DNA of 52,501 bases, taken from positions 1-52,501 of the forward strand of contig JAHJHP010000022.1 of assembly GCA_018823705.1 (NCBI GenBank), in the 5' to 3' direction. The position numbers and the translations under genes were made by a program. A model generated the notes under the pieces. It had not been told where the DNA came from. It saw only the letters and a list, made by a program, of their open reading frames with translations, and made no database searches. This document shows positions 1 to 52,501 of the stretch, one piece after another (position 1 is the first letter of the stretch; every line of letters begins with the position of its first letter). The DNA comes from Candidatus Omnitrophota bacterium (GTDB taxonomy: Bacteria > Omnitrophota > Gorgyraeia > 2-01-FULL-45-10).

Positions 1-1
1 C

Positions 2-202
2 CCTCAGTTCTACTTCAGGACCACGGATGTCACAGGTGTAGTCACTCTCGCCGCAGGCGTAGAGATGGTCATGCCCGGCGACAATGTGACCTTTGAAGTC
101 ACCTTGATCACGCCCATCGCCATGGAAAAAGAGCTGCGCTTCGCAATACGCGAAGGCGGCCACACCGTGGGCGCCGGCGTAGTAACCGAAGTCATAGAGT
201 AA
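2..202 (+). CDS. tuf: Elongation factor Tu, C-terminal fragment (partial)
   Basis: This is the last 66 codons of EF-Tu, the GTPase that brings aminoacyl-tRNA to the ribosome; the gene begins outside the window. The frame reads [11 protein letters not shown], then MVMPGDNV and [13 protein letters not shown], all hallmarks of EF-Tu domain III. Only the C-terminal beta-barrel is visible, so the GTPase domain cannot be checked. Five bases separate its stop from rpsJ, the usual tuf-S10 linkage. The fragment is highly typical, and no other translation GTPase is expected to end this way. Confidence 0.96.
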
Positions 203-207
203 CTAAA

Positions 208-522
208 ATGGCACAACAGGCCGTACAGAAAATAAGAATAAAACTGATGGCATATGACCATCGGTTGCTCGATCTCTCAACGGAAGAGATAGTCGATACA
301 GCCAAGCGCACGGGCGCAGGCGTAGTCGGGCCGATACCGCTTCCCACCAAGAGGGAGATATTCACGGTGCTCAGGAGCCCGCATGTTGACAAAAAGTCGA
401 GAGAGCAATTTCAGATCAAGACGCACAAGCGCATACTTGATATAGTGAATCCGACCTCGAAGACTATTGACGCCCTGAAGAAGCTGGATCTGCCGGCAGG
501 CGTTTATGTGGAAATAAAATAA
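208..522 (+). CDS. rpsJ: 30S ribosomal protein S10
   Basis: S10 (104 residues, normal length) is part of the 30S head and, as NusE, of antitermination complexes. Recognisable stretches are [15 protein letters not shown] near the N-terminus, [28 protein letters not shown] in the middle (the mobile loop) and an HKRILDI segment. It is the first gene of the S10 operon and starts 5 bases after tuf, so it is probably cotranscribed from an upstream promoter outside the window. Confidence 0.98.
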
Positions 523-539
523 GGGTAATATCTAAAACT

Positions 540-1238
540 ATGCTGGGTATACTGGGTAAGAAGATAGGTATCACGAATATATTTAACGAGGCCGGGAGAA
601 ATGTCCCAGTAACGGTTATTGAGGCGGGGCCGTGTTTTGTCCTCCAGGTGAAGACTAAGGCCAAAGAGGGATATGACGCCATACAGATAGGCTTTAGTCC
701 GAAGCGCGAAAAGGTTACGCGCAAACCCGATATGGGCAGATTTAAAAAAGCAGGGACATCACCTCTTAGATTCGTTCGCGAACTGAGGGTAAATAACCCG
801 GCCGATTATAAGATCGGACAGACGATCTCCGCTGAGATCTTTGCGAAAGGTGATTATCTGGACGTGGTCGGCACGTCCATAGGTAAAGGTTTTCAGGGTG
901 GCGTCAGGAGATGGGGATGGAAAGGCGGCGATACCGGGCACGGATCAATGTTTGGGCGAGTTATCGGGTCGATCCAGTCCGGCGCCAGGCTCGGGCGCGT
1001 TACTAAAGGCCATCATCTTCCGGGACACATGGGCGTAGATCGGATTACAATACAGAACCTTGAGGTAATAGATGTCGTAACCGATAAGAACCTGATCATA
1101 GTAAAAGGTTCCGTCCCGGGCCATAAGAACAATTATCTTATGCTGCAGGAAGCCGTGAAGAGACCGAAGGGGTACGTGAAGAGAGTGGCCATTCAGGCAA
1201 GCACTAAGAAGAGCGTTAAGGCTACCGTAAAGAAATAG
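540..1238 (+). CDS. rplC: 50S ribosomal protein L3
   Basis: L3 is an early-assembly 23S rRNA-binding protein whose long loop reaches the peptidyl-transferase centre. The N-terminus MLGILGKKIGIT and the central loop with GHGS, IGSI and KGHHLPGHMG identify it. At 232 residues it is some 20 longer than the common form because of a Lys-rich tail after PKGYVKRV. It sits 17 bases after rpsJ and is followed closely by rplD, in standard order. Confidence 0.97.
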   Translation: MLGILGKKIGITNIFNEAGRNVPVTVIEAGPCFVLQVKTKAKEGYDAIQIGFSPKREKVTRKPDMGRFKKAGTSPLRFVRELRVNNPADYKIGQTISAEIFAKGDYLDVVGTSIGKGFQGGVRRWGWKGGDTGHGSMFGRVIGSIQSGARLGRVTKGHHLPGHMGVDRITIQNLEVIDVVTDKNLIIVKGSVPGHKNNYLMLQEAVKRPKGYVKRVAIQASTKKSVKATVKK

Positions 1239-1247
1239 AGAGAAGTG

Positions 1248-1937
1248 ATGATAAAAGCAAAGACGACTACAAAGAAACCCGCCGCTAAGAAGGCAGCAAG
1301 ACAGGAGTTCAGCTCGGCGATACCCGTATTTGACGTAAAGGGCAAAGAGATAGAGAAGTACCAGCTCGATAAAGAGCTCTTCACCGGCAATATAAATAAG
1401 GCTGTGCTCTATCAGGCGGTGCTTATGTATAGCGCATGCGCCAGACAGGGGAATGCTTCCACCAAGACACGGGGCGATGTCTCCGGAGGCGGTAAGAAAC
1501 CGTTCAGACAGAAGGGCACAGGCAGGGCCCGCGCAGGTTCGACCAGGTCCCCTCTGTGGAGGCACGGTGGTTCCGTGTTCGGACCGCATCCTAGAGATTA
1601 CCGTTATGATATGCCGAAGAAGCTGAAGAGAGTCGCGTTGCTTTCGAGCATTAATTCCAAACTTGTTGATAGCAAGATGATAGGCATTTCCGGCGTGACC
1701 GTAGCAGAACCGAAGACGAAGAGTTTCAGAGGATTGTTAAACGCGCTGAAGTTGGGCGGTAAGAGCCTCTTCATAGTTGATAGCGTCGACCAGAACGTGG
1801 TCAGGGCTTCGCGCAATATGCATGAAGTGTCGATTAAAAATTATAAAGATTTTAATACGATGGACGTACTTCATTGCGATAACCTGGTCATATCGGTGCG
1901 AGCGCTCGAGAAGTGGTCCGGGAGGTTCAACCAATGA
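1248..1937 (+). CDS. rplD: 50S ribosomal protein L4
   Basis: L4 lines the nascent-peptide exit tunnel. The family loop is clear at about residues 60-105, with GGGKKPFRQKGTGRARAGS followed by SPLWRHGG and FGPHPRDY. The ATG at 1248 is preferred because a GAGAG ribosome-binding sequence lies just upstream; the GTG at 1245 directly before it would add one residue. The N-terminus carries a short Lys/Ala-rich extension (TTKKPAAKKAAR). The stop overlaps the rplW start in an ATGA arrangement, suggesting translational coupling. Confidence 0.97.
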   Translation: MIKAKTTTKKPAAKKAARQEFSSAIPVFDVKGKEIEKYQLDKELFTGNINKAVLYQAVLMYSACARQGNASTKTRGDVSGGGKKPFRQKGTGRARAGSTRSPLWRHGGSVFGPHPRDYRYDMPKKLKRVALLSSINSKLVDSKMIGISGVTVAEPKTKSFRGLLNALKLGGKSLFIVDSVDQNVVRASRNMHEVSIKNYKDFNTMDVLHCDNLVISVRALEKWSGRFNQ

Positions 1938-2212
1938 AGAATGCTCATGATGTCGTTAAAGGTATGATAAGGACCGAAAAGGGTTCCGCAATGCAGGCGT
2001 TAAATAAGTATCTTTTTTGGGTGGATATGAACTCCAATAAGATAGAGATTAAGAAGGCAGTGGAAGATATATACAAAGTGAAGGCAGATAGCGTTAATAC
2101 CGTTTCTATGCGCGGCAAGCTGAAGAGGGTCAGGTATGCTATCGGGAAGACTTCTGACTGGAAGAAAGCGATCGTTACGCTAAAGGTTGGAAACAAAATA
2201 GACGTTACTTAA
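1934..2212 (+). CDS. rplW: 50S ribosomal protein L23
   Basis: L23 sits at the tunnel exit and is the docking site for trigger factor and SRP. The 92-residue protein starts [18 protein letters not shown] and has the conserved beta-hairpin region [15 protein letters not shown] and the SMRGKLKR stretch. The ATG at 1934 overlaps the rplD stop by four bases; a start further upstream at 1913 would run well into rplD and is not needed. Length and gene position are typical. Confidence 0.96.
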
Positions 2213-2237
2213 ATTTGAAAGCAAAGAGAGAATATAT

Positions 2238-3056
2238 ATGGGATTAAAAAAGTTTAAACCAGCTACACCGGGAACGAGATGGACGGAGATATCCGATTTT
2301 GAGGAGCTGACCAAGCATAAACCGGAGAAGTCTCTTCTTGTGCCGATGAAAAAATCGGGCGGCAGAAATAACCGGGGAAGGATCACTTCGCGTCACAGGG
2401 GCGGCGGACACAAAAGGATGTGCCGTATCATAGATTTCAGGCGAGATAAGATCGATGTGCCGGGTAAGGTGATAGCGATCGAATACGACCCTAATAGGTC
2501 GGCCAGGTTGGCTCTGGTCCAGTATCAGGATGGAGAGAAGAGATATATTATCGCTCCGGCAGGGTTAAACGTTAATGATGATGTCGTATCCGGTAATTCG
2601 GCGGAGATCAAAGTGGGTAATGCCACATGCCTCAACAACATCCCCGCCGGCGTGCCTATACATAACGTCGAACTGAGAAAGGGCTCGGGAGCATCAATAG
2701 CGCGATCAGCAGGGAACGCATGCACGATAATGGCCAAAGAAGGCGATTACGCGCAGGTAAAGCTGCCGAGCGGTGAGATCAGGATGATCGCGCTCATATG
2801 CTCAGCTACGATAGGGACCGTCGGGAACGCGGAACATGAGAAGATATCCGTAGGTAAAGCCGGAAGGTCCAGATGGTTGGGTATAAGGCCTTATTCAAGA
2901 GGGGTGGCGATGAACCCCCACGATCATCCTATGGGTGGCGGAGAAGCCAAAGCCAGCGGTGGACAGCCCAGGTCTCCATGGGGGCAATACGCTAAAGGAT
3001 TAAAAACGAGAAAGTCGAAGACGTCCGACAAGTATATAGTCAAGAGGAGAAAGTAA
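2238..3056 (+). CDS. rplB: 50S ribosomal protein L2
   Basis: L2 (272 residues, normal length) binds 23S rRNA near the peptidyl-transferase centre and is needed for subunit association. Landmarks are [14 protein letters not shown] at the N-terminus, [14 protein letters not shown], and the C-terminal [17 protein letters not shown] motif. The catalytic-centre Asp-His pair of that motif is kept, but the second His commonly seen (DHPHGGG) is Met here. The stop TAA shares its last base with the rpsS start codon. Confidence 0.98.
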
Positions 3057-3340
3057 TGTCAAGATCGATCAGTAAAGGGCCATATGTTGATGAGAAGCTC
3101 CTGATTAAGGTGCAAAAAGCCGCTATGGCGGGCGATAAGAAGCCGATAAAGACATGGTCCAGGAGATCCACCGTAACGCCGGATTTCGTCGGGATAACGA
3201 TGGCGGTTTATAACGGCAGAAAATTTATACCGGTGTATGTTACGGAAAATATGGTCGGGCATAAGCTCGGGGAATTCTCCCCCACGAGGACTTTCAGGAA
3301 GCATGGCGCAGCGACCGAAATATCAATGGATAAGACGTAA
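3056..3340 (+). CDS. rpsS: 30S ribosomal protein S19
   Basis: S19 (94 residues) is a 30S head protein that contacts the A-site finger and S13. It shows [58 protein letters not shown] and a final KHG, the complete family pattern. It starts in the rplB stop codon (TAATG), so it is almost certainly translationally coupled. Confidence 0.98.
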
Positions 3341-3341
3341 T

Positions 3342-3824
3342 ATGATATCGACAGCTACTTTAAGATATATGAGAATTTCGCCCAGAAAGGTGAGGCCGGT
3401 CATAGCGCTTGTAAAAGGCAAGAAAGCGGACGACGCGATCTCGACTCTTTACAGTGTTAAGAAAAAAGCGTCGGCTCTTCTTATCGACGTGATCAGTTCA
3501 GCCGTAGCTAACGCAAGGCGTATACCGGGAATGGACGCTTCCAATCTCTACGTCTCCAGCCTGATCGCCAACGGTGGCCCGCAGCTTAAGAGATTTCGCG
3601 CGGCATCTATGGGGCGGGCAAGTTCGATACGTAAGCGCACCAGCCATATAACGGTCGTACTGGATGCGGTACCGGAAAAAGCACCGATGGTTCAGGGTGG
3701 TGTTGCCGCGACGGAAGATAATAAGGCGAAGGGCCGAAAGACGCATGTGAAGGTAAATCCGAAAGACGACCGGGCCGCAAAGAAACCTAAGGCGAAAGAG
3801 CCGACAAAGTCTAAAGCACGGTAA
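3342..3824 (+). CDS. rplV: 50S ribosomal protein L22, with long basic C-terminal tail
   Basis: L22 lines the polypeptide exit tunnel through its long beta-hairpin. The core runs from about residue 5 (LRYMRISPRKVRPV) through DAISTL and ISSAVANA to GRASSIRKRTSHITVVL near residue 107, the usual end of the protein. Another 50 or so residues follow, rich in Lys, Ala, Asp and Arg with no clear fold. The ATG at 3342, two bases after the rpsS stop, gives the canonical N-terminus; a longer reading from 3237 would overlap most of the end of rpsS. Confidence 0.96.
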   Translation: MISTATLRYMRISPRKVRPVIALVKGKKADDAISTLYSVKKKASALLIDVISSAVANARRIPGMDASNLYVSSLIANGGPQLKRFRAASMGRASSIRKRTSHITVVLDAVPEKAPMVQGGVAATEDNKAKGRKTHVKVNPKDDRAAKKPKAKEPTKSKAR

Positions 3825-3841
3825 GAAGGGTAAGGAGTAAG

Positions 3842-4513
3842 ATGGGCCAAAAAGTACATCCGTATGGTTTCAGGGTTGGGTACATTTACGATTGGAAGTC
3901 GCGCTGGTTCGCGAAAAAGGCCGATTTTCCAAATCAGCTTCACGAAGACCTGAAGATTAAGAAATATATCAAGAAGGCGCTGGCTACTGCGGCTGTTTCC
4001 AAGATAGAGATCGAAAGGACCAGCGAGAGAGTGAGAATATTGATATATTCAGCGCGTCCGGGGATCATAATAGGGCGTCGTGGTTCAGAGATCGAGAAAC
4101 TTAAGGAAGGTATCCAGTCGGTCGCCGGCCAGGAGATACTTATAGATATCAAAGAGATAAAGAACGCGAATACCGATGCGCAGCTCGTTGCGGAGAATAT
4201 CGGGTTCCAGATAGAGAAACGTATCTCGCATAAGAGGGCTATGAAGAAGGCGGTCCAGGCGGCATTAGACGGAGGAACCTACGGAGTCAAGATCATATGC
4301 GCCGGAAGGCTGGGAGGATCGGAGATAGCCAGGGAAGAAAATTACAGGAGCGGTTCCGTGCCCGCACAGACGCTGAGAGCGGATATCGATTACGGGTTTG
4401 CGGAGGCTCATACCACGTATGGTTTGATAGGTATAAAGGTCTGGATATATAAAGGCGATAAGGTGCTCGATAAGGCTAAAAACGAAACCGAGCGAGAAGA
4501 ATTAGGGAGATAA
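3842..4513 (+). CDS. rpsC: 30S ribosomal protein S3
   Basis: S3 (223 residues) helps form the mRNA entry channel and contributes to helicase activity. The start MGQKVHPYGFRVG is diagnostic, and a KH RNA-binding motif is visible at IIIGRRGSEIEKLK around residues 75-90. The C-terminal domain contains GRLGGSEIAR and YGLIGIKVWIYKG. It has a GTAAGGAGTA ribosome-binding sequence just upstream and standard placement between rplV and rplP. Confidence 0.98.
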   Translation: MGQKVHPYGFRVGYIYDWKSRWFAKKADFPNQLHEDLKIKKYIKKALATAAVSKIEIERTSERVRILIYSARPGIIIGRRGSEIEKLKEGIQSVAGQEILIDIKEIKNANTDAQLVAENIGFQIEKRISHKRAMKKAVQAALDGGTYGVKIICAGRLGGSEIAREENYRSGSVPAQTLRADIDYGFAEAHTTYGLIGIKVWIYKGDKVLDKAKNETEREELGR

Positions 4514-4519
4514 GTAACC

Positions 4520-4939
4520 ATGGCTCTGATGCCTAAGAGGGTCAAATTCAGAAAGATGCAGCGCGGCAAGATGCGCGGTAGCGCGTCCAGAGGCGCCACG
4601 ATGTCATTCGGAGAGTTTGGGTTGAAATCTATTGAGAACGGATATTTCTCCGACAGACAGATCGAAGCGGCAAGAGTCGCGCTCATGAGGAACCTTAAGG
4701 GCGGCGGCAAAGTATGGATAAGGGTTTTTCCGGACAAGCCGATCACAAAGAAGCCGGCTGAAACAAGAATGGGTAAAGGTAAAGGCGATCCGAGCAATTG
4801 GGTAGCGCTCGTGAGAAGAGGTAAAATCTTGTTTGAGATAGAGGGAATACCTATGGAAGTCGCCAGAGAGTGTTTTAGGGTCGCTGCGCATAAGATACCC
4901 CTCAAGACAAAATTTATAACAAGAGATTCGCACGCATGA
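4520..4939 (+). CDS. rplP: 50S ribosomal protein L16
   Basis: L16 (139 residues) organises the A-site region of the large subunit. It begins [20 protein letters not shown] and contains [44 protein letters not shown] and a final basic helix. A Met three codons in could be an alternative start. The stop codon overlaps the next gene, rpmC, as ATGA. Confidence 0.98.
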
Positions 4940-5133
4940 TAAAAGCTAATGAGCTCAGAAATATGACGGCGGATGAGATAACTCAGAAGATAGATGTATT
5001 GAAGAAAGAGCTCTTCGGTTTGAGGACCGAGGCTAAGGCGGGCAGGATAGAGAAACCGCATATGCTCAGGATAACCAGGAAAGACATCGCTAGATGCGAA
5101 ACGGTTTTAAAGGAGAAGGCGAATGCCAAGTGA
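4936..5133 (+). CDS. rpmC: 50S ribosomal protein L29
   Basis: L29 is a small helical hairpin at the tunnel exit. The 65-residue product begins [14 protein letters not shown], has [14 protein letters not shown] in the first helix and [13 protein letters not shown] in the second. It overlaps rplP by four bases and rpsQ by eleven, so the three cistrons are very compact. Confidence 0.96.
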
Positions 5134-5434
5134 GATTAGAGGAAAACGCAAGGAGAAAATAGGCGTAGTCGTCAGTGACAAGATGGATAAGACTATCTCC
5201 GTCAGGGTCGATTGGGTTACGCATCATCCTGTTTACAGGAAGATCGTCAGGAGAGCCACAAAGTTCAAAGCCCATGACGAGAAGAATATTGCGAAGATGG
5301 GCGATACGGTGAAGATACAGGAGACCCGGCCCTTGTCCAAGACCAAGAGATGGCGGCTTTTAGAGATCGTCAAGAAGGCGGACCTTCATGTGCACCATGA
5401 GTTGACCGGTGAAGCTCAAGAAGTTAAAAGCTAG
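5123..5434 (+). CDS. rpsQ: 30S ribosomal protein S17
   Basis: S17 is an OB-fold protein that binds 16S rRNA early in assembly. The family core is [36 protein letters not shown], and [20 protein letters not shown]. At 103 residues it is somewhat longer than the usual 80-90, with about 15 extra residues at the C-terminus. It starts inside the end of rpmC. About 100 non-coding bases follow before rplN and hold a strong palindrome. Confidence 0.97.
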
Positions 5435-5447
5435 AGGCATTTATTAT

Positions 5448-5503
5448 CCCGCCTCGTAAGAAGTGCCAAAATTCTGTACCATAATTTTGGCACACTCGGC
5501 GGG
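5448..5503 (+). repeat. Nested palindrome between rpsQ and rplN
   Basis: An 11-bp perfect inverted repeat (GTGCCAAAATT at 5463-5473 and AATTTTGGCAC at 5483-5493, loop of 9) is nested inside CCCGCC (5448-5453) and GGCGGG (5498-5503). No T-run follows the outer arm, so it does not look like a classical terminator. It occupies the only sizeable gap inside the ribosomal operon. It could be a small dispersed palindromic insertion or an RNA attenuation/processing site. Confidence 0.7.
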
Positions 5504-5538
5504 TTGGATCATCAACAGAAAAAGGATAGGCGAGATCC

Positions 5539-5907
5539 ATGATCATGATGAGAAGCATTTTAGATGTGGCGGATAATACGGGCGCCAGGAAAGCGTCGAT
5601 GATAGGCGTCCTTGGCAGAGGCAACAGACAATTCGCCGATGTGGGAGATATTATAACTTGCAATATCAAGGAGGCCTCGCCGGAAGGCCTCGTAAAGGAC
5701 CACGAGGTGGTAAAGGCCGTTGTGGTGCGAACAGCTTTCGCGATAACCAGGCCTGACGGTACAAAGCTCAGGTTTGACAGGAATGCCGTGGTCGTAATAG
5801 ACGATCAGAAAAATCCCAAAGGAACCAGGATATTCGGGCCTGTCGCCAGGGAGCTGCGCGAGATGAAGTTTATGAAGATAATATCGTTGGCGCCAGAGGT
5901 GCTGTAA
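5539..5907 (+). CDS. rplN: 50S ribosomal protein L14
   Basis: L14 (122 residues) is part of the large-subunit surface contacting 16S rRNA and is the target of the silencing factor RsfS. It shows [19 protein letters not shown] near the N-terminus, the VKAVVVRT and [16 protein letters not shown] stretches, and ends in [14 protein letters not shown] followed by [10 protein letters not shown]. The length is exactly typical. It restarts the operon after the palindrome-bearing gap. Confidence 0.98.
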
Positions 5908-5927
5908 ATAGAGGGGTTCATAATTAA

Positions 5928-6239
5928 GTGAATAAGATAAAGAAGAATGATGTAGTGTACGTGCTGGCCGGACGGGATAAAGGCAAGACCGGTAAGGTCT
6001 TCAGGATGATGCCCAGCAAAGATAAAGCGCTTGTAGAAGGCATAAATTATGTCAAAAAGCATATGCGCAAGACGAAAGCCGACCAGCAGGGAGGCATAGT
6101 GCAGATGGAGAGCGCTATACATGTTTCCAATATTGCGCTCTTCTGTAAGACCTGCAATAAGCCTTCACATGTCGGGATAAATATACTGGCCGACGGTACG
6201 CGCTCCAGGTTCTGTAAAAGATGCAAAGAGGTGATCTGA
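5928..6239 (+). CDS. rplX: 50S ribosomal protein L24
   Basis: L24 initiates large-subunit assembly and has a KOW motif. The GTG start at 5928 gives [24 protein letters not shown], where the KOW motif is seen at [27 protein letters not shown] and [18 protein letters not shown] follow, and the C-terminus has four Cys (FCKTCNK and RFCKRC), consistent with a zinc ribbon-like end. The stop lies two bases before the rplE start. Confidence 0.97.
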
Positions 6240-6241
6240 TT

Positions 6242-6799
6242 ATGGCTGCTCCAAGGCTGCTGGAAAGATACAGAAGTGAAATATCGCAGGAGCTGATGAA
6301 GCTACTGGGATATAAGAACAAATATGCGGTGCCGAGGCTCACAAAGATAGTTATAAATATAGGGCTCGGAGAAGCTGCGGCAGATATAAAGTTTCTTGAC
6401 GCGGCCCAACAAGAACTTGCGATGATTACGGGGCAGAAACCGGTCGTTACAAAAGCAAAAAAAGCCATAGCGAACTTCAAGATAAGGAAGGGTTCGTCGA
6501 TCGGCTGCAAAGTCACGCTGAGAAAAGCGATGATGTATGAATTCCTTGACCGCCTTATCTCTGTGGTCATTCCGAGGATCAGGGATTTCAGGGGATTGAG
6601 CCTGAAGTCTTTCGATGGAACGGGAAACTATTCATTCGGATTGAATGAACAGAGCATATTCCCCGAAGTCGACGCCGATAAGATAACGAAAGTCCACGGT
6701 ATGGATATCACGGTAGTCACTACCGCTAAGACTGAAAAAGAGACTTATGAATTTTTGAAGCTTATAGGGATGCCGTTCATAAAAAAGCAGAAGGATTAA
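6242..6799 (+). CDS. rplE: 50S ribosomal protein L5
   Basis: L5 (185 residues) binds 5S rRNA in the central protuberance. The product has [16 protein letters not shown] near residue 30, [55 protein letters not shown], and a C-terminal [10 protein letters not shown] segment. The ATG at 6242 directly follows the rplX stop and gives the canonical N-terminus; reading from 6221 would overlap rplX. Confidence 0.98.
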
Positions 6800-6805
6800 T
6801 ATAAG

Positions 6806-6991
6806 ATGGCAAAGACATCACTGATCGTAAAACAGAGAAGGCCGCAGAAGTTCGCGGTCAGGCGCTATAATAGGTGCAGGCTTTGTGGCAGGCCGAGAGG
6901 GTTCATGAGACGGTTTCAATTATGCCGAATATGTTTCAGAGAGCTGGCCTCCCGAGGGGAGATTCCGGGCGTAGTCAAGGCAAGCTGGTAA
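6806..6991 (+). CDS. rpsN: 30S ribosomal protein S14, zinc-binding (type Z)
   Basis: This is the short 61-residue S14 form with a CRLCGR and CRICFRELA zinc ribbon (Cys-X2-Cys ... Cys-X2-Cys), followed by [14 protein letters not shown], the typical end. Proteobacterial S14 is longer and lacks the cysteines, so this is the zinc-dependent C+ paralogue. It has the expected position between rplE and rpsH. Confidence 0.97.
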
Positions 6992-7013
6992 TAATCTAAA
7001 GGAAAGAGAGTGT

Positions 7014-7412
7014 ATGTCATTAACAGATCCGATAGCAGATATGCTTACAATTATAAGGAATGCCAGTAAAGCGAAGAAGGATGTCGCTGAAGCCAGGAAT
7101 TCAACGGTATCGGAAAACATACTGAAGATACTGAAGAAAGAGAGCTTCATAGCGAACTATAAACTGATAAAAGATAATAAGCAGGGCATTCTCAGGATAT
7201 ACCTTAAGTATCTGAAGAATGGGGCACCTGCGGTCCTGGGCCTGAAGAGGATATCGACGCCGGGGCTCAGAGTATACAAAAAAGCCGACAGCATCCCAAA
7301 AGTATACAGCGGATTAGGCCTGGCCATAATATCCACATCTAAGGGCCTGTTGACCGATAATGAAGCCAGGGATCAGAAGTTGGGTGGAGAAGTCATCTGT
7401 TACGTGTGGTGA
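7014..7412 (+). CDS. rpsH: 30S ribosomal protein S8
   Basis: S8 (132 residues) binds helix 21 of 16S rRNA. It starts MSLTDPIADMLTIIRNA and ends with the diagnostic GLAIISTSKGLLTDNEAR followed by GGEVICYVW. A good ribosome-binding site (AAAGGAAAGAGAG) precedes it. Length and gene position are standard. Confidence 0.98.
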   Translation: MSLTDPIADMLTIIRNASKAKKDVAEARNSTVSENILKILKKESFIANYKLIKDNKQGILRIYLKYLKNGAPAVLGLKRISTPGLRVYKKADSIPKVYSGLGLAIISTSKGLLTDNEARDQKLGGEVICYVW

Positions 7413-7428
7413 TACGAAAGATATAACA

Positions 7429-7983
7429 ATGTCAAGAATAGGTAAAAAACCGATAGCAATACCAGATGGCGTGAAGATTGCCGTTTCTGCGGATAATACG
7501 ATAACCGTCGAAGGTAAGAGCGGAAAGCTCACATATAAGGCGGCTGAGACATTCAAGATACAGATAAAGGATAATGTCTTCTCAGTTACGAGACCGTCCG
7601 ATACGAAACAGGACAAGTCGACGCACGGGTTGATACGAAGCCTGGTTAACAATATGATAATAGGCGTCAGTACTGGCTACAAGAAAGAGCTGGAGATCAC
7701 CGGCGTCGGTTTCAAAGCCGCTGTCCAGGGTAAAGTGCTCAATATTCAGTTGAGCTATACCCATCCTATAAATTACGAGATACCGGAGGGCATCACAGTG
7801 GTGACTCCGAAGCCCAATATAATCGTAGTGACCGGTATGGATAAAGCCAGAGTGGGCAAGGCCGCGGCCGAAATACGGGATTATTACAGGCCCGAGCCGT
7901 ATAAAGGAAAAGGCATAAAATATTCGGGAGAATTCGTCAGGCGTAAATCCGGCAAGGCTGTCGCCGGAGCCGGCGCGGCATAA
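7429..7983 (+). CDS. rplF: 50S ribosomal protein L6
   Basis: L6 (184 residues) is a two-domain protein near the factor-binding site. It begins [17 protein letters not shown], has [32 protein letters not shown] in the linker and the C-terminal signature [26 protein letters not shown]. The ATG at 7429 gives the canonical start, 16 bases after rpsH. Confidence 0.98.
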
Positions 7984-8018
7984 AATATCGACTAAGAAAA
8001 GAGCAGAGCGGACAAAAA

Positions 8019-8387
8019 ATGAAGAAATGGATAAAGATCGAAGGACGCGAGAGAAGGCGTAAGATAATCCGCAAGAAGGTTGCCGGGACTCCCGAGCGGC
8101 CGCGGTTAAGTGTGCGAAGAAGCCTGAGCCATATGTATGCGCAGATCATCGACGATTCATGCGGCAAGACACTGGTCGCGCTGTCGACGCTATCTCCTGA
8201 TGTTAAAGAGAAGGCAAAGAAAGATTGCGGCAATGTTAAGGGAGCTGTGCTTCTGGGCTCGGCTATCGCTGAGGCAAGCAAGAAGGCCGGAGTGACAAAG
8301 GTGGTATTCGACAGGGCCGGTTATCTGTATCACGGACGTGTTAAAGCGCTCGCAGAGGCTGCCCGCAAGGGTGGATTGCAATTCTAA
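8019..8387 (+). CDS. rplR: 50S ribosomal protein L18
   Basis: L18 (122 residues) binds 5S rRNA together with L5. The family segments [31 protein letters not shown] and [28 protein letters not shown] are all present. It lies between rplF and rpsE as usual, 35 bases after the rplF stop. Confidence 0.98.
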
Positions 8388-8404
8388 AGTAAGGGGAGCA
8401 TAAA

Positions 8405-9061
8405 TTGTCAGATAATATTAAAGATGGGAATGAGATAAAAGATACGAAAGCCGCCGAGGTGAAGGCGCCGGATCCGAAAGATGTCCCTGCGGCAGCCGCG
8501 CCTGTCGCAAAGCCAGGACAGGGCGAGAGACAGAGGAGGCCCGCGCGAGGCGGAGGAAGGTCTCAGAGGCAGTCCCGGGGGCGAGGCAGCGACGATGGCC
8601 TGATCGAGAAGGTTGTGAATATAAAGAGGGTCGCGAAGGTCGTTAAGGGCGGACGCAGGTTCTCTTTTAATGCTCTCGTAGTCGCAGGCGACGGTAAGGG
8701 TAACGTTGGGCTCGGTTTCGGAAAGGGCAACGAGGTCGCTGAAGCTATCCGCAAGGGAATGACCGACGCTAAGAAGAATCTTTTCAGGATACCGCTCAAA
8801 GGCACATCGATACCACACGAGATGATTGGGAAATTCAAAGCGGCCAGGGTGATGTTAAAGCCTGCTATAGAAGGTACCGGAGTAATCGCCGGTGGCGCTG
8901 TGCGCGCGATATGCGAAGCAGGCGGTATAAAGGATATTTTAACGAAGAGCCTGGGTTCCGAGTCCGCGCTGAATGTCTTAAAAGCGGCGATCGACGGCTT
9001 GAAACATTTAAGATTGGCAAGGATAATCGAGGAAGAGGTAGCTCCAAGTGAAGATAAATGA
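8405..9061 (+). CDS. rpsE: 30S ribosomal protein S5, N-terminally extended
   Basis: S5 lies at the mRNA entrance and influences fidelity. The core begins near residue 64 ([21 protein letters not shown]) and continues with [31 protein letters not shown] and a [21 protein letters not shown] segment. Ahead of it is a 60-residue extension rich in Pro, Ala, Arg and Gly ([20 protein letters not shown]) with an acidic beginning. The TTG start at 8405 is supported by a GGGGAG ribosome-binding sequence 7 bases upstream. The end overlaps rplO by 14 bases; no rpmD lies between them. Confidence 0.95.
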
Positions 9062-9494
9062 GATAGGCGCTCCGATAGGAGCCAACAGAAAGACCAAGCG
9101 GCGCGGCAAAGGTTCGGGTTCCGGACATGGAAAGACCTCATGTCGCGGACGTAAAGGCGCGAAAAAACGCTCGGGCAGGACAACCCGTCCCGGTTTTGAA
9201 GGTGGACAGATGCAGCTTATAAGGCGTATCCCTAAAAGGGGTTTCGGCATCATGTTCAAGGTCTATAATCAGGTGGTCAATACCGAATCGCTTAACAGGT
9301 TTGCCGCGAACAGCATTGTAGGACCGGCAGAATATAAGGAAGCGGGCTTGATAGGCAGCACCAAGGAGCCCGTAAAGGTCCTTGGCCACGGGAAGCTCGA
9401 GAAAGCGCTGACTGTAAAGGCGCATAAATTCTCAGAGAGCGCAAAGAAGCTACTTACAGCCGCCGGCGCGAAGATCGAATACATAAAGTTATAA
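9048..9494 (+). CDS. rplO: 50S ribosomal protein L15
   Basis: L15 (148 residues) is a late-assembly large-subunit protein. The GTG start at 9048, inside the end of rpsE, yields [20 protein letters not shown], matching the family start. The Gly/Arg/Lys-rich stretch [36 protein letters not shown] and [20 protein letters not shown] are diagnostic. The stop is followed after one base by the secY start. Confidence 0.97.
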
Positions 9495-9495
9495 G

Positions 9496-10848
9496 ATGCT
9501 TGAAGCGTTTGCCAACATATTTAAGATACCGGACCTTCGCAAGAAGGTCATGCTTACCCTTGGGCTGATAGCCGTATACAGGATAGGCACATATATTCCG
9601 ACTCCGGGGATCGACAGCGCAAAACTTGCGCAGTTCTTTGCTCAGGTGGCACAGGGGCAAGGTGGACAGCTCTTTGGCATAATGAATATGTTCTCAGGCG
9701 GCGCCATATCGAGGATGACGATATTTGCGCTGGGTATAATGCCGTATATCTCGGCCTCGATCATAATCCAGCTTCTGACCGCCGTAATACCGGCGCTAGA
9801 AAAGCTAGCCAAAGAAGGCGAGGCGGGACATAAGAAGATAGTCCAATATACCAGATATGGCACGATAGCATTAGCCATAGTACAGTCTTATTTTATCTCG
9901 CTGTGGCTCGAGAATCCGGCGAATTTTCAGGGCCTGCAGGTGTCGCAATTTACGGGGTGGAGCTTCCGGATGCTCACAGTAATAACGCTTACAAGCGGCA
10001 CGGCGTTTATAATGTGGCTCGGTGAGCAGATACAGGAGTACGGCATCGGCAATGGCATGTCGCTCATTATTACCGCCGGTATCGTATCAAGGATACCTAC
10101 GGCGATGTTTCAGTTATGGTCGCTATTCAGTCCATTTGCCCCGGAGAAGGCTCAGCTGGATCCATTTACGCTCATTATAATGATTGCGCTTTTGGTGGCA
10201 GTCGTCGTTGCGGTAATAGTGGTGACTCAAGGCCAGCGCAAGATCCCCGTGCAATACGCAAAACGTGTCGTCGGACGCAAGATCTATGGCGGACAGGCGA
10301 CGTTCCTGCCGCTCAGAGTGAATCAGGCCGGCGTGATACCTATCATATTCGCGCAGAGTATTATATTATTTCCCGCTACGATAGCGGGATTTGTGCCGCA
10401 TCAGGGTTTTCAGAAGTTCGCGTCAATGCTAACGAGAGGCGAGCTGGTATATAATTCCCTGTACGCGCTCCTTATAATGTTCTTTGCTTATTTCTACACC
10501 GCCATAACTTTTAATCCGATCGATATAGCGGATAATATGAAGAAGTACGGCGGGTTTGTTCCGGGGATCAGGCCCGGCAGACAGACTGCCGAATACCTTG
10601 ATTTTATAATGACGAGGATAACGTTCCCCGGGGCTGTGTTCCTGGCGATAATAGCAGTTCTGCCCAGCCTGATATCGAACTGGCTTAAGATACCGTATCT
10701 TGTGGCGAGTTTCTTCGGCGGCACCGGCCTTCTCATCATAGTCGGCGTTATGCTGGATACGATGAAGCAGATAGAATCACACCTGTTGATGAGGCATTAC
10801 GAGGGCTTCATGAAGAAGAGCAAGTTAAGGGGTCGAATATCATCATAA
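9496..10848 (+). CDS. secY: Protein translocase subunit SecY
   Basis: SecY is the channel of the Sec translocon in the inner membrane. The 450-residue protein has about ten hydrophobic segments. The family signatures include RIGTYIPTPGID in helix 1, LGIMPYISASIIIQLL, GNGMSLIITAGIVSRIP, NQAGVIPIIFA, and the C-terminal FNPIDIADNMKKYGGFVPGIRPG. It begins one base after rplO and is followed 10 bases on by adk, the common spc-operon order. Confidence 0.98.
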   Translation: MLEAFANIFKIPDLRKKVMLTLGLIAVYRIGTYIPTPGIDSAKLAQFFAQVAQGQGGQLFGIMNMFSGGAISRMTIFALGIMPYISASIIIQLLTAVIPALEKLAKEGEAGHKKIVQYTRYGTIALAIVQSYFISLWLENPANFQGLQVSQFTGWSFRMLTVITLTSGTAFIMWLGEQIQEYGIGNGMSLIITAGIVSRIPTAMFQLWSLFSPFAPEKAQLDPFTLIIMIALLVAVVVAVIVVTQGQRKIPVQYAKRVVGRKIYGGQATFLPLRVNQAGVIPIIFAQSIILFPATIAGFVPHQGFQKFASMLTRGELVYNSLYALLIMFFAYFYTAITFNPIDIADNMKKYGGFVPGIRPGRQTAEYLDFIMTRITFPGAVFLAIIAVLPSLISNWLKIPYLVASFFGGTGLLIIVGVMLDTMKQIESHLLMRHYEGFMKKSKLRGRISS

Positions 10849-10858
10849 AGGAGTTAAG

Positions 10859-11515
10859 GTGAATTTGATTTTATTGGGGCCTCCGGGAGCGGGCAAGGGG
10901 ACGCAGAGTGCTGTGCTTGCCGAAAAGTACGGGCTTCCACATATATCTACGGGAGACATACTCAGAGAGTCCGTAAAAGCCGGTCAGGGGCTTGGGTTGA
11001 AAGCCAAAGAATATATGGATAAGGGAGCCCTGGTTCCGGACGAAGTGGTTATGGGAATAGCGGCGGATAGGCTGAAACAGCCCGACACCAAAAAAGGTTT
11101 CATTCTGGACGGTTTTCCCAGGACTATCGCTCAAGGCGAGAACCTGGATAAAGAGCTGAATAAGATGGGCCGGGGGATCGATCTTGTCCTGTATTTTGCG
11201 ACTTCCACGGATGTGGCGATAGAGCGTCTTACGGGCAGAAGGGTATGTAAATCCTGCGGTTTCAATTATCATATAAAGAATATACCGCCGAAAAAAGACG
11301 GTATCTGTGACAAGTGCGGAGGCCCGCTCATTCATCGGGTGGATGACAACGAAGCGACTGTTAGAAACAGGCTTAAAGTCTATGAGGACCAGACAAAGCC
11401 CCTTATAGATTACTACACGAAGCAGGGGACTTTAAAGAAGGTTTCCGGCGATATGGGCGTAGATGAGCTTTTTAAGGTTCTTTCTAAGTTATTTAAAGAG
11501 GCCAAGCTTGCATGA
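10859..11515 (+). CDS. adk: Adenylate kinase
   Basis: Adenylate kinase interconverts AMP, ADP and ATP. The P-loop is GPPGAGKGTQ at residues 7-16, followed by HISTGDILRE and the GFPRTIAQ segment. The LID domain carries two Cys pairs (CKSCG and CDKCG) about 20 residues apart, so it is the zinc-binding long form. The GTG start at 10859 is preceded by AAGGAG. The stop overlaps map by four bases. Confidence 0.98.
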   Translation: MNLILLGPPGAGKGTQSAVLAEKYGLPHISTGDILRESVKAGQGLGLKAKEYMDKGALVPDEVVMGIAADRLKQPDTKKGFILDGFPRTIAQGENLDKELNKMGRGIDLVLYFATSTDVAIERLTGRRVCKSCGFNYHIKNIPPKKDGICDKCGGPLIHRVDDNEATVRNRLKVYEDQTKPLIDYYTKQGTLKKVSGDMGVDELFKVLSKLFKEAKLA

Positions 11516-12267
11516 TCGTCCTGCGTAGCGAAGACGAGATATCGTCGATGCGCAGCGCCGGCAAGATAATCAAAGCAACTTTTGAGGTCTTGCGAAAACG
11601 GGTGGCTCCCGGAGTGCGGACCGTCGAGCTTGACACCGTCGCCAGGCAGGAGATCCTGAAACTGAACGGCATACCGGCGTTTAAGGGGATAAGGGTGGGT
11701 AGCCGCTCTTACCCCGCGAATATATGCGCGTCGGTCAATGAAGTCGTCGTACATGGCATACCTTCCGAACGGGTCTTGAGAGAAGGCGATATACTTTCGA
11801 TCGATATAGGCGTTAAATTCAGGGAATATTATGCCGACGCTGCGATCACCGTAGGAGTCGGAAGGATAAGCGAAGAGGCCAATGAACTTTTATCGGTAAC
11901 GGAGACCTCTCTCGCTAAAGGGATAGAGAAAGCTACAGTCGGTTCGCGACTCGGTGATGTATCGGCTGAGATTCAGAAGTATGTCGAGGATCATGGTTTC
12001 AGCGTGGTGAGGGACCTGGTAGGGCATGGCATAGGAAGCGCTCTGTGGGAGGATCCGCAGATACCGAATTACGGAAAACCGGGGACCGGCCCGCGGCTTG
12101 CCGCCGGGATGGTTCTGGCGATAGAGCCGATGGTAAACGCGGGGACTTATGAAGTCGAGACACTGGCGGATGGCTGGGCTGTAGTTACATGTGACAGAAA
12201 GCTTTCGGCCCATTTCGAGCATACGATAGTCATAAGGGAAGGCGGAGCTGAGATTCTAACAGCTTAA
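11512..12267 (+). CDS. map: Methionine aminopeptidase, type I
   Basis: Type I methionine aminopeptidase removes the initiator Met from nascent proteins. The 251-residue protein has the pita-bread enzyme pattern: [23 protein letters not shown] and [12 protein letters not shown] (two metal-binding Asp), [19 protein letters not shown] (His), [10 protein letters not shown] (Glu) and [10 protein letters not shown] (Glu). No N-terminal zinc domain is present. It overlaps adk by four bases and leads into infA. Confidence 0.97.
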
Positions 12268-12272
12268 AAAAT

Positions 12273-12494
12273 ATGTGCCCTAAAGAAGAAGCAATAGTTG
12301 TTGAGGGAAAGGTGATCGAGACGCTGCCGAACGCGATGTTCAGGGTTGAGCTCGCGAACGGACACAAGGTGCTCGGGCATATTTCGGGAAAGATGAGGAT
12401 GCATTTTATTAGAATACTTCCCGGGGACAGCGTTACGTTAGAACTCTCCCCGTACGATTTGTCCAGAGGCAGAATAACACGAAGAGAGAAATAG
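12273..12494 (+). CDS. infA: Translation initiation factor IF-1
   Basis: IF-1 is a single OB-fold that blocks the A site during initiation. The 73-residue product reads [33 protein letters not shown], and [21 protein letters not shown], the full family pattern. It begins six bases after map and precedes rpmJ. Confidence 0.97.
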
Positions 12495-12501
12495 GAAAAA
12501 T

Positions 12502-12615
12502 ATGAAAGTAAGATCAAGTATAGGTAAGATATGCCCCAAGTGCAAGATAGTGCGTCGCAAGGGGACGCTGAAGGTAATATGTTCGAATCCCAAACACAAG
12601 CAAAGGCAGGGATAA
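12502..12615 (+). CDS. rpmJ: 50S ribosomal protein L36 (zinc type)
   Basis: This is a 37-residue gene. The product starts [21 protein letters not shown] and ends in [11 protein letters not shown]. The Cys-X2-Cys ... Cys-X4-His zinc ribbon identifies the C+ form of L36. It lies 7 bases after infA and just before rpsM, as expected. Confidence 0.96.
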
Positions 12616-12641
12616 TCATCTTAAGTTGACAGGAGGAATAA

Positions 12642-13052
12642 GTGCCGAGACTATTGGGTGTTGATATTCCAAAAGAGAAGAGGATCGAAATATCCTTGAT
12701 GTATATTTATGGCGTAGGTAGACCTCTCGCCAATAAGATCTTAAAGACAGCAAATATAAGTCCGGATAAGCGCGCCAAAGACCTGACTGAAGAAGAAGTT
12801 GCCAGGCTCGCAACGATAATCCAGAGGGATTATAAGGTCGAAGGAGACCTGCGTAGAGAGGTTGCTGCCAATATAAAGAGGCTGATCGACACGGGGACCT
12901 ATAGGGGTTTTAGACACAGAAGAGGCCTACCCACGAGGGGGCAGAGATCGAAGACCAACGCGAGGACCAGGAAAGGCCCCAGGAAGACGGTCGGTATTAA
13001 GAGGGTAAAGGCAGAGAGACCGGCAGTGAAACCAGTCGCTGGAAAAAAATAA
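12642..13052 (+). CDS. rpsM: 30S ribosomal protein S13
   Basis: S13 forms 30S-50S bridges and contacts P-site tRNA. The GTG start at 12642 has AGGAGG 6 bases upstream and gives [26 protein letters not shown]. The C-terminus shows [32 protein letters not shown], the family signature. At 136 residues it carries a tail of about 15 extra residues ending in Lys. Confidence 0.97.
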
Positions 13053-13064
13053 GAAGGGTAAAAA

Positions 13065-13460
13065 GTGGAACAGAAAAAACCTAAACCAAAAAAGAGTAAG
13101 AAGATAATGCGGACCGTCACGAGCGGCGTGGTCCACATATTGGCGACGTTCAACAACACCATCGTTACGATAACCGACAAAGAAGGCAACGCATTAACAT
13201 GGGCGTCCACCGGTAGCGCCGGTTTCAAAGGTTCTAAGAAGTCTACGCCTTTTGCCGCAGGCATAGCGGCGGAGACTGCTGCTAAGAAGGCCGCCGAAAG
13301 AGGACTTAAAGAGGTCGATGTAGTCGTAAAGGGGCCCGGCTCCGGCAGGGAGTCCGCTATCAGGTCAATCCAGGCAGCCGGTATTGCGATCAGATCGATC
13401 AAGGATGTCACTCCGATACCGCATAACGGATGCCGTCCACCGAAGCGAAGGAGAGTGTAA
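13065..13460 (+). CDS. rpsK: 30S ribosomal protein S11
   Basis: S11 (131 residues) is part of the 30S platform near the mRNA exit. It has [59 protein letters not shown] and the end [18 protein letters not shown]. The GTG at 13065 is the start that fits the family. The stop codon shares its last base with the rpsD ATG. Confidence 0.98.
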
Positions 13461-14086
13461 TGGCAAGGAATACCGGTCCATCATGCAGGCTTTGCAGAAG
13501 AGAAGGCGCTAAGCTTTTTTTGAAAGGCTCAAGGTGCGTTACGGATAAATGCGCGCTGACGAGGCGTGAATATGCTCCTGGCCAACATGGCCTGGCCAGA
13601 AAGAAAGAGTCAAATTACGGCACTCAGATGAGAGAGAAGCAGAAGGTCAAGAGGATATACGGTGTCCTGGAACGCCAGTTCAGGCATTATTTCCAAATAG
13701 CAGAAAGATCAAAGGAAGTAACGGGTATTATGCTGCTCCAGTTGCTCGAGAGAAGGCTGGATAATGTTATCTTTAAGATGAACCTGGGTAACTCAAGGGC
13801 AGAGGCCAGACAGCTTGTTCAGCACGGCAGGGTATATGTAAACGGAAAGAGGCTGGACATACCGTCTTATACGGTTAAGCTCGGAGAAGAGATATCGGTA
13901 AAAGTCTCCGAAAAACTGACAAAGGCTCTTAACGAAAGAGTTGAGGAGCTTAAGGACAGGCCTACAGCTAAATGGCTGGAAGTTAACGGCAAGGCCCTGA
14001 AGGCTAAGGTCACAGCTATGCCGACGAAAGAAGATGTAGGGTTTCCGATACAAGAACAGCTTATCGTCGAGTTGTATTCTAAGTAG
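13460..14086 (+). CDS. rpsD: 30S ribosomal protein S4 (zinc-binding C+ form)
   Basis: S4 nucleates 16S rRNA folding and can autoregulate the alpha operon. The 208-residue product starts [20 protein letters not shown] and has four Cys near the N-terminus (C9, C12, C26, C31), the zinc form. The S4 RNA-binding domain is at LERRLDNVIFKMNLGNSRAEARQLVQHGRVYVNGK. The ATG at 13460 overlaps the rpsK stop (TAATG). Confidence 0.98.
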   Translation: MARNTGPSCRLCRREGAKLFLKGSRCVTDKCALTRREYAPGQHGLARKKESNYGTQMREKQKVKRIYGVLERQFRHYFQIAERSKEVTGIMLLQLLERRLDNVIFKMNLGNSRAEARQLVQHGRVYVNGKRLDIPSYTVKLGEEISVKVSEKLTKALNERVEELKDRPTAKWLEVNGKALKAKVTAMPTKEDVGFPIQEQLIVELYSK

Positions 14087-14131
14087 TACAATTAAGGTTA
14101 TTTACATAGCAAATTTAAGGAGATATGCGAA

Positions 14132-15124
14132 ATGGGTATAAGCATGAAGAGTTTCGAGATGCCTAAAAAGCTCTTATTGGATGAATCGACTCACACGCCC
14201 ACCTATGGAAAATTTGTGGCAGAGCCGTTCGAGAGGGGCTACGGCACGACGATCGGTAACGGGCTGCGCAGAGTGCTGATATCCTCCATAGAGGGAACCG
14301 CTGTGACCAGCATAAAGATCAGTGGTGTGCACCATGAGTTCTCTGCGATAAACGGTGTCCTCGAAGATGTTCCGCAGATCATAATGAATATAAAGAAGCT
14401 GGTGCTCAAATCCCACTTCAAGACCCCGAAGCCGATGATCATCAATGTTGAAAAGAAGGGCGATGTGACCGCTAAAGACATAAAAGTGGATGAGACGGTG
14501 GAGATAGTAAATCCGGATTTGCATATAGCGACGCTTACAAAAAATGTCAAGCTTAAGATCGAGATGGAAGTCGCCCGCGGCAGGGGCTATGTTCCGGCGG
14601 AACGGAATAAGAAGGAAGGGCAGTCGATAGGAGTGATAGCGGTCGATTCCATATTTACACCGATCAGGAAGGTGAACTTCTTCGTCGAGAATACCCGTGT
14701 AGGACAGATAACGGACTACGATAAGTTGATAGTGGAGCTATGGACCAATGGCGCGATAGGCCCGAAAGAGGCGCTTCTTTATGCTTCGAACATACTGCAG
14801 AGGCATCTTGACATATTCGTCGGGTTCGGTAAATTACCCGAAGAGGAAGAAGCTCCCGAGGAGACGGACGCAGAGAGACAGCTTAAAGAGAAATTAAAGG
14901 TGCCGATATCCGAACTGGAGTTGTCGGTGAGGAGCTCGAACTGTCTCAGGGAAGCCAGGATAAAGACCATAGGCGACCTTGTAAAGAAGTCTGAGCTGGA
15001 GATGCTGAAGTACAGGAACTTTGGCAAGAAGTCACTCGCTGAGATCAATAAGATACTCCAGGATATGGGTATCTCTCTGGGGATCAAAGCAGGTGGGGAT
15101 AAATCTAAGGAAGAGCCGGAATAA
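14132..15124 (+). CDS. rpoA: DNA-directed RNA polymerase subunit alpha
   Basis: The alpha subunit (330 residues) dimerises to nucleate RNA polymerase assembly. The N-terminal domain includes FVAEPFERGYGTTIGNGLRRVLISS, ISGVHHEFSAINGVLEDV and GYVPAERNK. An acidic linker (EEEEAPEETDAE, about residues 238-249) leads to the C-terminal domain ELSVRSSNCLREARIKTIGDL, which binds UP elements and activators. A good AAGGAG ribosome-binding site precedes the start; the gap after rpsD is 45 bases. Confidence 0.98.
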   Translation: MGISMKSFEMPKKLLLDESTHTPTYGKFVAEPFERGYGTTIGNGLRRVLISSIEGTAVTSIKISGVHHEFSAINGVLEDVPQIIMNIKKLVLKSHFKTPKPMIINVEKKGDVTAKDIKVDETVEIVNPDLHIATLTKNVKLKIEMEVARGRGYVPAERNKKEGQSIGVIAVDSIFTPIRKVNFFVENTRVGQITDYDKLIVELWTNGAIGPKEALLYASNILQRHLDIFVGFGKLPEEEEAPEETDAERQLKEKLKVPISELELSVRSSNCLREARIKTIGDLVKKSELEMLKYRNFGKKSLAEINKILQDMGISLGIKAGGDKSKEEPE

Positions 15125-15125
15125 T

Positions 15126-15770
15126 ATGAGACACAGAAAAAAAAGATCAAGACTCAGCATGATGACGGCCCGCAGGAACGCCACCATGATCAATATGGTG
15201 ACGAGCCTTTTTATTCATCAGAAGATAGAGACAATACTTGCGCGTGCCAAAGAGGCCAGAAAACTCGCTGAAAGGCTGATAACATTGAGCAAAGATGACA
15301 CGGTCGCCGCGAGGAGAAGGGCCTACCAGATATTGAACGACAGGGACATTGTAGGCAAGCTTTTTAAAGAGATAGCGCCGTTATGCAAGAACAGGAATAG
15401 CGGCTACACCAGGATAATACAGCTCGGTTTCAGGCGCGGTGATGGAGCCCAGATGGCAATACTGGAACTGACCGACAAGAAGATCGTTGAAAAGCTCCCC
15501 AAGAAGAAGGGCAAGGCAAAAGAAGAGGCCGCGACCGAGACTAAAAAGGGCGTAAAGCAGGATGCCCGCAATGAGGTAAAGAAGACGGCTGAGGAAAAGA
15601 AGGAAGTTACGAAGGACGAGCATAATATAAAGCCGATATCCAAGTCGATGCCCAGCTTTGATGAAGAGAAGAGGGCCGAAAAGGCCAAGAGCGAAGAGCG
15701 AAAGATGGCCGGACAGAAGGGCTTCATGAAGAACTTGAGAGGGTTGTTCCGCAAACGAGGCGATAGATAA
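15126..15770 (+). CDS. rplQ: 50S ribosomal protein L17, with long charged C-terminal extension
   Basis: L17 closes the alpha operon. The first 120 residues match the family: MRHRKKRSRLS, RRNATMINMVTSLFIHQKIETILARAKEARKLAE, then YTRIIQLGFRRGDGAQMAILEL. Some 90 further residues rich in Lys, Glu and Ala follow and end in RGLFRKRG, with no recognisable fold. The ATG at 15126 is one base after the rpoA stop. A terminator lies 23 bases downstream. Confidence 0.95.
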   Translation: MRHRKKRSRLSMMTARRNATMINMVTSLFIHQKIETILARAKEARKLAERLITLSKDDTVAARRRAYQILNDRDIVGKLFKEIAPLCKNRNSGYTRIIQLGFRRGDGAQMAILELTDKKIVEKLPKKKGKAKEEAATETKKGVKQDARNEVKKTAEEKKEVTKDEHNIKPISKSMPSFDEEKRAEKAKSEERKMAGQKGFMKNLRGLFRKRGDR

Positions 15771-15793
15771 GTTCCTGGTAGAAGAGCATACTC

Positions 15794-15833
15794 AAGGCCC
15801 CCTAATTTTACCAAAAGATTAGGGGGCCTTTTT
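15794..15833 (+). terminator. Intrinsic terminator of the S10-spc-alpha supercluster
   Basis: A 13-bp perfect stem (AAGGCCCCCTAAT with ATTAGGGGGCCTT) with a short A/T-rich loop is followed directly by a T-run. It is the only strong Rho-independent terminator seen in the first 16 kb, which supports transcription of the ribosomal genes as one long unit. Confidence 0.93.
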
Positions 15834-15839
15834 ATATAC

Positions 15840-16061
15840 GTAAAATATTTTGTGTAACTCGAACTTGGGCAGCTTGACCGGCAGCCACCCTTCCGGCGGA
15901 TTTTGCCATCAAGGATTATTAGTATGGTTGTAGGGCACACTTTAGTGTGCCCTATGTCAACATAAGTGTCTAAATAGTCAGGTGGTTGTACATCTTCTGC
16001 AAAATCTTTCGCCTCCAGGGAGTGGCTGCCGGTAGCTGCCTAACGGCACAAAATATTTTAC
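15840..16061. repeat. 222-bp foldback (MITE-like) element
   Basis: The segment is bounded by perfect 15-bp inverted ends, GTAAAATATTTTGTG (15840-15854) and CACAAAATATTTTAC (16047-16061). Inner arms also pair: 15868-15888 with 16022-16040 (GGCAGCT...CCGGCAGCCAC, one 2-base bulge). A further perfect hairpin, TAGGGCACAC (15931-15940) with GTGTGCCCTA (15945-15954), lies near the centre. There is no believable gene inside. Nested symmetry with defined ends is the pattern of a non-autonomous foldback insertion; a structured RNA is the alternative. Confidence 0.75.
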
Positions 16062-16079
16062 TTGGGGAGCGAGCGGGTT

Positions 16080-16112
16080 TAGGGGACGTGTCCCAAAGTG
16101 ACACGTCCCCTA
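16080..16112. repeat. 33-bp palindrome, copy 1
   Basis: Arms TAGGGGACGTGTC and GACACGTCCCCTA (13 bp, perfect) enclose the 7-base loop CCAAAGT. An identical 33-bp sequence occurs at 45750-45782. The exact identity over 30 kb, in two intergenic sites, marks it as a dispersed palindromic repeat. Neither copy has a T-run placing it as a terminator. Confidence 0.85.
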
Positions 16113-16119
16113 TGACTCA

Positions 16120-16366
16120 GGCGAAAATATCGTATGGGTACCGTTTAATGTTTTTACGGGTGACACGACCTAAGCCTTTTTTCGAATAAGAGGCGGTACG
16201 GGGTGGGGCTTATCACGATCGACTAGTATTACGCGCAAGGGTACGGGACACAGCCTCGCATAGGAAAAAAGGCGAGGTCGTGGCAGCCTGCCTGCCTGCC
16301 CGCTTATCAGAAGACAGGCAGGCAGGGACCCGTAAAAACATACTGCGCGAGTAAGGATATTTTTGC
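16120..16366 (+). repeat. 247-bp foldback element, copy A
   Basis: It begins GGCGAAAATATCG and ends GGATATTTTTGC, which are inverted-repeat ends. Subterminal arms ATGTTTTTACGGG and CCCGTAAAAACAT pair, as do CACGACCT...CCTTTTTTC and GAAAAAAGG...AGGTCGTG, so the whole element can fold on itself. A side hairpin built from CCTGCCTG/CAGGCAGG units lies in the right arm. A copy of the same length, about 93-94% identical by my hand count (about 16 differences), lies inverted at 46878-47124. No transposase is encoded. Confidence 0.88.
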
Positions 16367-16379
16367 TGGAATGAAGGGG

Positions 16380-16489
16380 AAATATTTTCAGTGCGAATAT
16401 ACTTAGCGCTTAGGTCTGACGACGCCGCGAGTGAAGCCCTGAAGTGCGGATAATCAGACAGAATCCGAAGGATATTTTCGCCGTAAATG
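16380..16489 (+). repeat. Degenerate palindromic repeat region ending in the GGATATTTTCGCCGTA motif
   Basis: The segment GCCGCGAGTGAAGCCCTGA, then GTGCGG, then GGATATTTTCGCC resembles the reverse complement of the palindrome at 52397-52464 (GCCGCAAGTGAAGCCCTGA, GTGCGGC, ATATTTTCGCC). The last 25 bases (16465-16489, CCGAAGGATATTTTCGCCGT then AAATG) recur at 26504-26528 with one mismatch. It looks like a decayed member of the same GGCGAAAATAT-ended family as the adjacent 247-bp element. No gene is seen here. Confidence 0.55.
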
Positions 16490-16503
16490 TGATATTTTTA
16501 AGT

Positions 16504-16531
16504 TTGAGATTTACAGTATTTATACTATAAT
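16504..16531 (+). promoter_or_regulatory. Promoter for the aminotransferase-TCA operon
   Basis: TTGAGA at 16504-16509 and a perfect TATAAT at 16526-16531 are separated by 16 bases. Transcription would start near 16538, leaving a leader of about 26 bases that contains GGAG before the ATG at 16564. It lies directly after the repeat nest and is the only good promoter seen before this operon. Confidence 0.7.
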
Positions 16532-16563
16532 AGACTCAAAAATAACGGAGCTAAAGTTACTAT

Positions 16564-17730
16564 ATGAGACTTGCTAAAAGAGTGTCGGGTGTCGCTGAGT
16601 CGGTAACGCTAGAGATTACATCAAAGGCGAAGAAGATGGCTCGCGAAGGGATAGATGTCGTTAGTTTTGCCGCCGGAGAACCCGATTTTGATACGCCCGG
16701 CCATATAAAGGCCGCCGCGATCAAGGCGATAAATGAAGGCTTTACCAAATATACGCCGTCGAGCGGTATGCCCGAGCTCAAGGACGCCATATCCGCGAAG
16801 TTTAAGAAGGATAACGGAATAGATTACACACCTGGTCAGGTAGTGGTATCCAACGGCGCAAAACATTCTTTATATAATATATTCCAGGCTATTTGCGATG
16901 CGGATGACGAAGTGCTGATACCGGCGCCTTACTGGGTGAGTTATCCGGCGATGGTATCGATGGCTGAAGCAAAACCCGTCTTTGTGGGAACGAGTCCAGC
17001 TGATAATTTTAAGGTCACGGAAAAAGAGCTGGTCTCTAAAATAACCTCCAAGACTAAATGTTTTATATTGAACAGTCCCTCAAACCCCACCGGATGCGTT
17101 TATGATCGGGGCGAGCTGGAGATGATAGCAAAACTCGCGGTAAAGCATAAATTCTTTGTAATCAGCGACGAGATATATGAGAAGCTCATATACGATAACA
17201 AGAAGCACGTATCGATCGCTTCGCTTGGAAAGGAAATACACGATTGGACTATCACCGTAAACGGCGTGTCTAAGAGCTACGCTATGACCGGATGGCGTAT
17301 AGGCTACGCCGCGGGGCCGCAGGATATCATGAAAGCGATAGGAAATCTGCAAAGTCACGCCACCAGCAATCCGGCGTCGATAAGCCAGAAGGCGACTCTT
17401 GAGGCGCTTACCCGGGACCAGGCTTTTATCGATGAGATGAGGGCCGAGTATGAGAAGAGACGCAATTATATGGTGTCTAGAGTGAGCGCGATGAAGAATA
17501 TTTCATGCGTCAAACCGCAGGGAGCTTTCTATCTCTTCACGGATATATCAAAGACAAAGAAGGACTCAGTAACTATAGCCAGGTCGCTTCTCGAAGGCGC
17601 GAACGTCGCGGTGATACCGGGAGAGCCGTTTGGCGCAAGGGACTTTATACGTTTAAGTTTTGCTACGGGCATGGATACGATAAAGAAGGGCATGGACAGG
17701 ATGGAGGAGTATTTCGCTAAACATGGGTAA
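16564..17730 (+). CDS. Pyridoxal-phosphate aminotransferase, aspartate-type (class I, subgroup I-beta)
   Basis: This 388-residue class I aminotransferase resembles bacterial aspartate aminotransferases of subgroup I-beta, which move amino groups between aspartate and 2-oxoglutarate. AAGEPDFDTP lies near residue 36, PSNPTGCVY at 172-180, SDEIYEKL from 201 with the cofactor-pairing Asp202 and Tyr205, and SKSYAMTGWRIGY from 236 with the Schiff-base Lys237. It heads an operon of TCA-type enzymes, which fits oxaloacetate or 2-oxoglutarate as substrate. The exact donor specificity (aspartate, prephenate or other) cannot be fixed from sequence. Confidence 0.9.
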   Translation: MRLAKRVSGVAESVTLEITSKAKKMAREGIDVVSFAAGEPDFDTPGHIKAAAIKAINEGFTKYTPSSGMPELKDAISAKFKKDNGIDYTPGQVVVSNGAKHSLYNIFQAICDADDEVLIPAPYWVSYPAMVSMAEAKPVFVGTSPADNFKVTEKELVSKITSKTKCFILNSPSNPTGCVYDRGELEMIAKLAVKHKFFVISDEIYEKLIYDNKKHVSIASLGKEIHDWTITVNGVSKSYAMTGWRIGYAAGPQDIMKAIGNLQSHATSNPASISQKATLEALTRDQAFIDEMRAEYEKRRNYMVSRVSAMKNISCVKPQGAFYLFTDISKTKKDSVTIARSLLEGANVAVIPGEPFGARDFIRLSFATGMDTIKKGMDRMEEYFAKHG

Positions 17731-18988
17731 AACTATATCAGAGAAGATACTATCGGATCATTCGGATAAGGATCTCAAGGCCGGAGACGTAGCCGTATGC
17801 GATGTCGATTTCTGCTTTGGGCAGGACGGAACGAGCTCGATCATAATAGACAGCTTCAATAAGCTCGGAGTGGATAAGGCGTTCGATAAGTCCAAATTCT
17901 ACATGGTCATAGACCATTCAGCGCCTAGCCCGAATATCGGTGTTTCGGCGATACATAAGAAGATGCGAAGCTTTGCCAGGAGCCTGAATGTCGGTATGTA
18001 CGATATTGGCTGTGGGGTATGCCATCAGCTGGTGCCGCAGAACGGCCATGTTACGTGCGGGGACCTGGTGCTGGGGGCCGATTCGCACACATGCACATAC
18101 GGCGCGATAAATGTATTTTCGACAGGAGTGGGTTCCACCGATTTGGCCGTTACTCTTGCCTGCGGTAAGAACTGGTTCAGGGTGCCTGAGACAATTAAAG
18201 TTATAGTTAACGGCAAGCTTCCCAAGGGAGTCTATTCGAAAGATATCATATTAAGCATAGTCAAAGATATAGGATCTAATGGCGCGACTTATAAGGCTGT
18301 GGAGTTTTACGGCGAGGCGATAACGTCATTAAGCGTGGACGCTCGCCTGACGATCTCGAACATGGCTGTCGAGATAGGGGCGAAGGTCGGGTTGATGGAA
18401 GCCGACACCAAAGTACTGAAATGGGTCGCGCAAAAGGGCTCAAAGAGGGAGCCTAAGCCGGTACATGCTGATATAGATGCCAGGTATATTGCGGTAAAGA
18501 CTTATGATGTGTCGAAGCTTAAACCTCAGGTGGCCAAGCCGCATGCCGTTGATAACGTTTCGGATGTCGATAAGCTTTCGGATGTGAAGATCGATCAGGC
18601 ATTTCTCGGGACATGCACTAACGGCAGGCTCGAAGACCTGGTTGCGGCTGCGCGGATATTAAAGGGCCGCACGATATTTCCGGGCATGAAGTTCATGATT
18701 GCGCCCGCATCCAAAGAGATATATATCGAGGCTATGAAGGAAGGCATCATCGAGACGTTTGTAAAGAGCGGCAGCACAGTCCTGGCGCCGGGGTGCGGGC
18801 CTTGCGTCGGTACCCATAACGGCGTTCTGGCGGACGGAGAGGCCGCGATATCTACGGCGAACAGGAACTTTAAGGGCAGGATGGGTAATCCCAATTCATT
18901 CATATATCTGGCGAGTCCGGCAACCGTCGCCGCATCAGCGCTGACGGGCAGGATAACCGATCCCAGAGAATTTAAAAATAGGCTATAA
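17723..18988 (+). CDS. Aconitase-family hydro-lyase, large (4Fe-4S) subunit
   Basis: The 421-residue protein belongs to the LeuC/HacA-like branch of the aconitase superfamily, where catalytic and swivel domains are separate proteins. The cluster cysteines are visible at C298 (GTCTNGRLED) and C358/C361 (PGCGPCVGTHNG). GADSHTCTYGAINVFSTGVGSTD (from 118) and MGNPNSFIYLASP near the C-terminus are family motifs. It overlaps the aminotransferase by 8 bases and is followed by its small subunit and an isocitrate dehydrogenase. That context suggests citrate/isocitrate isomerisation rather than leucine synthesis; automated pipelines may call it 3-isopropylmalate dehydratase. Confidence 0.85.
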   Translation: MGKTISEKILSDHSDKDLKAGDVAVCDVDFCFGQDGTSSIIIDSFNKLGVDKAFDKSKFYMVIDHSAPSPNIGVSAIHKKMRSFARSLNVGMYDIGCGVCHQLVPQNGHVTCGDLVLGADSHTCTYGAINVFSTGVGSTDLAVTLACGKNWFRVPETIKVIVNGKLPKGVYSKDIILSIVKDIGSNGATYKAVEFYGEAITSLSVDARLTISNMAVEIGAKVGLMEADTKVLKWVAQKGSKREPKPVHADIDARYIAVKTYDVSKLKPQVAKPHAVDNVSDVDKLSDVKIDQAFLGTCTNGRLEDLVAAARILKGRTIFPGMKFMIAPASKEIYIEAMKEGIIETFVKSGSTVLAPGCGPCVGTHNGVLADGEAAISTANRNFKGRMGNPNSFIYLASPATVAASALTGRITDPREFKNRL

Positions 18989-19006
18989 TCAGGAGGTTTA
19001 TCGCAG

Positions 19007-19507
19007 GTGAAGCATTTCGCGAGGCGCTTAAAAGTAAACGATAATATAAATACTGATTACGTTATATCCGGAAGATATAAATTCAAGATCCAGGATCCCA
19101 AGGAACTGGCCGGGCACATCTTTGAGGATATAGATCCCGGATTTGCAGCAAGGATCAAAGAGGGCGACATACTGATCGCGGGTGATAATTTCGGATGCGG
19201 CTCGTCCAGAGAACAGGCCCCGCAGGCGTTAAAGATGGCCGGTTTTTCGGCAGTGGTCGCAAAAAACTTTGCCAGGATCTTCTACAGGAACGCATTCAAT
19301 ATCGGTCTCCTGGTAGTCGAATGCAATACGGACTTTATCGATGACGGTGATGAATTAGAGATAGATGCCGTAAGCGGTAAGATACAAAATAAGAGCAAGG
19401 GGCTATTGCTTGACATAAAACCTGTCCCACCTGTTATGAAGAAATTGTTAGAGGATGGAGGCGTTGTGGAGCATTTTAAAAAATACGGGGGATTCAAATT
19501 TGAGTAA
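19007..19507 (+). CDS. Aconitase-family hydro-lyase, small (swivel) subunit
   Basis: This 166-residue LeuD/HacB-type swivel-domain protein completes the two-subunit enzyme with the gene before it. It has NINTDYVISGRYKF near the N-terminus and the substrate-loop motif AGDNFGCGSSREQAPQALK around residues 60-77. The GTG at 19007 has AGGAGG ten bases upstream. The end overlaps the start of the dehydrogenase gene. Substrate (citrate, homocitrate or isopropylmalate) is inferred only from neighbours. Confidence 0.87.
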   Translation: MKHFARRLKVNDNINTDYVISGRYKFKIQDPKELAGHIFEDIDPGFAARIKEGDILIAGDNFGCGSSREQAPQALKMAGFSAVVAKNFARIFYRNAFNIGLLVVECNTDFIDDGDELEIDAVSGKIQNKSKGLLLDIKPVPPVMKKLLEDGGVVEHFKKYGGFKFE

Positions 19508-20594
19508 GCATACGATTACACTTATTCCGGGCGACGGTACCGGCCCCGAGCTGGCCAATGCAGCCAGGAGGTGCGTCGATGCTCTGGACGTCGACATAGC
19601 ATGGGAGATAGCCGACGCCGGCGAATGCGCCGTGGAAAAATATAAAACCCCTCTGCCTGATGTCACTCTCGACTCCGTGAGGAAGAACACCGTCGCGCTC
19701 AAAGGGCCTGTCACCACGCCTATAGGTACCGGATTCAGGAGCGTCAACGTCGAGCTCAGGAAGAGGCTCGATCTCTACGCCTGCCTGAGGCCGTGCAAGA
19801 GCTATAAGGGCGTGCGTTCCAGATATCAGGATATTGACCTTGTGATAGTTCGCGAAAATACCGAAGATCTGTATGCGGGCATCGAGTTTGCCAATGGCAC
19901 GAAAGAAGTAAAGGAGCTGATAGCGCTTCTCGAAAGAATCGGTAATAAGAAGATAAGAGACGGGTCCGCGATAAGCATAAAACCGATATCAGGCGCAGGT
20001 TCAGCGCGCATAGTGAAGTACGCGTTCGATTACGCGATTAAGAATAACAGGAAGAAAGTGACGGCGGTCCATAAGGCAAACATCATGAAGTATACCGACG
20101 GCCTATTTCTGGAAGTGGCCAGGGAAGTCGCGAAGTCTTATGAGGGCAGGATAAAATTTGAGGACAGGATTGTTGACAATATGTGCATGCAGCTGATACA
20201 GAAGCCGGAAGATTATGATGTGTTGGTGCTGCCCAATCTTTACGGAGATATCATATCGGATCTTGCGGCGGGCCTCGTGGGAGGCCTGGGAGTAGCCCCC
20301 GGCGCAAATATAGGCGATGGAGTGGCTGTATTCGAGCCCACACATGGAAGCGCTCCGAAATATAAAGGCCTGGATAAAGTGAACCCTACGGCGCTCATAC
20401 TTTCAGCGGCGCTTATGCTGAATCATCTCGGCGAATATGGACCCGCAAAGAAGCTGGAGAACGCGTGCGCGGCGGTTATAGAAGAAGGCAAATTTGTCAC
20501 TTACGATATGAAGAGAGATAAAAATGATCCTACTGCTGTCGGTACCGGCCGTATGGCCGATGCGATAATAGAGAAGATCAGGAAGGCAAAATGA
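19500..20594 (+). CDS. NAD-type isocitrate dehydrogenase (isocitrate/isopropylmalate dehydrogenase family)
   Basis: A 364-residue beta-decarboxylating dehydrogenase. The N-terminus ITLIPGDGTGPEL is shared by the family. The segment SVNVELRKRLDLYACLRP and IVRENTEDLYAGIEF resemble NAD-dependent isocitrate dehydrogenases more than LeuB. GDIISDLAAGLVGGLGVAPGANIG and EPTHGSAPKYKG are the Mg and cofactor regions. The TTG at 19500 follows a GGGGG sequence and overlaps the previous stop by 8 bases; an ATG at 19455 would overlap much more. Homoisocitrate or isopropylmalate specificity is not excluded. Confidence 0.83.
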   Translation: MSKHTITLIPGDGTGPELANAARRCVDALDVDIAWEIADAGECAVEKYKTPLPDVTLDSVRKNTVALKGPVTTPIGTGFRSVNVELRKRLDLYACLRPCKSYKGVRSRYQDIDLVIVRENTEDLYAGIEFANGTKEVKELIALLERIGNKKIRDGSAISIKPISGAGSARIVKYAFDYAIKNNRKKVTAVHKANIMKYTDGLFLEVAREVAKSYEGRIKFEDRIVDNMCMQLIQKPEDYDVLVLPNLYGDIISDLAAGLVGGLGVAPGANIGDGVAVFEPTHGSAPKYKGLDKVNPTALILSAALMLNHLGEYGPAKKLENACAAVIEEGKFVTYDMKRDKNDPTAVGTGRMADAIIEKIRKAK

Positions 20595-21568
20595 AGCCAT
20601 TCTCATATAAGATATCGGTGATAGGAGCCGGCGCGGTGGGCGCCACTCTGGCCCAGAGGTTGTTTGAATACGGGTTGGCTGACGTAGTATTGGTCGATAT
20701 ACTTAAAGATCTCGCTCGCGGTAAGGCCCTTGATCTTATGGATGCCGCGTCTATAACAAGAACAGAAAAATCTATAATCGGCACTGACGATTACGAAGAT
20801 ATAAGCGGTTCGGACATAGTGGTGATAACCGCAGGCTTTCCGAGGAAGCCGGGAATGTCGCGCGAGGACCTCATCTCAAAGAATGCGTTGATAGTAAAGG
20901 ATGTGGCGGCCAAGATCAGCCAAAGCGCGCCCAAAGCCATAGTCATAGTCGTCACCAATCCGCTGGATGTAATGACCTACCTTGCGCTTAAGACCACCGG
21001 TTTTGATAAGACGAAGGTGATGGGCATGGCTGGCGTGCTTGACGGTTCACGCTTCATAACTCTCATAGCCGAAGAACTTAAGATTCGCCGATCGTTGGTT
21101 AAAACTTTTGTGATGGGTAGTCACGGCGATACAATGGTTCCTGTTATATCCAAGACAACTGTTGAAGGTAAGCCGCTCTCGAGCGTGCTCTCCGCGGAGA
21201 AGATCGAAGGCATAGTCAGAAGAACGTGTGACCGCGGTGCGGAGATAGTCTCGCTCCTCGGCACGGGCAGCGCTTATTATTCACCCAGCGCTTCGGCGCT
21301 GAGAATGATAAGGGCTATTATGGACGATTGCGGCGAGATCGTCACTGCCTCGGCGTACCTGGAAGGTGAGTACGGCCTGAGCGATATATGCATGGGCGTC
21401 CCATGCAGGCTTGACAGTCGCGGGGTTGTAGAGGTTGTGGAATTTGAACTGTCGGAGCAGGAGAAGGCCGCTTTTTCAAAGTCGGCTAAGGTTGTGGAGG
21501 GCTCAATAGAACTATTACGCGCACGGCATCTGATCCATCAGCAGACAGTGAAAGATGGTGCGGGGTGA
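20591..21568 (+). CDS. mdh: Malate dehydrogenase (LDH-like type)
   Basis: This 325-residue NAD-dependent enzyme interconverts malate and oxaloacetate. The Rossmann motif is VIGAGAVGATLAQ at 10-22. The substrate loop TAGFPRKPGMSREDL carries Arg where lactate dehydrogenase has Gln, which is the malate signature. VTNPLDVMTYLA and the catalytic-His motif GSHGDTMVP are present. It overlaps the preceding dehydrogenase stop by four bases, so the two should be coexpressed. Confidence 0.93.
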   Translation: MKPFSYKISVIGAGAVGATLAQRLFEYGLADVVLVDILKDLARGKALDLMDAASITRTEKSIIGTDDYEDISGSDIVVITAGFPRKPGMSREDLISKNALIVKDVAAKISQSAPKAIVIVVTNPLDVMTYLALKTTGFDKTKVMGMAGVLDGSRFITLIAEELKIRRSLVKTFVMGSHGDTMVPVISKTTVEGKPLSSVLSAEKIEGIVRRTCDRGAEIVSLLGTGSAYYSPSASALRMIRAIMDDCGEIVTASAYLEGEYGLSDICMGVPCRLDSRGVVEVVEFELSEQEKAAFSKSAKVVEGSIELLRARHLIHQQTVKDGAG

Positions 21569-22929
21569 TAAGTTATGATCTGGCTATAATAGGTTCCGGG
21601 CCAGGCGGCTATGTGACCGGCCTGTATGCCGCGCGGCGCGGGTTGAAGACCTGCATTATAGAGAAAGACCTTTTAGGCGGGACCTGCCTCAATAAGGGTT
21701 GCATACCTACAAAATCGTTATTAAATTCCGTATCGATAATCGCCAGACTGAAGAGCGCTGCCGCTTACGGCGTTTCCGTCGAAAATTACAGTGTAGATTT
21801 TGAAAAAATGATGTCGAGGAAAGAGGATGTCGTAAAACGTCTTCGCGCAGGTATCGAGACGCTATGCCGCGCCAATAAGGTAGAGCTTATAAAGGGCTCT
21901 GCGTCTGTAACCGGGCCCGACACGATAACCGTCGAAGGCCGGGGAGAGCTGACGTCGAAAAATATAATTATAGCCAGTGGCTCCCGTCCGATAGGGCTGG
22001 CCAATATAAAAATCGATCATAAAAAAATTTTTTCGAGCGAGAGCATATTGAATATAAAGAGCGTGCCTCGCAGCCTCGTGATAATAGGCGGCGGCGTAAT
22101 AGGATGCGAATTTGCAGGGGCCTTCAGCTCACTTGGCGCCAAAGTCACCGTAGTAGAGATGATGGACCGTCTTGTCGCAGGCCAATCGCGCGAAGTTTCA
22201 AAGAAACTGGAGTATAATTTTAAACGAAGCGGGATCGAGGTCTTCCTATCGAGAGTTGTGGAAGGTATAGAGACATCAGGTAACGTCACCGTGCGTATAG
22301 CCGGAGGCAAGAGTATCGATGCTGAAAAGGCGCTTGTTTCGATCGGCCGCGTATCGAACATAGAAGGGCTCGGCCTGGAAAAGGCGGGAATCAGGACGCG
22401 CGACGGCAAGATCTGTGTAGATAAATATTTGCGGACTGAAATTCCGAGTATTTATGCGGTAGGGGATTGCGTGTCGGGGCCGCAACTGGCCCATAAAGCC
22501 TCATACGACGGGATACTCGCAGTCGATAATATTTTGGGCGGAGAGCGTAAAGCCGATTATTCAAATATTCCCAATTGCGTGTGGACTGAACCGGAGATCG
22601 CCAGTATCGGATTATGCGAAGAAGACGCTAAGGCCGCACACCCCGACGCAAAGATAGCCAAATTCCCCTACCTCGCATCGGGTAAAGCTTATCTGGAAGG
22701 TGAGGCCGAGGGTTTTGTAAAGGTGATCGGCACTCCCGCAGGAGAGATAATAGGTGTGGAGATATTCGGCAAAGACGCCTGCAATCTTATAGGTGAAGCC
22801 ACTCTGGCAAAGACAAGAGGCGTGAATATTAAAGATTGGAGCCGTGTTGTGCACGGCCATCCGACTCTATCTGAGATTATGCAGGAAGCGTGCCATGTTT
22901 TCTGCGGCACTCCAATACATACTATTTAA
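21565..22929 (+). CDS. lpdA: Dihydrolipoamide dehydrogenase (E3)
   Basis: This flavoprotein (454 residues) reoxidises lipoyl groups of 2-oxoacid dehydrogenase complexes or the glycine cleavage system. FAD binding is at IIGSGPGGYVTGLYAARRG, the redox disulfide at GGTCLNKGCIPTKSLL, the NAD domain at IIGGGVIGCEFAGAFSSLGAKVTVVE, and the C-terminal catalytic His-Glu motif at HGHPTLSEIMQEA. The GTG start overlaps mdh by four bases. No E1 or E2 subunit is encoded nearby; LipB and a free lipoyl domain follow. Confidence 0.95.
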   Translation: MISYDLAIIGSGPGGYVTGLYAARRGLKTCIIEKDLLGGTCLNKGCIPTKSLLNSVSIIARLKSAAAYGVSVENYSVDFEKMMSRKEDVVKRLRAGIETLCRANKVELIKGSASVTGPDTITVEGRGELTSKNIIIASGSRPIGLANIKIDHKKIFSSESILNIKSVPRSLVIIGGGVIGCEFAGAFSSLGAKVTVVEMMDRLVAGQSREVSKKLEYNFKRSGIEVFLSRVVEGIETSGNVTVRIAGGKSIDAEKALVSIGRVSNIEGLGLEKAGIRTRDGKICVDKYLRTEIPSIYAVGDCVSGPQLAHKASYDGILAVDNILGGERKADYSNIPNCVWTEPEIASIGLCEEDAKAAHPDAKIAKFPYLASGKAYLEGEAEGFVKVIGTPAGEIIGVEIFGKDACNLIGEATLAKTRGVNIKDWSRVVHGHPTLSEIMQEACHVFCGTPIHTI

Positions 22930-22937
22930 GGGCTGAT

Positions 22938-23621
22938 ATGATAATTGATCTTGGTTTGACAGATTACGAGGAATGTTACAGAACGCAGAGGGAGATGGCC
23001 GCGCGGAGAAAGCTTGGCGAGATAGAGGACACCCTGATATTGGCGGAGCACAATAACGTCTTTACGGTAGGGCGCATGGGAGCCAGAAAAAATCTTCTTG
23101 TGGATTCGGATTATCTGCACGAGAGAGGGATAAAAGTGCTGAATGTCGACAGGGGAGGCGACATTACGTTCCACGGCCCGGGCCAGCTTCTTATCTATCC
23201 GATCATAGAGCTTAAGGAAAAGTGGCGTGACCTGCATAAATATATGCGCTTGCTCGAAGACGTAGCTATAAAATATTTGGAAAGATACTCCCTGCAACCC
23301 GGAAGGATGCCGGGATTGACGGGTGTTTGGGTGTCGGGAAAGAAGGTGGTGTCGATCGGGATAGGGGTCACGAACTGGGTGACGTATCACGGCCTCAGCG
23401 TAAACATTAAGCCGGACCTTGGATTCTTCGATATGATATATCCGTGCGGTTTAAGGGGCGTTAAGATGGCGTCACTTGAAAGCTTGACCGGGAAAGATAT
23501 TTCCATGGAAGAAGCTAAGATCGATATCCTTTCGGATTTCGAAAAGGTCTTTAATTACGGAAAGATATATTTTTCTTCCCCCGCCTATATCGGCGGGATT
23601 ACACGCAAAGGAGAAATATGA
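22938..23621 (+). CDS. lipB: Octanoyltransferase LipB
   Basis: LipB moves octanoyl groups from acyl carrier protein to the lipoyl-domain lysine, the first step of de novo lipoylation. The signature RGGDITFHGPGQLLIYPII lies at 72-90. The catalytic Lys is in WVSGKKVV (K135 or K136), and the nucleophile is Cys170 in YPCGLRG. The ATG at 22938 gives the family-length protein (227 residues), 8 bases after lpdA. Lipoate synthase is not in the window. Confidence 0.94.
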   Translation: MIIDLGLTDYEECYRTQREMAARRKLGEIEDTLILAEHNNVFTVGRMGARKNLLVDSDYLHERGIKVLNVDRGGDITFHGPGQLLIYPIIELKEKWRDLHKYMRLLEDVAIKYLERYSLQPGRMPGLTGVWVSGKKVVSIGIGVTNWVTYHGLSVNIKPDLGFFDMIYPCGLRGVKMASLESLTGKDISMEEAKIDILSDFEKVFNYGKIYFSSPAYIGGITRKGEI

Positions 23622-23848
23622 TCGAGATCAAACTACCGCCCTTGGCCGAAGGCGTTGATAAGGCTACTGTAACTTATTGCCATAAGAGCGCGGGGGATAG
23701 CGTGAATGAAGGCGAGGATCTCATCGAGCTCGTAACTGATAAGGCCACTTTCAATATGCCGTCACCGGCAACGGGCGTGCTGAAAGAAGTCCTTGTTTCC
23801 GAGGGCGATGAAGTCAAGGTGGGGCAGGTGGTAGCAAAAATAGGATAA
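23618..23848 (+). CDS. Stand-alone lipoyl-domain protein
   Basis: A 76-residue protein consisting of a single lipoyl/biotinyl domain: IEIKLPPLAEGVDKATV opens it, the modification site is Lys42 in VTDKATFNMPSP, and GDEVKVGQVVAKIG closes it. There is no peripheral-subunit-binding or catalytic E2 domain. It overlaps lipB by four bases and follows lpdA, so it is likely lipoylated by LipB and reoxidised by the E3. It may be a detached E2 swinging arm or a GcvH-like carrier; GcvH is larger. Confidence 0.88.
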   Translation: MIEIKLPPLAEGVDKATVTYCHKSAGDSVNEGEDLIELVTDKATFNMPSPATGVLKEVLVSEGDEVKVGQVVAKIG

Positions 23849-23859
23849 GTTTTTCGCAT

Positions 23860-24972
23860 ATGTCAAAAAAAATACTCCTTTTATTCATATCGGAGCATTC
23901 GGGACACCACTGCGCAAGCCGCGCAATAGAGAAAGCTCTCCGGACGATCGATCCGGCTATAGAGACCCTCAATATCAACTCTTTTAACTATACTAACCCT
24001 ATACTCGAAAAGGTCATAAACAGGGCATATATGGGCGTAGTTATGAGAACTCCCGAAGTCTGGGAATATCTCTATGACAACCCTAAAGTCCTGAAGAATA
24101 CCCAGAAACTCAGGGCGATGATTCACCGTTTCAATACAGGGAAATTAAAGACTCTCCTCGACGATTTCAAGCCGGATGTTATCATCTGCACTCAGGCATT
24201 TCCATGCGGCATGATAGCTGATTACAAGAAGAGCCTCAATATAAGTATCCCGCTCATCGGAGTCCTGACAGATTACGCGCCGCATTCTTACTGGGTTTTT
24301 AACGACGTCGATAAATATATAGTGCCGTCCGCGGAAACGGGTAAAAAATTAATTGATAACGGGGTCGACCCTTCGAAAGTGGAAGAGTTTGGCATACCCA
24401 TTGACCCTGACTTCATTGGTAGTCGAAGCAAGGATGAGATCTGCGGCGAGATCGGCATCGACCGAAGCTTGCCGTGCGTATTGATAATGGGGGGCACTCA
24501 AGGACTGGGCCCTATAAGGAATGTCGCCAGGCTGCTCGACGCGTCCAGTATCAAGCTGCAGGTTATAATCGCAACCGGGACGAATAATAAGGCCTACAGA
24601 TGGCTTAAACGCAGACGTTTCAGGAAGAAGTTCATCGTGCTGCCTTTTGCCGAGAACGTAAATGATCTGATGCGAGTTGCCACTGTCATCGTAACGAAGC
24701 CGGGTGGTATAACGACTGCTGAAGCTCTGGCGGCGGGTGTACCCATGCTCATACTGCATCCACTTCCCGGGCAGGAGGCGATGAATACCAGATTCCTGCT
24801 TAAGGAAGGCGTAGCCGTGAAAGCCGAGAGTCCGGAAGATGTCGTGGTGGTGCTTGACGAGCTGCTTTATAACGTGAGCAAACTGAAAATGATGAGTGGT
24901 AAGGCTGTCGCGCTGTCCAAGCCTGACAGCGCGATGAATATTGCGAGGCTCACCATGGTATTAGCCGCATGA
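23860..24972 (+). CDS. GT28-type glycosyltransferase, MGDG synthase/UgtP-like
   Basis: This 370-residue protein resembles processive diacylglycerol glycosyltransferases (MGDG synthase/UgtP group), which add sugars to membrane lipids. The N-terminal acceptor domain has FISEHSGHHCASRAIEKAL, then PDVIICTQAFPCGM and IPLIGVLTDYAPHSYW. The donor domain has CVLIMGGTQGLGPIRNVARLL, VLPFAENVNDLMRVATVIVTKPGGITTAEALAAGVPML, a clear GT-B nucleotide-sugar motif. A lipid acyltransferase and a GT2 enzyme follow, supporting an envelope-lipid role. Sugar and acceptor are unknown. Confidence 0.83.
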   Translation: MSKKILLLFISEHSGHHCASRAIEKALRTIDPAIETLNINSFNYTNPILEKVINRAYMGVVMRTPEVWEYLYDNPKVLKNTQKLRAMIHRFNTGKLKTLLDDFKPDVIICTQAFPCGMIADYKKSLNISIPLIGVLTDYAPHSYWVFNDVDKYIVPSAETGKKLIDNGVDPSKVEEFGIPIDPDFIGSRSKDEICGEIGIDRSLPCVLIMGGTQGLGPIRNVARLLDASSIKLQVIIATGTNNKAYRWLKRRRFRKKFIVLPFAENVNDLMRVATVIVTKPGGITTAEALAAGVPMLILHPLPGQEAMNTRFLLKEGVAVKAESPEDVVVVLDELLYNVSKLKMMSGKAVALSKPDSAMNIARLTMVLAA

Positions 24973-25862
24973 TAATGTATATCCTGTATCGTATTGGCCT
25001 CTTCTTGACCCTAGTTCTGCCAAAACGCGTATCGTACGCGTCGGCCAGCTTTCTGGCGGATATATTCTATAACTCTTCCCCTAAAGACAGAGGAGTAGTG
25101 GTATCAAACCTTAAGACCGTATTTGGCTCTTTCGCCGATGACAAGGACATTAACGCGATCGCAAGGGGGGTTTTCAGGAATTTTGCCAAGTACCTTGTCG
25201 ATTTTTTCAGATCCGGCAAAATAGACAAAGATTACCTGGCGCGGAATGTGAAGGTAGAAGGCGCCCATAATATCGATGACGCCAGGGCGATGGGTAAAGG
25301 GGTAATCATGCTTTCCGCGCATATAGGAAACTGGGAGCTGGGTGCGGCTGTTACTTCAATGCTCGGTTATCCGATAAATGCCGTAGTCCTTACCCATAAG
25401 AACAAGCGTATAAATGATTTCTTTACAAGCCAGAGGCTGATGGGCAACGTAAAACCTATTGAGATGGGTTCCCTAAAGTCCTGTTACAAGGCCCTGCGCG
25501 CTAATGAGCTCGTGGCGCTTCTGGGCGACAGGGATTTTAGTAAGAACGGTATTCTTATGGATTTTTTTGGCAGAAAGGCTATGATCCCGAAGGGGCCCGC
25601 GACGTTCAGTTACAGGCTGGGCGCTCCGATAGTCCCCGTATTCCTCGTGAGAGAGCCGGATGATACATTTAAATTCTTCGTTGAGAAGCCCATTATCTGT
25701 CCTTCCGGGCTCGATGAGGAAGTTGCGGTAAGGGAGCTGACCGTCAAATGTTCGGCGATCATTGAGTCGTGTGTAAAGAAATATCCAGCGCAGTGGTTTG
25801 TGTTCAGGAATATATGGAATATAGATGAGACAGAATCTCAGCGTCCTGATACCATCATTTAA
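24969..25862 (+). CDS. LpxL/HtrB-family lysophospholipid or lipid A acyltransferase
   Basis: The 297-residue product matches the bacterial lipid A late-acyltransferase family. The catalytic HX4E motif is LSAHIGNWELG near residue 117, preceded by an N-terminal hydrophobic segment (LYRIGLFLTLVLP). A conserved GDRDFSKNGILMDFFGRKAMIPKGP segment and the C-terminal QWFVFRNIW are also present. It overlaps the glycosyltransferase before it by four bases and the next gene by 38. Whether the acceptor is lipid A or another glycolipid is not shown. Confidence 0.87.
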   Translation: MIMYILYRIGLFLTLVLPKRVSYASASFLADIFYNSSPKDRGVVVSNLKTVFGSFADDKDINAIARGVFRNFAKYLVDFFRSGKIDKDYLARNVKVEGAHNIDDARAMGKGVIMLSAHIGNWELGAAVTSMLGYPINAVVLTHKNKRINDFFTSQRLMGNVKPIEMGSLKSCYKALRANELVALLGDRDFSKNGILMDFFGRKAMIPKGPATFSYRLGAPIVPVFLVREPDDTFKFFVEKPIICPSGLDEEVAVRELTVKCSAIIESCVKKYPAQWFVFRNIWNIDETESQRPDTII

Positions 25863-26496
25863 CGAAGCCAGGACTATCGGGCATATCGTTGCGGATCTAG
25901 TCCATAAAGGGTTTGTTGTCTACGTTGTCGACGACGGATCTTCCGATGATACCGCTAACCTAGCTTCGCAAGAAGGCGCAGTGGTCGTTAAACACAGGAA
26001 GAATATGGGTAAAGGCGCGTCACTGCGCGAGGGGTTCAGGCATATTGTAAAGAAAGGGTTTGACGCCGTAATAATAATGGACGGGGATGGACAGCACCTG
26101 GCCTCCGATATCGGAAATTTCATAGACAAGATGGGTGCGACGGGTGCAGATATCGTAATAGGCAATCGCATGCTCGATGTTTCGTCGATGCCCGAAGAGA
26201 GAAAATATACCAACCGTTTTATGTCTTATCTTATATCGTTAATTTCAGGCCAGCGTATACCCGACAGCCAATGCGGCTATCGTCTTATCAAGACCGAGGT
26301 GCTGAAGAAAGTCAGGTTGGAGGCGTCAAATTACGAGATAGAGTCCGAAATGATAATAAGATCATCCCGCGCGGGGTTCAAAATAGAGTCGGTACCTATA
26401 AAGACGATATACATGAGCGAAAAGAGCAGAATAAATCCGATGGTTGATACCATGAGATTTATTGCTTTCGTTATTAAGATAATATTCACCAGGTGA
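25825..26496 (+). CDS. Family 2 glycosyltransferase, polyprenyl-phosphate sugar synthase-like
   Basis: A compact GT2 enzyme of 223 residues, resembling dolichol-phosphate mannose synthases. It begins NLSVLIPSFNEARTIGHIV, has the nucleotide-binding VYVVDDGSSDDT, the DXD region IIMDGDGQH, and SQCGYRLIKTEVLKK with an acceptor-side helix. There is no obvious transmembrane tail. The 38-base overlap with the acyltransferase suggests tight coupling. Donor and acceptor are not determinable from the sequence. Confidence 0.85.
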   Translation: MRQNLSVLIPSFNEARTIGHIVADLVHKGFVVYVVDDGSSDDTANLASQEGAVVVKHRKNMGKGASLREGFRHIVKKGFDAVIIMDGDGQHLASDIGNFIDKMGATGADIVIGNRMLDVSSMPEERKYTNRFMSYLISLISGQRIPDSQCGYRLIKTEVLKKVRLEASNYEIESEMIIRSSRAGFKIESVPIKTIYMSEKSRINPMVDTMRFIAFVIKIIFTR

Positions 26497-26503
26497 CAGG
26501 GGC

Positions 26504-26528
26504 CCGAAGGATATTTTCGCCGTAGATG
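26504..26528 (+). repeat. 25-bp dispersed repeat, second copy
   Basis: CCGAAGGATATTTTCGCCGT followed by AGATG matches 16465-16489 with a single mismatch. GGATATTTTCGCC is the terminal motif of the 247-bp foldback family. Here only the end is present, just after the GT2 gene and before the riboswitch promoter, so it may be a solo end left by excision or decay. Confidence 0.65.
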
Positions 26529-26543
26529 AGTGAATAAAAATTA

Positions 26544-26575
26544 TTGACAGATTGTGTTGAATGAGTAATAATAAT
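26544..26575 (+). promoter_or_regulatory. Promoter of the corrinoid island
   Basis: A consensus TTGACA at 26544-26549 is followed 16-17 bases later by TAATAAT-type A/T sequence (26566-26575). The start point would fall just upstream of the riboswitch aptamer at 26583. The -10 position is ambiguous because TAATAATAAT repeats itself. Confidence 0.6.
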
Positions 26576-26582
26576 CGCATAT

Positions 26583-26758
26583 AGGTTAAGGGAAATCCGT
26601 AGGCCGGAAGGCCGTGGGGTGGTTTTAATAGCCAAGCCATGAAATCGGATGCGGTCCCGCCGCTGTAACCGGGGACGAAAGTCATAAAGGCCACTGCCGT
26701 ATTTATATGGCGGGAAGGCATGATGATTAGATTGATCCGGGAGCCAGAAGACCTGCCT
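26583..26758 (+). promoter_or_regulatory. Cobalamin riboswitch (long form)
   Basis: The region has the cobalamin-aptamer landmarks in order: GGTTAAGGGAAATCCG, GAAATCGGATGCGGTCCCGC, CGCTGTAACCGGGGACGAAA, GCCACTG, CGGGAAGG and the B12-box-like GAGCCAGAAGACCTGCC. The spacing matches adenosylcobalamin-type riboswitches. It precedes the peptide/radical SAM pair and the corrinoid salvage genes, and a terminator follows it, so ligand binding probably stops transcription. Confidence 0.95.
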
Positions 26759-26827
26759 ATATTTAAAGGTGGAGCGATCTTTAAATAACGCTCAAACCTC
26801 GCGGAAGGGTTAAGTAAATCAGGGTGC

Positions 26828-26869
26828 AACCCCGAGCATAGCGGAACTTCGCTATAGTCGGGGTTTTTT
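26828..26869 (+). terminator. Riboswitch expression platform: intrinsic terminator
   Basis: AACCCCGA pairs with TCGGGGTT around an inner stem ATAGCG/CGCTAT and is followed by six T residues. GGGTT at 26807-26811 can pair with AACCC at 26828-26832, the left base of the terminator stem, and would act as an antiterminator. This fits a switch in which B12-bound aptamer favours termination. The pairing was found by eye only. Confidence 0.82.
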
Positions 26870-26876
26870 ATTTTTC

Positions 26877-26916
26877 TTCGACATGCTCAGGAATAATAAC
26901 CGTGAGCGTGGCCGAA
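26877..26916. repeat. Imperfect palindrome between terminator and peptide gene
   Basis: TTCGACATGCTCAGG (26877-26891) and CCGTGAGCGTGGCCGAA (26900-26916) are imperfect inverted repeats around an A/T-rich loop. It lies in the leader between the riboswitch terminator and the peptide gene. It looks like another small dispersed palindrome; a role in the leader RNA is possible but unsupported. Confidence 0.45.
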
Positions 26917-26960
26917 GGGTTATTTTGCGGGAGCCATAACAACATAAGGGGGTGATTGAG

Positions 26961-27077
26961 GTGGAGAAAAAATCGCATAGAATAAAGAAGAGCGTTATTG
27001 CATGTCGTAAAAAGTGCAAAGTCAGCGGCGCAGGATTATCGCATTATGTTCTATTGGAAAAAGAGAAGAAATCGTAA
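26961..27077 (+). CDS. cbpA: Short Cys-containing peptide, candidate precursor for the adjacent radical SAM enzyme (CbpA-like)
   Basis: This 38-residue gene lies between the riboswitch and the radical SAM gene. The GTG at 26961 has AAGGGGG eight bases upstream; an in-frame GTG at 26952 would add three residues. The peptide is basic (starts MEKKSHRIKKSVIACRKKCK) with cysteines at 15 and 19, then a short VSGAGLSHYVLLEK tail. A small Cys/Gly/Ser peptide ahead of a SPASM radical SAM protein is the layout of RiPP precursors. I recall a database family of such peptides, CbpA, tied to cobalamin control, but could not search for it. Confidence 0.65.
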   Translation: MEKKSHRIKKSVIACRKKCKVSGAGLSHYVLLEKEKKS

Positions 27078-27098
27078 TGTGAAGAAATAATTATAGGT

Positions 27099-28478
27099 AT
27101 GAAAACTCAAGCTTATTTTAATACAGGTGAAGGGGATAGTCTTCAGCCAATAGACATTGGTCACAGGGACTATGCTTGTGTGGTTTCCGCTGATACGGCA
27201 TTCTGGGCGCTGGTAAGGAAGGATAGATTAGCCGGCGCCCGGAACGTCTCGTCGCTTTTAAATGCATATCGCATGAAAGCGAAGTCCTTCGCGGGCGAAA
27301 TCCATGCTTTGCGGTTTAAATTGAAGCCATCAGCCGTATATTTTAATCCTACGGACAGATGTAACCTCAATTGCTCTTATTGTTATATTCCTGAAAGCTT
27401 GCGTAAAAGCGGTACGCATATGTCCACCGCAAAGCTTTTGAAAGCGTTACAGACTCTCAAGAATTATTTTAAGTCCAGTCTTCCGCGAGAGCAAAAGCCT
27501 CAGATCATTTTTCATGGGGCCGAACCACTGCTTAATAAGCAAGCCGTTTTTACCGCGATAGATTGGTATAAGAAAGATTTTCGCTTTGGCGTTCAGACTA
27601 ACGGAACGCTATTGGATGATGATGCGTTGGAATTTCTGACCTCAAGGGGTATAAGCATAGGCCTTTCCCTGGATGGCCACACAGATATTATAGCCGATCG
27701 ATTGAGGCGGAATTGGAATGCTGAAGGCGTTTCCAGGAAAGTCACAGAGATTATTAGGCGACTCAAAGGGTATCATAATTATTCTGTCATCTGTACCGTA
27801 ACGCGTGAAAATATGTCGTCACAAGCTAAGATAGTCGAGCTTTTTCACCACATGGAAGTGCCGATTTGCATGCTCAATCCCGTTCGCTGTACACTCCCGG
27901 GCGGTTACAAGCAGAAGCCATCGGATGAAGAAGCCGCGGCACATTATATGAGTGCGCTGGATCGTGCTTATGAGCTTTATCGTAAGACCGGCCGTAAGCT
28001 GATAGTGGCGAATTTTGCTAATATTTTGATAAGTATTCTCGCGCCAACAGCCAGGCGGCTTATGTGCGATATCTCGCCATGCGGGGCCGGAAGGTGTTTC
28101 TTCGCGGTTTCGAGTAAAGGCGATATCTTCCCTTGCAGTGAATTCATCGGAGTAAAGAAGTTTAGGGGAGGCAATATTTTCAGAGAAGATATACGCGCAG
28201 TCCTAAAGACAGCGCCATTCAAAACTGTTACCGAAAGGCGTATTGAAGATATCGTACCCTGTTCGCGCTGCGCTATTCGTCATTTTTGCGGAGCACCATG
28301 TCCTGCCGAAGCGTGGACCATAAACGGTCGAATGGCTTCTCGGGGCGCATTCTGCAGGTTCTATGAAGAGCAGGTTCGATACGCGTTCAGATTGATCGCT
28401 GATAATAAGGAGGACGCGTACTTATGGGATGGATGGGATAAGGGCACGTTGACAACGTTCAATTCAAGAGGGAAATAG
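27099..28478 (+). CDS. cbpB: Radical SAM/SPASM peptide-modifying enzyme (CbpB-like)
   Basis: A 459-residue radical SAM protein. An 80-residue N-terminal region (which may engage the peptide) precedes the CNLNCSYCY cluster motif, with C88, C92 and C95 binding the SAM-cleaving 4Fe-4S cluster. FHGAEPLLN and VQTNGTLL follow, as in anaerobic sulfatase-maturase/peptide-maturase types. The C-terminal SPASM domain has many Cys (CDISPCGAGRC, FPCSEF, CSRCAIRHFCGAPC, FC), enough for two auxiliary clusters. It starts 21 bases after the small peptide gene and is first in the riboswitch-led operon. The modification it makes is unknown to me. Confidence 0.82.
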   Translation: MKTQAYFNTGEGDSLQPIDIGHRDYACVVSADTAFWALVRKDRLAGARNVSSLLNAYRMKAKSFAGEIHALRFKLKPSAVYFNPTDRCNLNCSYCYIPESLRKSGTHMSTAKLLKALQTLKNYFKSSLPREQKPQIIFHGAEPLLNKQAVFTAIDWYKKDFRFGVQTNGTLLDDDALEFLTSRGISIGLSLDGHTDIIADRLRRNWNAEGVSRKVTEIIRRLKGYHNYSVICTVTRENMSSQAKIVELFHHMEVPICMLNPVRCTLPGGYKQKPSDEEAAAHYMSALDRAYELYRKTGRKLIVANFANILISILAPTARRLMCDISPCGAGRCFFAVSSKGDIFPCSEFIGVKKFRGGNIFREDIRAVLKTAPFKTVTERRIEDIVPCSRCAIRHFCGAPCPAEAWTINGRMASRGAFCRFYEEQVRYAFRLIADNKEDAYLWDGWDKGTLTTFNSRGK

Positions 28479-28498
28479 CAGATGTTGAGCATTTATTT

Positions 28499-29140
28499 AT
28501 GGTGAGACTCATCTTAATACGTCATGGCGTAACGGAATGGAATAGCGACAAGCGTTATTGTGGTAGTAGAGATATAGGTTTAAACGATGAAGGCAGGTCT
28601 CAGGTTAAGCTATTATCAGATAAACTTAATGCCCTCAGATTCGATAAAGTATATTACAGTCACAAAAAGCGCGCGATGCAGACCGCGCGAATACTTTTTA
28701 ATCAAGCAGGAATGATCCCAAGCCGGGGCTTGCGTGAAATCAGTTTCGGTATGATTGAAGGCCTGAAGCATGAGGAAGTCAGAAGGAAGCACGCTTCTGT
28801 ATATGAGAACTGGCTCAAGGACCCTTTCACTAACAATATTCCTCGGGCAGAGCCGATGAATAGTTTTAAAAATAGAGTCGAAAGATCCATGCGGAGTATT
28901 GTTCGATCAAATTCCGGTAAGACGATTGCCGTTGTATGTCATGGCGGAGTGATAGGCATATTTTTGGCCGGGATATTAAAAACAAGAGATTTTTGGCGGT
29001 GTGTACCGTCGCCGGCAAGCGTTACCGTGGTAGAACATAGGAAGGGTAAGCTCATATTAAAAAAATTCAACGATACGGCCCATCTAAAGGTGATCCCCGT
29101 TAGAAAGACGGGGCTTTCTAACGGGGTGAGCGATGAGTAA
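28499..29140 (+). CDS. cobC: Histidine phosphatase, probable alpha-ribazole phosphatase
   Basis: A 213-residue histidine-phosphatase-superfamily protein: LILIRHGVTEWN holds the phosphorylated His9, YYSHKKRAMQTARIL the Arg, and VVCHGGVIG the second His. Placed just before cobU, cobT and cobS, it most likely removes phosphate from alpha-ribazole phosphate or cobalamin phosphate. The last residues (IPVRKTGLSNGVSDE) are encoded by a palindromic repeat, so the natural C-terminus was probably altered by an insertion. Phosphoglycerate mutase is the alternative reading. Confidence 0.82.
   Translation: MVRLILIRHGVTEWNSDKRYCGSRDIGLNDEGRSQVKLLSDKLNALRFDKVYYSHKKRAMQTARILFNQAGMIPSRGLREISFGMIEGLKHEEVRRKHASVYENWLKDPFTNNIPRAEPMNSFKNRVERSMRSIVRSNSGKTIAVVCHGGVIGIFLAGILKTRDFWRCVPSPASVTVVEHRKGKLILKKFNDTAHLKVIPVRKTGLSNGVSDE
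29095..29126. repeat. Palindromic repeat inside the 3' end of cobC
   Basis: CCCCGTTAGAAAG (29095-29107) and CTTTCTAACGGGG (29114-29126) form a perfect 13-bp stem around ACGGGG. The core CCCGTTAGAAA/TTTCTAACGGG recurs at 35008-35062 at the start of the DUF71 gene. It lies in the coding sequence and supplies the last residues of CobC. Confidence 0.85.
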
Positions 29141-29654
29141 AATGATTTTTGTTTTCGGAGGCGCGCGAAGCGGCAAAAGCCGGTATGCTGTAGAGGCGGC
29201 AAAAAGATACGGAAAGAAGTCAGTATTTATTGCCACGGCCGCAGCGCTGGATGATGAGATGAGAGAAAGGATACGCCTTCATAAGATCTCGAGGCCAAAA
29301 GGATGGGGACTTATTGAGGAGCCAATGAATTTGAGCGATGCTGTCCTCGGATTGAAGGCGATATATGATGTGGCGGTCATTGATTGCGTGGGATTATGGG
29401 TATCCAATCTTTTAATGGCCAATATGAAAGACGGTGATATAGAGAAAAGAACTAAAAAATTGGCCACCAGTATCATTAAAGCTAAAATCAGTCGCGTTAT
29501 CATAGTATCTAATGAAGTGGGGGAAGGGATAGTTCCCGGCGATCCGTTATCCAGGAGGTTTCGTGATCTTGTCGGATCGGCAAATCAGGTAATGGCGGCG
29601 AAAGCAGATGAAGTTATCATGATGAAGGCAGGGATACCGATAATAATAAAATAG
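29133..29654 (+). CDS. cobU: Adenosylcobinamide kinase/adenosylcobinamide-phosphate guanylyltransferase
   Basis: CobU phosphorylates adenosylcobinamide and then activates it with GMP. The P-loop FGGARSGKSRYA is at residues 8-19 and IRLHKISRPKGW contains the family H-X3-RP motif with the guanylylated His. VIDCVGLWVSNLL and IVSNEVGEGIVPGDPLSRRFRDLVG are further CobU signatures. Normal length (173). It overlaps the end of cobC by 8 bases and precedes cobT. Confidence 0.95.
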   Translation: MSKMIFVFGGARSGKSRYAVEAAKRYGKKSVFIATAAALDDEMRERIRLHKISRPKGWGLIEEPMNLSDAVLGLKAIYDVAVIDCVGLWVSNLLMANMKDGDIEKRTKKLATSIIKAKISRVIIVSNEVGEGIVPGDPLSRRFRDLVGSANQVMAAKADEVIMMKAGIPIIIK

Positions 29655-29662
29655 GCGGATAT

Positions 29663-30718
29663 ATGAAATTATTGAATGAAACGATATCAAGAATCGGCAA
29701 AATAGACAATTCGTTATCAGGTGAAACTCAAGAAAGGCTCGACAATCTGACAAAGCCGCAGGGGAGCCTCGGAAGATTGGAAGAGTTAGCCAGGCAGATC
29801 GTAGAGATAACGAGGGCCAGGAACCCGGAGTTAAAGCACAAAATTATATTCACGATGGCCGGAGATCATGGCGTCGTTGAAAATAGCGTAAGCGCCTTTC
29901 CGCAGGAAGTGACTCCTCAGATGGTCTACAATTTTTTAAATGGCGGGGCGGGGATAAACGTTCTCGCACGGCACGTAGGCGCAAGGGTAGTTATCGTCGA
30001 TATGGGAGTTGCGTGTGATCTTAAAGATAATCCGGCGCTTGTGGTAAAGAAAGTTAATTACGGCACGAAGAACATGACAAAAGGACCCGCGATGTCGAAG
30101 GACGAGGCTATCAAGTCCATTGAAAATGGCATAGAGGCATTCAATGAAGCGTTGCCGGGCGGAATAGATATAGTCGGGACAGGGGATATGGGTATCGGTA
30201 ATACCACTCCTTCAAGCGCTATCGTTGCTACCATAGCCGGCCGGAATGTGGAAGAGGTGACGGGCAGAGGCACCGGGATAGATGACAAAACCTTATCCGG
30301 TAAGATCGCCGCTATCAAAGAAGCTTTGAAAGTAAATAAGCCGAACCCAAAGGACGGCATAGATATCCTGTCTAAGGTGGGCGGATTTGAAATAGGTGGC
30401 CTGGCAGGAGTAATGCTGGCTGCCGCGGCACACAGGATACCGATAGTGATAGACGGATTTATATCCGGGGCGGCTGCGCTAATAGCGTATACATTAGAAC
30501 CGAAAATTAAAGATTACATGATAGCTGCCCATTGCTCTGTCGAACAGGGCCATAAGGTGGCGCTCTCATTTTTAGGGCTTAAACCTATACTTGATCTAAA
30601 CTTAAGGCTGGGCGAGGGAACCGGCGCGGCATTAGCCATGAGCATAATAGAGGCCGGCACCAGGATATTAAATGAGATGGCGACGTTCGAAAGCGCCGGT
30701 GTTTCCGAGAAGGGCTAA
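29663..30718 (+). CDS. cobT: Nicotinate-nucleotide--dimethylbenzimidazole phosphoribosyltransferase
   Basis: CobT activates the lower-ligand base to alpha-ribazole phosphate. The 351-residue protein begins with LDNLTKPQGSLGRLEELA, has MAGDHGVVENSVSAFPQEVT, a GTGDMGIGNTTPSSAI loop and, near the C-terminus, LRLGEGTGAALAM with the catalytic Glu. Nine bases separate it from cobU and four from cobS. The base it activates (DMB or other) cannot be read from the sequence. Confidence 0.96.
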   Translation: MKLLNETISRIGKIDNSLSGETQERLDNLTKPQGSLGRLEELARQIVEITRARNPELKHKIIFTMAGDHGVVENSVSAFPQEVTPQMVYNFLNGGAGINVLARHVGARVVIVDMGVACDLKDNPALVVKKVNYGTKNMTKGPAMSKDEAIKSIENGIEAFNEALPGGIDIVGTGDMGIGNTTPSSAIVATIAGRNVEEVTGRGTGIDDKTLSGKIAAIKEALKVNKPNPKDGIDILSKVGGFEIGGLAGVMLAAAAHRIPIVIDGFISGAAALIAYTLEPKIKDYMIAAHCSVEQGHKVALSFLGLKPILDLNLRLGEGTGAALAMSIIEAGTRILNEMATFESAGVSEKG

Positions 30719-30721
30719 TAG

Positions 30722-31471
30722 ATGAACCCCAAAAGACTTCTAGTTGCTTTACAGTTCTTAACTATCATTCCTTTTAAAATTAAGGGAAAGGTCGAGGATA
30801 AAGATCTCGGGAGATCGCTTATTTACTTCCCGATAGTGGGCTTTTTAATAGGTCTTTTTCTGGCCGGCATAGCTTTTGTCTCATCGTCTCTGCCGCCGCT
30901 AATTATGAGCGTCTTAATACTGAGCGCATGGGTAATTATAACGGGAGGCATACATTTAGACGGGCTTGCGGATACCTGCGATGGTTTTTACGGAAACCGC
31001 CCCAAGGAAGATATTTTAAAGATAATGCGTGACAGTCGTATCGGGACCATGGGTGCCGCAGGCATTGCGCTCACTCTGCTCTTTAAATTCGCTATTCTCT
31101 CAAGCATACGTCCGGAATATCTATGGAAGGTTTTGATCATAGCGGTAGTATTTGCCAGATGGTCTCAAGCGTTCGCGTGCGTTACATCCAGATATGCGCG
31201 AGATGATGGCAAGGCAAAATATTTTATAGAATACGCGAAGAAGAGCGATGTCTTTACAGGGGCTGTATTTGCGCTGCTTCTAAGCTGGTTATTCATGGGC
31301 ATAGGAGGCGTGATCCTGTTTGTTATCATGTCGGTCGTGGTATTTATATTCATACAGTATGCCAAGAGAAAGATCGGCGGGATGACAGGAGACACGATAG
31401 GCGCTGCCAATGAAATTGCCGAGTCAGCCACGCTCTTATTCAGCTTAATATTAGCAGGTTATAAAATATGA
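30722..31471 (+). CDS. cobS: Adenosylcobinamide-GDP ribazoletransferase (cobalamin synthase)
   Basis: CobS joins adenosylcobinamide-GDP and alpha-ribazole (or its phosphate) in the membrane. It begins RLLVALQFLTIIPFK and contains the Mg-binding GGIHLDGLADTCDGF motif near residue 80, with several hydrophobic spans, and GDTIGAANEIAE near the C-terminus. Length (249) is typical. The stop overlaps the next gene by four bases. Confidence 0.95.
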   Translation: MNPKRLLVALQFLTIIPFKIKGKVEDKDLGRSLIYFPIVGFLIGLFLAGIAFVSSSLPPLIMSVLILSAWVIITGGIHLDGLADTCDGFYGNRPKEDILKIMRDSRIGTMGAAGIALTLLFKFAILSSIRPEYLWKVLIIAVVFARWSQAFACVTSRYARDDGKAKYFIEYAKKSDVFTGAVFALLLSWLFMGIGGVILFVIMSVVVFIFIQYAKRKIGGMTGDTIGAANEIAESATLLFSLILAGYKI

Positions 31472-32526
31472 TCGATCGAATTCATGGCGGGAATTGTTCA
31501 AGGCGGGATGTCATAGACTTCAGCGTGAATACAAATCCATTAGGTTTACCCGAAGGGCTGGCAGATATTATCTCGAGAAACGTTGATAGTATTCTTCACT
31601 ATCCGGATCCGTCTTCGGAAAGATTGAAGAGTAAGTTATCTATATTACACGGTGTAGCGCCGAAAAATCTCGCTATAGGTAATGGTTCCATAGAGCTCAT
31701 TTATCTTGTCCCCAGGGCTTTTAAAATAAAACAGCCGCTTATGATTACGCCGACATTCAGCGAATATGAATTTGCTGTCAGATCCAGTGGCTCGAGGCCC
31801 GTATTTTTCAATGCTTGCGAAAAAGATAACTTTAAGATCGATTGCGGTAAACTAGCGAAACATCTGCCGCGCTGCGACGCCTTATTCTTGTGTAACCCGA
31901 ATAATCCAACCGGCACTTTGCTGCATAGTGACGAGGTGTTGTATTTGTCGCGTCATGTAAAAAAGCATAGAGGCCTCTTGATACTCGATGAGGCGTTCAT
32001 CGAATTTACCGAACAGTCGAAAAGCGCAGCTGTCATATCGGAGGCCGTTAAAAACAAATCATTGGTTATCTTAAGGTCGATGACCAAATCCTTCTCTATA
32101 CCGGGCTTAAGGCTCGGATACGTTATAGGGCATAAAGAGATGATAGAAAAGATTGCGAGACTTCTATACCCATGGAATGTAAACGGCCCTGCGCAGCTTG
32201 CGGGCGAGAAAGCCTTAGCAGATAAAGATTATATGAAACGGACCCGGCTATTTGTAGCCAATGAACGGCGATACATGTCCGGGAGATTAAGCAGTATAAA
32301 AGGATTGAAAGTTTTTCAATCGTCAGCGAACTTTATTTTATGCAAGCTGCAGGATGCTCCGATAGTTAGCTCTCTCACGCTGACGCGTCGGTTATTGCGC
32401 GAAGGCGTCTATATCCGCGATTGCGGAAATTTCAGGGGATTAGGCGATAAGTTCTTTCGTGTAGCGGTAAGGAAGAGAGATGATAGCGATCGGTTGATAA
32501 AGAGCATCGGGAAGATATTTCAATGA
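31468..32526 (+). CDS. cobD: CobD-type threonine-phosphate decarboxylase (PLP aminotransferase fold)
   Basis: A 352-residue fold-type I PLP enzyme related to histidinol-phosphate aminotransferases. IHGGN near the N-terminus is characteristic of CobD, which makes aminopropanol phosphate for the nucleotide loop. FSVNTNPLGLP, FLCNPNNPTGTLL, ILDEAFIEF and SMTKSFSIPGLRLGY (Schiff-base Lys) follow. The position between cobS and cobQ strongly supports the corrinoid role over histidine synthesis. It overlaps both neighbours by four bases. Confidence 0.86.
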   Translation: MIDRIHGGNCSRRDVIDFSVNTNPLGLPEGLADIISRNVDSILHYPDPSSERLKSKLSILHGVAPKNLAIGNGSIELIYLVPRAFKIKQPLMITPTFSEYEFAVRSSGSRPVFFNACEKDNFKIDCGKLAKHLPRCDALFLCNPNNPTGTLLHSDEVLYLSRHVKKHRGLLILDEAFIEFTEQSKSAAVISEAVKNKSLVILRSMTKSFSIPGLRLGYVIGHKEMIEKIARLLYPWNVNGPAQLAGEKALADKDYMKRTRLFVANERRYMSGRLSSIKGLKVFQSSANFILCKLQDAPIVSSLTLTRRLLREGVYIRDCGNFRGLGDKFFRVAVRKRDDSDRLIKSIGKIFQ

Positions 32527-34049
32527 ACCGCGCAAAAACAGTGCATATCTGCGGAACAGGCTCAGGTGTAGGCAAGAGTGTTGTAGTTAGCGCCTTGTGC
32601 AGGATCTTTTTACAGGACGGATACAAAGTCTGCCCGTTCAAAGCGCAAAACATGGCTCTTAATTCTTTCGTTACCAAAGAAGGTGGTGAGATAGGCAGAG
32701 CTCAGGCTTTCCAGGCCGAGGCCTGCCGGATAGAGCCGCATGTTGACATGAACCCTATATTAATGAAACCTACCGCAGATAAGCATGCGCAGGTGATAGT
32801 TCACGGAAAGCCTATTGCGAATATGAGCGCCATTCGTTATATACGGCATAAGAAACGATTGTCTAGGGAGGTCTTTAGTTCTTTCGATAGGCTTTGCAAG
32901 AAATATGAATTGGTAGTTATGGAGGGCGCCGGAAGCCCCGCCGAGATAAATTTAAAAGCGCACGATATCGTTAACCTCAAAATGGCACATTACGCCGGCG
33001 CGCCTGTGATCTTAATCGGTGATATCGATAAAGGCGGCGTTTTTGCGTCGCTTGTAGGGACGCTGGAGCTACTGGACCGCGAAGAGAAAGAACAGATAAA
33101 AGGGTTTATAATCAATAAATTCAGGGGAGATATCAAGCTCCTTAAACCCGGTATAGATTTCCTGGAAAAAAGAACGGGCATAAAAGTCCTCGGGGTTATT
33201 CCGTACTTTCACCCATCGGGCCGCAGCGGCATAAAAATCTCAGAGGAAGACTCGGTGCCTCTGGATAATCATAAAAGTACCGATAGGCCCGCCCGTCGCA
33301 AGCTGAACGTAGATGTAATATATCTTCCGCATATCTCTAATTTTACCGATTTTGACGCGCTGGATAGGGAGCCGGATGTAAATTTGCGCTATATAAAAAG
33401 CCCTGAGGCATTAAACCGGCCGGATATTATTATAATTCCGGGGACGAAGAATACGGTAAATGACCTGCGATATATAAAGGAATCGGGATTCGCGAAAAAG
33501 ATAAGCAGCGTTATGAGAAAAGACGCATTACCTGTACTGATGGGGATATGCGGCGGGTTCCAGATGCTGGGGAAGAGGATACGCGATCCGCACCGAACCG
33601 AATCGTCTCAAAAAGAGACGAACGGACTGGGATTGCTGGAAATGGAGACGGTTTTTAGCAAAGTTAAGGTTCTTTCGCAAGTTAAAGCAGAAGAAGTATC
33701 CTCAGGGCTGGATGTATCAGGATATGAGATACATCATGGGAGATCGTGGAATAATGGAAAACATAGCCCGGCTTTCAACATAATAAAGCGAAGGGGAAGA
33801 GCTGTCCGGGATACTGACGGCATAATAGCGATGAACGGCAGGTTATTTGGAACATATATACATGGCATATTTGACGCAAATGCATTCAGAAGAAACTTTC
33901 TGAACAGAATACGATTAAGGAAGGGATGGGGCCCATTGCTTGATAAGGCCAGCTTCGATCCCGACCATGAGCTGGATAAGCTGGCCAGCTTTGTCCGTAA
34001 AAACATAGACATGAAATATCTCTATAATATAATAAAGGACGGAGGTTAA
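32523..34049 (+). CDS. cobQ: Cobyric acid synthase (CobQ/CbiP)
   Basis: CobQ amidates four side chains of adenosylcobyrinate a,c-diamide. The N-terminal ATPase domain opens VHICGTGSGVGKSVVVSALCRIF and has PFKAQNMALNSFV; VVMEGAGSPAEINLK is conserved in the family. The C-terminal glutamine amidotransferase domain shows IIPGTKNTVNDL and the nucleophile Cys in MGICGGFQMLG, with YEIHHGRS containing the His. Length (508) is normal. It overlaps cobD by four bases. Confidence 0.96.
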   Translation: MNRAKTVHICGTGSGVGKSVVVSALCRIFLQDGYKVCPFKAQNMALNSFVTKEGGEIGRAQAFQAEACRIEPHVDMNPILMKPTADKHAQVIVHGKPIANMSAIRYIRHKKRLSREVFSSFDRLCKKYELVVMEGAGSPAEINLKAHDIVNLKMAHYAGAPVILIGDIDKGGVFASLVGTLELLDREEKEQIKGFIINKFRGDIKLLKPGIDFLEKRTGIKVLGVIPYFHPSGRSGIKISEEDSVPLDNHKSTDRPARRKLNVDVIYLPHISNFTDFDALDREPDVNLRYIKSPEALNRPDIIIIPGTKNTVNDLRYIKESGFAKKISSVMRKDALPVLMGICGGFQMLGKRIRDPHRTESSQKETNGLGLLEMETVFSKVKVLSQVKAEEVSSGLDVSGYEIHHGRSWNNGKHSPAFNIIKRRGRAVRDTDGIIAMNGRLFGTYIHGIFDANAFRRNFLNRIRLRKGWGPLLDKASFDPDHELDKLASFVRKNIDMKYLYNIIKDGG

Positions 34050-34050
34050 G

Positions 34051-34989
34051 GTGCGGATCATTTGCATTCTCGGGGCATATCTGTTAGACCTTATTTTCGG
34101 CGATCCGCCTTCATTTCCGCATCCGGTAAGAGGTATCGGATGGTTTATAGGTAAATTGGAAGAGCCGTTCAGGTCTATCATTAAAAATGAGCGTATCGCC
34201 GGTACTTTTTTTGCCTGCACTGTAATAACTACGACATGGCTTATAACTTTTGCGATAACATATGCGGCAAATTCTTTTAATAATTATCTTGGCGCTGTTA
34301 TTTCGACCATCATCATTTATACTTCATTATCGGTAAAGGATCTGGGCGTCCAAAGTCTGGCGGTCTTCGACGCGTTAAACGAAGGTAATCTGAATAAAGC
34401 CAGGATGTTGCTTTCCAGAATAGTGGGGAGGGATACTGCAAATCTGGATGAGAGAGAAATTATAAGAGCCACAGTAGAGACAATCGCCGAGAATATCGTT
34501 GATGGTATAATATCGCCTATATTCTATGCCTTTCTGGGCGGCGCTCCTCTCGCTATGGCGTATAAGGCCGTCAATACCCTGGATTCTATGATCGGCCACA
34601 AAAATAAGCGGTATTTATATTTTGGCCGGGCTGCCGCGAAGATAGATGATATTGCGAATTTCATTCCTGCCAGGCTATCAGTAGTATTTTTGGCCATTGC
34701 AAGCTGGATCAGTAGCTATAATCCCATCAAGACATGGAGCATTGCAATACGTGATGGGCGACGGAATCCCAGTCCCAACAGCGGCTTGCCTGAGGCGGCG
34801 GTTGCCGGTGCCCTTGGAGTTCGGTTGGGGGGATTGAATTATTATGATTCGGCAGCGGTTCATAAATCGTATATAGGGGATGATAACAACCCTTTAACCA
34901 GATTACATATTAAAGAGGTTATTAAGATAGCTTACATTACATCTGCTTTATTTGTAATTTCAGGAACAGTTTTATTCTGGTTGATATGA
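34051..34989 (+). CDS. cbiB: Adenosylcobinamide-phosphate synthase (CbiB)
   Basis: CbiB attaches aminopropanol (phosphate) to cobyric acid, in the membrane. The GTG start at 34051 gives ICILGAYLLDLIFGDPPSFPHPVRGIGWFI, a CbiB signature; SRIVGRDTANLDEREIIRATVETIAENIVDGIISP and NTLDSMIGHKNKRYLYFGRAAAKIDD are also diagnostic. Several membrane spans are visible. Its stop overlaps the next ATG at 34986. Confidence 0.95.
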   Translation: MRIICILGAYLLDLIFGDPPSFPHPVRGIGWFIGKLEEPFRSIIKNERIAGTFFACTVITTTWLITFAITYAANSFNNYLGAVISTIIIYTSLSVKDLGVQSLAVFDALNEGNLNKARMLLSRIVGRDTANLDEREIIRATVETIAENIVDGIISPIFYAFLGGAPLAMAYKAVNTLDSMIGHKNKRYLYFGRAAAKIDDIANFIPARLSVVFLAIASWISSYNPIKTWSIAIRDGRRNPSPNSGLPEAAVAGALGVRLGGLNYYDSAAVHKSYIGDDNNPLTRLHIKEVIKIAYITSALFVISGTVLFWLI

Positions 34990-35708
34990 AAAGGAAGATT
35001 TTTATGAATCCCGTTAGAAATAGCGGATCTAAAAGATTGTGTTCAAAAATTTCTAACGGGATGAAGGTGATTTCCTTGTGGAGCGGTGGCAAGGATTGCT
35101 GCCTTGCGTGTTATAGGGCAAAAACTCAAGGCTATGATATTGTGAGTCTTCTTAATTTCACTACCCCTTTAGAGGAGAGTTCATTATCTCACGGGTTGAG
35201 TGCCCGGGTAATAGACCGCCAGGCTAAAATGACCGAAATACCTTCTTTCCAGAAGGCTATGCCGAAAGAAGGCTATCGCGATGAGTTCAAGAGCCTAATC
35301 GAGGAATGGAAAAGGACGAAAGGCATAGCAGGGATCATTTTCGGCGACATCTACCTCGAGGGCCATAAGGAGTGGATAGATAGCGTCTGCCGGGAACTCC
35401 AGGTAACTCCCGTTATGCCTATCTGGGCCAGGGATACAACCGGCCTCATGAACGAGTTCATAAGCCTCGGTTTTAAATCGATAATAGTCGCCACGCGAGT
35501 AGATAAGCTTGGCAAGGAGTGGCTTGGCCGCGAGATCGATGCTAACCTTATGAAAGAATTTGAGGGTATGGGTAACATAGATCCGTGCGGTGAAAACGGC
35601 GAATTCCATACGTTCGTTTATGACGGCCCGCTATTTAAGGAAAAGGTCAAGTTTAGCAAAGGTAACAAGATCCTGCGTCGCGGCCGATGGTTTTTGGAGG
35701 TTATGTAA
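34986..35708 (+). CDS. DUF71/COG2102 ATP pyrophosphatase, B12-associated subgroup
   Basis: A 240-residue PP-loop ATPase: KVISLWSGGKDCCLACYRA carries the SGGKD pyrophosphatase motif, and IFGDIYLEGHKEW and DPCGENGEFHTFVYDGP are DUF71 signatures shared with diphthine-ammonia ligase. Comparative genomics has proposed a B12-salvage subgroup of this family, and this copy sits among corrinoid genes, which fits. The first 25 residues (from MKRKIF) come largely from a palindromic repeat; the ATG at 35061 is the more natural start (215 residues). Confidence 0.8.
   Translation: MKRKIFMNPVRNSGSKRLCSKISNGMKVISLWSGGKDCCLACYRAKTQGYDIVSLLNFTTPLEESSLSHGLSARVIDRQAKMTEIPSFQKAMPKEGYRDEFKSLIEEWKRTKGIAGIIFGDIYLEGHKEWIDSVCRELQVTPVMPIWARDTTGLMNEFISLGFKSIIVATRVDKLGKEWLGREIDANLMKEFEGMGNIDPCGENGEFHTFVYDGPLFKEKVKFSKGNKILRRGRWFLEVM
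35008..35062. repeat. Palindromic repeat at the start of the DUF71 gene
   Basis: ATCCCGTTAGAAAT (35008-35021) and ATTTCTAACGGGAT (35049-35062) form a perfect 14-bp stem with a 27-base loop. Read in frame it gives NPVRNSGSKRLCSKISNG, a repeat-derived string that I associate with many unrelated metagenomic proteins. Its right arm ends on the likely original start codon at 35061. The core matches the palindrome at 29095-29126. Confidence 0.85.
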
Positions 35709-36580
35709 TGAGAAGATATCAGCTTCTTACCGTATCGATCCTTTTTACCGCAGCCGCGCTCCAGGCCTTGTCTGCCAACGATGTGTGCGCGTCGGAAAAT
35801 CATCCAAAGCGGATAATCTCTCTGGCGCCGTCGACGACCGAGGAGTTATATTTGCTGGGAGCGGGGGATAGGCTGGTCGGCGATACCACTTACTGCGTGA
35901 CTCCGCGGGCGGCGCGCTATAAAGAAAAAGTCGGCTCTTTGACTAAGGCGGATTTGGAGAAGATCGTAGTATTAAAACCCGACCTGGTACTGGCCACGTC
36001 TATTACAAATCCTAAAGCGATACAAAAGCTCAGAGACCTGGGAATAGAGGTAAGAATATTTCCGGCGCCAAAAACTTTTACCATTTTATGCGATCAATTT
36101 GTGGAATTAGGCATAGCTGTGGGGCAAGAGCTTCGGGCGCGGGAGATAGTTAAAGCGGCGGAAGAAAAAGTCGCCGATATTAAGGCCAGGACAGCCACGT
36201 TTGTTAAACCAAAAGTTTTCATCGAGATCGGAGCGAAGCCTCTCTTTACCGCTAACAGTGACTATATTATTAACGATTTTGTGAAGCTGGCCGGCGGAGA
36301 GAACATTGCTGAAAGCTCCAGCATCGGCAGTTACAGTAAGGAAGAGGTCTTGAGAAGAGATGCGGATGTGATACTGATCGTGACGATGGGTTTTGCGGGT
36401 GAGGCGGAGAGAGAAGCGTGGCGGAAGCTTAAAACGCTGAATGCCGTAAAGCACGATAGGATCTATATCATCAGTTCGCAGAAGATGTGCGGCCCTACCC
36501 CTGTGACTTTTGTCAAAAGCCTGGAAGAGATAAGCGTCCTGCTCCATCCGGAATTATCGGAGAAAAAAAGAGATGAGTAA
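35708..36580 (+). CDS. btuF: Corrinoid ABC transporter substrate-binding protein (BtuF-like)
   Basis: A periplasmic helical-backbone binding protein of 290 residues. The N-terminus MRRYQLLTVSILFTAAALQA is a signal peptide, with likely cleavage near residue 28. The BtuF-type fold is seen in KRIISLAPSTTEELYLLGAGDRLVGDT, IVVLKPDLVLA and LRDLGIEVRIFPAP. It starts in the previous stop codon (TAATG) and overlaps btuC. Vitamin B12 is the inferred ligand from context; iron-chelate binding proteins share the fold. Confidence 0.87.
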   Translation: MRRYQLLTVSILFTAAALQALSANDVCASENHPKRIISLAPSTTEELYLLGAGDRLVGDTTYCVTPRAARYKEKVGSLTKADLEKIVVLKPDLVLATSITNPKAIQKLRDLGIEVRIFPAPKTFTILCDQFVELGIAVGQELRAREIVKAAEEKVADIKARTATFVKPKVFIEIGAKPLFTANSDYIINDFVKLAGGENIAESSSIGSYSKEEVLRRDADVILIVTMGFAGEAEREAWRKLKTLNAVKHDRIYIISSQKMCGPTPVTFVKSLEEISVLLHPELSEKKRDE

Positions 36581-37583
36581 TAGAGCGATGCCCCGGACAG
36601 TACGGGTAATAATGTTAGGAGGAGCGCTTCTACTGATAGCGGCAATGTCATTATGTCTGGGCCCCACCGCTCTATCAGTCAAAAGATCAGTGCATGCTAT
36701 TATCTCCGGCCATAATACTACGGAATATAGCATTCTTTTTGACATTCGCCTGCCGCGTATCATTCTGGGGTTTGCCATCGGTGGCGCGTTGAGCCTGGCC
36801 GGCGTTATTCTGCAGGGGCTCTTTCGAAATCCGCTGGTCGAACCCTATACGATGGGTATCTCCGGCGGCGCGGCGCTGGGAGTCAGCCTGGCGATTGTCC
36901 TAAAATTATATCGGTCGATGGGATTACTGACACTGCCGTTTGCAGGTTTCATCGGTGCGGCTATTGTTATTTCGATGATATACTTTATTAACATCAGAAA
37001 GAAGACATTAAAGATACAGAGCCTGCTCTTGACCGGCGTTATGATAAGCTTCATATCATCGTCTTTTATAATGCTTATTATGGCCGTTTCCCGCACGGAG
37101 GACCTGCATGGTATTATCTTCTGGATAATGGGTTCATTGGAAGAGCCGAGCTGGTTTCTTATTAAAGTAATGCTCGTTACGTCTTTAGCAGGGTTGGCTT
37201 TGTCATATATTTTTTGGAAGGATCTGAACGCGTTACGTCTGGGAGAAGAGGAAGCCACGCACCTAGGCATAAATACTGAAAGAGCGAAAAGAGCGCTCTT
37301 TGTGCTGGCATCGATCCTTACCGGATGCGCTGTTTCCGTAGGAGGGATCATCGGGTTTGTCGGCCTGATCATTCCACATCTCGTGCGTATGTTTATAGGC
37401 TCTGATCATAGAGCTCTTCTGGTGGGATCATTTTTAGGCGGAGCGTCTTTTCTGATCTTCTGCGATACCGTGGCCAGGATAATTGTCGCGCCTTCCGAGC
37501 TGCCGGTCGGTGTAATTACCGGCATATTGGGGGGAAGCTTTTTTATTTACGCGTTAACTAAGAAAGGAAAGTCTGTTGTTTGA
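36573..37583 (+). CDS. btuC: Corrinoid ABC transporter permease (BtuC/FecCD family)
   Basis: A 336-residue FecCD-family permease with about ten membrane spans. FDIRLPRIILGFAIGGALSLAG, FRNPLVEPYTMGISGGAALG and the C-terminal GGIIGFVGLIIPHLVRMFIGSDHR (ATPase-coupling helix) are family signatures. It overlaps btuF and btuD by 8 bases each, so the transporter is translated as a unit. Substrate is inferred from the surrounding corrinoid genes. Confidence 0.91.
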   Translation: MSNRAMPRTVRVIMLGGALLLIAAMSLCLGPTALSVKRSVHAIISGHNTTEYSILFDIRLPRIILGFAIGGALSLAGVILQGLFRNPLVEPYTMGISGGAALGVSLAIVLKLYRSMGLLTLPFAGFIGAAIVISMIYFINIRKKTLKIQSLLLTGVMISFISSSFIMLIMAVSRTEDLHGIIFWIMGSLEEPSWFLIKVMLVTSLAGLALSYIFWKDLNALRLGEEEATHLGINTERAKRALFVLASILTGCAVSVGGIIGFVGLIIPHLVRMFIGSDHRALLVGSFLGGASFLIFCDTVARIIVAPSELPVGVITGILGGSFFIYALTKKGKSVV

Positions 37584-38376
37584 AATAAGGGACCTGACAT
37601 GCGGTTACGAAGAGAGATTTCATCTTAAAGGTGTAGATCTCGCGATCAAAGAAGGCGGTTTCTTTGGGATAATAGGCCCGAACGGATCCGGCAAAACAAC
37701 GCTTTTGCGGGCCATGACCCGTATCCTGAGGCCGGGAAAAGGAGAGGTGCTCCTTCGGGGGAAGAATATATGGCACATAGGTCTTGGGGAGCTGGCCAGA
37801 ACTATATCGGTTGTTTCTCAAAACGTATCTACCGATGATCTCAATGTGGGCGAATTTGTCCTTCTCTCGAGAATACCTCACTACAGAGGCCTTCAGTTTC
37901 TGGAGACGAAACACGATGAAGAGATCGCCGACAACGCGATGATATTGACCGACACCCTTAAGTTTAAGGATAGGGCTATGTCAGAGATATCGGGCGGCGA
38001 AAGGCAGCTTGTCCTGATCGCGCGTGCTCTGGCGCAAGAGCCGAAATATCTTCTTCTGGATGAACCCACATCGCATCTTGACATAACGCATCAGGTTCGC
38101 GTTCTCGATCTATTGAAAAGGTTAAACAGAGAATTATCCCTTACCGTGATCATAGTCCTGCATGACCTTAACCTTGCCAGCGAATATTGCGACAGGGTGG
38201 CGCTTTTGTCCGGAGGCGCCGTATACAAAGAAGGTTCGCCGCAGGACGTCCTGGATTATAAAACCATCGAAGATGTTTACAAAACAGTAGTCGTTGTGGA
38301 AAAGAACCCGATATCCTTAAAACCATATATCATTCTTATCTCGGAAGAAGAAAGGCGAAAGGTGCGTAAAAAATGA
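37576..38376 (+). CDS. btuD: Corrinoid ABC transporter ATP-binding protein (BtuD-like)
   Basis: A 266-residue ABC ATPase. The TTG start at 37576 lies in the end of btuC. Walker A is GPNGSGKTT, the signature SGGERQLVLIARALAQEPKYLLLDEPTSHLDI combines the LSGGQ-type motif, Walker B and D-loop, and the switch His is in VLHDLNLA. It completes the BtuFCD-type importer. Its stop overlaps cobO by four bases. Confidence 0.93.
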   Translation: MFEIRDLTCGYEERFHLKGVDLAIKEGGFFGIIGPNGSGKTTLLRAMTRILRPGKGEVLLRGKNIWHIGLGELARTISVVSQNVSTDDLNVGEFVLLSRIPHYRGLQFLETKHDEEIADNAMILTDTLKFKDRAMSEISGGERQLVLIARALAQEPKYLLLDEPTSHLDITHQVRVLDLLKRLNRELSLTVIIVLHDLNLASEYCDRVALLSGGAVYKEGSPQDVLDYKTIEDVYKTVVVVEKNPISLKPYIILISEEERRKVRKK

Positions 38377-38903
38377 CGCGAAAAGGTTTAATTCATATCT
38401 ATACAGGTGACGGTAAGGGAAAAACCACGGCGGCGATCGGCCTGGCCATAAGAGCCGTGGGGCACGGTTTTAAAGTCGCTTACATATATTTTCATAAGGA
38501 CCCGAAGCGGTGGGGTTATGGAGAACATAAGGTTCTAAGAACGATCGGCGTGGATGTTTTTGGTTTTGCCAGGAGACACCCGCATTTTTATAAGAAATTA
38601 AATCCGGATGAAGTTCGAAAAGAGTGCTTAAAAGGGATGCGATTTATCGAATCGCTCTATAAGAATAACAAATACAATATGATCATCCTGGATGAATTAA
38701 TGATTTCCCTACGAGACGGTTTTTTAAAAAAAGAGGAAGTTATGAATATAATGAAAACAAAGCCCAGGGGCCTGGAGCTCGTGCTGACAGGCCGGGGCGC
38801 GAAAAGGGGGGTGGTCAGATGCGCTGATCTTGTGAGTAAAATAGAAAAAATCAAACACCCGTACGATTCAGGGGTACAAAGACGAGTCGGTATTGAGTAT
38901 TAA
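38373..38903 (+). CDS. cobO: Corrinoid adenosyltransferase (CobO/BtuR/CobA type)
   Basis: This enzyme adds the 5'-deoxyadenosyl ligand to corrinoids. GLIHIYTGDGKGKTTAAIGLAIRA holds the P-loop of the BtuR family, and NMIILDELMISLRDGFL and LVLTGRGA are conserved. At 176 residues the length is normal. It is the last gene before the second riboswitch and follows the importer, so imported corrinoid is adenosylated at once. Confidence 0.94.
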   Translation: MTRKGLIHIYTGDGKGKTTAAIGLAIRAVGHGFKVAYIYFHKDPKRWGYGEHKVLRTIGVDVFGFARRHPHFYKKLNPDEVRKECLKGMRFIESLYKNNKYNMIILDELMISLRDGFLKKEEVMNIMKTKPRGLELVLTGRGAKRGVVRCADLVSKIEKIKHPYDSGVQRRVGIEY

Positions 38904-38921
38904 TTAGAATGTTCGCATGCA

Positions 38922-39021
38922 GCCGAATAGATAAAGGAAGTCTCCGTGAAATCCGGAGCACTGCCCCGCAACGGTAATCTCATTTAAAAAAGAGCGAGTC
39001 CGGTCGATTATCTATTTCGTG
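38922..39021 (+). promoter_or_regulatory. Compact cobalamin riboswitch upstream of btuB
   Basis: The core GTGAAATCCGGAGCACTGCC, CCGCAACGGTAA is the conserved cobalamin aptamer junction. CGAATAGATA (38924-38933) and TATCTATTTCG (39009-39019) close a P1-like stem. The peripheral arms are short, with only about 100 bases in all. No terminator follows; instead CTCCGT (38942-38947) can pair with ACGGAG (39033-39038) at the btuB ribosome-binding site, suggesting translational control. Confidence 0.85.
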
Positions 39022-39044
39022 AAGTATCCGCGACGGAGGAAAAG

Positions 39045-41048
39045 ATGAAAACGAAATATATTTTTGTATTATTATTTATTCTGGTAACGAACGGCATGGC
39101 ACATGCCGAAGATAATTCATCCGCTTCAACTGCTACGCGTCTCGAGCCTATAGTAGTAACTTCATCCAGGGTAGAAAAAGGTTTATCGGCTGTTGCCGCC
39201 AGCGTGAGCGTTGTCACAGAAGAAGAAATAAAAAGGTCTGACGCTAAAACTGTCCCGGATGCTCTCAAGGATCTGCAGGGCATATATGCGTATGATGCCA
39301 CCGGTGTGGGCGCGGGGGGAACATTAAATATGCGCGGTTTTTATGGCGGAATGTCGAGTCATCAACTTGTCTTAGTGGACGGGATACCCCAAAATAAGGG
39401 CAAGGATAAGCTGGTGAACTGGGATCTGATACCCATCAATAATATCGAACGCATAGAAGTTATGAGAGGGCCCGCCTCGAGCCTTTATGGCGATAACGCC
39501 ATGTCGGGTGTGATCAATATAATAACTAAAAAACCGAGCAGCGCCCCGCATGCCGGCGTCTTTTTTTCATACGGCACTTACGCTACGCAGAATTACGCTT
39601 CATATTTCTCGGGGGAATTTAATAGTCTCGGGTATTACATGGGCGTAAGCAGCAGGCTGACGAACGGATTTCGCGAACATGGCGATTATGAAAATATACA
39701 AGCCTATGGCAAGATCGATTATTCAATAAACGACGAGCATAATTTAAAGTTAAATTTCGATTATAGCGTTAAAACTCAAGGGGCATTCCCGTGGTCGTTG
39801 TCGGCGGCCCAGATTGCGCAAAACAGGCGTCAGGCCAGGCCCGGAGCAGAGAACGATTCCACCGGCGCGGATAAGTTCTCGATGGACCTTACCCATAACT
39901 GGGGTCTCGGATCATCCTCTAATCTCGAAACGATATTCTATTATAGGTTTGACGGGATGGAATCATTTTATACCAGAGGCGCGTCGCAAAATACCACCAG
40001 AGAACAGATTGAAGCCGAAAATACGTTTGGCTTACCCGTTCGCTTAAAGACAGTGTCGGAAATCCTGGGTATGAACCATTCGTTTGTTATTGGTACCGAC
40101 CTCGAGCGAAACGACTTCGATTACGAACAGAATAACGCGCCATTTCAAAATAGGCGTGGCGCACCAACTGCCAGCTACGCTGTCGTGAAAAGCATGGTAG
40201 GGCCATATCTTCAGGATGAGATCAGGGTTTTAGAAGCCCTGAAGGTTATTTGTGGCGTGCGTTATGATTGGATAAAGTTTAATTTTGATGATAGGAGGCT
40301 ACCATCAAATTCTAAAAACAAACTGATGTCGAAAGTAACGCCTAGTTGTGGTGTGGTGTGGGCCTATCAGAAAGATTCCGAATTGTATGGAAACATTGGC
40401 CGGGCTTTTCGATCTCCTACCATAGGCCAGATGTTTACTTATGGGAGCTCCGCGAACATAAATCTATTACCCGAAGAAGCCATAAACTATGAGATAGGTG
40501 TGCGTCATCGCTTTAATGAGCGCCTCAAGACAAGTGTAAGCGTCTATTGGATGAAGGTAAGTAACGAGATATGGTATGATAACGCCAGCAGACAGTATCA
40601 AAATTATGGCAGGACGTTTCACGATGGAATGGAATTGAGCGCTGATTTTAAAGTCGCGGACCCCCTGACAATCTTCGGTAATTATACATACACAAGAGCC
40701 GTGGATGATAGCGATGGCGTTTTGAAGAATAAATTCCTGGTCAATGTTCCGATTAATAAGGGGACTATAGGGATGAACATATATACGGAGCTTGGCTTTA
40801 AGGCCTATGTGGCATCAACGTGGGTGGGAAAGGCATACATAGATTCGGCTAATGTTGATGTGTTGGGGCATTATAATACGTTAGACGCGAAGATATCATA
40901 TAAATATAAATGGCTTGAGGCGTTTGTTGCCGCATATAATATATTTGATAAAGAGTATAATTCTTCCGGATATAAGAGCGCGAGGATAAACTACTTTACT
41001 CCTGAGCCCGGGAGAACATTCGAGGTTGGGGTAAGCGGCGAGTTTTAA
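39045..41048 (+). CDS. btuB: TonB-dependent outer-membrane receptor, BtuB-like
   Basis: This 667-residue receptor has a signal peptide (residues 1-21, ending MAHA), a TonB box-like LEPIVVTSSR segment, and a plug domain with VPDALKDLQGIY, NMRGF, LVLVDGIPQNKG, IERIEVMRGPASSLYGDNAMSGVINIITKKP. The long C-terminal region of alternating residues is the beta-barrel, ending in FEVGVSGEF with the terminal Phe typical of barrel proteins. Riboswitch control and location identify corrinoids as the probable cargo. AGGAGG-like sequence lies just upstream. Confidence 0.92.
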   Translation: MKTKYIFVLLFILVTNGMAHAEDNSSASTATRLEPIVVTSSRVEKGLSAVAASVSVVTEEEIKRSDAKTVPDALKDLQGIYAYDATGVGAGGTLNMRGFYGGMSSHQLVLVDGIPQNKGKDKLVNWDLIPINNIERIEVMRGPASSLYGDNAMSGVINIITKKPSSAPHAGVFFSYGTYATQNYASYFSGEFNSLGYYMGVSSRLTNGFREHGDYENIQAYGKIDYSINDEHNLKLNFDYSVKTQGAFPWSLSAAQIAQNRRQARPGAENDSTGADKFSMDLTHNWGLGSSSNLETIFYYRFDGMESFYTRGASQNTTREQIEAENTFGLPVRLKTVSEILGMNHSFVIGTDLERNDFDYEQNNAPFQNRRGAPTASYAVVKSMVGPYLQDEIRVLEALKVICGVRYDWIKFNFDDRRLPSNSKNKLMSKVTPSCGVVWAYQKDSELYGNIGRAFRSPTIGQMFTYGSSANINLLPEEAINYEIGVRHRFNERLKTSVSVYWMKVSNEIWYDNASRQYQNYGRTFHDGMELSADFKVADPLTIFGNYTYTRAVDDSDGVLKNKFLVNVPINKGTIGMNIYTELGFKAYVASTWVGKAYIDSANVDVLGHYNTLDAKISYKYKWLEAFVAAYNIFDKEYNSSGYKSARINYFTPEPGRTFEVGVSGEF

Positions 41049-41084
41049 TAACAAATTTATAGTTTAAATTTCAGGTGAAAAAGC

Positions 41085-41225
41085 ATGATATTACGGCATG
41101 ATCGCGGCATGGAGCTCAATCTTAGGAATGCTGTAATCCTGTCATTGGTTATCCATGCTGCGATTGTAATATCTCTGTATTATACGCCAGTTCTTAGGGT
41201 GGCGCGAATAGAACATAAGAGATAG
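41085..41225 (+). CDS. TonB-like N-terminal membrane anchor (46 residues, apparently split gene)
   Basis: This short reading frame encodes one hydrophobic helix (AVILSLVIHAAIVISLYY) after MELNLRN, then a short basic end, IEHKR, and stops at TAG 41223. It looks like the N-terminal inner-membrane anchor of TonB, and the periplasmic remainder lies in another frame from 41228. Reading back one base near 41219-41222 gives K-E-I-V-V-D-F-V and joins the two parts into a protein of about 214 residues. Either a frameshift mutation, a sequencing error or recoding. Confidence 0.6.
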   Translation: MILRHDRGMELNLRNAVILSLVIHAAIVISLYYTPVLRVARIEHKR

Positions 41226-41227
41226 TA

Positions 41228-41728
41228 GTGGATTTCGTTACCAGTGTAGAGCCAAAGAAGATAGAGATCACCAGGCAAGAGACCAAGGCGATATCTGTGG
41301 ATACGCCGAAAGTCAATTTAACGCAAAAGATCGATATGAAGCCTGTATTCGCAGGCGCGTCTTCCGAAATAAATGATGAGCAGCAAAAAGAGATTTCAGA
41401 CGAACTTGCCGCGAAGCAGGCCCGGATCAAGTCCACCAAGGATTACATTAACTATTATCAGTTGATACGCGAAAAGATAAGGCGGTCCCTGAAGAGCAGA
41501 TACCGCAGTTACTACGGTGAAGGCGATGTAAGCCTTATTTTTTCTCTGCGTTCTGATGGCTCGCTAATAAGCTCTGCCGTAGATCCGGTCGCATCAATTA
41601 GCGATGACACGCTCGTCGATACGGCTATCAGGAGCCTCAAAGACGCCGCGCCATTCGCCCGGTTTCCCAAAACCCTCACGCTTCCTCAAATGTCCTTCAC
41701 AGTCACCGTCTCATTCAAGAAGCAGTAG
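41228..41728 (+). CDS. TonB-like C-terminal domain protein (apparently split gene)
   Basis: A 166-residue product from a GTG at 41228, with no signal peptide or membrane span of its own. Its end (DVSLIFSLRSDGSLISSAV followed by DTAIRSLKDAAPFARFP and MSFTVTVSFKK) matches the TonB C-terminal fold that pairs with the receptor's TonB box. The N-terminal part is charged (EPKKIEITRQETK) rather than Pro-rich. Together with the preceding anchor it would energise BtuB. ExbB and ExbD are not in the window. An in-frame TAA at 41216 prevents a longer reading. Confidence 0.7.
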   Translation: MDFVTSVEPKKIEITRQETKAISVDTPKVNLTQKIDMKPVFAGASSEINDEQQKEISDELAAKQARIKSTKDYINYYQLIREKIRRSLKSRYRSYYGEGDVSLIFSLRSDGSLISSAVDPVASISDDTLVDTAIRSLKDAAPFARFPKTLTLPQMSFTVTVSFKKQ

Positions 41729-41739
41729 GTAAATTCTCC

Positions 41740-41768
41740 TTGAGATTTTTCGCGAAGTAGTCTATCCT
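41740..41768 (+). promoter_or_regulatory. Possible promoter for the exported Hsp20 gene
   Basis: TTGAGA (41740-41745) and TATCCT (41763-41768) are 17 bases apart, upstream of AGGGGG and the ATG at 41805. The -10 is weak, so this is a candidate only. Confidence 0.35.
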
Positions 41769-41804
41769 ATTAACGGTATTCACGCACAAACCGAGGGGGA
41801 TAGG

Positions 41805-42353
41805 ATGAAAAGAATAGCCATAGCGGTCATTATATGTCTTTTAGGCGGAAACGTTCTATTTGCTCAAACCTATGATAACGCTCCCGTGGATGATCAGGCT
41901 CGGGACGAGAAGAATCTCAAGATATTGAGCAATAGATTGGTCAGCATGAAGAAGAATATGGATAAATTCGTAAACGACATGACTACCGTTTATTCGGGCG
42001 CCCCCGGCACCGCGTTATATGGCAGCGACGTGAAGGTCGACATTGTCGAGAACGATAAAGACTTTATTGTGACGGCTGACCTGCCTGGAATGGATAAGGA
42101 TAAGATAGATATTATGCTGGAAGGCGGCAAGGTGCTGAAGATATCGGGGATGCGCAGCGTAGAGAAGAAGGAGGAGGCTCCCGGCATGGTAAGACAGGAG
42201 CGGATGGAGGGAAGGTTCGAGCGCATATTAGAGCTTCCGGCCGAATGTAAAAGCGAAGGCATCAGCGCTTCTTATGATAACGGTGTTCTCGAGATAACGA
42301 TCCCAAAAAAAGAGTCGGTGAAGAAAGAGATAGTAAAGGTTAAAGTTCGGTAA
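41805..42353 (+). CDS. Exported small heat-shock protein (Hsp20/alpha-crystallin domain)
   Basis: A 182-residue protein with a clear signal peptide (MKRIAIAVIICLLGGNVLFAQ, about 20 residues, cleavage before QTYD). A helical segment (residues 35-60) precedes an alpha-crystallin domain from about residue 76: DVKVDIVENDKDFIVTADLPGMDKDKIDIMLEGGKVLKISG, then RMEGRFERILELP and YDNGVLEITIPKK, the classic Hsp20 end. Most Hsp20 proteins are cytoplasmic, so export to the periplasm is unusual. An AGGGGG ribosome-binding sequence lies 6-11 bases upstream. Confidence 0.87.
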   Translation: MKRIAIAVIICLLGGNVLFAQTYDNAPVDDQARDEKNLKILSNRLVSMKKNMDKFVNDMTTVYSGAPGTALYGSDVKVDIVENDKDFIVTADLPGMDKDKIDIMLEGGKVLKISGMRSVEKKEEAPGMVRQERMEGRFERILELPAECKSEGISASYDNGVLEITIPKKESVKKEIVKVKVR

Positions 42354-42387
42354 TTATCACGTTTAATAAAATCTGGAGGTTATTTTA

Positions 42388-42942
42388 GTGAAAGCTTCGG
42401 AATTGAAGAGAGGAATGATAATAAAGGACGGTGGGGAACTGTTTGCTATAGTTGATATTGAACACAGAACTCCCGGAAACCTGCGGGCGATATATCAGAC
42501 GACGATGAAGAGCCTTGTAAGCGATAAGCTGATAAACAGGCGTTTTAGCCCTGCCGATATAGTAGAAAAGGCCGACCTTGATTCAAGAAAAGCGCAATAT
42601 CAATATAGCGATCATTCCGGTTTCCATTTTATGGATATGGATAATTACGACAGTCTTGCCTTGTCCAGGGAGATGGTCGGTAAGTCCAAAGATTACCTGA
42701 AAGAGAACCTGGCTGTGGAGATACTATACTATGAGCATCATCCTGTCGCCATAGAGATTCCTGTCAATGTGACGCTCAAGATTATCGAATCGGCTCCCGG
42801 AGCCAAGGGCGATACGTCGGGAAGGGCCATGAAGCCGGCTACCATGGAGACAGGACTCGTGGTCCAGGTCCCTTTATTTATTGAAGAGGGAGAGGTCATC
42901 ATGGTAGATAGCCGCACAGGCGAATATCTTGGAAGGGCGTAA
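42388..42942 (+). CDS. efp: Elongation factor P
   Basis: EF-P (184 residues) relieves ribosome stalling at polyproline. The GTG start at 42388 with TGGAGGT upstream gives MKASELKRGMIIKDGGELFAIVD. Three OB-type domains are visible, with VEKADLDSRKAQYQYSD and a C-terminal TGLVVQVPLFIEEGEVIMVDSRTGEYLGRA. The tip loop reads HRTPGNLRAIY; the position of the usual modified Lys (PGKG) is Asn31, with Arg two residues on. So the beta-lysyl route of E. coli does not apply directly. Confidence 0.95.
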   Translation: MKASELKRGMIIKDGGELFAIVDIEHRTPGNLRAIYQTTMKSLVSDKLINRRFSPADIVEKADLDSRKAQYQYSDHSGFHFMDMDNYDSLALSREMVGKSKDYLKENLAVEILYYEHHPVAIEIPVNVTLKIIESAPGAKGDTSGRAMKPATMETGLVVQVPLFIEEGEVIMVDSRTGEYLGRA

Positions 42943-44137
42943 GGCCCCGGTAATAGTCATAGGCGGTGGCGCGTCAGGTATCCTTGCCGCGATCACCGTA
43001 AAGAGCCGCGGCATTCCTGTGGTGATATGCGAAAGGATGAGCCGGCTCGGCAGGAAGATCCTCGCATCCGGCAACGGCCGATGCAACCTCTCTAACGATA
43101 AACTCGACAGCTCACATTATAATTCCGCTTCGAAGCGCCTCGTAGATTCCGTGTTTAACAAGTTCGGAAAGAATGATATCATACGTTTTTTCGAAAGCCA
43201 CGGCCTCAAGATCTACTCCGAAGAAGGCAGAGTATTTCCCGTAACAAACCAATCCTCTACTGTCCTGAAGATCCTCGAAATGGAATTTGCCAGGCTCTCC
43301 ATTCCGGTCGAATACGACTTTCAGGTATCTAAAGTGACGGAAATTAAGGCCGGATTTGTAGTATTATCCGCCTCCGGAAGGAAAGTTGCAGGAGGCGCTG
43401 TTATCCTTGCCTGCGGAGGCAGGTCCTATCCCGCCCTAGGATCCGACGGGAACGCTTACGATATCGCGAAAGCTTTCGGCCATACGATAATCGGACCGGT
43501 TCCCTCCGCTGTGCCGCTTGTAGTCAAAGACGAGCTGTGCCATGATCTACAGGGTCAAAAGATAGGCGTACGGATAAAAAGCTTGATCTGCGGAAAAGTC
43601 GCTAGCGAATCATCGGGGGACCTATTATTTACAAAATATGGCCTGTCCGGCACTGCGATCCTGGATATCAGCAGAGAGATATCCGTCGCGATCAACCGTG
43701 ATAAATTGCGTGACGCGGCCGTCTCTATCGATATGACGCCATTTATGAGTGAGGCGGAGCTCGTTTCTGAGTTGTCGAAAAGGCTGCGTGCAGGCGTTCC
43801 TGCCGAAGATCTTATTGCGGGGATATTGCCCAATAAGTTCGGCCCGGCCATGAAGGAGCTCTTAAGGGTTAAAGACGCTAAACTGATAGCTAAGACTTTG
43901 AAAGATAAGCGTTTTAAAGTGCTTGGCACCAGAGGATGGAACGAGGCTGATTTTACCGCAGGCGGTGTGAACTCCAGCGAAGTCGATGCGGATCACCTGG
44001 CGTCGCTTATCGTAAGAGGCTTGTATTTTGCAGGAGAGATCCTGGATGTTGATGGTAAGAGGGGCGGATATAACCTTGCCTGGGCGTGGGCTTCGGGCCA
44101 TGTTGCGGGGATAGGAGCTGCGACTTGCGTAAAATAA
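42929..44137 (+). CDS. HI0933-family (YhiN-type) FAD-dependent flavoprotein
   Basis: A 402-residue flavoprotein of the HI0933/YhiN group. The dinucleotide motif VIVIGGGASGILAAITVKSRG is at the N-terminus, followed by the family signature RLGRKILASGNGRCNLSN. VILACGGRSYPALGSDG, FGPAMKELL and AGEILDVDGKRGGYNLAWAWASG complete the pattern. The TTG at 42929 overlaps efp by 14 bases. Function of this widespread family is uncertain (tRNA or redox roles have been suggested). Confidence 0.88.
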   Translation: MEGRKAPVIVIGGGASGILAAITVKSRGIPVVICERMSRLGRKILASGNGRCNLSNDKLDSSHYNSASKRLVDSVFNKFGKNDIIRFFESHGLKIYSEEGRVFPVTNQSSTVLKILEMEFARLSIPVEYDFQVSKVTEIKAGFVVLSASGRKVAGGAVILACGGRSYPALGSDGNAYDIAKAFGHTIIGPVPSAVPLVVKDELCHDLQGQKIGVRIKSLICGKVASESSGDLLFTKYGLSGTAILDISREISVAINRDKLRDAAVSIDMTPFMSEAELVSELSKRLRAGVPAEDLIAGILPNKFGPAMKELLRVKDAKLIAKTLKDKRFKVLGTRGWNEADFTAGGVNSSEVDADHLASLIVRGLYFAGEILDVDGKRGGYNLAWAWASGHVAGIGAATCVK

Positions 44138-44703
44138 TACTGGCTTCCGGGTCTAAGGCACGGCAAAAATTACTGAAACAGATGGGCCTTAAGTTTACGG
44201 TCTCTCGATCGAGTGTAATAGAATGCCACGCTTTGCGCGGAAGCGCGAGCCGTCTTGTGATGAAGAACGCGATGGATAAGGCCCGCGATGTGGCGAAGCA
44301 CTGCCGTTCGGGTATCGTAATAGGCGCCGACACTCTGGTTCTGGTCGGAAATAAGGTCATCGGCAAACCCAGAAACCTGAAAGACGCTCATCGGACACTG
44401 AAACTTCTTTCGAGAAAACCTCAATTGGTATATAGCGGCCTGGCGTTGATAGATATCGACAGCAATAAGAGATATCTTGATTACGAGAAGACGAAAGTCT
44501 ACATGTATAAGCTGAGCGATGGGGACATTAGGAACTATTTTAAAAAAACCTCTCCGCTCGATAAGGCCGGTTCATTCGATATCCAGGGGATGGGCGGCAT
44601 ATTCATCGATCGTATCGAGGGCTGTTTTTATAACGTAGTGGGATTGCCGCTTGCGAAGCTTGCCGTTATGCTCCGGAGAGCAGGAGTAGATCTTTTCGAA
44701 TGA
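44125..44703 (+). CDS. maf: Maf-like nucleoside triphosphate pyrophosphatase
   Basis: Maf proteins hydrolyse non-canonical or m5-pyrimidine nucleoside triphosphates as house-cleaning enzymes. The product (192 residues from the TTG at 44125) begins RKIILASGSKARQKLLKQMG, has IGADTLVLVGNKVIGKP and the C-terminal DKAGSFDIQGMGGIFIDRIEGCFYNVVGLPL, all Maf signatures. It overlaps the flavoprotein gene by 13 bases. Substrate specificity is not assigned. Confidence 0.93.
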   Translation: MRKIILASGSKARQKLLKQMGLKFTVSRSSVIECHALRGSASRLVMKNAMDKARDVAKHCRSGIVIGADTLVLVGNKVIGKPRNLKDAHRTLKLLSRKPQLVYSGLALIDIDSNKRYLDYEKTKVYMYKLSDGDIRNYFKKTSPLDKAGSFDIQGMGGIFIDRIEGCFYNVVGLPLAKLAVMLRRAGVDLFE

Positions 44704-44719
44704 AATAAGGGTCAAGGGA

Positions 44720-45739
44720 ATGTCCGAGAAGATAAGGTATGAACTGGATCCTTACAATAGGCTCGTTGCCGTTCGCGGGGGATTATCACTGCCTAAGCAG
44801 AGGCGCGTACTCGACGGGCGCTTTGTCATGGGCAAACGCAATTCCCTGGAATACCGCGTCAAATCGCCCGCCGGTTCTTCGGATAACGTTCCGCACCAGC
44901 TCAGATTGAAGGGTACCTGGTCGTTGACCGCGAACCACAATCTCAAGCTTACCCTCGATAGATCTTCAAGAAGCTCTTCCGGAGACTCGTTTACCATAGC
45001 CGGCGATATTATAGACGTGAAAAAAAACGCCCTCATGTTCGCTGTCACTACAAAGCGCGATATGAGTATCCGGACGACTTATGTCCTGGAGATGTCGGGC
45101 ATATGGCAGGCCGATGAAAACAATCGTCTTATGTTCAAGGTAAAGAGGGAGCCGCTCAAACACGATACGCTTCTCTTTGACACGGGATGGGAAGTAAATA
45201 AGAATAACGAGATTATATACCGTTATAAACGGTGGCATCCCGGTAAAAGAGTTAAGAAAATGCATTCGTTTATCCTGAGAGGGAAATGGAAGGTTGACGG
45301 TAAGGGAGTTCTTAAGTATGAGCTGGACGCTAAGTCAAATTCCGCTATCAATTTTCGGACATCGCTGGGCGTATATGATAGAAACTATATAAAATATGAG
45401 CTTGGTATATTATTATCCCAGCACGTGAGGCCGGTTGAGCGCGTTATTACTCTATTCGGCGTATGGCGCATCAAGAGAGGTTCGGCACTATTCTTTGATG
45501 TCAAATGCGCCGGCGGTAAGGCCTATTCCATGTCATTCTCGGCTGAAGCCAGATTGACGCCCCGGGATACAATATCATTTAAGCTCAAGAGCCCCGATGC
45601 AACATGTCCCGCGAAATACCTCGAACTCCGATTCGAATTGAACCACGCTCTGCTTGCCGGCGACGGCAGCGCATTCCTGCGCGTACTGCGCTCACGCGGC
45701 GAATCGAGTATCTTAGTCGGCGCCGGTTGTCGCTGGTAA
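44720..45739 (+). CDS. Unrecognised beta-repeat protein
   Basis: I do not recognise this 339-residue protein. It consists of about eight imperfect repeats of roughly 40 residues, each with a Gly/Trp strand followed by N-x-L-x-x-x-V/F: LDGRFVMGKRNSLEYRVK, LKGTWSLTANHNLKLTL, IAGDIIDVKKNALMFAV, MSGIWQADENNRLMFKV, LRGKWKVDGKGVLKYEL, LFGVWRIKRGSALFFDV and FSAEARLTPRDTISFKL. No signal peptide or membrane helix is seen, and Arg/Lys are frequent. The strand-turn-strand repeats suggest a beta-rich architecture, such as a barrel-like or solenoid protein. It lies 17 bases after maf with its own start codon and no clear promoter. Confidence 0.8.
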   Translation: MSEKIRYELDPYNRLVAVRGGLSLPKQRRVLDGRFVMGKRNSLEYRVKSPAGSSDNVPHQLRLKGTWSLTANHNLKLTLDRSSRSSSGDSFTIAGDIIDVKKNALMFAVTTKRDMSIRTTYVLEMSGIWQADENNRLMFKVKREPLKHDTLLFDTGWEVNKNNEIIYRYKRWHPGKRVKKMHSFILRGKWKVDGKGVLKYELDAKSNSAINFRTSLGVYDRNYIKYELGILLSQHVRPVERVITLFGVWRIKRGSALFFDVKCAGGKAYSMSFSAEARLTPRDTISFKLKSPDATCPAKYLELRFELNHALLAGDGSAFLRVLRSRGESSILVGAGCRW

Positions 45740-45749
45740 GTCGTAGTCA

Positions 45750-45782
45750 TAGGGGACGTGTCCCAAAGTGACACGTCCCCTA
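45750..45782. repeat. 33-bp palindrome, copy 2
   Basis: Identical to 16080-16112: TAGGGGACGTGTC, loop CCAAAGT, GACACGTCCCCTA. It lies 11 bases after the beta-repeat gene, before the gpsA promoter. Flanks AGTCAT on the left and AAA on the right match the reverse-complement flanks of copy 1, so the repeat unit is probably a few bases longer than the palindrome. Confidence 0.85.
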
Positions 45783-45818
45783 AATCCCTGACTTCTCACT
45801 TAGGTCATCCTGTTTTCG

Positions 45819-45848
45819 TTGACATCTCGGAAGGGACTATGTTATAAG
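45819..45848 (+). promoter_or_regulatory. gpsA promoter, probably giving a leaderless mRNA
   Basis: TTGACA (45819-45824) and TATAAG (45843-45848) with an 18-base spacer form a strong sigma-70-type promoter. The expected start point, about 7 bases after the -10, falls on or next to the A of the gpsA ATG at 45855. No ribosome-binding sequence stands between them. Confidence 0.65.
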
Positions 45849-45854
45849 AAACGT

Positions 45855-46862
45855 ATGATAAAAATTGATGAAATTAAAAATATATGCGTTATTGGCGATG
45901 GTGGATGGGGAACTACGCTGACGGTGCTTCTGGCGAAGAAGGGCTTTAATGTCACCGTATGGGGAGCGTTTCCCGAGTACTTGGAGATACTGAAGTCTTC
46001 CCACGAAAATGCCAAATTTCTGCCGGGAGTCAGGATTCCCGACAGCGTTAAATTTACCGCTTCATTGCAAGAGGCGCTGAAAGGAAATGATATCGTCGTA
46101 CTCGCGGTGCCTTCCCAATATATGAGGGGTGTGCTGACGATGTTGAAGATGGAGGATCTCTCGGACAAGATATTTGTAAGCGTCACGAAAGGCATAGAGA
46201 ACGACACCCTGAAACGCATGTCAGAAGTGGTCTCGGAAGTGCTCGGTGAGCGTAAACTTGTGGTACTATCGGGCCCTACGATAGCTCTCGAAGTCGCCAA
46301 CGGTTCACCCAGCACCGCCGTTGCCGCGTCCCGAGACCTTGACCTCGCGGTCATGGTCCAGGATATATTCATCACAGATCGCTTCAGGATATACGCCTCC
46401 TACGATCTCATCGGTGTGGAAGTCGGAGGGTCATTGAAGAATATCATAGCGATAGCCGCGGGAGCCCTGGATGCTATGGGGTTCGGGACGAACGCGAAGG
46501 CCGCGCTCCTTACCAGGGGTTTGGTCGAGATGGTGCGGCTCGGAGTCGCGATGGGTGGGAGGGCGGAGACTTTTTATGGGTTGAGCGGGCTCGGCGATCT
46601 CATGACGACCTGCATTAGCCAGTATTCAAGAAACAGATGGCTGGGCGAAGAGATCGGCAAAGGTAAACCGCTCAAGGATATATTGAAAGAGACTGATATG
46701 GTCGTGGAGGGTGTCGTCACAGCCAAGTCCGCGTTTGATCTCGCAAAAAGATACGAGGTGGATATGCCGATAACCTGCGAGATATACAAAGTCCTGTACG
46801 AGAATAAAGACCCTAAAAAAGCGGTTCATGACCTCATGACCCGTCCCTCGAAAATCGAGTAA
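45855..46862 (+). CDS. gpsA: Glycerol-3-phosphate dehydrogenase [NAD(P)+]
   Basis: GpsA makes sn-glycerol 3-phosphate for phospholipid synthesis. The 335-residue product starts MIKIDEIKNICVIGDGGWGTT with the dinucleotide motif, then VAVPSQYMRGVL, SVTKGIE, LSGPTIALEVANGSPSTAVAAS, VEVGGSLKNIIAIAAGALDAMGFGTNAKAAL with the catalytic Lys, and GLSGLGDLMTTC. The ATG at 45855 is chosen because a TTG-started form from 45819 would begin within the promoter. It converges with rodA across the 247-bp repeat. Confidence 0.95.
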   Translation: MIKIDEIKNICVIGDGGWGTTLTVLLAKKGFNVTVWGAFPEYLEILKSSHENAKFLPGVRIPDSVKFTASLQEALKGNDIVVLAVPSQYMRGVLTMLKMEDLSDKIFVSVTKGIENDTLKRMSEVVSEVLGERKLVVLSGPTIALEVANGSPSTAVAASRDLDLAVMVQDIFITDRFRIYASYDLIGVEVGGSLKNIIAIAAGALDAMGFGTNAKAALLTRGLVEMVRLGVAMGGRAETFYGLSGLGDLMTTCISQYSRNRWLGEEIGKGKPLKDILKETDMVVEGVVTAKSAFDLAKRYEVDMPITCEIYKVLYENKDPKKAVHDLMTRPSKIE

Positions 46863-46877
46863 CCATCCTCATTTCCT

Positions 46878-47124
46878 GCGAAAATATCCTCGCTCGCGCA
46901 GTATGTTTTTACGGGGCCCTGCCTGCCTGTCTTCTGATAAGCAGGCAGGCAGGCAGGCTGCCACGGCCACGCCTTTTTTCCTAAACGAGGCTGTGTCCCG
47001 TACCCTTGCGCGTAATACTAGTCGATCGTGATAAGCCCCACCCCGTACCGCCTGTTGTACGAAAAAAGGCTTAGGCCGTGTCACCCGTAAAAACATCAAG
47101 CGGCACCCATACGATATTTTCGCC
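46878..47124 (-). repeat. 247-bp foldback element, copy B (inverted relative to copy A)
   Basis: The reverse complement begins GGCGAAAATATCGTATGGGT and ends GAGGATATTTTCGC, matching 16120-16366 over the same length with scattered substitutions. It has the same subterminal ATGTTTTTACGGG/CCCGTAAAAACAT arms and the CAGGCAGG side hairpin. It sits exactly between the convergent genes gpsA and rodA. With copy A it brackets 30.5 kb as an inverted pair. Confidence 0.88.
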
Positions 47125-47155
47125 TTCACTCGTCCCCACAAACGATTTTGTGCCC

Positions 47156-48256
47156 TCAGAAAGTTGAGCGGCGCATTCCGACGTTCAGCAGGAGGCCTAT
47201 CGCGATAAGCGTCGTAAGGAGGCTCGAGCCTCCGTAACTGACCAGCGGAAGCGGTATACCTACGACTGGCATCAGGCCTATCGTCATCCCTATATTTATG
47301 ATAACCTGCAAGCCGAACAGGACCGCGATCCCGGTCGCTATGCATTTCCCGTATCTGTCGCTCGTCAGGTTCCCTATATTAAACGCCCTATGAACGATCA
47401 AAAAGAATAAGAGCACCAGCATGAGAGCGCCGAGGAATCCCCACTCTTCACCTATAACCGAAAATATGAAATCCGTATGCCTCTCCGGAATAAAGTTGAG
47501 CTGATTCTGCGTACCGTTAAGCCATCCCTTACCGAACAGGCCACCCGACCCTATTGCTATCTTAGACTGAATTATCGTGTATCCGGCGCCGAGCGGGTCC
47601 GCGTTCGGATTTATGAATACGAGTAACCTCTGCTTCTGATAGTCACGCAAAAAATGCCAAAAAACCGGCATGCATGCCAGGCCAAGCAATATCATTCGTA
47701 TGAGATATTTGGGCTTTGCCCCGCCGACAAGAAGTATCGCGAAGAATACGGGCACGAGCAGGAGCGCCGTACCCAGATCCGGCTGCACTAAAACAAGAAC
47801 GAACGGGATCGCCATCAGAATTGTCGGGATTATCAGGCTCTCGAGCGAATCCATCGCGCCCTTCTTCTGTCCCACGTAAGACGAAAGCGCCAATATGAGG
47901 CTTATCTTCATGAATTCGGACGGCTGAAACGCGAAACCAAATATCGAAAACCATCTCTGGGCGCCGAGCCTGACATGCCCCATAACAAGCACAAGCACAA
48001 GCAGTAATATGTTGGCTATGTACAACATATACGCAATATCTAAAAATTTATGGTAAGAGACCCTGATCGTTATTATGAGAAGCAATATTCCTACGCCAAG
48101 CCATGTAAGCTGCTTCAGAGTGTAACTTTCGCTTAAAACAAGGCCTTTAGACTGAGTCGCGCTATGTATAGCAAGCAGGCCTATCAGCAATATGATGAAG
48201 GTCATCGCGAATAGGACCATGTCAAAATCTTTATACCTTCTCCTGATCGTGATCAC
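47156..48256 (-). CDS. rodA: Rod-shape SEDS peptidoglycan polymerase RodA
   Basis: RodA (366 residues) is the SEDS glycosyltransferase of the elongation complex, paired with PBP2. It has about ten membrane spans and the signatures GAQRWFSIFGFAFQPSEFMK, VLVQPDLGTALLL, GAGYTIIQSKIAIGSGGLFGKGW, FIPERHTDFIFSVIGEEWGF and VGIPLPLVSYGGSS. The GTG start overlaps mrdA by four bases. It is the last gene of the minus-strand mre operon. Confidence 0.96.
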   Translation of the reverse strand: MITIRRRYKDFDMVLFAMTFIILLIGLLAIHSATQSKGLVLSESYTLKQLTWLGVGILLLIITIRVSYHKFLDIAYMLYIANILLLVLVLVMGHVRLGAQRWFSIFGFAFQPSEFMKISLILALSSYVGQKKGAMDSLESLIIPTILMAIPFVLVLVQPDLGTALLLVPVFFAILLVGGAKPKYLIRMILLGLACMPVFWHFLRDYQKQRLLVFINPNADPLGAGYTIIQSKIAIGSGGLFGKGWLNGTQNQLNFIPERHTDFIFSVIGEEWGFLGALMLVLLFFLIVHRAFNIGNLTSDRYGKCIATGIAVLFGLQVIINIGMTIGLMPVVGIPLPLVSYGGSSLLTTLIAIGLLLNVGMRRSTF

Positions 48257-49974
48257 AGATAACCGCCTGCTCTGGCCTCTTCGAATAATCCGCGAGCTAT
48301 CTCGGCAGGCTCAAGGCCGCCTTTGCCGCCATGCTCAAGGAATACTACCAGGCACAATTTTGGATCGTTATAGGGAGCAAATCCGCAAAACCAGGCATGT
48401 GTGCGTCCCTGAGGATTCTGGGCTGTGCCGGTCTTCCCTGCGGCTATCGTTCCGGCTGGCTTAGAACGCTTCGCGGTGCCCGACTCGTTATTTACGGCTT
48501 CAAATAACCCTTTTCTGACTTCACGTATCGTACCATCTTTCAACCCGATTTTTTTTGGCTTCTGATTTTGCAGATCATTCGCACCTACGCGCCTGACGAG
48601 ATGCGGCCGCACAAGGTTACCATTATTGGCTATGGCCGAAATCATGTTAAGAACCTGTATCGGAGTCACGGATAGATACCCCTGTCCTATGGCATAGTTC
48701 AAAGTCTCTCCCTCATACCACGCGCCTTTTTTATGAGAACGCTTCCAGCCCTTACCGGGCACTATACCTTTGACCTCATCGGTGAGGTCGATGCCGGTTG
48801 CTTTACCGTAACCGAAAAACCTGGTATACAGCTCCAGTCGATCGACGCCCAGAGCCCTTCCCGTATTGTAAAAAAATACATTGCAAGAGTTCATGATACC
48901 TTCCACGATATTCTGCGGACCGTGCCCACCCTTCTTCCAGCAGTCAAATTGCGTATGGCCGAGATTATATGAGCCGGAGCAAAAAAATCTCGTATAAGGC
49001 GTTATCTTCTTCTGCTCGAGGGCTGCGCTGGCGGTAACGATCTTGAAGACTGAGCCGGGAGAATAAATGCCCGAGATCGCCTTATTCGACATGGGGCGGC
49101 CAACTTTGTCATTTAAAAGTTTCAGCCTATTCTGCGATGTGCCGCTCCTTACGAACGTATTCGGATCAAAAGTAGGGTGGCTGGCTAAAGCCAGTATCTC
49201 GCCGTTACGCGGATCCATTACCAATATGGCGCCCTTGTGGTCCCCCAGCAGCTTATCGCACACAAGCTGAAGCGACATATCTATTGTGAGCTGCAGATTC
49301 TGTCCGCTTTGAGGCTCTTTCAAACCCAAAATCCGCGTTTGGTGCCCTCGGCTGTCGACCTCTACCTGAATTCCGCCATCGGCTCCCCTTAGATAGCTTT
49401 CGTAATATTTTTCCAGCCCGTCTCTGCCGATAAGGTCCTTCATCCTGTAGCCGTAATCTTTCAGCGTCTCAAGCTCATTGGCCGTAACCTCACCAAGGTA
49501 TCCGAATATATGGCACCCGAAATGCTTATATAAATAGTTCCGCCTGGATCTGGTCTCTATAATAAGCCCGCTCACATCGAAACTTGACTCTTCCAGGGCA
49601 AGCGCCTTCTCTTTATCTATATCCTCGGCTATCGTCACGGGTTCGTAGGGCCTATTACCCGCTTTCTCGAGCGCGCTCATGATCTGGGCCCCTGAAAACC
49701 CAAGCTCGCGCTTAAGCAGGTTCACCAGCTTCCTGCGATCTCCTATCTCCTGAAAGATTATCGCAACGTCAAAAGATAGCCTGTTCGTAACGAGCGGCCG
49801 TCCGGTCCTGTCGAATATATTGCCGCGCGTTCCGCTTATAGGTATCACGCGTATTGAATTATTTCTCGATAGCTTGGAATAGTATCCGCTCAGGAGAACC
49901 TGATTAAAGAAGAGTCCCGCTATAATAAGAATAAACAGAAGAGACAGCGTTGTTATGAGAAAACGGTCTCTCAT
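48253..49974 (-). CDS. mrdA: Penicillin-binding protein 2 (peptidoglycan transpeptidase)
   Basis: PBP2 crosslinks lateral-wall peptidoglycan. The 573-residue protein has an N-terminal membrane anchor (LITTLSLLFILIIAGLFF), the dimerisation motif PISGTRGNIFDRTGRPL near residue 45, and the transpeptidase motifs S308-V-F-K311 (SPGSVFK), S363-C-N365 and K514-T-G516. GRDGLEKYYESYLRG is the linker signature. The ATG overlaps mreD and the stop overlaps rodA, each by four bases. Confidence 0.96.
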   Translation of the reverse strand: MRDRFLITTLSLLFILIIAGLFFNQVLLSGYYSKLSRNNSIRVIPISGTRGNIFDRTGRPLVTNRLSFDVAIIFQEIGDRRKLVNLLKRELGFSGAQIMSALEKAGNRPYEPVTIAEDIDKEKALALEESSFDVSGLIIETRSRRNYLYKHFGCHIFGYLGEVTANELETLKDYGYRMKDLIGRDGLEKYYESYLRGADGGIQVEVDSRGHQTRILGLKEPQSGQNLQLTIDMSLQLVCDKLLGDHKGAILVMDPRNGEILALASHPTFDPNTFVRSGTSQNRLKLLNDKVGRPMSNKAISGIYSPGSVFKIVTASAALEQKKITPYTRFFCSGSYNLGHTQFDCWKKGGHGPQNIVEGIMNSCNVFFYNTGRALGVDRLELYTRFFGYGKATGIDLTDEVKGIVPGKGWKRSHKKGAWYEGETLNYAIGQGYLSVTPIQVLNMISAIANNGNLVRPHLVRRVGANDLQNQKPKKIGLKDGTIREVRKGLFEAVNNESGTAKRSKPAGTIAAGKTGTAQNPQGRTHAWFCGFAPYNDPKLCLVVFLEHGGKGGLEPAEIARGLFEEARAGGYL

Positions 49975-50483
49975 AAATAGTCTTCCGAGCCTCTCAACCT
50001 GTAAAGATCCATCAATTTAATAAATACTGGGATAGATACGAGCCCCGTATAAACGCATGCGGGAATCACGGAGGCGGTAAAATATTCACCGATATCGAGG
50101 TATATCCGTTTTGAGAGCACTGAAACTATGGCAAAATGGAGCATCATCGAAAACGCGGTAAGCAGCATGACGACCAGGAATTGGGTCCTTTTGGACTCTC
50201 TAGAAAATTGAGCTCCCAGAAGGCCTGCGAGAAATCCCGTAATAGCGAAAATAAGCGTATTGATCCCAAAGATATCAAGCGCGAATAAGTCTTTCGAAAG
50301 CCCCGCCACGAAACCGGATTCCAATCCCGCATTTCGTCCCAAAAAAAACCCGAAGAATATTACGGGGATAAGCATCAGGTCGGGCTTTGCTCCGAATATC
50401 ATTATGCGATCGAGCACGGTAAGATGCAGAAGAAGCCCCAGTGCCAGGATGAAGTAGATCTGAAGCCTGCTTATTTTATACAC
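49971..50483 (-). CDS. mreD: Rod-shape-determining protein MreD
   Basis: MreD (170 residues) is an integral membrane partner of MreC. It has five to six hydrophobic spans, starts YKISRLQIYFILALGLLLHLTVLDRI and contains KPDLMLIPVIFFGFFLGRNAGLESGFVAGLSKDLF, the family pattern. The GTG at 50483, with GAGG five to six bases upstream, overlaps mreC by 13 bases and is preferred over an ATG at 50534, which would overlap by 64 and add polar residues. Confidence 0.88.
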   Translation of the reverse strand: MYKISRLQIYFILALGLLLHLTVLDRIMIFGAKPDLMLIPVIFFGFFLGRNAGLESGFVAGLSKDLFALDIFGINTLIFAITGFLAGLLGAQFSRESKRTQFLVVMLLTAFSMMLHFAIVSVLSKRIYLDIGEYFTASVIPACVYTGLVSIPVFIKLMDLYRLRGSEDYL

Positions 50484-51250
50484 ATAACCTCTTCGAGCTT
50501 TGTCATATCCTGGGCGGGACGAACTATCGCGCACTTGTAGAGGCGCCCCGGCTCTTTATAGACGCTCACCACATCGCCAACAAGTATGCCTTTCGGAAAG
50601 ACGCTGCCAAAGCCCGCGGTGATGACCTTATCGCCCTTCATCACATCCGAATCGAGCGCAATATAAATTATCTTACATCTTCCGTCAGGCCTTCCCACAA
50701 GTATGCCGCCCTGGCGGTTGCGCTGTATCACGACGCCAACCTTTGAATTAGTATCCGTTATCAGAAGTATCTTGCTGGAATACCGTCCGACCTCAAGGGC
50801 CCTGCCTATCAGGCCTTTCATCGAAATGACAGCATTACCCTGGCTGACCTGGTTGGCGGAGCCTTTATCTATGATAAGTGAATTCGACCAATTGGTGGGA
50901 TCGCGGCCTATGACTTCGGCCGGAATAGTCGCAAACGGGATAGCATCCTGAAAATCAAGGATGCCTTTGAGACGTCGATTCTCAATAAGTAAGTATTTGG
51001 ATTCCTCGCCTTGCCTGACCAGAAGATCTATCTTTTCACGAAGGCGCTTATTTTCTGCGGTCAAAGACGCGAACGGAAGCAATCTTCCGGCAGCGGCGTA
51101 AAAAGAGTGCAACGCCTTTAAGGGAATAACGCTTAAGTCCAGAAGCTTAGTTCGTATCGGACTTGTTATCGTGTTGGAATTTGCTACAAGGAATACGAGA
51201 AATGCTATGATTACGAGGGACTTTAATACTATCTTTTTTCGATCGCGCAC
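50471..51250 (-). CDS. mreC: Rod-shape-determining protein MreC
   Basis: MreC (259 residues) is a bitopic scaffold linking MreB and PBP2. One N-terminal membrane helix (VLKSLVIIAFLVFLVANS) is followed by a coiled-coil (LTAENKRLREKIDLLVRQ to about residue 95) and the beta-rich MreC domain with AEVIGRDPTNWSNSLIIDKGS, KGLIGRALEVG, ITDTNSKVGVVIQRNRQGGIL and GDKVITAGFGSVFPKGILVGDV. GTG start. It lies between mreB and mreD. Confidence 0.95.
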   Translation of the reverse strand: MRDRKKIVLKSLVIIAFLVFLVANSNTITSPIRTKLLDLSVIPLKALHSFYAAAGRLLPFASLTAENKRLREKIDLLVRQGEESKYLLIENRRLKGILDFQDAIPFATIPAEVIGRDPTNWSNSLIIDKGSANQVSQGNAVISMKGLIGRALEVGRYSSKILLITDTNSKVGVVIQRNRQGGILVGRPDGRCKIIYIALDSDVMKGDKVITAGFGSVFPKGILVGDVVSVYKEPGRLYKCAIVRPAQDMTKLEEVMCIK

Positions 51251-51252
51251 AC

Positions 51253-52326
51253 CTATCGGTCAATCCTTGGGGAAGCGGTCAACATCTTAAGATATTTCAT
51301 CTCACTCAGAACCTTGCCTGTTCCTAGAGCCACTGCGGTCATCGGGTCTTCCGCCAGATGCACCGGCAAGCCCGTCTCTTCGGAAATAAGTTTATCGATA
51401 CCCCTCAAAAGCGATCCACCGCCGGCCAGCACTATCCCTTTATCGATCAGATCCGAAGAGATCTCCGGGGGAGTCCTTTCCAGCGTTATCCTGACGGCCT
51501 CGAGTATCTGCGCGATGGGCTCCGCCATCGCCTCCCTTATCTCTTCGCTTGTTATCGACACGGTCTTAGGAAGTCCCGCAACAAGGTCACGGCCTTTTAC
51601 ATCCATCTTCAGTTCTTCCTCGAGAGGGTATACCGAACCGATCTTCATCTTTATATCTTCGGAGGTCCTCTCGCCTATCATAAGATTGTAATTCTTCTTG
51701 ATATAATTTATTATGGCTTCATCCAGTTCATCGCCGCCGACACGGACCGACTTTGAGAAGACGACCCCGCCGAGCGATATAACCGCCATCTCCGTGGTGC
51801 CTCCGCCGATATCGATGATCATGTTCCCGGAAGGCTCCTCGGTGGGAAGGCCTACCCCTATGGCCGCCGCCATCGGCTCCTCGATGGTGAATACTTCCCT
51901 GGCTCCCGCATGCAGCGCGGAGTCTTTAACGGCGCGCCTTTCAACTTCCGTTATTCCTGAAGGTATCGCTATCACTATACGCGGCCTGCCGAGCGGCCTC
52001 GACTTATTGACTTTCTTGATAAAATATCTTAACATCGCTTCGGAGATCTCGAAGTCCGTGATGACTCCATGCCTCATAGGCCTTATTGCCACTATATTGC
52101 CCGGAGTCCTTCCCAGCATCCTCTTTGCCTCTTCTCCTACAGCCAGCACATTGGAGGTGCCGGCCTGGACAGCGACGACTGAAGGTTCGCAGAGCACTAT
52201 TCCCTGGTTCTTCAGGTAGACAAGCGTATTGGCCGTACCCAGGTCTATCCCCATATCATTGGCAAACAGGCCCAACGTCTCATCGTAAACCTTGACAGCC
52301 GCGGCCCACACTAACTTTAATTTCAT
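51253..52326 (-). CDS. mreB: Rod-shape-determining actin-like protein MreB
   Basis: MreB (357 residues) polymerises under the membrane and directs lateral wall synthesis. It has the actin-fold nucleotide motifs [15 protein letters not shown] (Asp28 onward), [33 protein letters not shown] and [14 protein letters not shown]. The N-terminus has about 24 residues ahead of the first phosphate loop, including a hydrophobic/amphipathic stretch that may contact the membrane. AAGGAG precedes the ATG. It is the first gene of the operon. Confidence 0.97.
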
Positions 52327-52345
52327 ACCGTCTCCTTGTCTTGCG

Positions 52346-52374
52346 ATATTAACAAAAAAACCCGCTCATGTCAA
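52346..52374 (-). promoter_or_regulatory. Promoter of the mreB-mreC-mreD-mrdA-rodA operon
   Basis: On the minus strand TTGACA (52374-52369) and TAATAT (52351-52346) stand 17 bases apart, close to the sigma-70 consensus. The start point would be near 52339, giving a leader of about 13 bases that holds the AAGGAG ribosome-binding site of mreB. Confidence 0.8.
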
Positions 52375-52396
52375 ACATATTCAGCCACTCGTTATT

Positions 52397-52464
52397 GGCG
52401 AAAATATTCACTCAACCTTTGCCGCACCTCAGGGCTTCACTTGCGGCGATGAATTATTTTCGCC
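52397..52464. repeat. 68-bp palindromic element upstream of the mre operon
   Basis: It starts GGCGAAAATATTCA and ends TGAATTATTTTCGCC, near-perfect inverted ends differing by one base. Inside, GCCGCA and TGCGGC form a central stem around CCTCAGGGCTTCACT. The ends match those of the 247-bp foldback element. No gene is visible from here to the end of the window. Confidence 0.75.
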
Positions 52465-52501
52465 GTGCGCTAAGGTTTACGTCGAGCGAATTATGTGTAC
52501 A

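Follow-up and report, generated by a model that had tools for sequence, protein, structure and literature searches.

The stretch of DNA analysed here (the window, 52.5 kb in length) makes up contig C13 of a genome that is 1.7 Mb in size and 99% complete. Positions 26544–28478 hold, in the order and at the coordinates given by an original prediction made from the letters of the DNA, a promoter match, a cobalamin riboswitch, a terminator and two genes, cbpA and cbpB; these elements and the window genes described below lie on the plus strand. The sigma-70-like promoter (26544–26572, TTGACA-17-AATAAT) is present as predicted with 11 of 12 consensus positions, but it is a consensus match only, and a similar number of such sites arises by chance in shuffled sequence. 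The cobalamin riboswitch aptamer (RF00174, 26566–26774) is complete and, at 99.8 bits (E = 7.9e-24), far exceeds the gathering score of 31.5 bits, so that the operon behind it classifies as cobalamin riboswitch-controlled; it was the sole Rfam match across the whole window. Between the riboswitch and cbpA lies an intrinsic terminator (26828–26870), composed of a stem at 26828–26865 with a folding energy of −23.6 kcal/mol and a following T-run. Cobalamin riboswitches usually turn genes off with B12 bound, and this terminator is the expected off-switch in that state.

A ribosome-binding site recognised from its sequence (AAGGGGGTGA, 26946–26955) precedes cbpA (26961–27077), which encodes a precursor peptide of 38 aa with a GTG start, a pI of about 10 and cysteines at positions 15 and 19. 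The GTG start is supported by a relative (L035) that has ATG at the same place. The stop codon of cbpA is separated by 21 bases from the ATG of cbpB (27099–28478), encoding a predicted peptide-modifying radical SAM/SPASM enzyme of 459 aa. Riboswitch, terminator, the basic peptide with its two cysteines and its spacing to the enzyme gene were all found as originally described. Taken together, the parts of this locus are not a chance arrangement.

The genes 3′ of cbpB serve cobamide salvage and transport. A cobC-like gene for an alpha-ribazole phosphatase of the histidine phosphatase family (28499–29140, under the TIGR03162 cut-off) is followed by cobU (29133–29654, NF004469), cobT (29663–30718, TIGR03160), cobS (30722–31471, TIGR00317), cobD for threonine-phosphate decarboxylase (31468–32526, TIGR01140), cobQ for cobyric acid synthase (32523–34049, NF001989) and cbiB (34051–34989, TIGR00380). 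Further downstream are a gene for a Dph6-like ATP pyrophosphatase (34986–35708, below cut-off), which is recurrent in these clusters, genes for a corrinoid ABC transporter of the btuF-btuC-btuD type (35687–38376), where the BtuF-like match is below cut-off and BtuC and BtuD are assigned from sequence and operon context only, cobA for corrinoid adenosyltransferase (38373–38903, just under the cut-offs) and a gene with a profile match to TonB-dependent receptors, likely for corrinoid uptake (39045–41048). The top score of this receptor is of the siderophore type, and its match to B12 receptors is only partial. In relatives, a Dph6-like gene beside cbpB or the cobamide genes was seen in 10 of 80, 6 of 12 and 5 of 20 loci of three locus sets. 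A second ORF of about 240–280 aa lies 3′ of cbpB near the Dph6-like gene in L068 (12027–12749), L070 (3505–4254), L071 (5644–6369) and L072 (5210–6061); that of L068 resembles radical SAM proteins weakly, under the cut-off, and radical SAM matches occurred in 5 of the 43 downstream ORFs scanned. No second ORF of this kind was seen in the window cluster.

The family names CbpA and CbpB, given in the original prediction, proved correct. The peptide matches the NCBIfam model CbpA (TIGR04164) over residues 12–36 (VIACRKKCKVSGAGLSHYVLLEKEK), its conserved core, with 37.2 bits at a cut-off of 35, and the enzyme matches CbpB (TIGR04163) over residues 15–442 with 683.4 bits at a cut-off of 375. The gene order is that of the relatives, the closest of which belong to the Omnitrophota, and no difference specific to the window was seen. 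Judged by sequence, the pair is a further member of this named NCBIfam family and almost certainly represents a CbpA/CbpB system.

CbpB gave Pfam matches over cut-off to PF04055 and PF13186, and it contains both a CxxxCxxC motif and the SPASM pattern Cx9-15Gx4C...Cx2Cx5Cx3C...C. The radical SAM cysteines C88, C92 and C95, as well as the cysteine-rich SPASM end, had been read from the window at the outset; the three radical SAM cysteines and the SPASM cysteines C328, C346, C388, C391, C397, C401 and C419 are invariant in 41 sequences, including the Chlorobi enzyme. As to an N-terminal RRE (PqqD-like) domain like that of RRE-containing RiPP enzymes, which CbpB may have, Pfam gave no PqqD match, and an AlphaFold2 model of CbpB (mean pLDDT 87) places three strands and two helices ahead of residue 75. 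Among solved structures the SCIFF maturase CteB (PDB 5wgg, 5why) was the best match in sequence and fold, with about 21% identity and an alignment of near whole length (ranges not given). CteB makes a Cys thioether in SCIFF, whose precursors by family definition have six cysteines, whereas CbpA has one that is conserved. The second-best fold match was anSME (PDB 4k36–4k39), likewise a radical SAM enzyme with SPASM clusters, but anSME modifies sulfatases rather than a short precursor peptide, and CbpB is below the anSME cut-off (TIGR03942). The nearest other NCBIfam model describes the PapB-type ranthipeptide maturases (NF047865, 142.7 bits, below the cut-off of 340), which share the radical SAM and SPASM architecture; PapA has several Cys-containing repeats, in contrast to the single conserved and losable Cys of the CbpA core. 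Next came the dynobactin maturase DynA (NF041298, 128.5 bits, far below the cut-off of 450), which forms His-Tyr and Trp-Asn links in an antibiotic product. The precursors are unrelated, but the His-Tyr link of DynA hints at what the conserved His and aromatic residue of CbpA might form. The modelled fold and the profile neighbours of CbpB fit peptide modification, but they do not single out a type of bond.

The comparison with other genomes was based on 33 Omnitrophota matches and on 80 loci obtained by scanning genome representatives. These 80 loci span Omnitrophota, Nitrospirota, Chloroflexota, Bacillota, Verrucomicrobiota, Planctomycetota, Thermodesulfobacteriota, Myxococcota, Chlorobiota, Pseudomonadota and others; one viral scan returned no viral relatives. 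In the CbpB tree two well-supported clades were observed, clade A, which holds the window enzyme, and clade B, so far found only in Omnitrophota and about 40% identical to the window CbpB. Clade B enzymes pass the CbpB cut-off, and four clade B peptides tested scored 12.6–23.7 bits and therefore stay below the CbpA cut-off of 35. Of 20 clade B loci, 19 lie amid cobamide genes, and in 16 the cluster is headed by a cobalamin riboswitch.

The original prediction had expected peptide, enzyme and riboswitch to occur together, with a conserved small peptide upstream of the enzyme homologues. Indeed, cbpA lies immediately 5′ of cbpB in all 76 of the 80 loci that have enough upstream sequence, and a cobalamin riboswitch is located directly upstream in 50 of the 72 loci with enough sequence for this assignment. 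Riboswitches were searched in the same genomes with Infernal (RF00174), mapped to the loci and verified by a nucleotide profile; mapping by coordinates only had given coincidences (L119 and the second matches of L120, L129 and L144), and L119 was dropped after the profile re-check. Five further loci have a riboswitch 4.7–8.6 kb upstream on the same strand, and in several clusters cbpA-cbpB is far from the riboswitch. About a third of the group A loci are without a directly adjacent riboswitch, most of these being within cobamide clusters. Stand-alone units of riboswitch, cbpA and cbpB with no contiguous gene behind them were found at roughly two dozen loci, a count that, like the tallies of downstream genes, comes from simple ORF calling without a gene finder. 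B12 regulation of the pair is therefore more than a by-product of lying in a cobamide operon, and the presence of such units in other phyla strengthens the earlier claim that the pair is not an incidental neighbour. In four loci (L096, L106, L107 and L108) two cobalamin riboswitches are arranged back to back on opposite strands upstream of cbpB, one facing cbpA-cbpB and the other a cobamide gene cluster.

The window genome has one copy of cbpA. CbpA matches occurred in 18 Omnitrophota genomes, always as a single copy, by which orphan copies elsewhere in these genomes were ruled out; no CbpA was found in 14 control genomes. Counted from Cys19 as position 0, R(−3), G(+6), L(+7), H(+9) and an aromatic residue at +10 are conserved throughout. 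The always-kept motif consequently consists of Arg at −3 and G-L-[S/A]-H-[Y/F], with S(+8) replaced by Ala in L070 and L081; in the window the core reads R16-K-K-C19-...-G25-L26-S27-H28-Y29. Over a dozen phyla share this core in near-constant form, whereas antimicrobial peptides diversify. Two Gammaproteobacteria have tandem two-core precursors, suggesting that the core is a functional module.

The original prediction had pointed to Cys15 and Cys19 and, for SPASM proteins next to tiny peptides, to thioether or other crosslinks; of the expected conservation of the two cysteines, that of Cys15 failed and that of Cys19 was weakened. Position −4, occupied by Cys15 in the window, is not conserved and mostly Tyr in relatives. 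Cys19 is nearly universal, but two Chlorobi genomes (L139 and L147) have Lys at its position and a single Omnitrophota genome (G262, locus L060) has Gly, the latter on one metagenome-assembled contig, so that this Gly could be an error. These exceptions were found by eye in loci missed by the core search pattern, which required Cys and Ser after Gly-Leu. As some members carry Lys or Gly in place of Cys19, a Cys thioether cannot be the sole product of the family, and a donor Cys in every core, by which sactipeptides and ranthipeptides are recognised, is not found. A Cys15–Cys19 crosslink as the shared product was rejected on the same two positions. The window peptide itself keeps Cys19, and a thioether in this peptide is possible from its sequence. 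The branch of the Chlorobi enzyme (L139/L147), where the peptide Cys became Lys, is unusually long (0.71), which may point to a change of chemistry.

At the genome level, CobS was present in 28 of 28 near-complete CbpB-positive Omnitrophota genomes, compared to 90 of the 252 Omnitrophota genomes covered by both the CbpB and the CobS scans (Fisher p about 1e-14, a value that is optimistic because these genomes are related). One exception was seen outside the 252, a genome with 5% contamination (G534) in which CbpA was present and CobS was undetected. CbiC was found in 38 of 68 carriers. Among the 28 CbpB-positive Omnitrophota, 18 are without CbiC, the window genome included, and corrin ring synthesis therefore seems to be absent from these 18. 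Five carriers (G071, G034, G205, G139 and G338) have neither CbiC nor CbiM, which fits corrinoid handling better than cobalt scavenging; the cobalt alternative of the original prediction is accordingly disfavoured, and corrinoid handling fits all carriers, with or without CbiC. The window genome has a CbiM match, which may be a nickel transporter. It also has 19 matches to the B12-binding domain, 18 of them over cut-off, on contigs C14, C17, C23, C32, C94 and others, mostly in open frames of about 470–550 aa that are possibly B12-dependent radical SAM enzymes. This suggests heavy B12 use in the window organism despite the absence of CbiC.

The account that we favour, and to which we give somewhat less than even weight as a whole, is that of a B12-switched CbpA/CbpB system whose modified peptide serves corrinoid handling. 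When adenosylcobalamin is plentiful, it would bind the riboswitch and the terminator would halt transcription; at low supply, the operon would be transcribed and the small basic peptide CbpA would be made. Expression of cbpA-cbpB at low B12 is very likely, given the established behaviour of such riboswitches. CbpB would then generate a 5′-deoxyadenosyl radical and modify the conserved CbpA core, and that CbpA is the substrate of CbpB we regard as highly probable. The modification would most likely be an intramolecular crosslink, at a site that we infer: most likely, the step that every member shares takes place on the G-L-[S/A]-H-[Y/F] segment, and Cys19 may participate in most lineages, not in all. 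The product is probably intracellular and might aid the capture, holding or delivery of corrinoid, alongside the salvage enzymes and transporters encoded nearby. The corrinoid-handling role of CbpA is proposed tentatively. What weighs against the favoured account is that neither a protease nor an exporter for maturation was found linked to the pair, that two lineages have lost the Cys, that some group A loci have no adjacent riboswitch, and that the contaminated genome G534 has CbpA with no CobS detected. A more specific version would make modified CbpA a gene-encoded chaperone or carrier of corrinoids on which over a dozen phyla rely when B12 runs short, its essential modification being a Cys-independent crosslink within GL[S/A]H[Y/F]; this version is conceivable and for now doubtful.

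Modified CbpA could instead be a cobalt ligand, a metallophore or cobalt chaperone that feeds cobalt to corrin synthesis. In some other phyla CbiM, CbiX, CbiK, CbiQ and NicO are encoded 3′ of cbpB, and metal binding through Cys, His and Tyr is plausible; nevertheless, this is unlikely in view of the 18 CbpB-positive Omnitrophota without CbiC, five of which are also without CbiM, of the replaceable core Cys and of the neighbouring genes, among which no exporter is linked to the pair. PqqA and MftA are precursors of PQQ and mycofactocin, and B12-independent isozymes are among the known targets of cobalamin riboswitches. CbpA might accordingly be the precursor of a small redox cofactor for an enzyme that replaces a B12-dependent one when B12 is scarce, and its constant core across phyla, its single copy per genome and a distant match of the CbpB model to PqqE are in line with this. 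However, no partner enzyme recurs beside cbpA-cbpB, where the neighbours are corrinoid and cobalt genes, and most of the core is constant, not merely one or two residues, which makes a cofactor precursor rather improbable.

The almost invariant core across phyla, and the locus neighbours, among which no transporter, protease or immunity gene recurs, leave little room for a RiPP that is exported as an antimicrobial or a signal and is simply produced when B12 is limiting. RiPPs of this kind are frequent products of SPASM enzymes (reviews PMC5682303 and PMC8326336), but we consider this explanation very unlikely here. Least probable of all is that the cbpA ORF is a leader or attenuator and that CbpB acts on another substrate. 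The ORF is short and basic and lies between a terminator and an enzyme gene, as this explanation would have it, yet its invariance at the amino-acid level over many phyla, the one copy per genome, the two-core duplications and the clusters in which the pair is far from the riboswitch speak against it.

No paper on the product or function of CbpA/CbpB was found in a literature search that covered the subscription literature in part, and nothing in the same search described the peptides of clade B, the variants without Cys, the precursors with two cores or the stand-alone units. What is added to the known CbpA/CbpB family thus lies at the family level, with clade B peptides that fall under the CbpA cut-off, peptides without Cys, and precursors with two cores. 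The conserved CbpA residues name the sites to mutate, and the natural Cys-to-Lys variant of the Chlorobi makes it possible to tell a thioether from another kind of chemistry. The extent of the module follows from the two-core precursors, and the stand-alone riboswitch units offer a clean system for testing expression and deletion. If the favoured account of a B12-switched system for corrinoid handling is true, B12 physiology would gain a new component in this B12-controlled pair, which has a near-fixed motif and occurs in over a dozen phyla.

Follow-up and report, generated by a model that had tools for sequence, protein, structure and literature searches.

The 240-codon open reading frame at 34986-35708 (+) of the window, a 52,501-nucleotide stretch of a Candidatus Omnitrophota contig, runs without interruption and encodes a further member of the DUF71-B12 subgroup of DUF71/COG2102 published by de Crecy-Lagard et al. 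in 2012 (PMC3541065). The distribution of such genes in the phylum speaks against corrinoid cleavage to cobyric acid as the general answer to their function, and the likeliest reading left is an ATP- and ammonia-dependent amidation of side chains on imported corrinoids, a tentative proposal that we hold at less than even confidence. Our literature search found no assigned reaction or characterisation for DUF71-B12 since the 2012 proposal.

The riboswitch operon and the start of the DUF71 gene

A full-length cobalamin riboswitch aptamer heads the operon (RF00174, 26566-26774, 99.8 bits, gathering threshold 31.5, E 7.9e-24), all features of which lie on the + strand. The promoter-like TTGACA-17-AATAAT directly 5′ of it (26544-26572, 11/12 consensus matches) is weak evidence, because shuffled sequences give such sites about as often (31 found versus 28.8 expected). 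The riboswitch is followed by genes for CbpA, a small modified-peptide precursor (26952-27077; TIGR04164, 36.8 bits, cut-off 35), CbpB, a peptide-modifying radical SAM enzyme (27099-28478; TIGR04163, 683 bits, cut-off 375), and a cobC-like alpha-ribazole phosphatase (28499-29140; PF00300, with TIGR03162 at 133 bits, below its cut-off of 162.9). Then come cobU (29133-29654; PF02283, 183 bits, and NF004469 above cut-off), cobT (29663-30718; PF02277, 462 bits), cobS (30722-31471; PF02654, 202 bits), cobD for threonine-phosphate decarboxylase (31468-32526; TIGR01140, 325 bits, cut-off 290.6), cobQ/cbiP for cobyric acid synthase (32523-34049; NF001989, 630 bits, and TIGR00313, 530 bits, both above cut-off) and cbiB (34051-34989; PF03186, 350 bits, and TIGR00380 above cut-off). 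Downstream of the DUF71 gene are a btuF-like periplasmic binding protein (35708-36580, with the frame open from 35687; PF01497, 110 bits, and NF002894 BtuF at 107 bits, below its cut-off of 234), a btuC-like permease (36573-37583; PF01032, 310 bits), a btuD-like ATPase (37576-38376; PF00005, 104 bits), a btuR/cobA corrinoid adenosyltransferase (38373-38903; PF02572, 182 bits, and TIGR00708 at 150 bits, below its cut-off of 167.8) and a TonB-dependent receptor that is BtuB-like by position (39045-41048; PF00593 and PF07715, with TIGR01779 TonB-B12 at 174 bits, below its cut-off of 599.7).

Residues 26-239 of the DUF71 frame match PF01902 at 164.1 bits (E 4.5e-48, cut-off 23.2) over profile positions 1-214 of 219, which rules out a chance ORF, and this is the one PF01902 gene in its genome. 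The gene probably begins at 35004, where an AAAAGGA is retained (35004-35708), or at 35061, judging from its junction with cbiB and the starts of its relatives. Compared with its sister genes (G018, locus L081, and G001, locus L074), which open at an ATG soon after a Shine-Dalgarno-like GAAAGGA or TAAAGGA, it carries 57 additional in-frame bases (35007-35063) after an ATG (35004) that matches the sister start. This insert, with a palindromic element at its core (an inverted repeat of 14 bp without mismatch, 35008-35062), is absent from both sister genes and is the only peculiarity that we saw in the window protein relative to its subgroup; because it lies there, we moved the start off 34986, which the sister genes make unlikely. 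The first-pass annotation had placed the gene between cbiB and btuF with overlapping ends, and its position stands, but with either start the overlap with cbiB (ending at 34989) is lost. At the other end, an in-frame btuF ATG at 35708, which opens a signal-like sequence, would give a one-base overlap (TAATG) if used.

Family membership and likeness to Dph6

The PF01902 match, the SGGKD loop and the fold bear out the initial description of an SGGKD-type ATPase related to diphthine-ammonia ligase. The predicted model has the Dph6 fold, with Foldseek TM scores of 0.88 to 2D13 and 0.87 to 3RK1 with ATP. Counting residues from 35061, the PP-loop SGGKD occupies residues 8-12 (35082-35096) in a 14-row alignment in which G10 and K11 are invariant, both being 100% conserved in every group compared, and the ATP-binding residues listed in PMC3541065 are retained (S8, G9, G10, K11, D12, H44 and T184). 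Fold, ATP loop and about 30% identity by structural alignment are thus shared with PF0828 (PDB 3RK1), PH1257 (PDB 2D13) and yeast YLR143w, but the ENGEFHT motif (residues 178-184, 35592-35612) places H183 in the E188 column, which is Glu in PF0828 and PH1257, and the window protein also differs at N32, Q64, D96 and W105. It reaches 135.5 bits on the NCBIfam equivalog TIGR03679, short of the cut-off of 197.3; this score and the change of E188 to His exclude a genuine Dph6. Databases tend to label such genes diphthine-ammonia ligases, which names a reaction for which bacteria have no need.

The subgroup signature is ENGEF/YH instead of EGGE/DxE (PMC3541065), and the window protein reads GENGEFHT. 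The same His is found in all 27 phylum DUF71 rows without B12 context in the stretches read, and the published motif is therefore non-specific for B12-linked members. Those 27 rows would be the best argument for a generic PP-loop enzyme with no corrinoid role, present in the operon by chance or for housekeeping; against it stand the riboswitch operon, the B12 context of all rows in the surrounding clade, and N32 and W105, fixed in 69 B12-type phylum rows and replaced in the 27 others by Thr (100%) and mostly Tyr (89%), and we consider it very improbable.

That clade came from the tree placement called for at the outset: in a quick tree, the smallest supported set holding the window sequence (SH-aLRT 97) had B12 genes around 19/19 rows, or 18 distinct ones, as L084 and L121, judged by their length, come from one contig. 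In a careful tree of phylum rows, the window's clade comprised 18 rows with support of 99/97. The neighbourhood of the subgroup (btuCDF or cbiB) is also seen, with cbiB upstream and btuFCD-like genes downstream, in a bacterial salvage genome (G000) that has no CbiZ (PF01955), a weak test given that only 2/270 phylum genomes have one; the protein itself has no CbiZ domain, PF01902 being its sole match at E <= 0.001. Motif, neighbours and tree all agree with the suggestion that the locus fits the published B12-salvage subgroup, whose relatives with B12 neighbours occur in several bacterial phyla and in archaea. Calling the gene a missing step of salvage was too strong, as salvage clusters without DUF71 exist (L203, L216, L217 and L218). 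The DUF71 slot of one genome (G071) is occupied by an alcohol-dehydrogenase-like ORF and a TrpD-like ORF (TIGR01245).

Distribution across the phylum and the hydrolase proposal

PF01902 hits above 50 bits numbered 111 in the phylum, made up of the window, 101 in 100 fetched regions and 9 of the weakest, outside those regions (G026, G052, G066, G067, G068, G223, G227, G262 and G266). As B12-type we counted 68/270 same-phylum genomes, namely 67 with at least 156 bits and G074, a fragment within a B12 cluster; a contig-end fragment (G091) and a 150-bit hit lacking B12 neighbours (G037) were excluded, and three lower-scoring DUF71 genes near btuFCD-like genes (G230, G243 and G245) lie outside the count. 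The careful tree held 69 rows from 66 genomes, with G165 (internal stop) and G074 counted as B12-type but outside it. Neighbour names come from BLAST searches with the proteins of the window as queries, such that "tonB" and "btuFCD" denote likeness to these, and a gene is called absent when a genome with an estimated completeness of 90% or more gave no match; 28 named genomes have no completeness figure and were chosen from 80 loci mostly for having no local cbiB, so that 12/28 among them is not a frequency.

The 2012 proposal was a CbiZ-like hydrolase rather than an amidation, with DUF71-B12 replacing bacterial CbiZ: pseudo-B12 or another cobamide would be cut at its aminopropanol amide to give adenosylcobyric acid, or pseudo-B12 otherwise salvaged, and CbiB would rebuild (PMC3541065). 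Salvage genomes do require a supplier for CbiB, and 29/34 genomes with CbiB and without CbiA carry a B12-type DUF71, with CbiZ in 1 of the other 5. A strict anti-correlation between DUF71-B12 and CbiZ is reported for bacteria (PMC3541065); here DUF71 is found in 0/2 CbiZ genomes, a contrast that is uninformative in this phylum with n = 2 (p 0.53).

Besides the window's genome, 28 B12-type genomes have CbiB, but 39/68 do not, and 10 of those 39 also lack CobS, so these have no known route to rebuild from cobyric acid or cobinamide, and cleavage would destroy the cofactor. CbiZ and CbiR share the salvage context, and transporter neighbours are reported for both in an excerpt of PMC7733943; their products need CbiB or CobS, which are frequently absent from DUF71 genomes. 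CbiB-less carriers are partly nested within CbiB-positive clades, where well-supported branches force 4 changes, and DUF71 is under purifying selection in four CbiB-less sisters of the window's genome. A hydrolase would also have no need of the conserved ATP loop. Our survey thus conflicts with the CbiZ-like role, which we now regard as rather unlikely. PF02310 B12-binding domains were found in 18/18 genomes tested, 17 of them CbiB-less, and in 12/14 control genomes, so that they show no more than the presence of B12-binding proteins.

What stays constant beside DUF71 is transport. Among 68 phylum rows besides the window's, the gene directly downstream of DUF71 is a TonB receptor in 32 and btuF in 24, and btuFCD lies near DUF71 in 8/10 CobS-less B12-type genomes; in the other two, G083 and G165, the stretch viewed holds just a receptor-like gene, and in G165 also a weak cobD-like match. 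Clades I and II are mostly CbiB-positive, and clade III (34 rows, 33 of them CbiB-negative) is a supported group (99/96). These patterns would suit another ATP-dependent corrinoid step, such as adenylation or trapping on import, or functions specific to clades (III without CbiB versus I and II mostly with it), as would the lack of CobQ enrichment beyond the window's clade. In several transport-only loci (L030, L061, L062 and L075), however, a BtuR-like gene lies near DUF71, which is therefore not the missing adenosyltransferase there, and PP-loop enzymes of Dph6-type fold are best known for activating carboxylates or carbonyls, which also counts against such a step. We see it as possible but doubtful.

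Corrinoid amidation and the link to CobQ

Dph6 amidates a carboxylate with ATP and ammonia via an adenylate, as an excerpt of PMC3585130 describes. Were this chemistry transferred to a corrin substrate, a free side-chain carboxylate on an imported corrinoid would be activated by ATP to an adenylate with release of pyrophosphate, and ammonia would displace AMP to leave the side-chain amide. Corrinoids arriving with missing or hydrolysed amides would be completed or repaired, beside CobQ where it is present; the proposal assumes a supply of deamidated corrinoids for the enzyme to act on. We infer the corrinoid carboxylate and the amidation from what was computed, namely the fold, the ATP loop, the riboswitch operon, the B12 clade, persistence without CbiB or CobS, CobQ coupling in the window's own clade, and purifying selection. 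The motif may indicate shifted chemistry, since the E188 column holds His and, in the same excerpt, a double change at the motif of yeast Dph6 (G216N, E220A) left the enzyme fully inactive. The CbiB of salvage-only genomes (the 29/34 above) likewise counts against amidation, as it suits the hydrolase idea.

Cobyric acid synthase (CobQ/CbiP) itself performs a four-step side-chain amidation, according to an excerpt of PMC8123684, and the pairing of DUF71 with cobQ seen at first reading proved real in the window's clade, where 17/17 genomes have CobQ and 13/17 have CbiB, versus CobQ in 5/51 other B12-type genomes. CobQ is absent from 46/68 B12-type genomes, which counts against amidation and means that the two are not obligate partners. 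In four sister genomes that lost CbiB in one event (G141, G145, G149 and G150), cobQ still adjoins DUF71, both genes are under purifying selection (dN/dS 0.10-0.15 for DUF71 and 0.10-0.11 for CobQ) and CobQ retains its GICGG motif. The adjacency is also retained after a second CbiB loss in G259, where CobS is absent as well, and is found in a CbiB-less Nitrospirae genome (G290, L149).

Among the CbiB-less genomes tested, CobQ was not significantly enriched with DUF71 (5/39 B12-type versus 4/79 others, p 0.15; the control of 80 became 79 when G110, which has CbiB, was dropped in a recount), nor among those with CobS (4/29 versus 3/19, p 1.0). CobQ without CbiB is thus no DUF71-only trait, being neither exclusive nor significantly enriched, and in one control genome (G153, L201) cobQ adjoins btuFCD with no DUF71. 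What ties CobQ to DUF71 is therefore its distribution in the window's clade and the adjacency of the two genes, and the CobS-matched control slightly lowers the odds of amidation and of the repair reading below, and raises those of another ATP-dependent step.

A like job, turning a corrin carboxylate into an amide, is done by CbiA, which has another fold and a glutamine amidotransferase domain and which follows cbiB, directly or across cbpB, in many of the phylum's operons for de novo synthesis. DUF71 occurs in 0/20 CbiA genomes, a point for amidation; within CbiB-positive genomes, DUF71 of any type is found in 0/19 with CbiA versus 30/34 without (Fisher 7e-11). On a CbiB tree of 52 rows from 51/53 CbiB genomes (absent are the fragmentary G110 and, for its CbiB region, G139), this exclusion mostly reflects de novo versus salvage, which counts against amidation and led us to reject DUF71 as a plain CbiA replacement: only 2 well-supported independent pairs are left once de novo genomes are removed, too few for a decision, and p in the sign test is 0.125 even when those genomes are kept.

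A narrower version of amidation is that DUF71-B12, alone or with CobQ, might restore the amides of the side chains in imported cobamides that are otherwise complete, for which CbiB, CobS and corrin ring synthesis would be unneeded. We think this conceivable rather than probable; if true, CobQ would have a second, salvage-only role besides cobyric acid synthesis. What is new here is the distribution evidence on the chemistry, and genomes with DUF71 and transport genes without CobS or CbiB, together with cobQ-DUF71 genomes without CbiB, are clean test cases. If imported corrinoids are indeed re-amidated, B12 auxotrophs could use damaged vitamin that is now deemed useless.

A DUF71-B12 gene in a corrinoid salvage cluster

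The ORF at 34986-35708 (+) is intact over 240 codons and matches PF01902 across the whole domain (E 4.5e-48), bearing out the first-pass annotation of a DUF71 ATPase-type gene; it is the only PF01902 gene of a 1.70-Mb, 99% complete genome. Its AlphaFold model (input alignment of 14 sequences) has a mean pLDDT of 94.2, and the top Foldseek matches of this predicted fold are archaeal Dph6-type structures (2D13, TM 0.88; 3RK1 with ATP, TM 0.87). A cobalamin riboswitch (RF00174, 26566-26774, 99.8 bits) heads a one-strand cluster ordered riboswitch-cbpA-cbpB-cobC-cobU-cobT-cobS-cobD-cobQ-cbiB-DUF71-btuF-btuC-btuD-btuR-TonB-dependent receptor, with part of the gene names taken from Pfam only. Genome-wide profile searches found no CbiZ, no CbiC and no CbiA above cut-off, and by these markers the organism is therefore a corrinoid salvager.

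In PMC3541065 (2012), DUF71 is divided into Dph6 (EGGE/DxE188) and DUF71-B12 (ENGEF/YH188), the latter adjoining B12 transporter genes in 75/102 cases and cbiB in 18/102. The window protein reads GENGEFHT, but this motif is non-specific for B12-linked DUF71, since its His also occurs in 27/27 same-phylum rows without B12 context. Within the phylum, residue 32 is Asn in 100% of 69 B12-type rows (mostly PF01902 of at least 156 bits) versus Thr in 100% of 27 others, and residue 105 is Trp in 100% versus Tyr in 89%, a split that is blurrier among named genomes outside the phylum. On a 182-row DUF71 tree (quick method, SH-aLRT), context labels needed 23 changes versus 57 under shuffling. The first-pass annotation had proposed tree placement as a test of B12-linked membership, and the window protein indeed fell inside a starred set with B12 context in 19/19 rows, or 18 distinct rows, as loci L084 and L121 are one contig. 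Motif, neighbours and tree agree, and the protein is therefore DUF71-B12. A second DUF71 type of the phylum (loci L090-L119) is mostly ENGEFH, yet has Thr32 and mostly Tyr105; B12 neighbours are mostly absent, with a btuR-like and a receptor-like gene within the stretch in L101, L102, L108 and L110.

Sister genes in genomes G018 and G001 have an ATG start soon after a Shine-Dalgarno-like site. Compared with these, the window gene carries 57 extra in-frame bases at its start (35007-35063) with a 14-bp perfect inverted repeat, and the real start is probably 35004 (+19 residues) or 35061. The insert is a short palindromic element with arms CCCGTTAGAAA, adding 19 codons in frame; a related palindrome lies at 29096-29125, close to the cobC 3′ end, and a copy with the same arm spacing at 14738-14788 of locus L042. 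In-frame palindromic elements exist in Rickettsia, and the window palindrome appears similar to them. Between the riboswitch and the cob genes, 26952-28478 encodes a CbpA peptide precursor (TIGR04164) and a CbpB radical SAM enzyme (TIGR04163). A cbpB-like gene recurs close to DUF71, cobQ or cobD in L036, L043, L054, L067, L071, L084, L134 and L143. The CbpA product would be a modified peptide associated with corrinoid loci.

DUF71-B12 carriers without CbiB

Among 270 same-phylum genomes, each at least 90% complete, PF01902 exceeded the cut-off in 103, CobS was found in 99, CbiB in 53, CbiA over cut-off in 20, CbiC in 11 and CbiZ in 2. We fetched 100 DUF71 regions and assigned neighbours by BLAST using the window's own proteins. 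B12-type DUF71 occurs in 68 of the 103 genomes, with four recurrent layouts: that of the window, with cbiB; btuFCD-cobC-U-T-S-DUF71-receptor, without cbiB, cobD and cobQ; cobQ-DUF71 without cbiB; and btuFCD-DUF71, mostly with a receptor, in genomes without CobS. CbiB is present in 29 of the 68 and missing in 39, and CobQ is found in 22 (17/29 with CbiB, 5/39 without). CobS, too, is missing from ten of these CbiB-less genomes (G083, G103, G104, G116, G120, G126, G165, G173, G259 and G275), with btuFCD near DUF71 in 8/10. The G165 gene (L087, about 954-1619) contains a TAG stop codon and is possibly a decaying copy. PF02310 B12-binding domains were present in 18/18 genomes examined (17 CbiB-less carriers and the window genome). 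Outside the phylum, CbiB was not found in 12 of 28 genomes of unknown completeness, with fragments only in two more; these came from 80 named loci and were picked mostly for no locally visible cbiB.

A careful tree of 69 B12-type rows from 66 genomes has three main groups, and CbiB presence or absence requires four changes on it, each forced by well-supported branches. Support is 99/97 for the window's clade, whose 18 rows come from 17 genomes; CobQ is present in 17/17 of these genomes and CbiB in 13/17, against CobQ in 5/51 of the other B12-type genomes. In its members G141, G145, G149 and G150, cbiB is gone and cobQ lies immediately upstream of DUF71; as these operons are closed across the gap, CbiB loss is not due to assembly gaps alone. 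With dN/dS of 0.10-0.15 for DUF71 and 0.10-0.11 for CobQ (simple Nei-Gojobori), neither gene has the look of a relic in these four genomes. G259 (receptor-cobQ-DUF71-btuFCD-btuR, without CbiB and CobS) represents a second loss, and a third CbiB-less cobQ-DUF71 case is the Nitrospirae genome G290 (L149). Clade III, in which 33 of 34 rows are CbiB-less, could have a function other than that of clades I and II.

Cleavage or amidation of imported corrinoids

If DUF71-B12 acted like CbiZ, as proposed in 2012, it would yield cobyric acid, usable solely with CbiB. This is consistent with 29 of the 34 genomes that have CbiB and lack CbiA, all 29 carrying B12-type DUF71; among the other five (G030, G071, G110, G192 and G267), the G030 contig ends at cobD, G110 has another DUF71 type and G267 has CbiZ. 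It conflicts with the 39 CbiB-less carriers, most of all those also lacking CobS. In G071 (L208, 3647-5806), a TrpD-like phosphoribosyltransferase (TIGR01245, 293 bits) and an ORF that reads as alcohol-dehydrogenase-like lie between cbiB and btuF, the expected DUF71 slot.

DUF71 was found in 0/20 CbiA genomes. On a 52-row CbiB tree, de novo and salvage operons share a cob module with cbiB; the module continues into DUF71 in salvage operons, and many de novo operons have cbiA next, either at once or past cbpB. The exclusion is thus mostly one of salvage versus de novo synthesis; well-supported independent pairs number five with all rows (sign test p 0.125) and two excluding de novo genomes. Clusters with cbiB then cbiA also occur in CbiC-less genomes (L214, G042; L215, G051; L224, G040; L225, G041; L226, G031; L227, G054), with cobU-T-S-D-Q upstream in five and L227 cut by a contig end. 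These genomes have late corrin steps including CbiA, without a sign of ring synthesis by the CbiC marker.

The constant partners of B12-type DUF71 are transport genes, plus CobQ in the window's clade. The simplest common reading, which we hold tentatively and with more doubt than belief, is that DUF71-B12 would use ATP and ammonia to amidate a side chain of imported corrinoids. The Dph6 reaction has reportedly been proven in vitro by Su et al. PMC3585130 describes it as carboxylate amidation using ATP, an adenylate intermediate and ammonia, and PMC8123684 describes CobQ as a four-step amidation enzyme and CbiA as amidating the a and c chains. Against amidation, the Glu of the Dph6 motif is replaced by His in the window protein, and yeast Dph6 G216N plus E220A at the motif is completely inactive (PMC3585130). 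CobQ is also missing in 46/68 B12-type genomes, and its frequency among CbiB-less genomes is 4/79 without B12-type DUF71 versus 5/39 with it (p 0.15), or 3/19 versus 4/29 where CobS is present (p 1.0). In G153 (L201, 4001-11762), cobQ is alone in a salvage cluster, btuR-btuFCD-cobC-cobQ-receptor; cobU, cobT, cobS, cbiB and DUF71 were not seen in the stretch, and CobS, CbiB and DUF71 were unmatched genome-wide. Salvage clusters without DUF71 also occur at L203 and L216-L218.

No experimental follow-up of DUF71-B12 was found in the open literature, which leaves out most subscription journals and preprints: PMC5481537 mentions DUF71 solely in its reference list, PMC8305020 concerns haloarchaeal Dph6, and the CbiR paper (PMC7733943) was not among open-literature papers naming both 'DUF71' and 'cobamide'. 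The window gene itself is ordinary, one more member of a known, uncharacterised subgroup. Of more interest is the family survey: the task of DUF71-B12 must be independent of CbiB in many genomes and of CobS in some.
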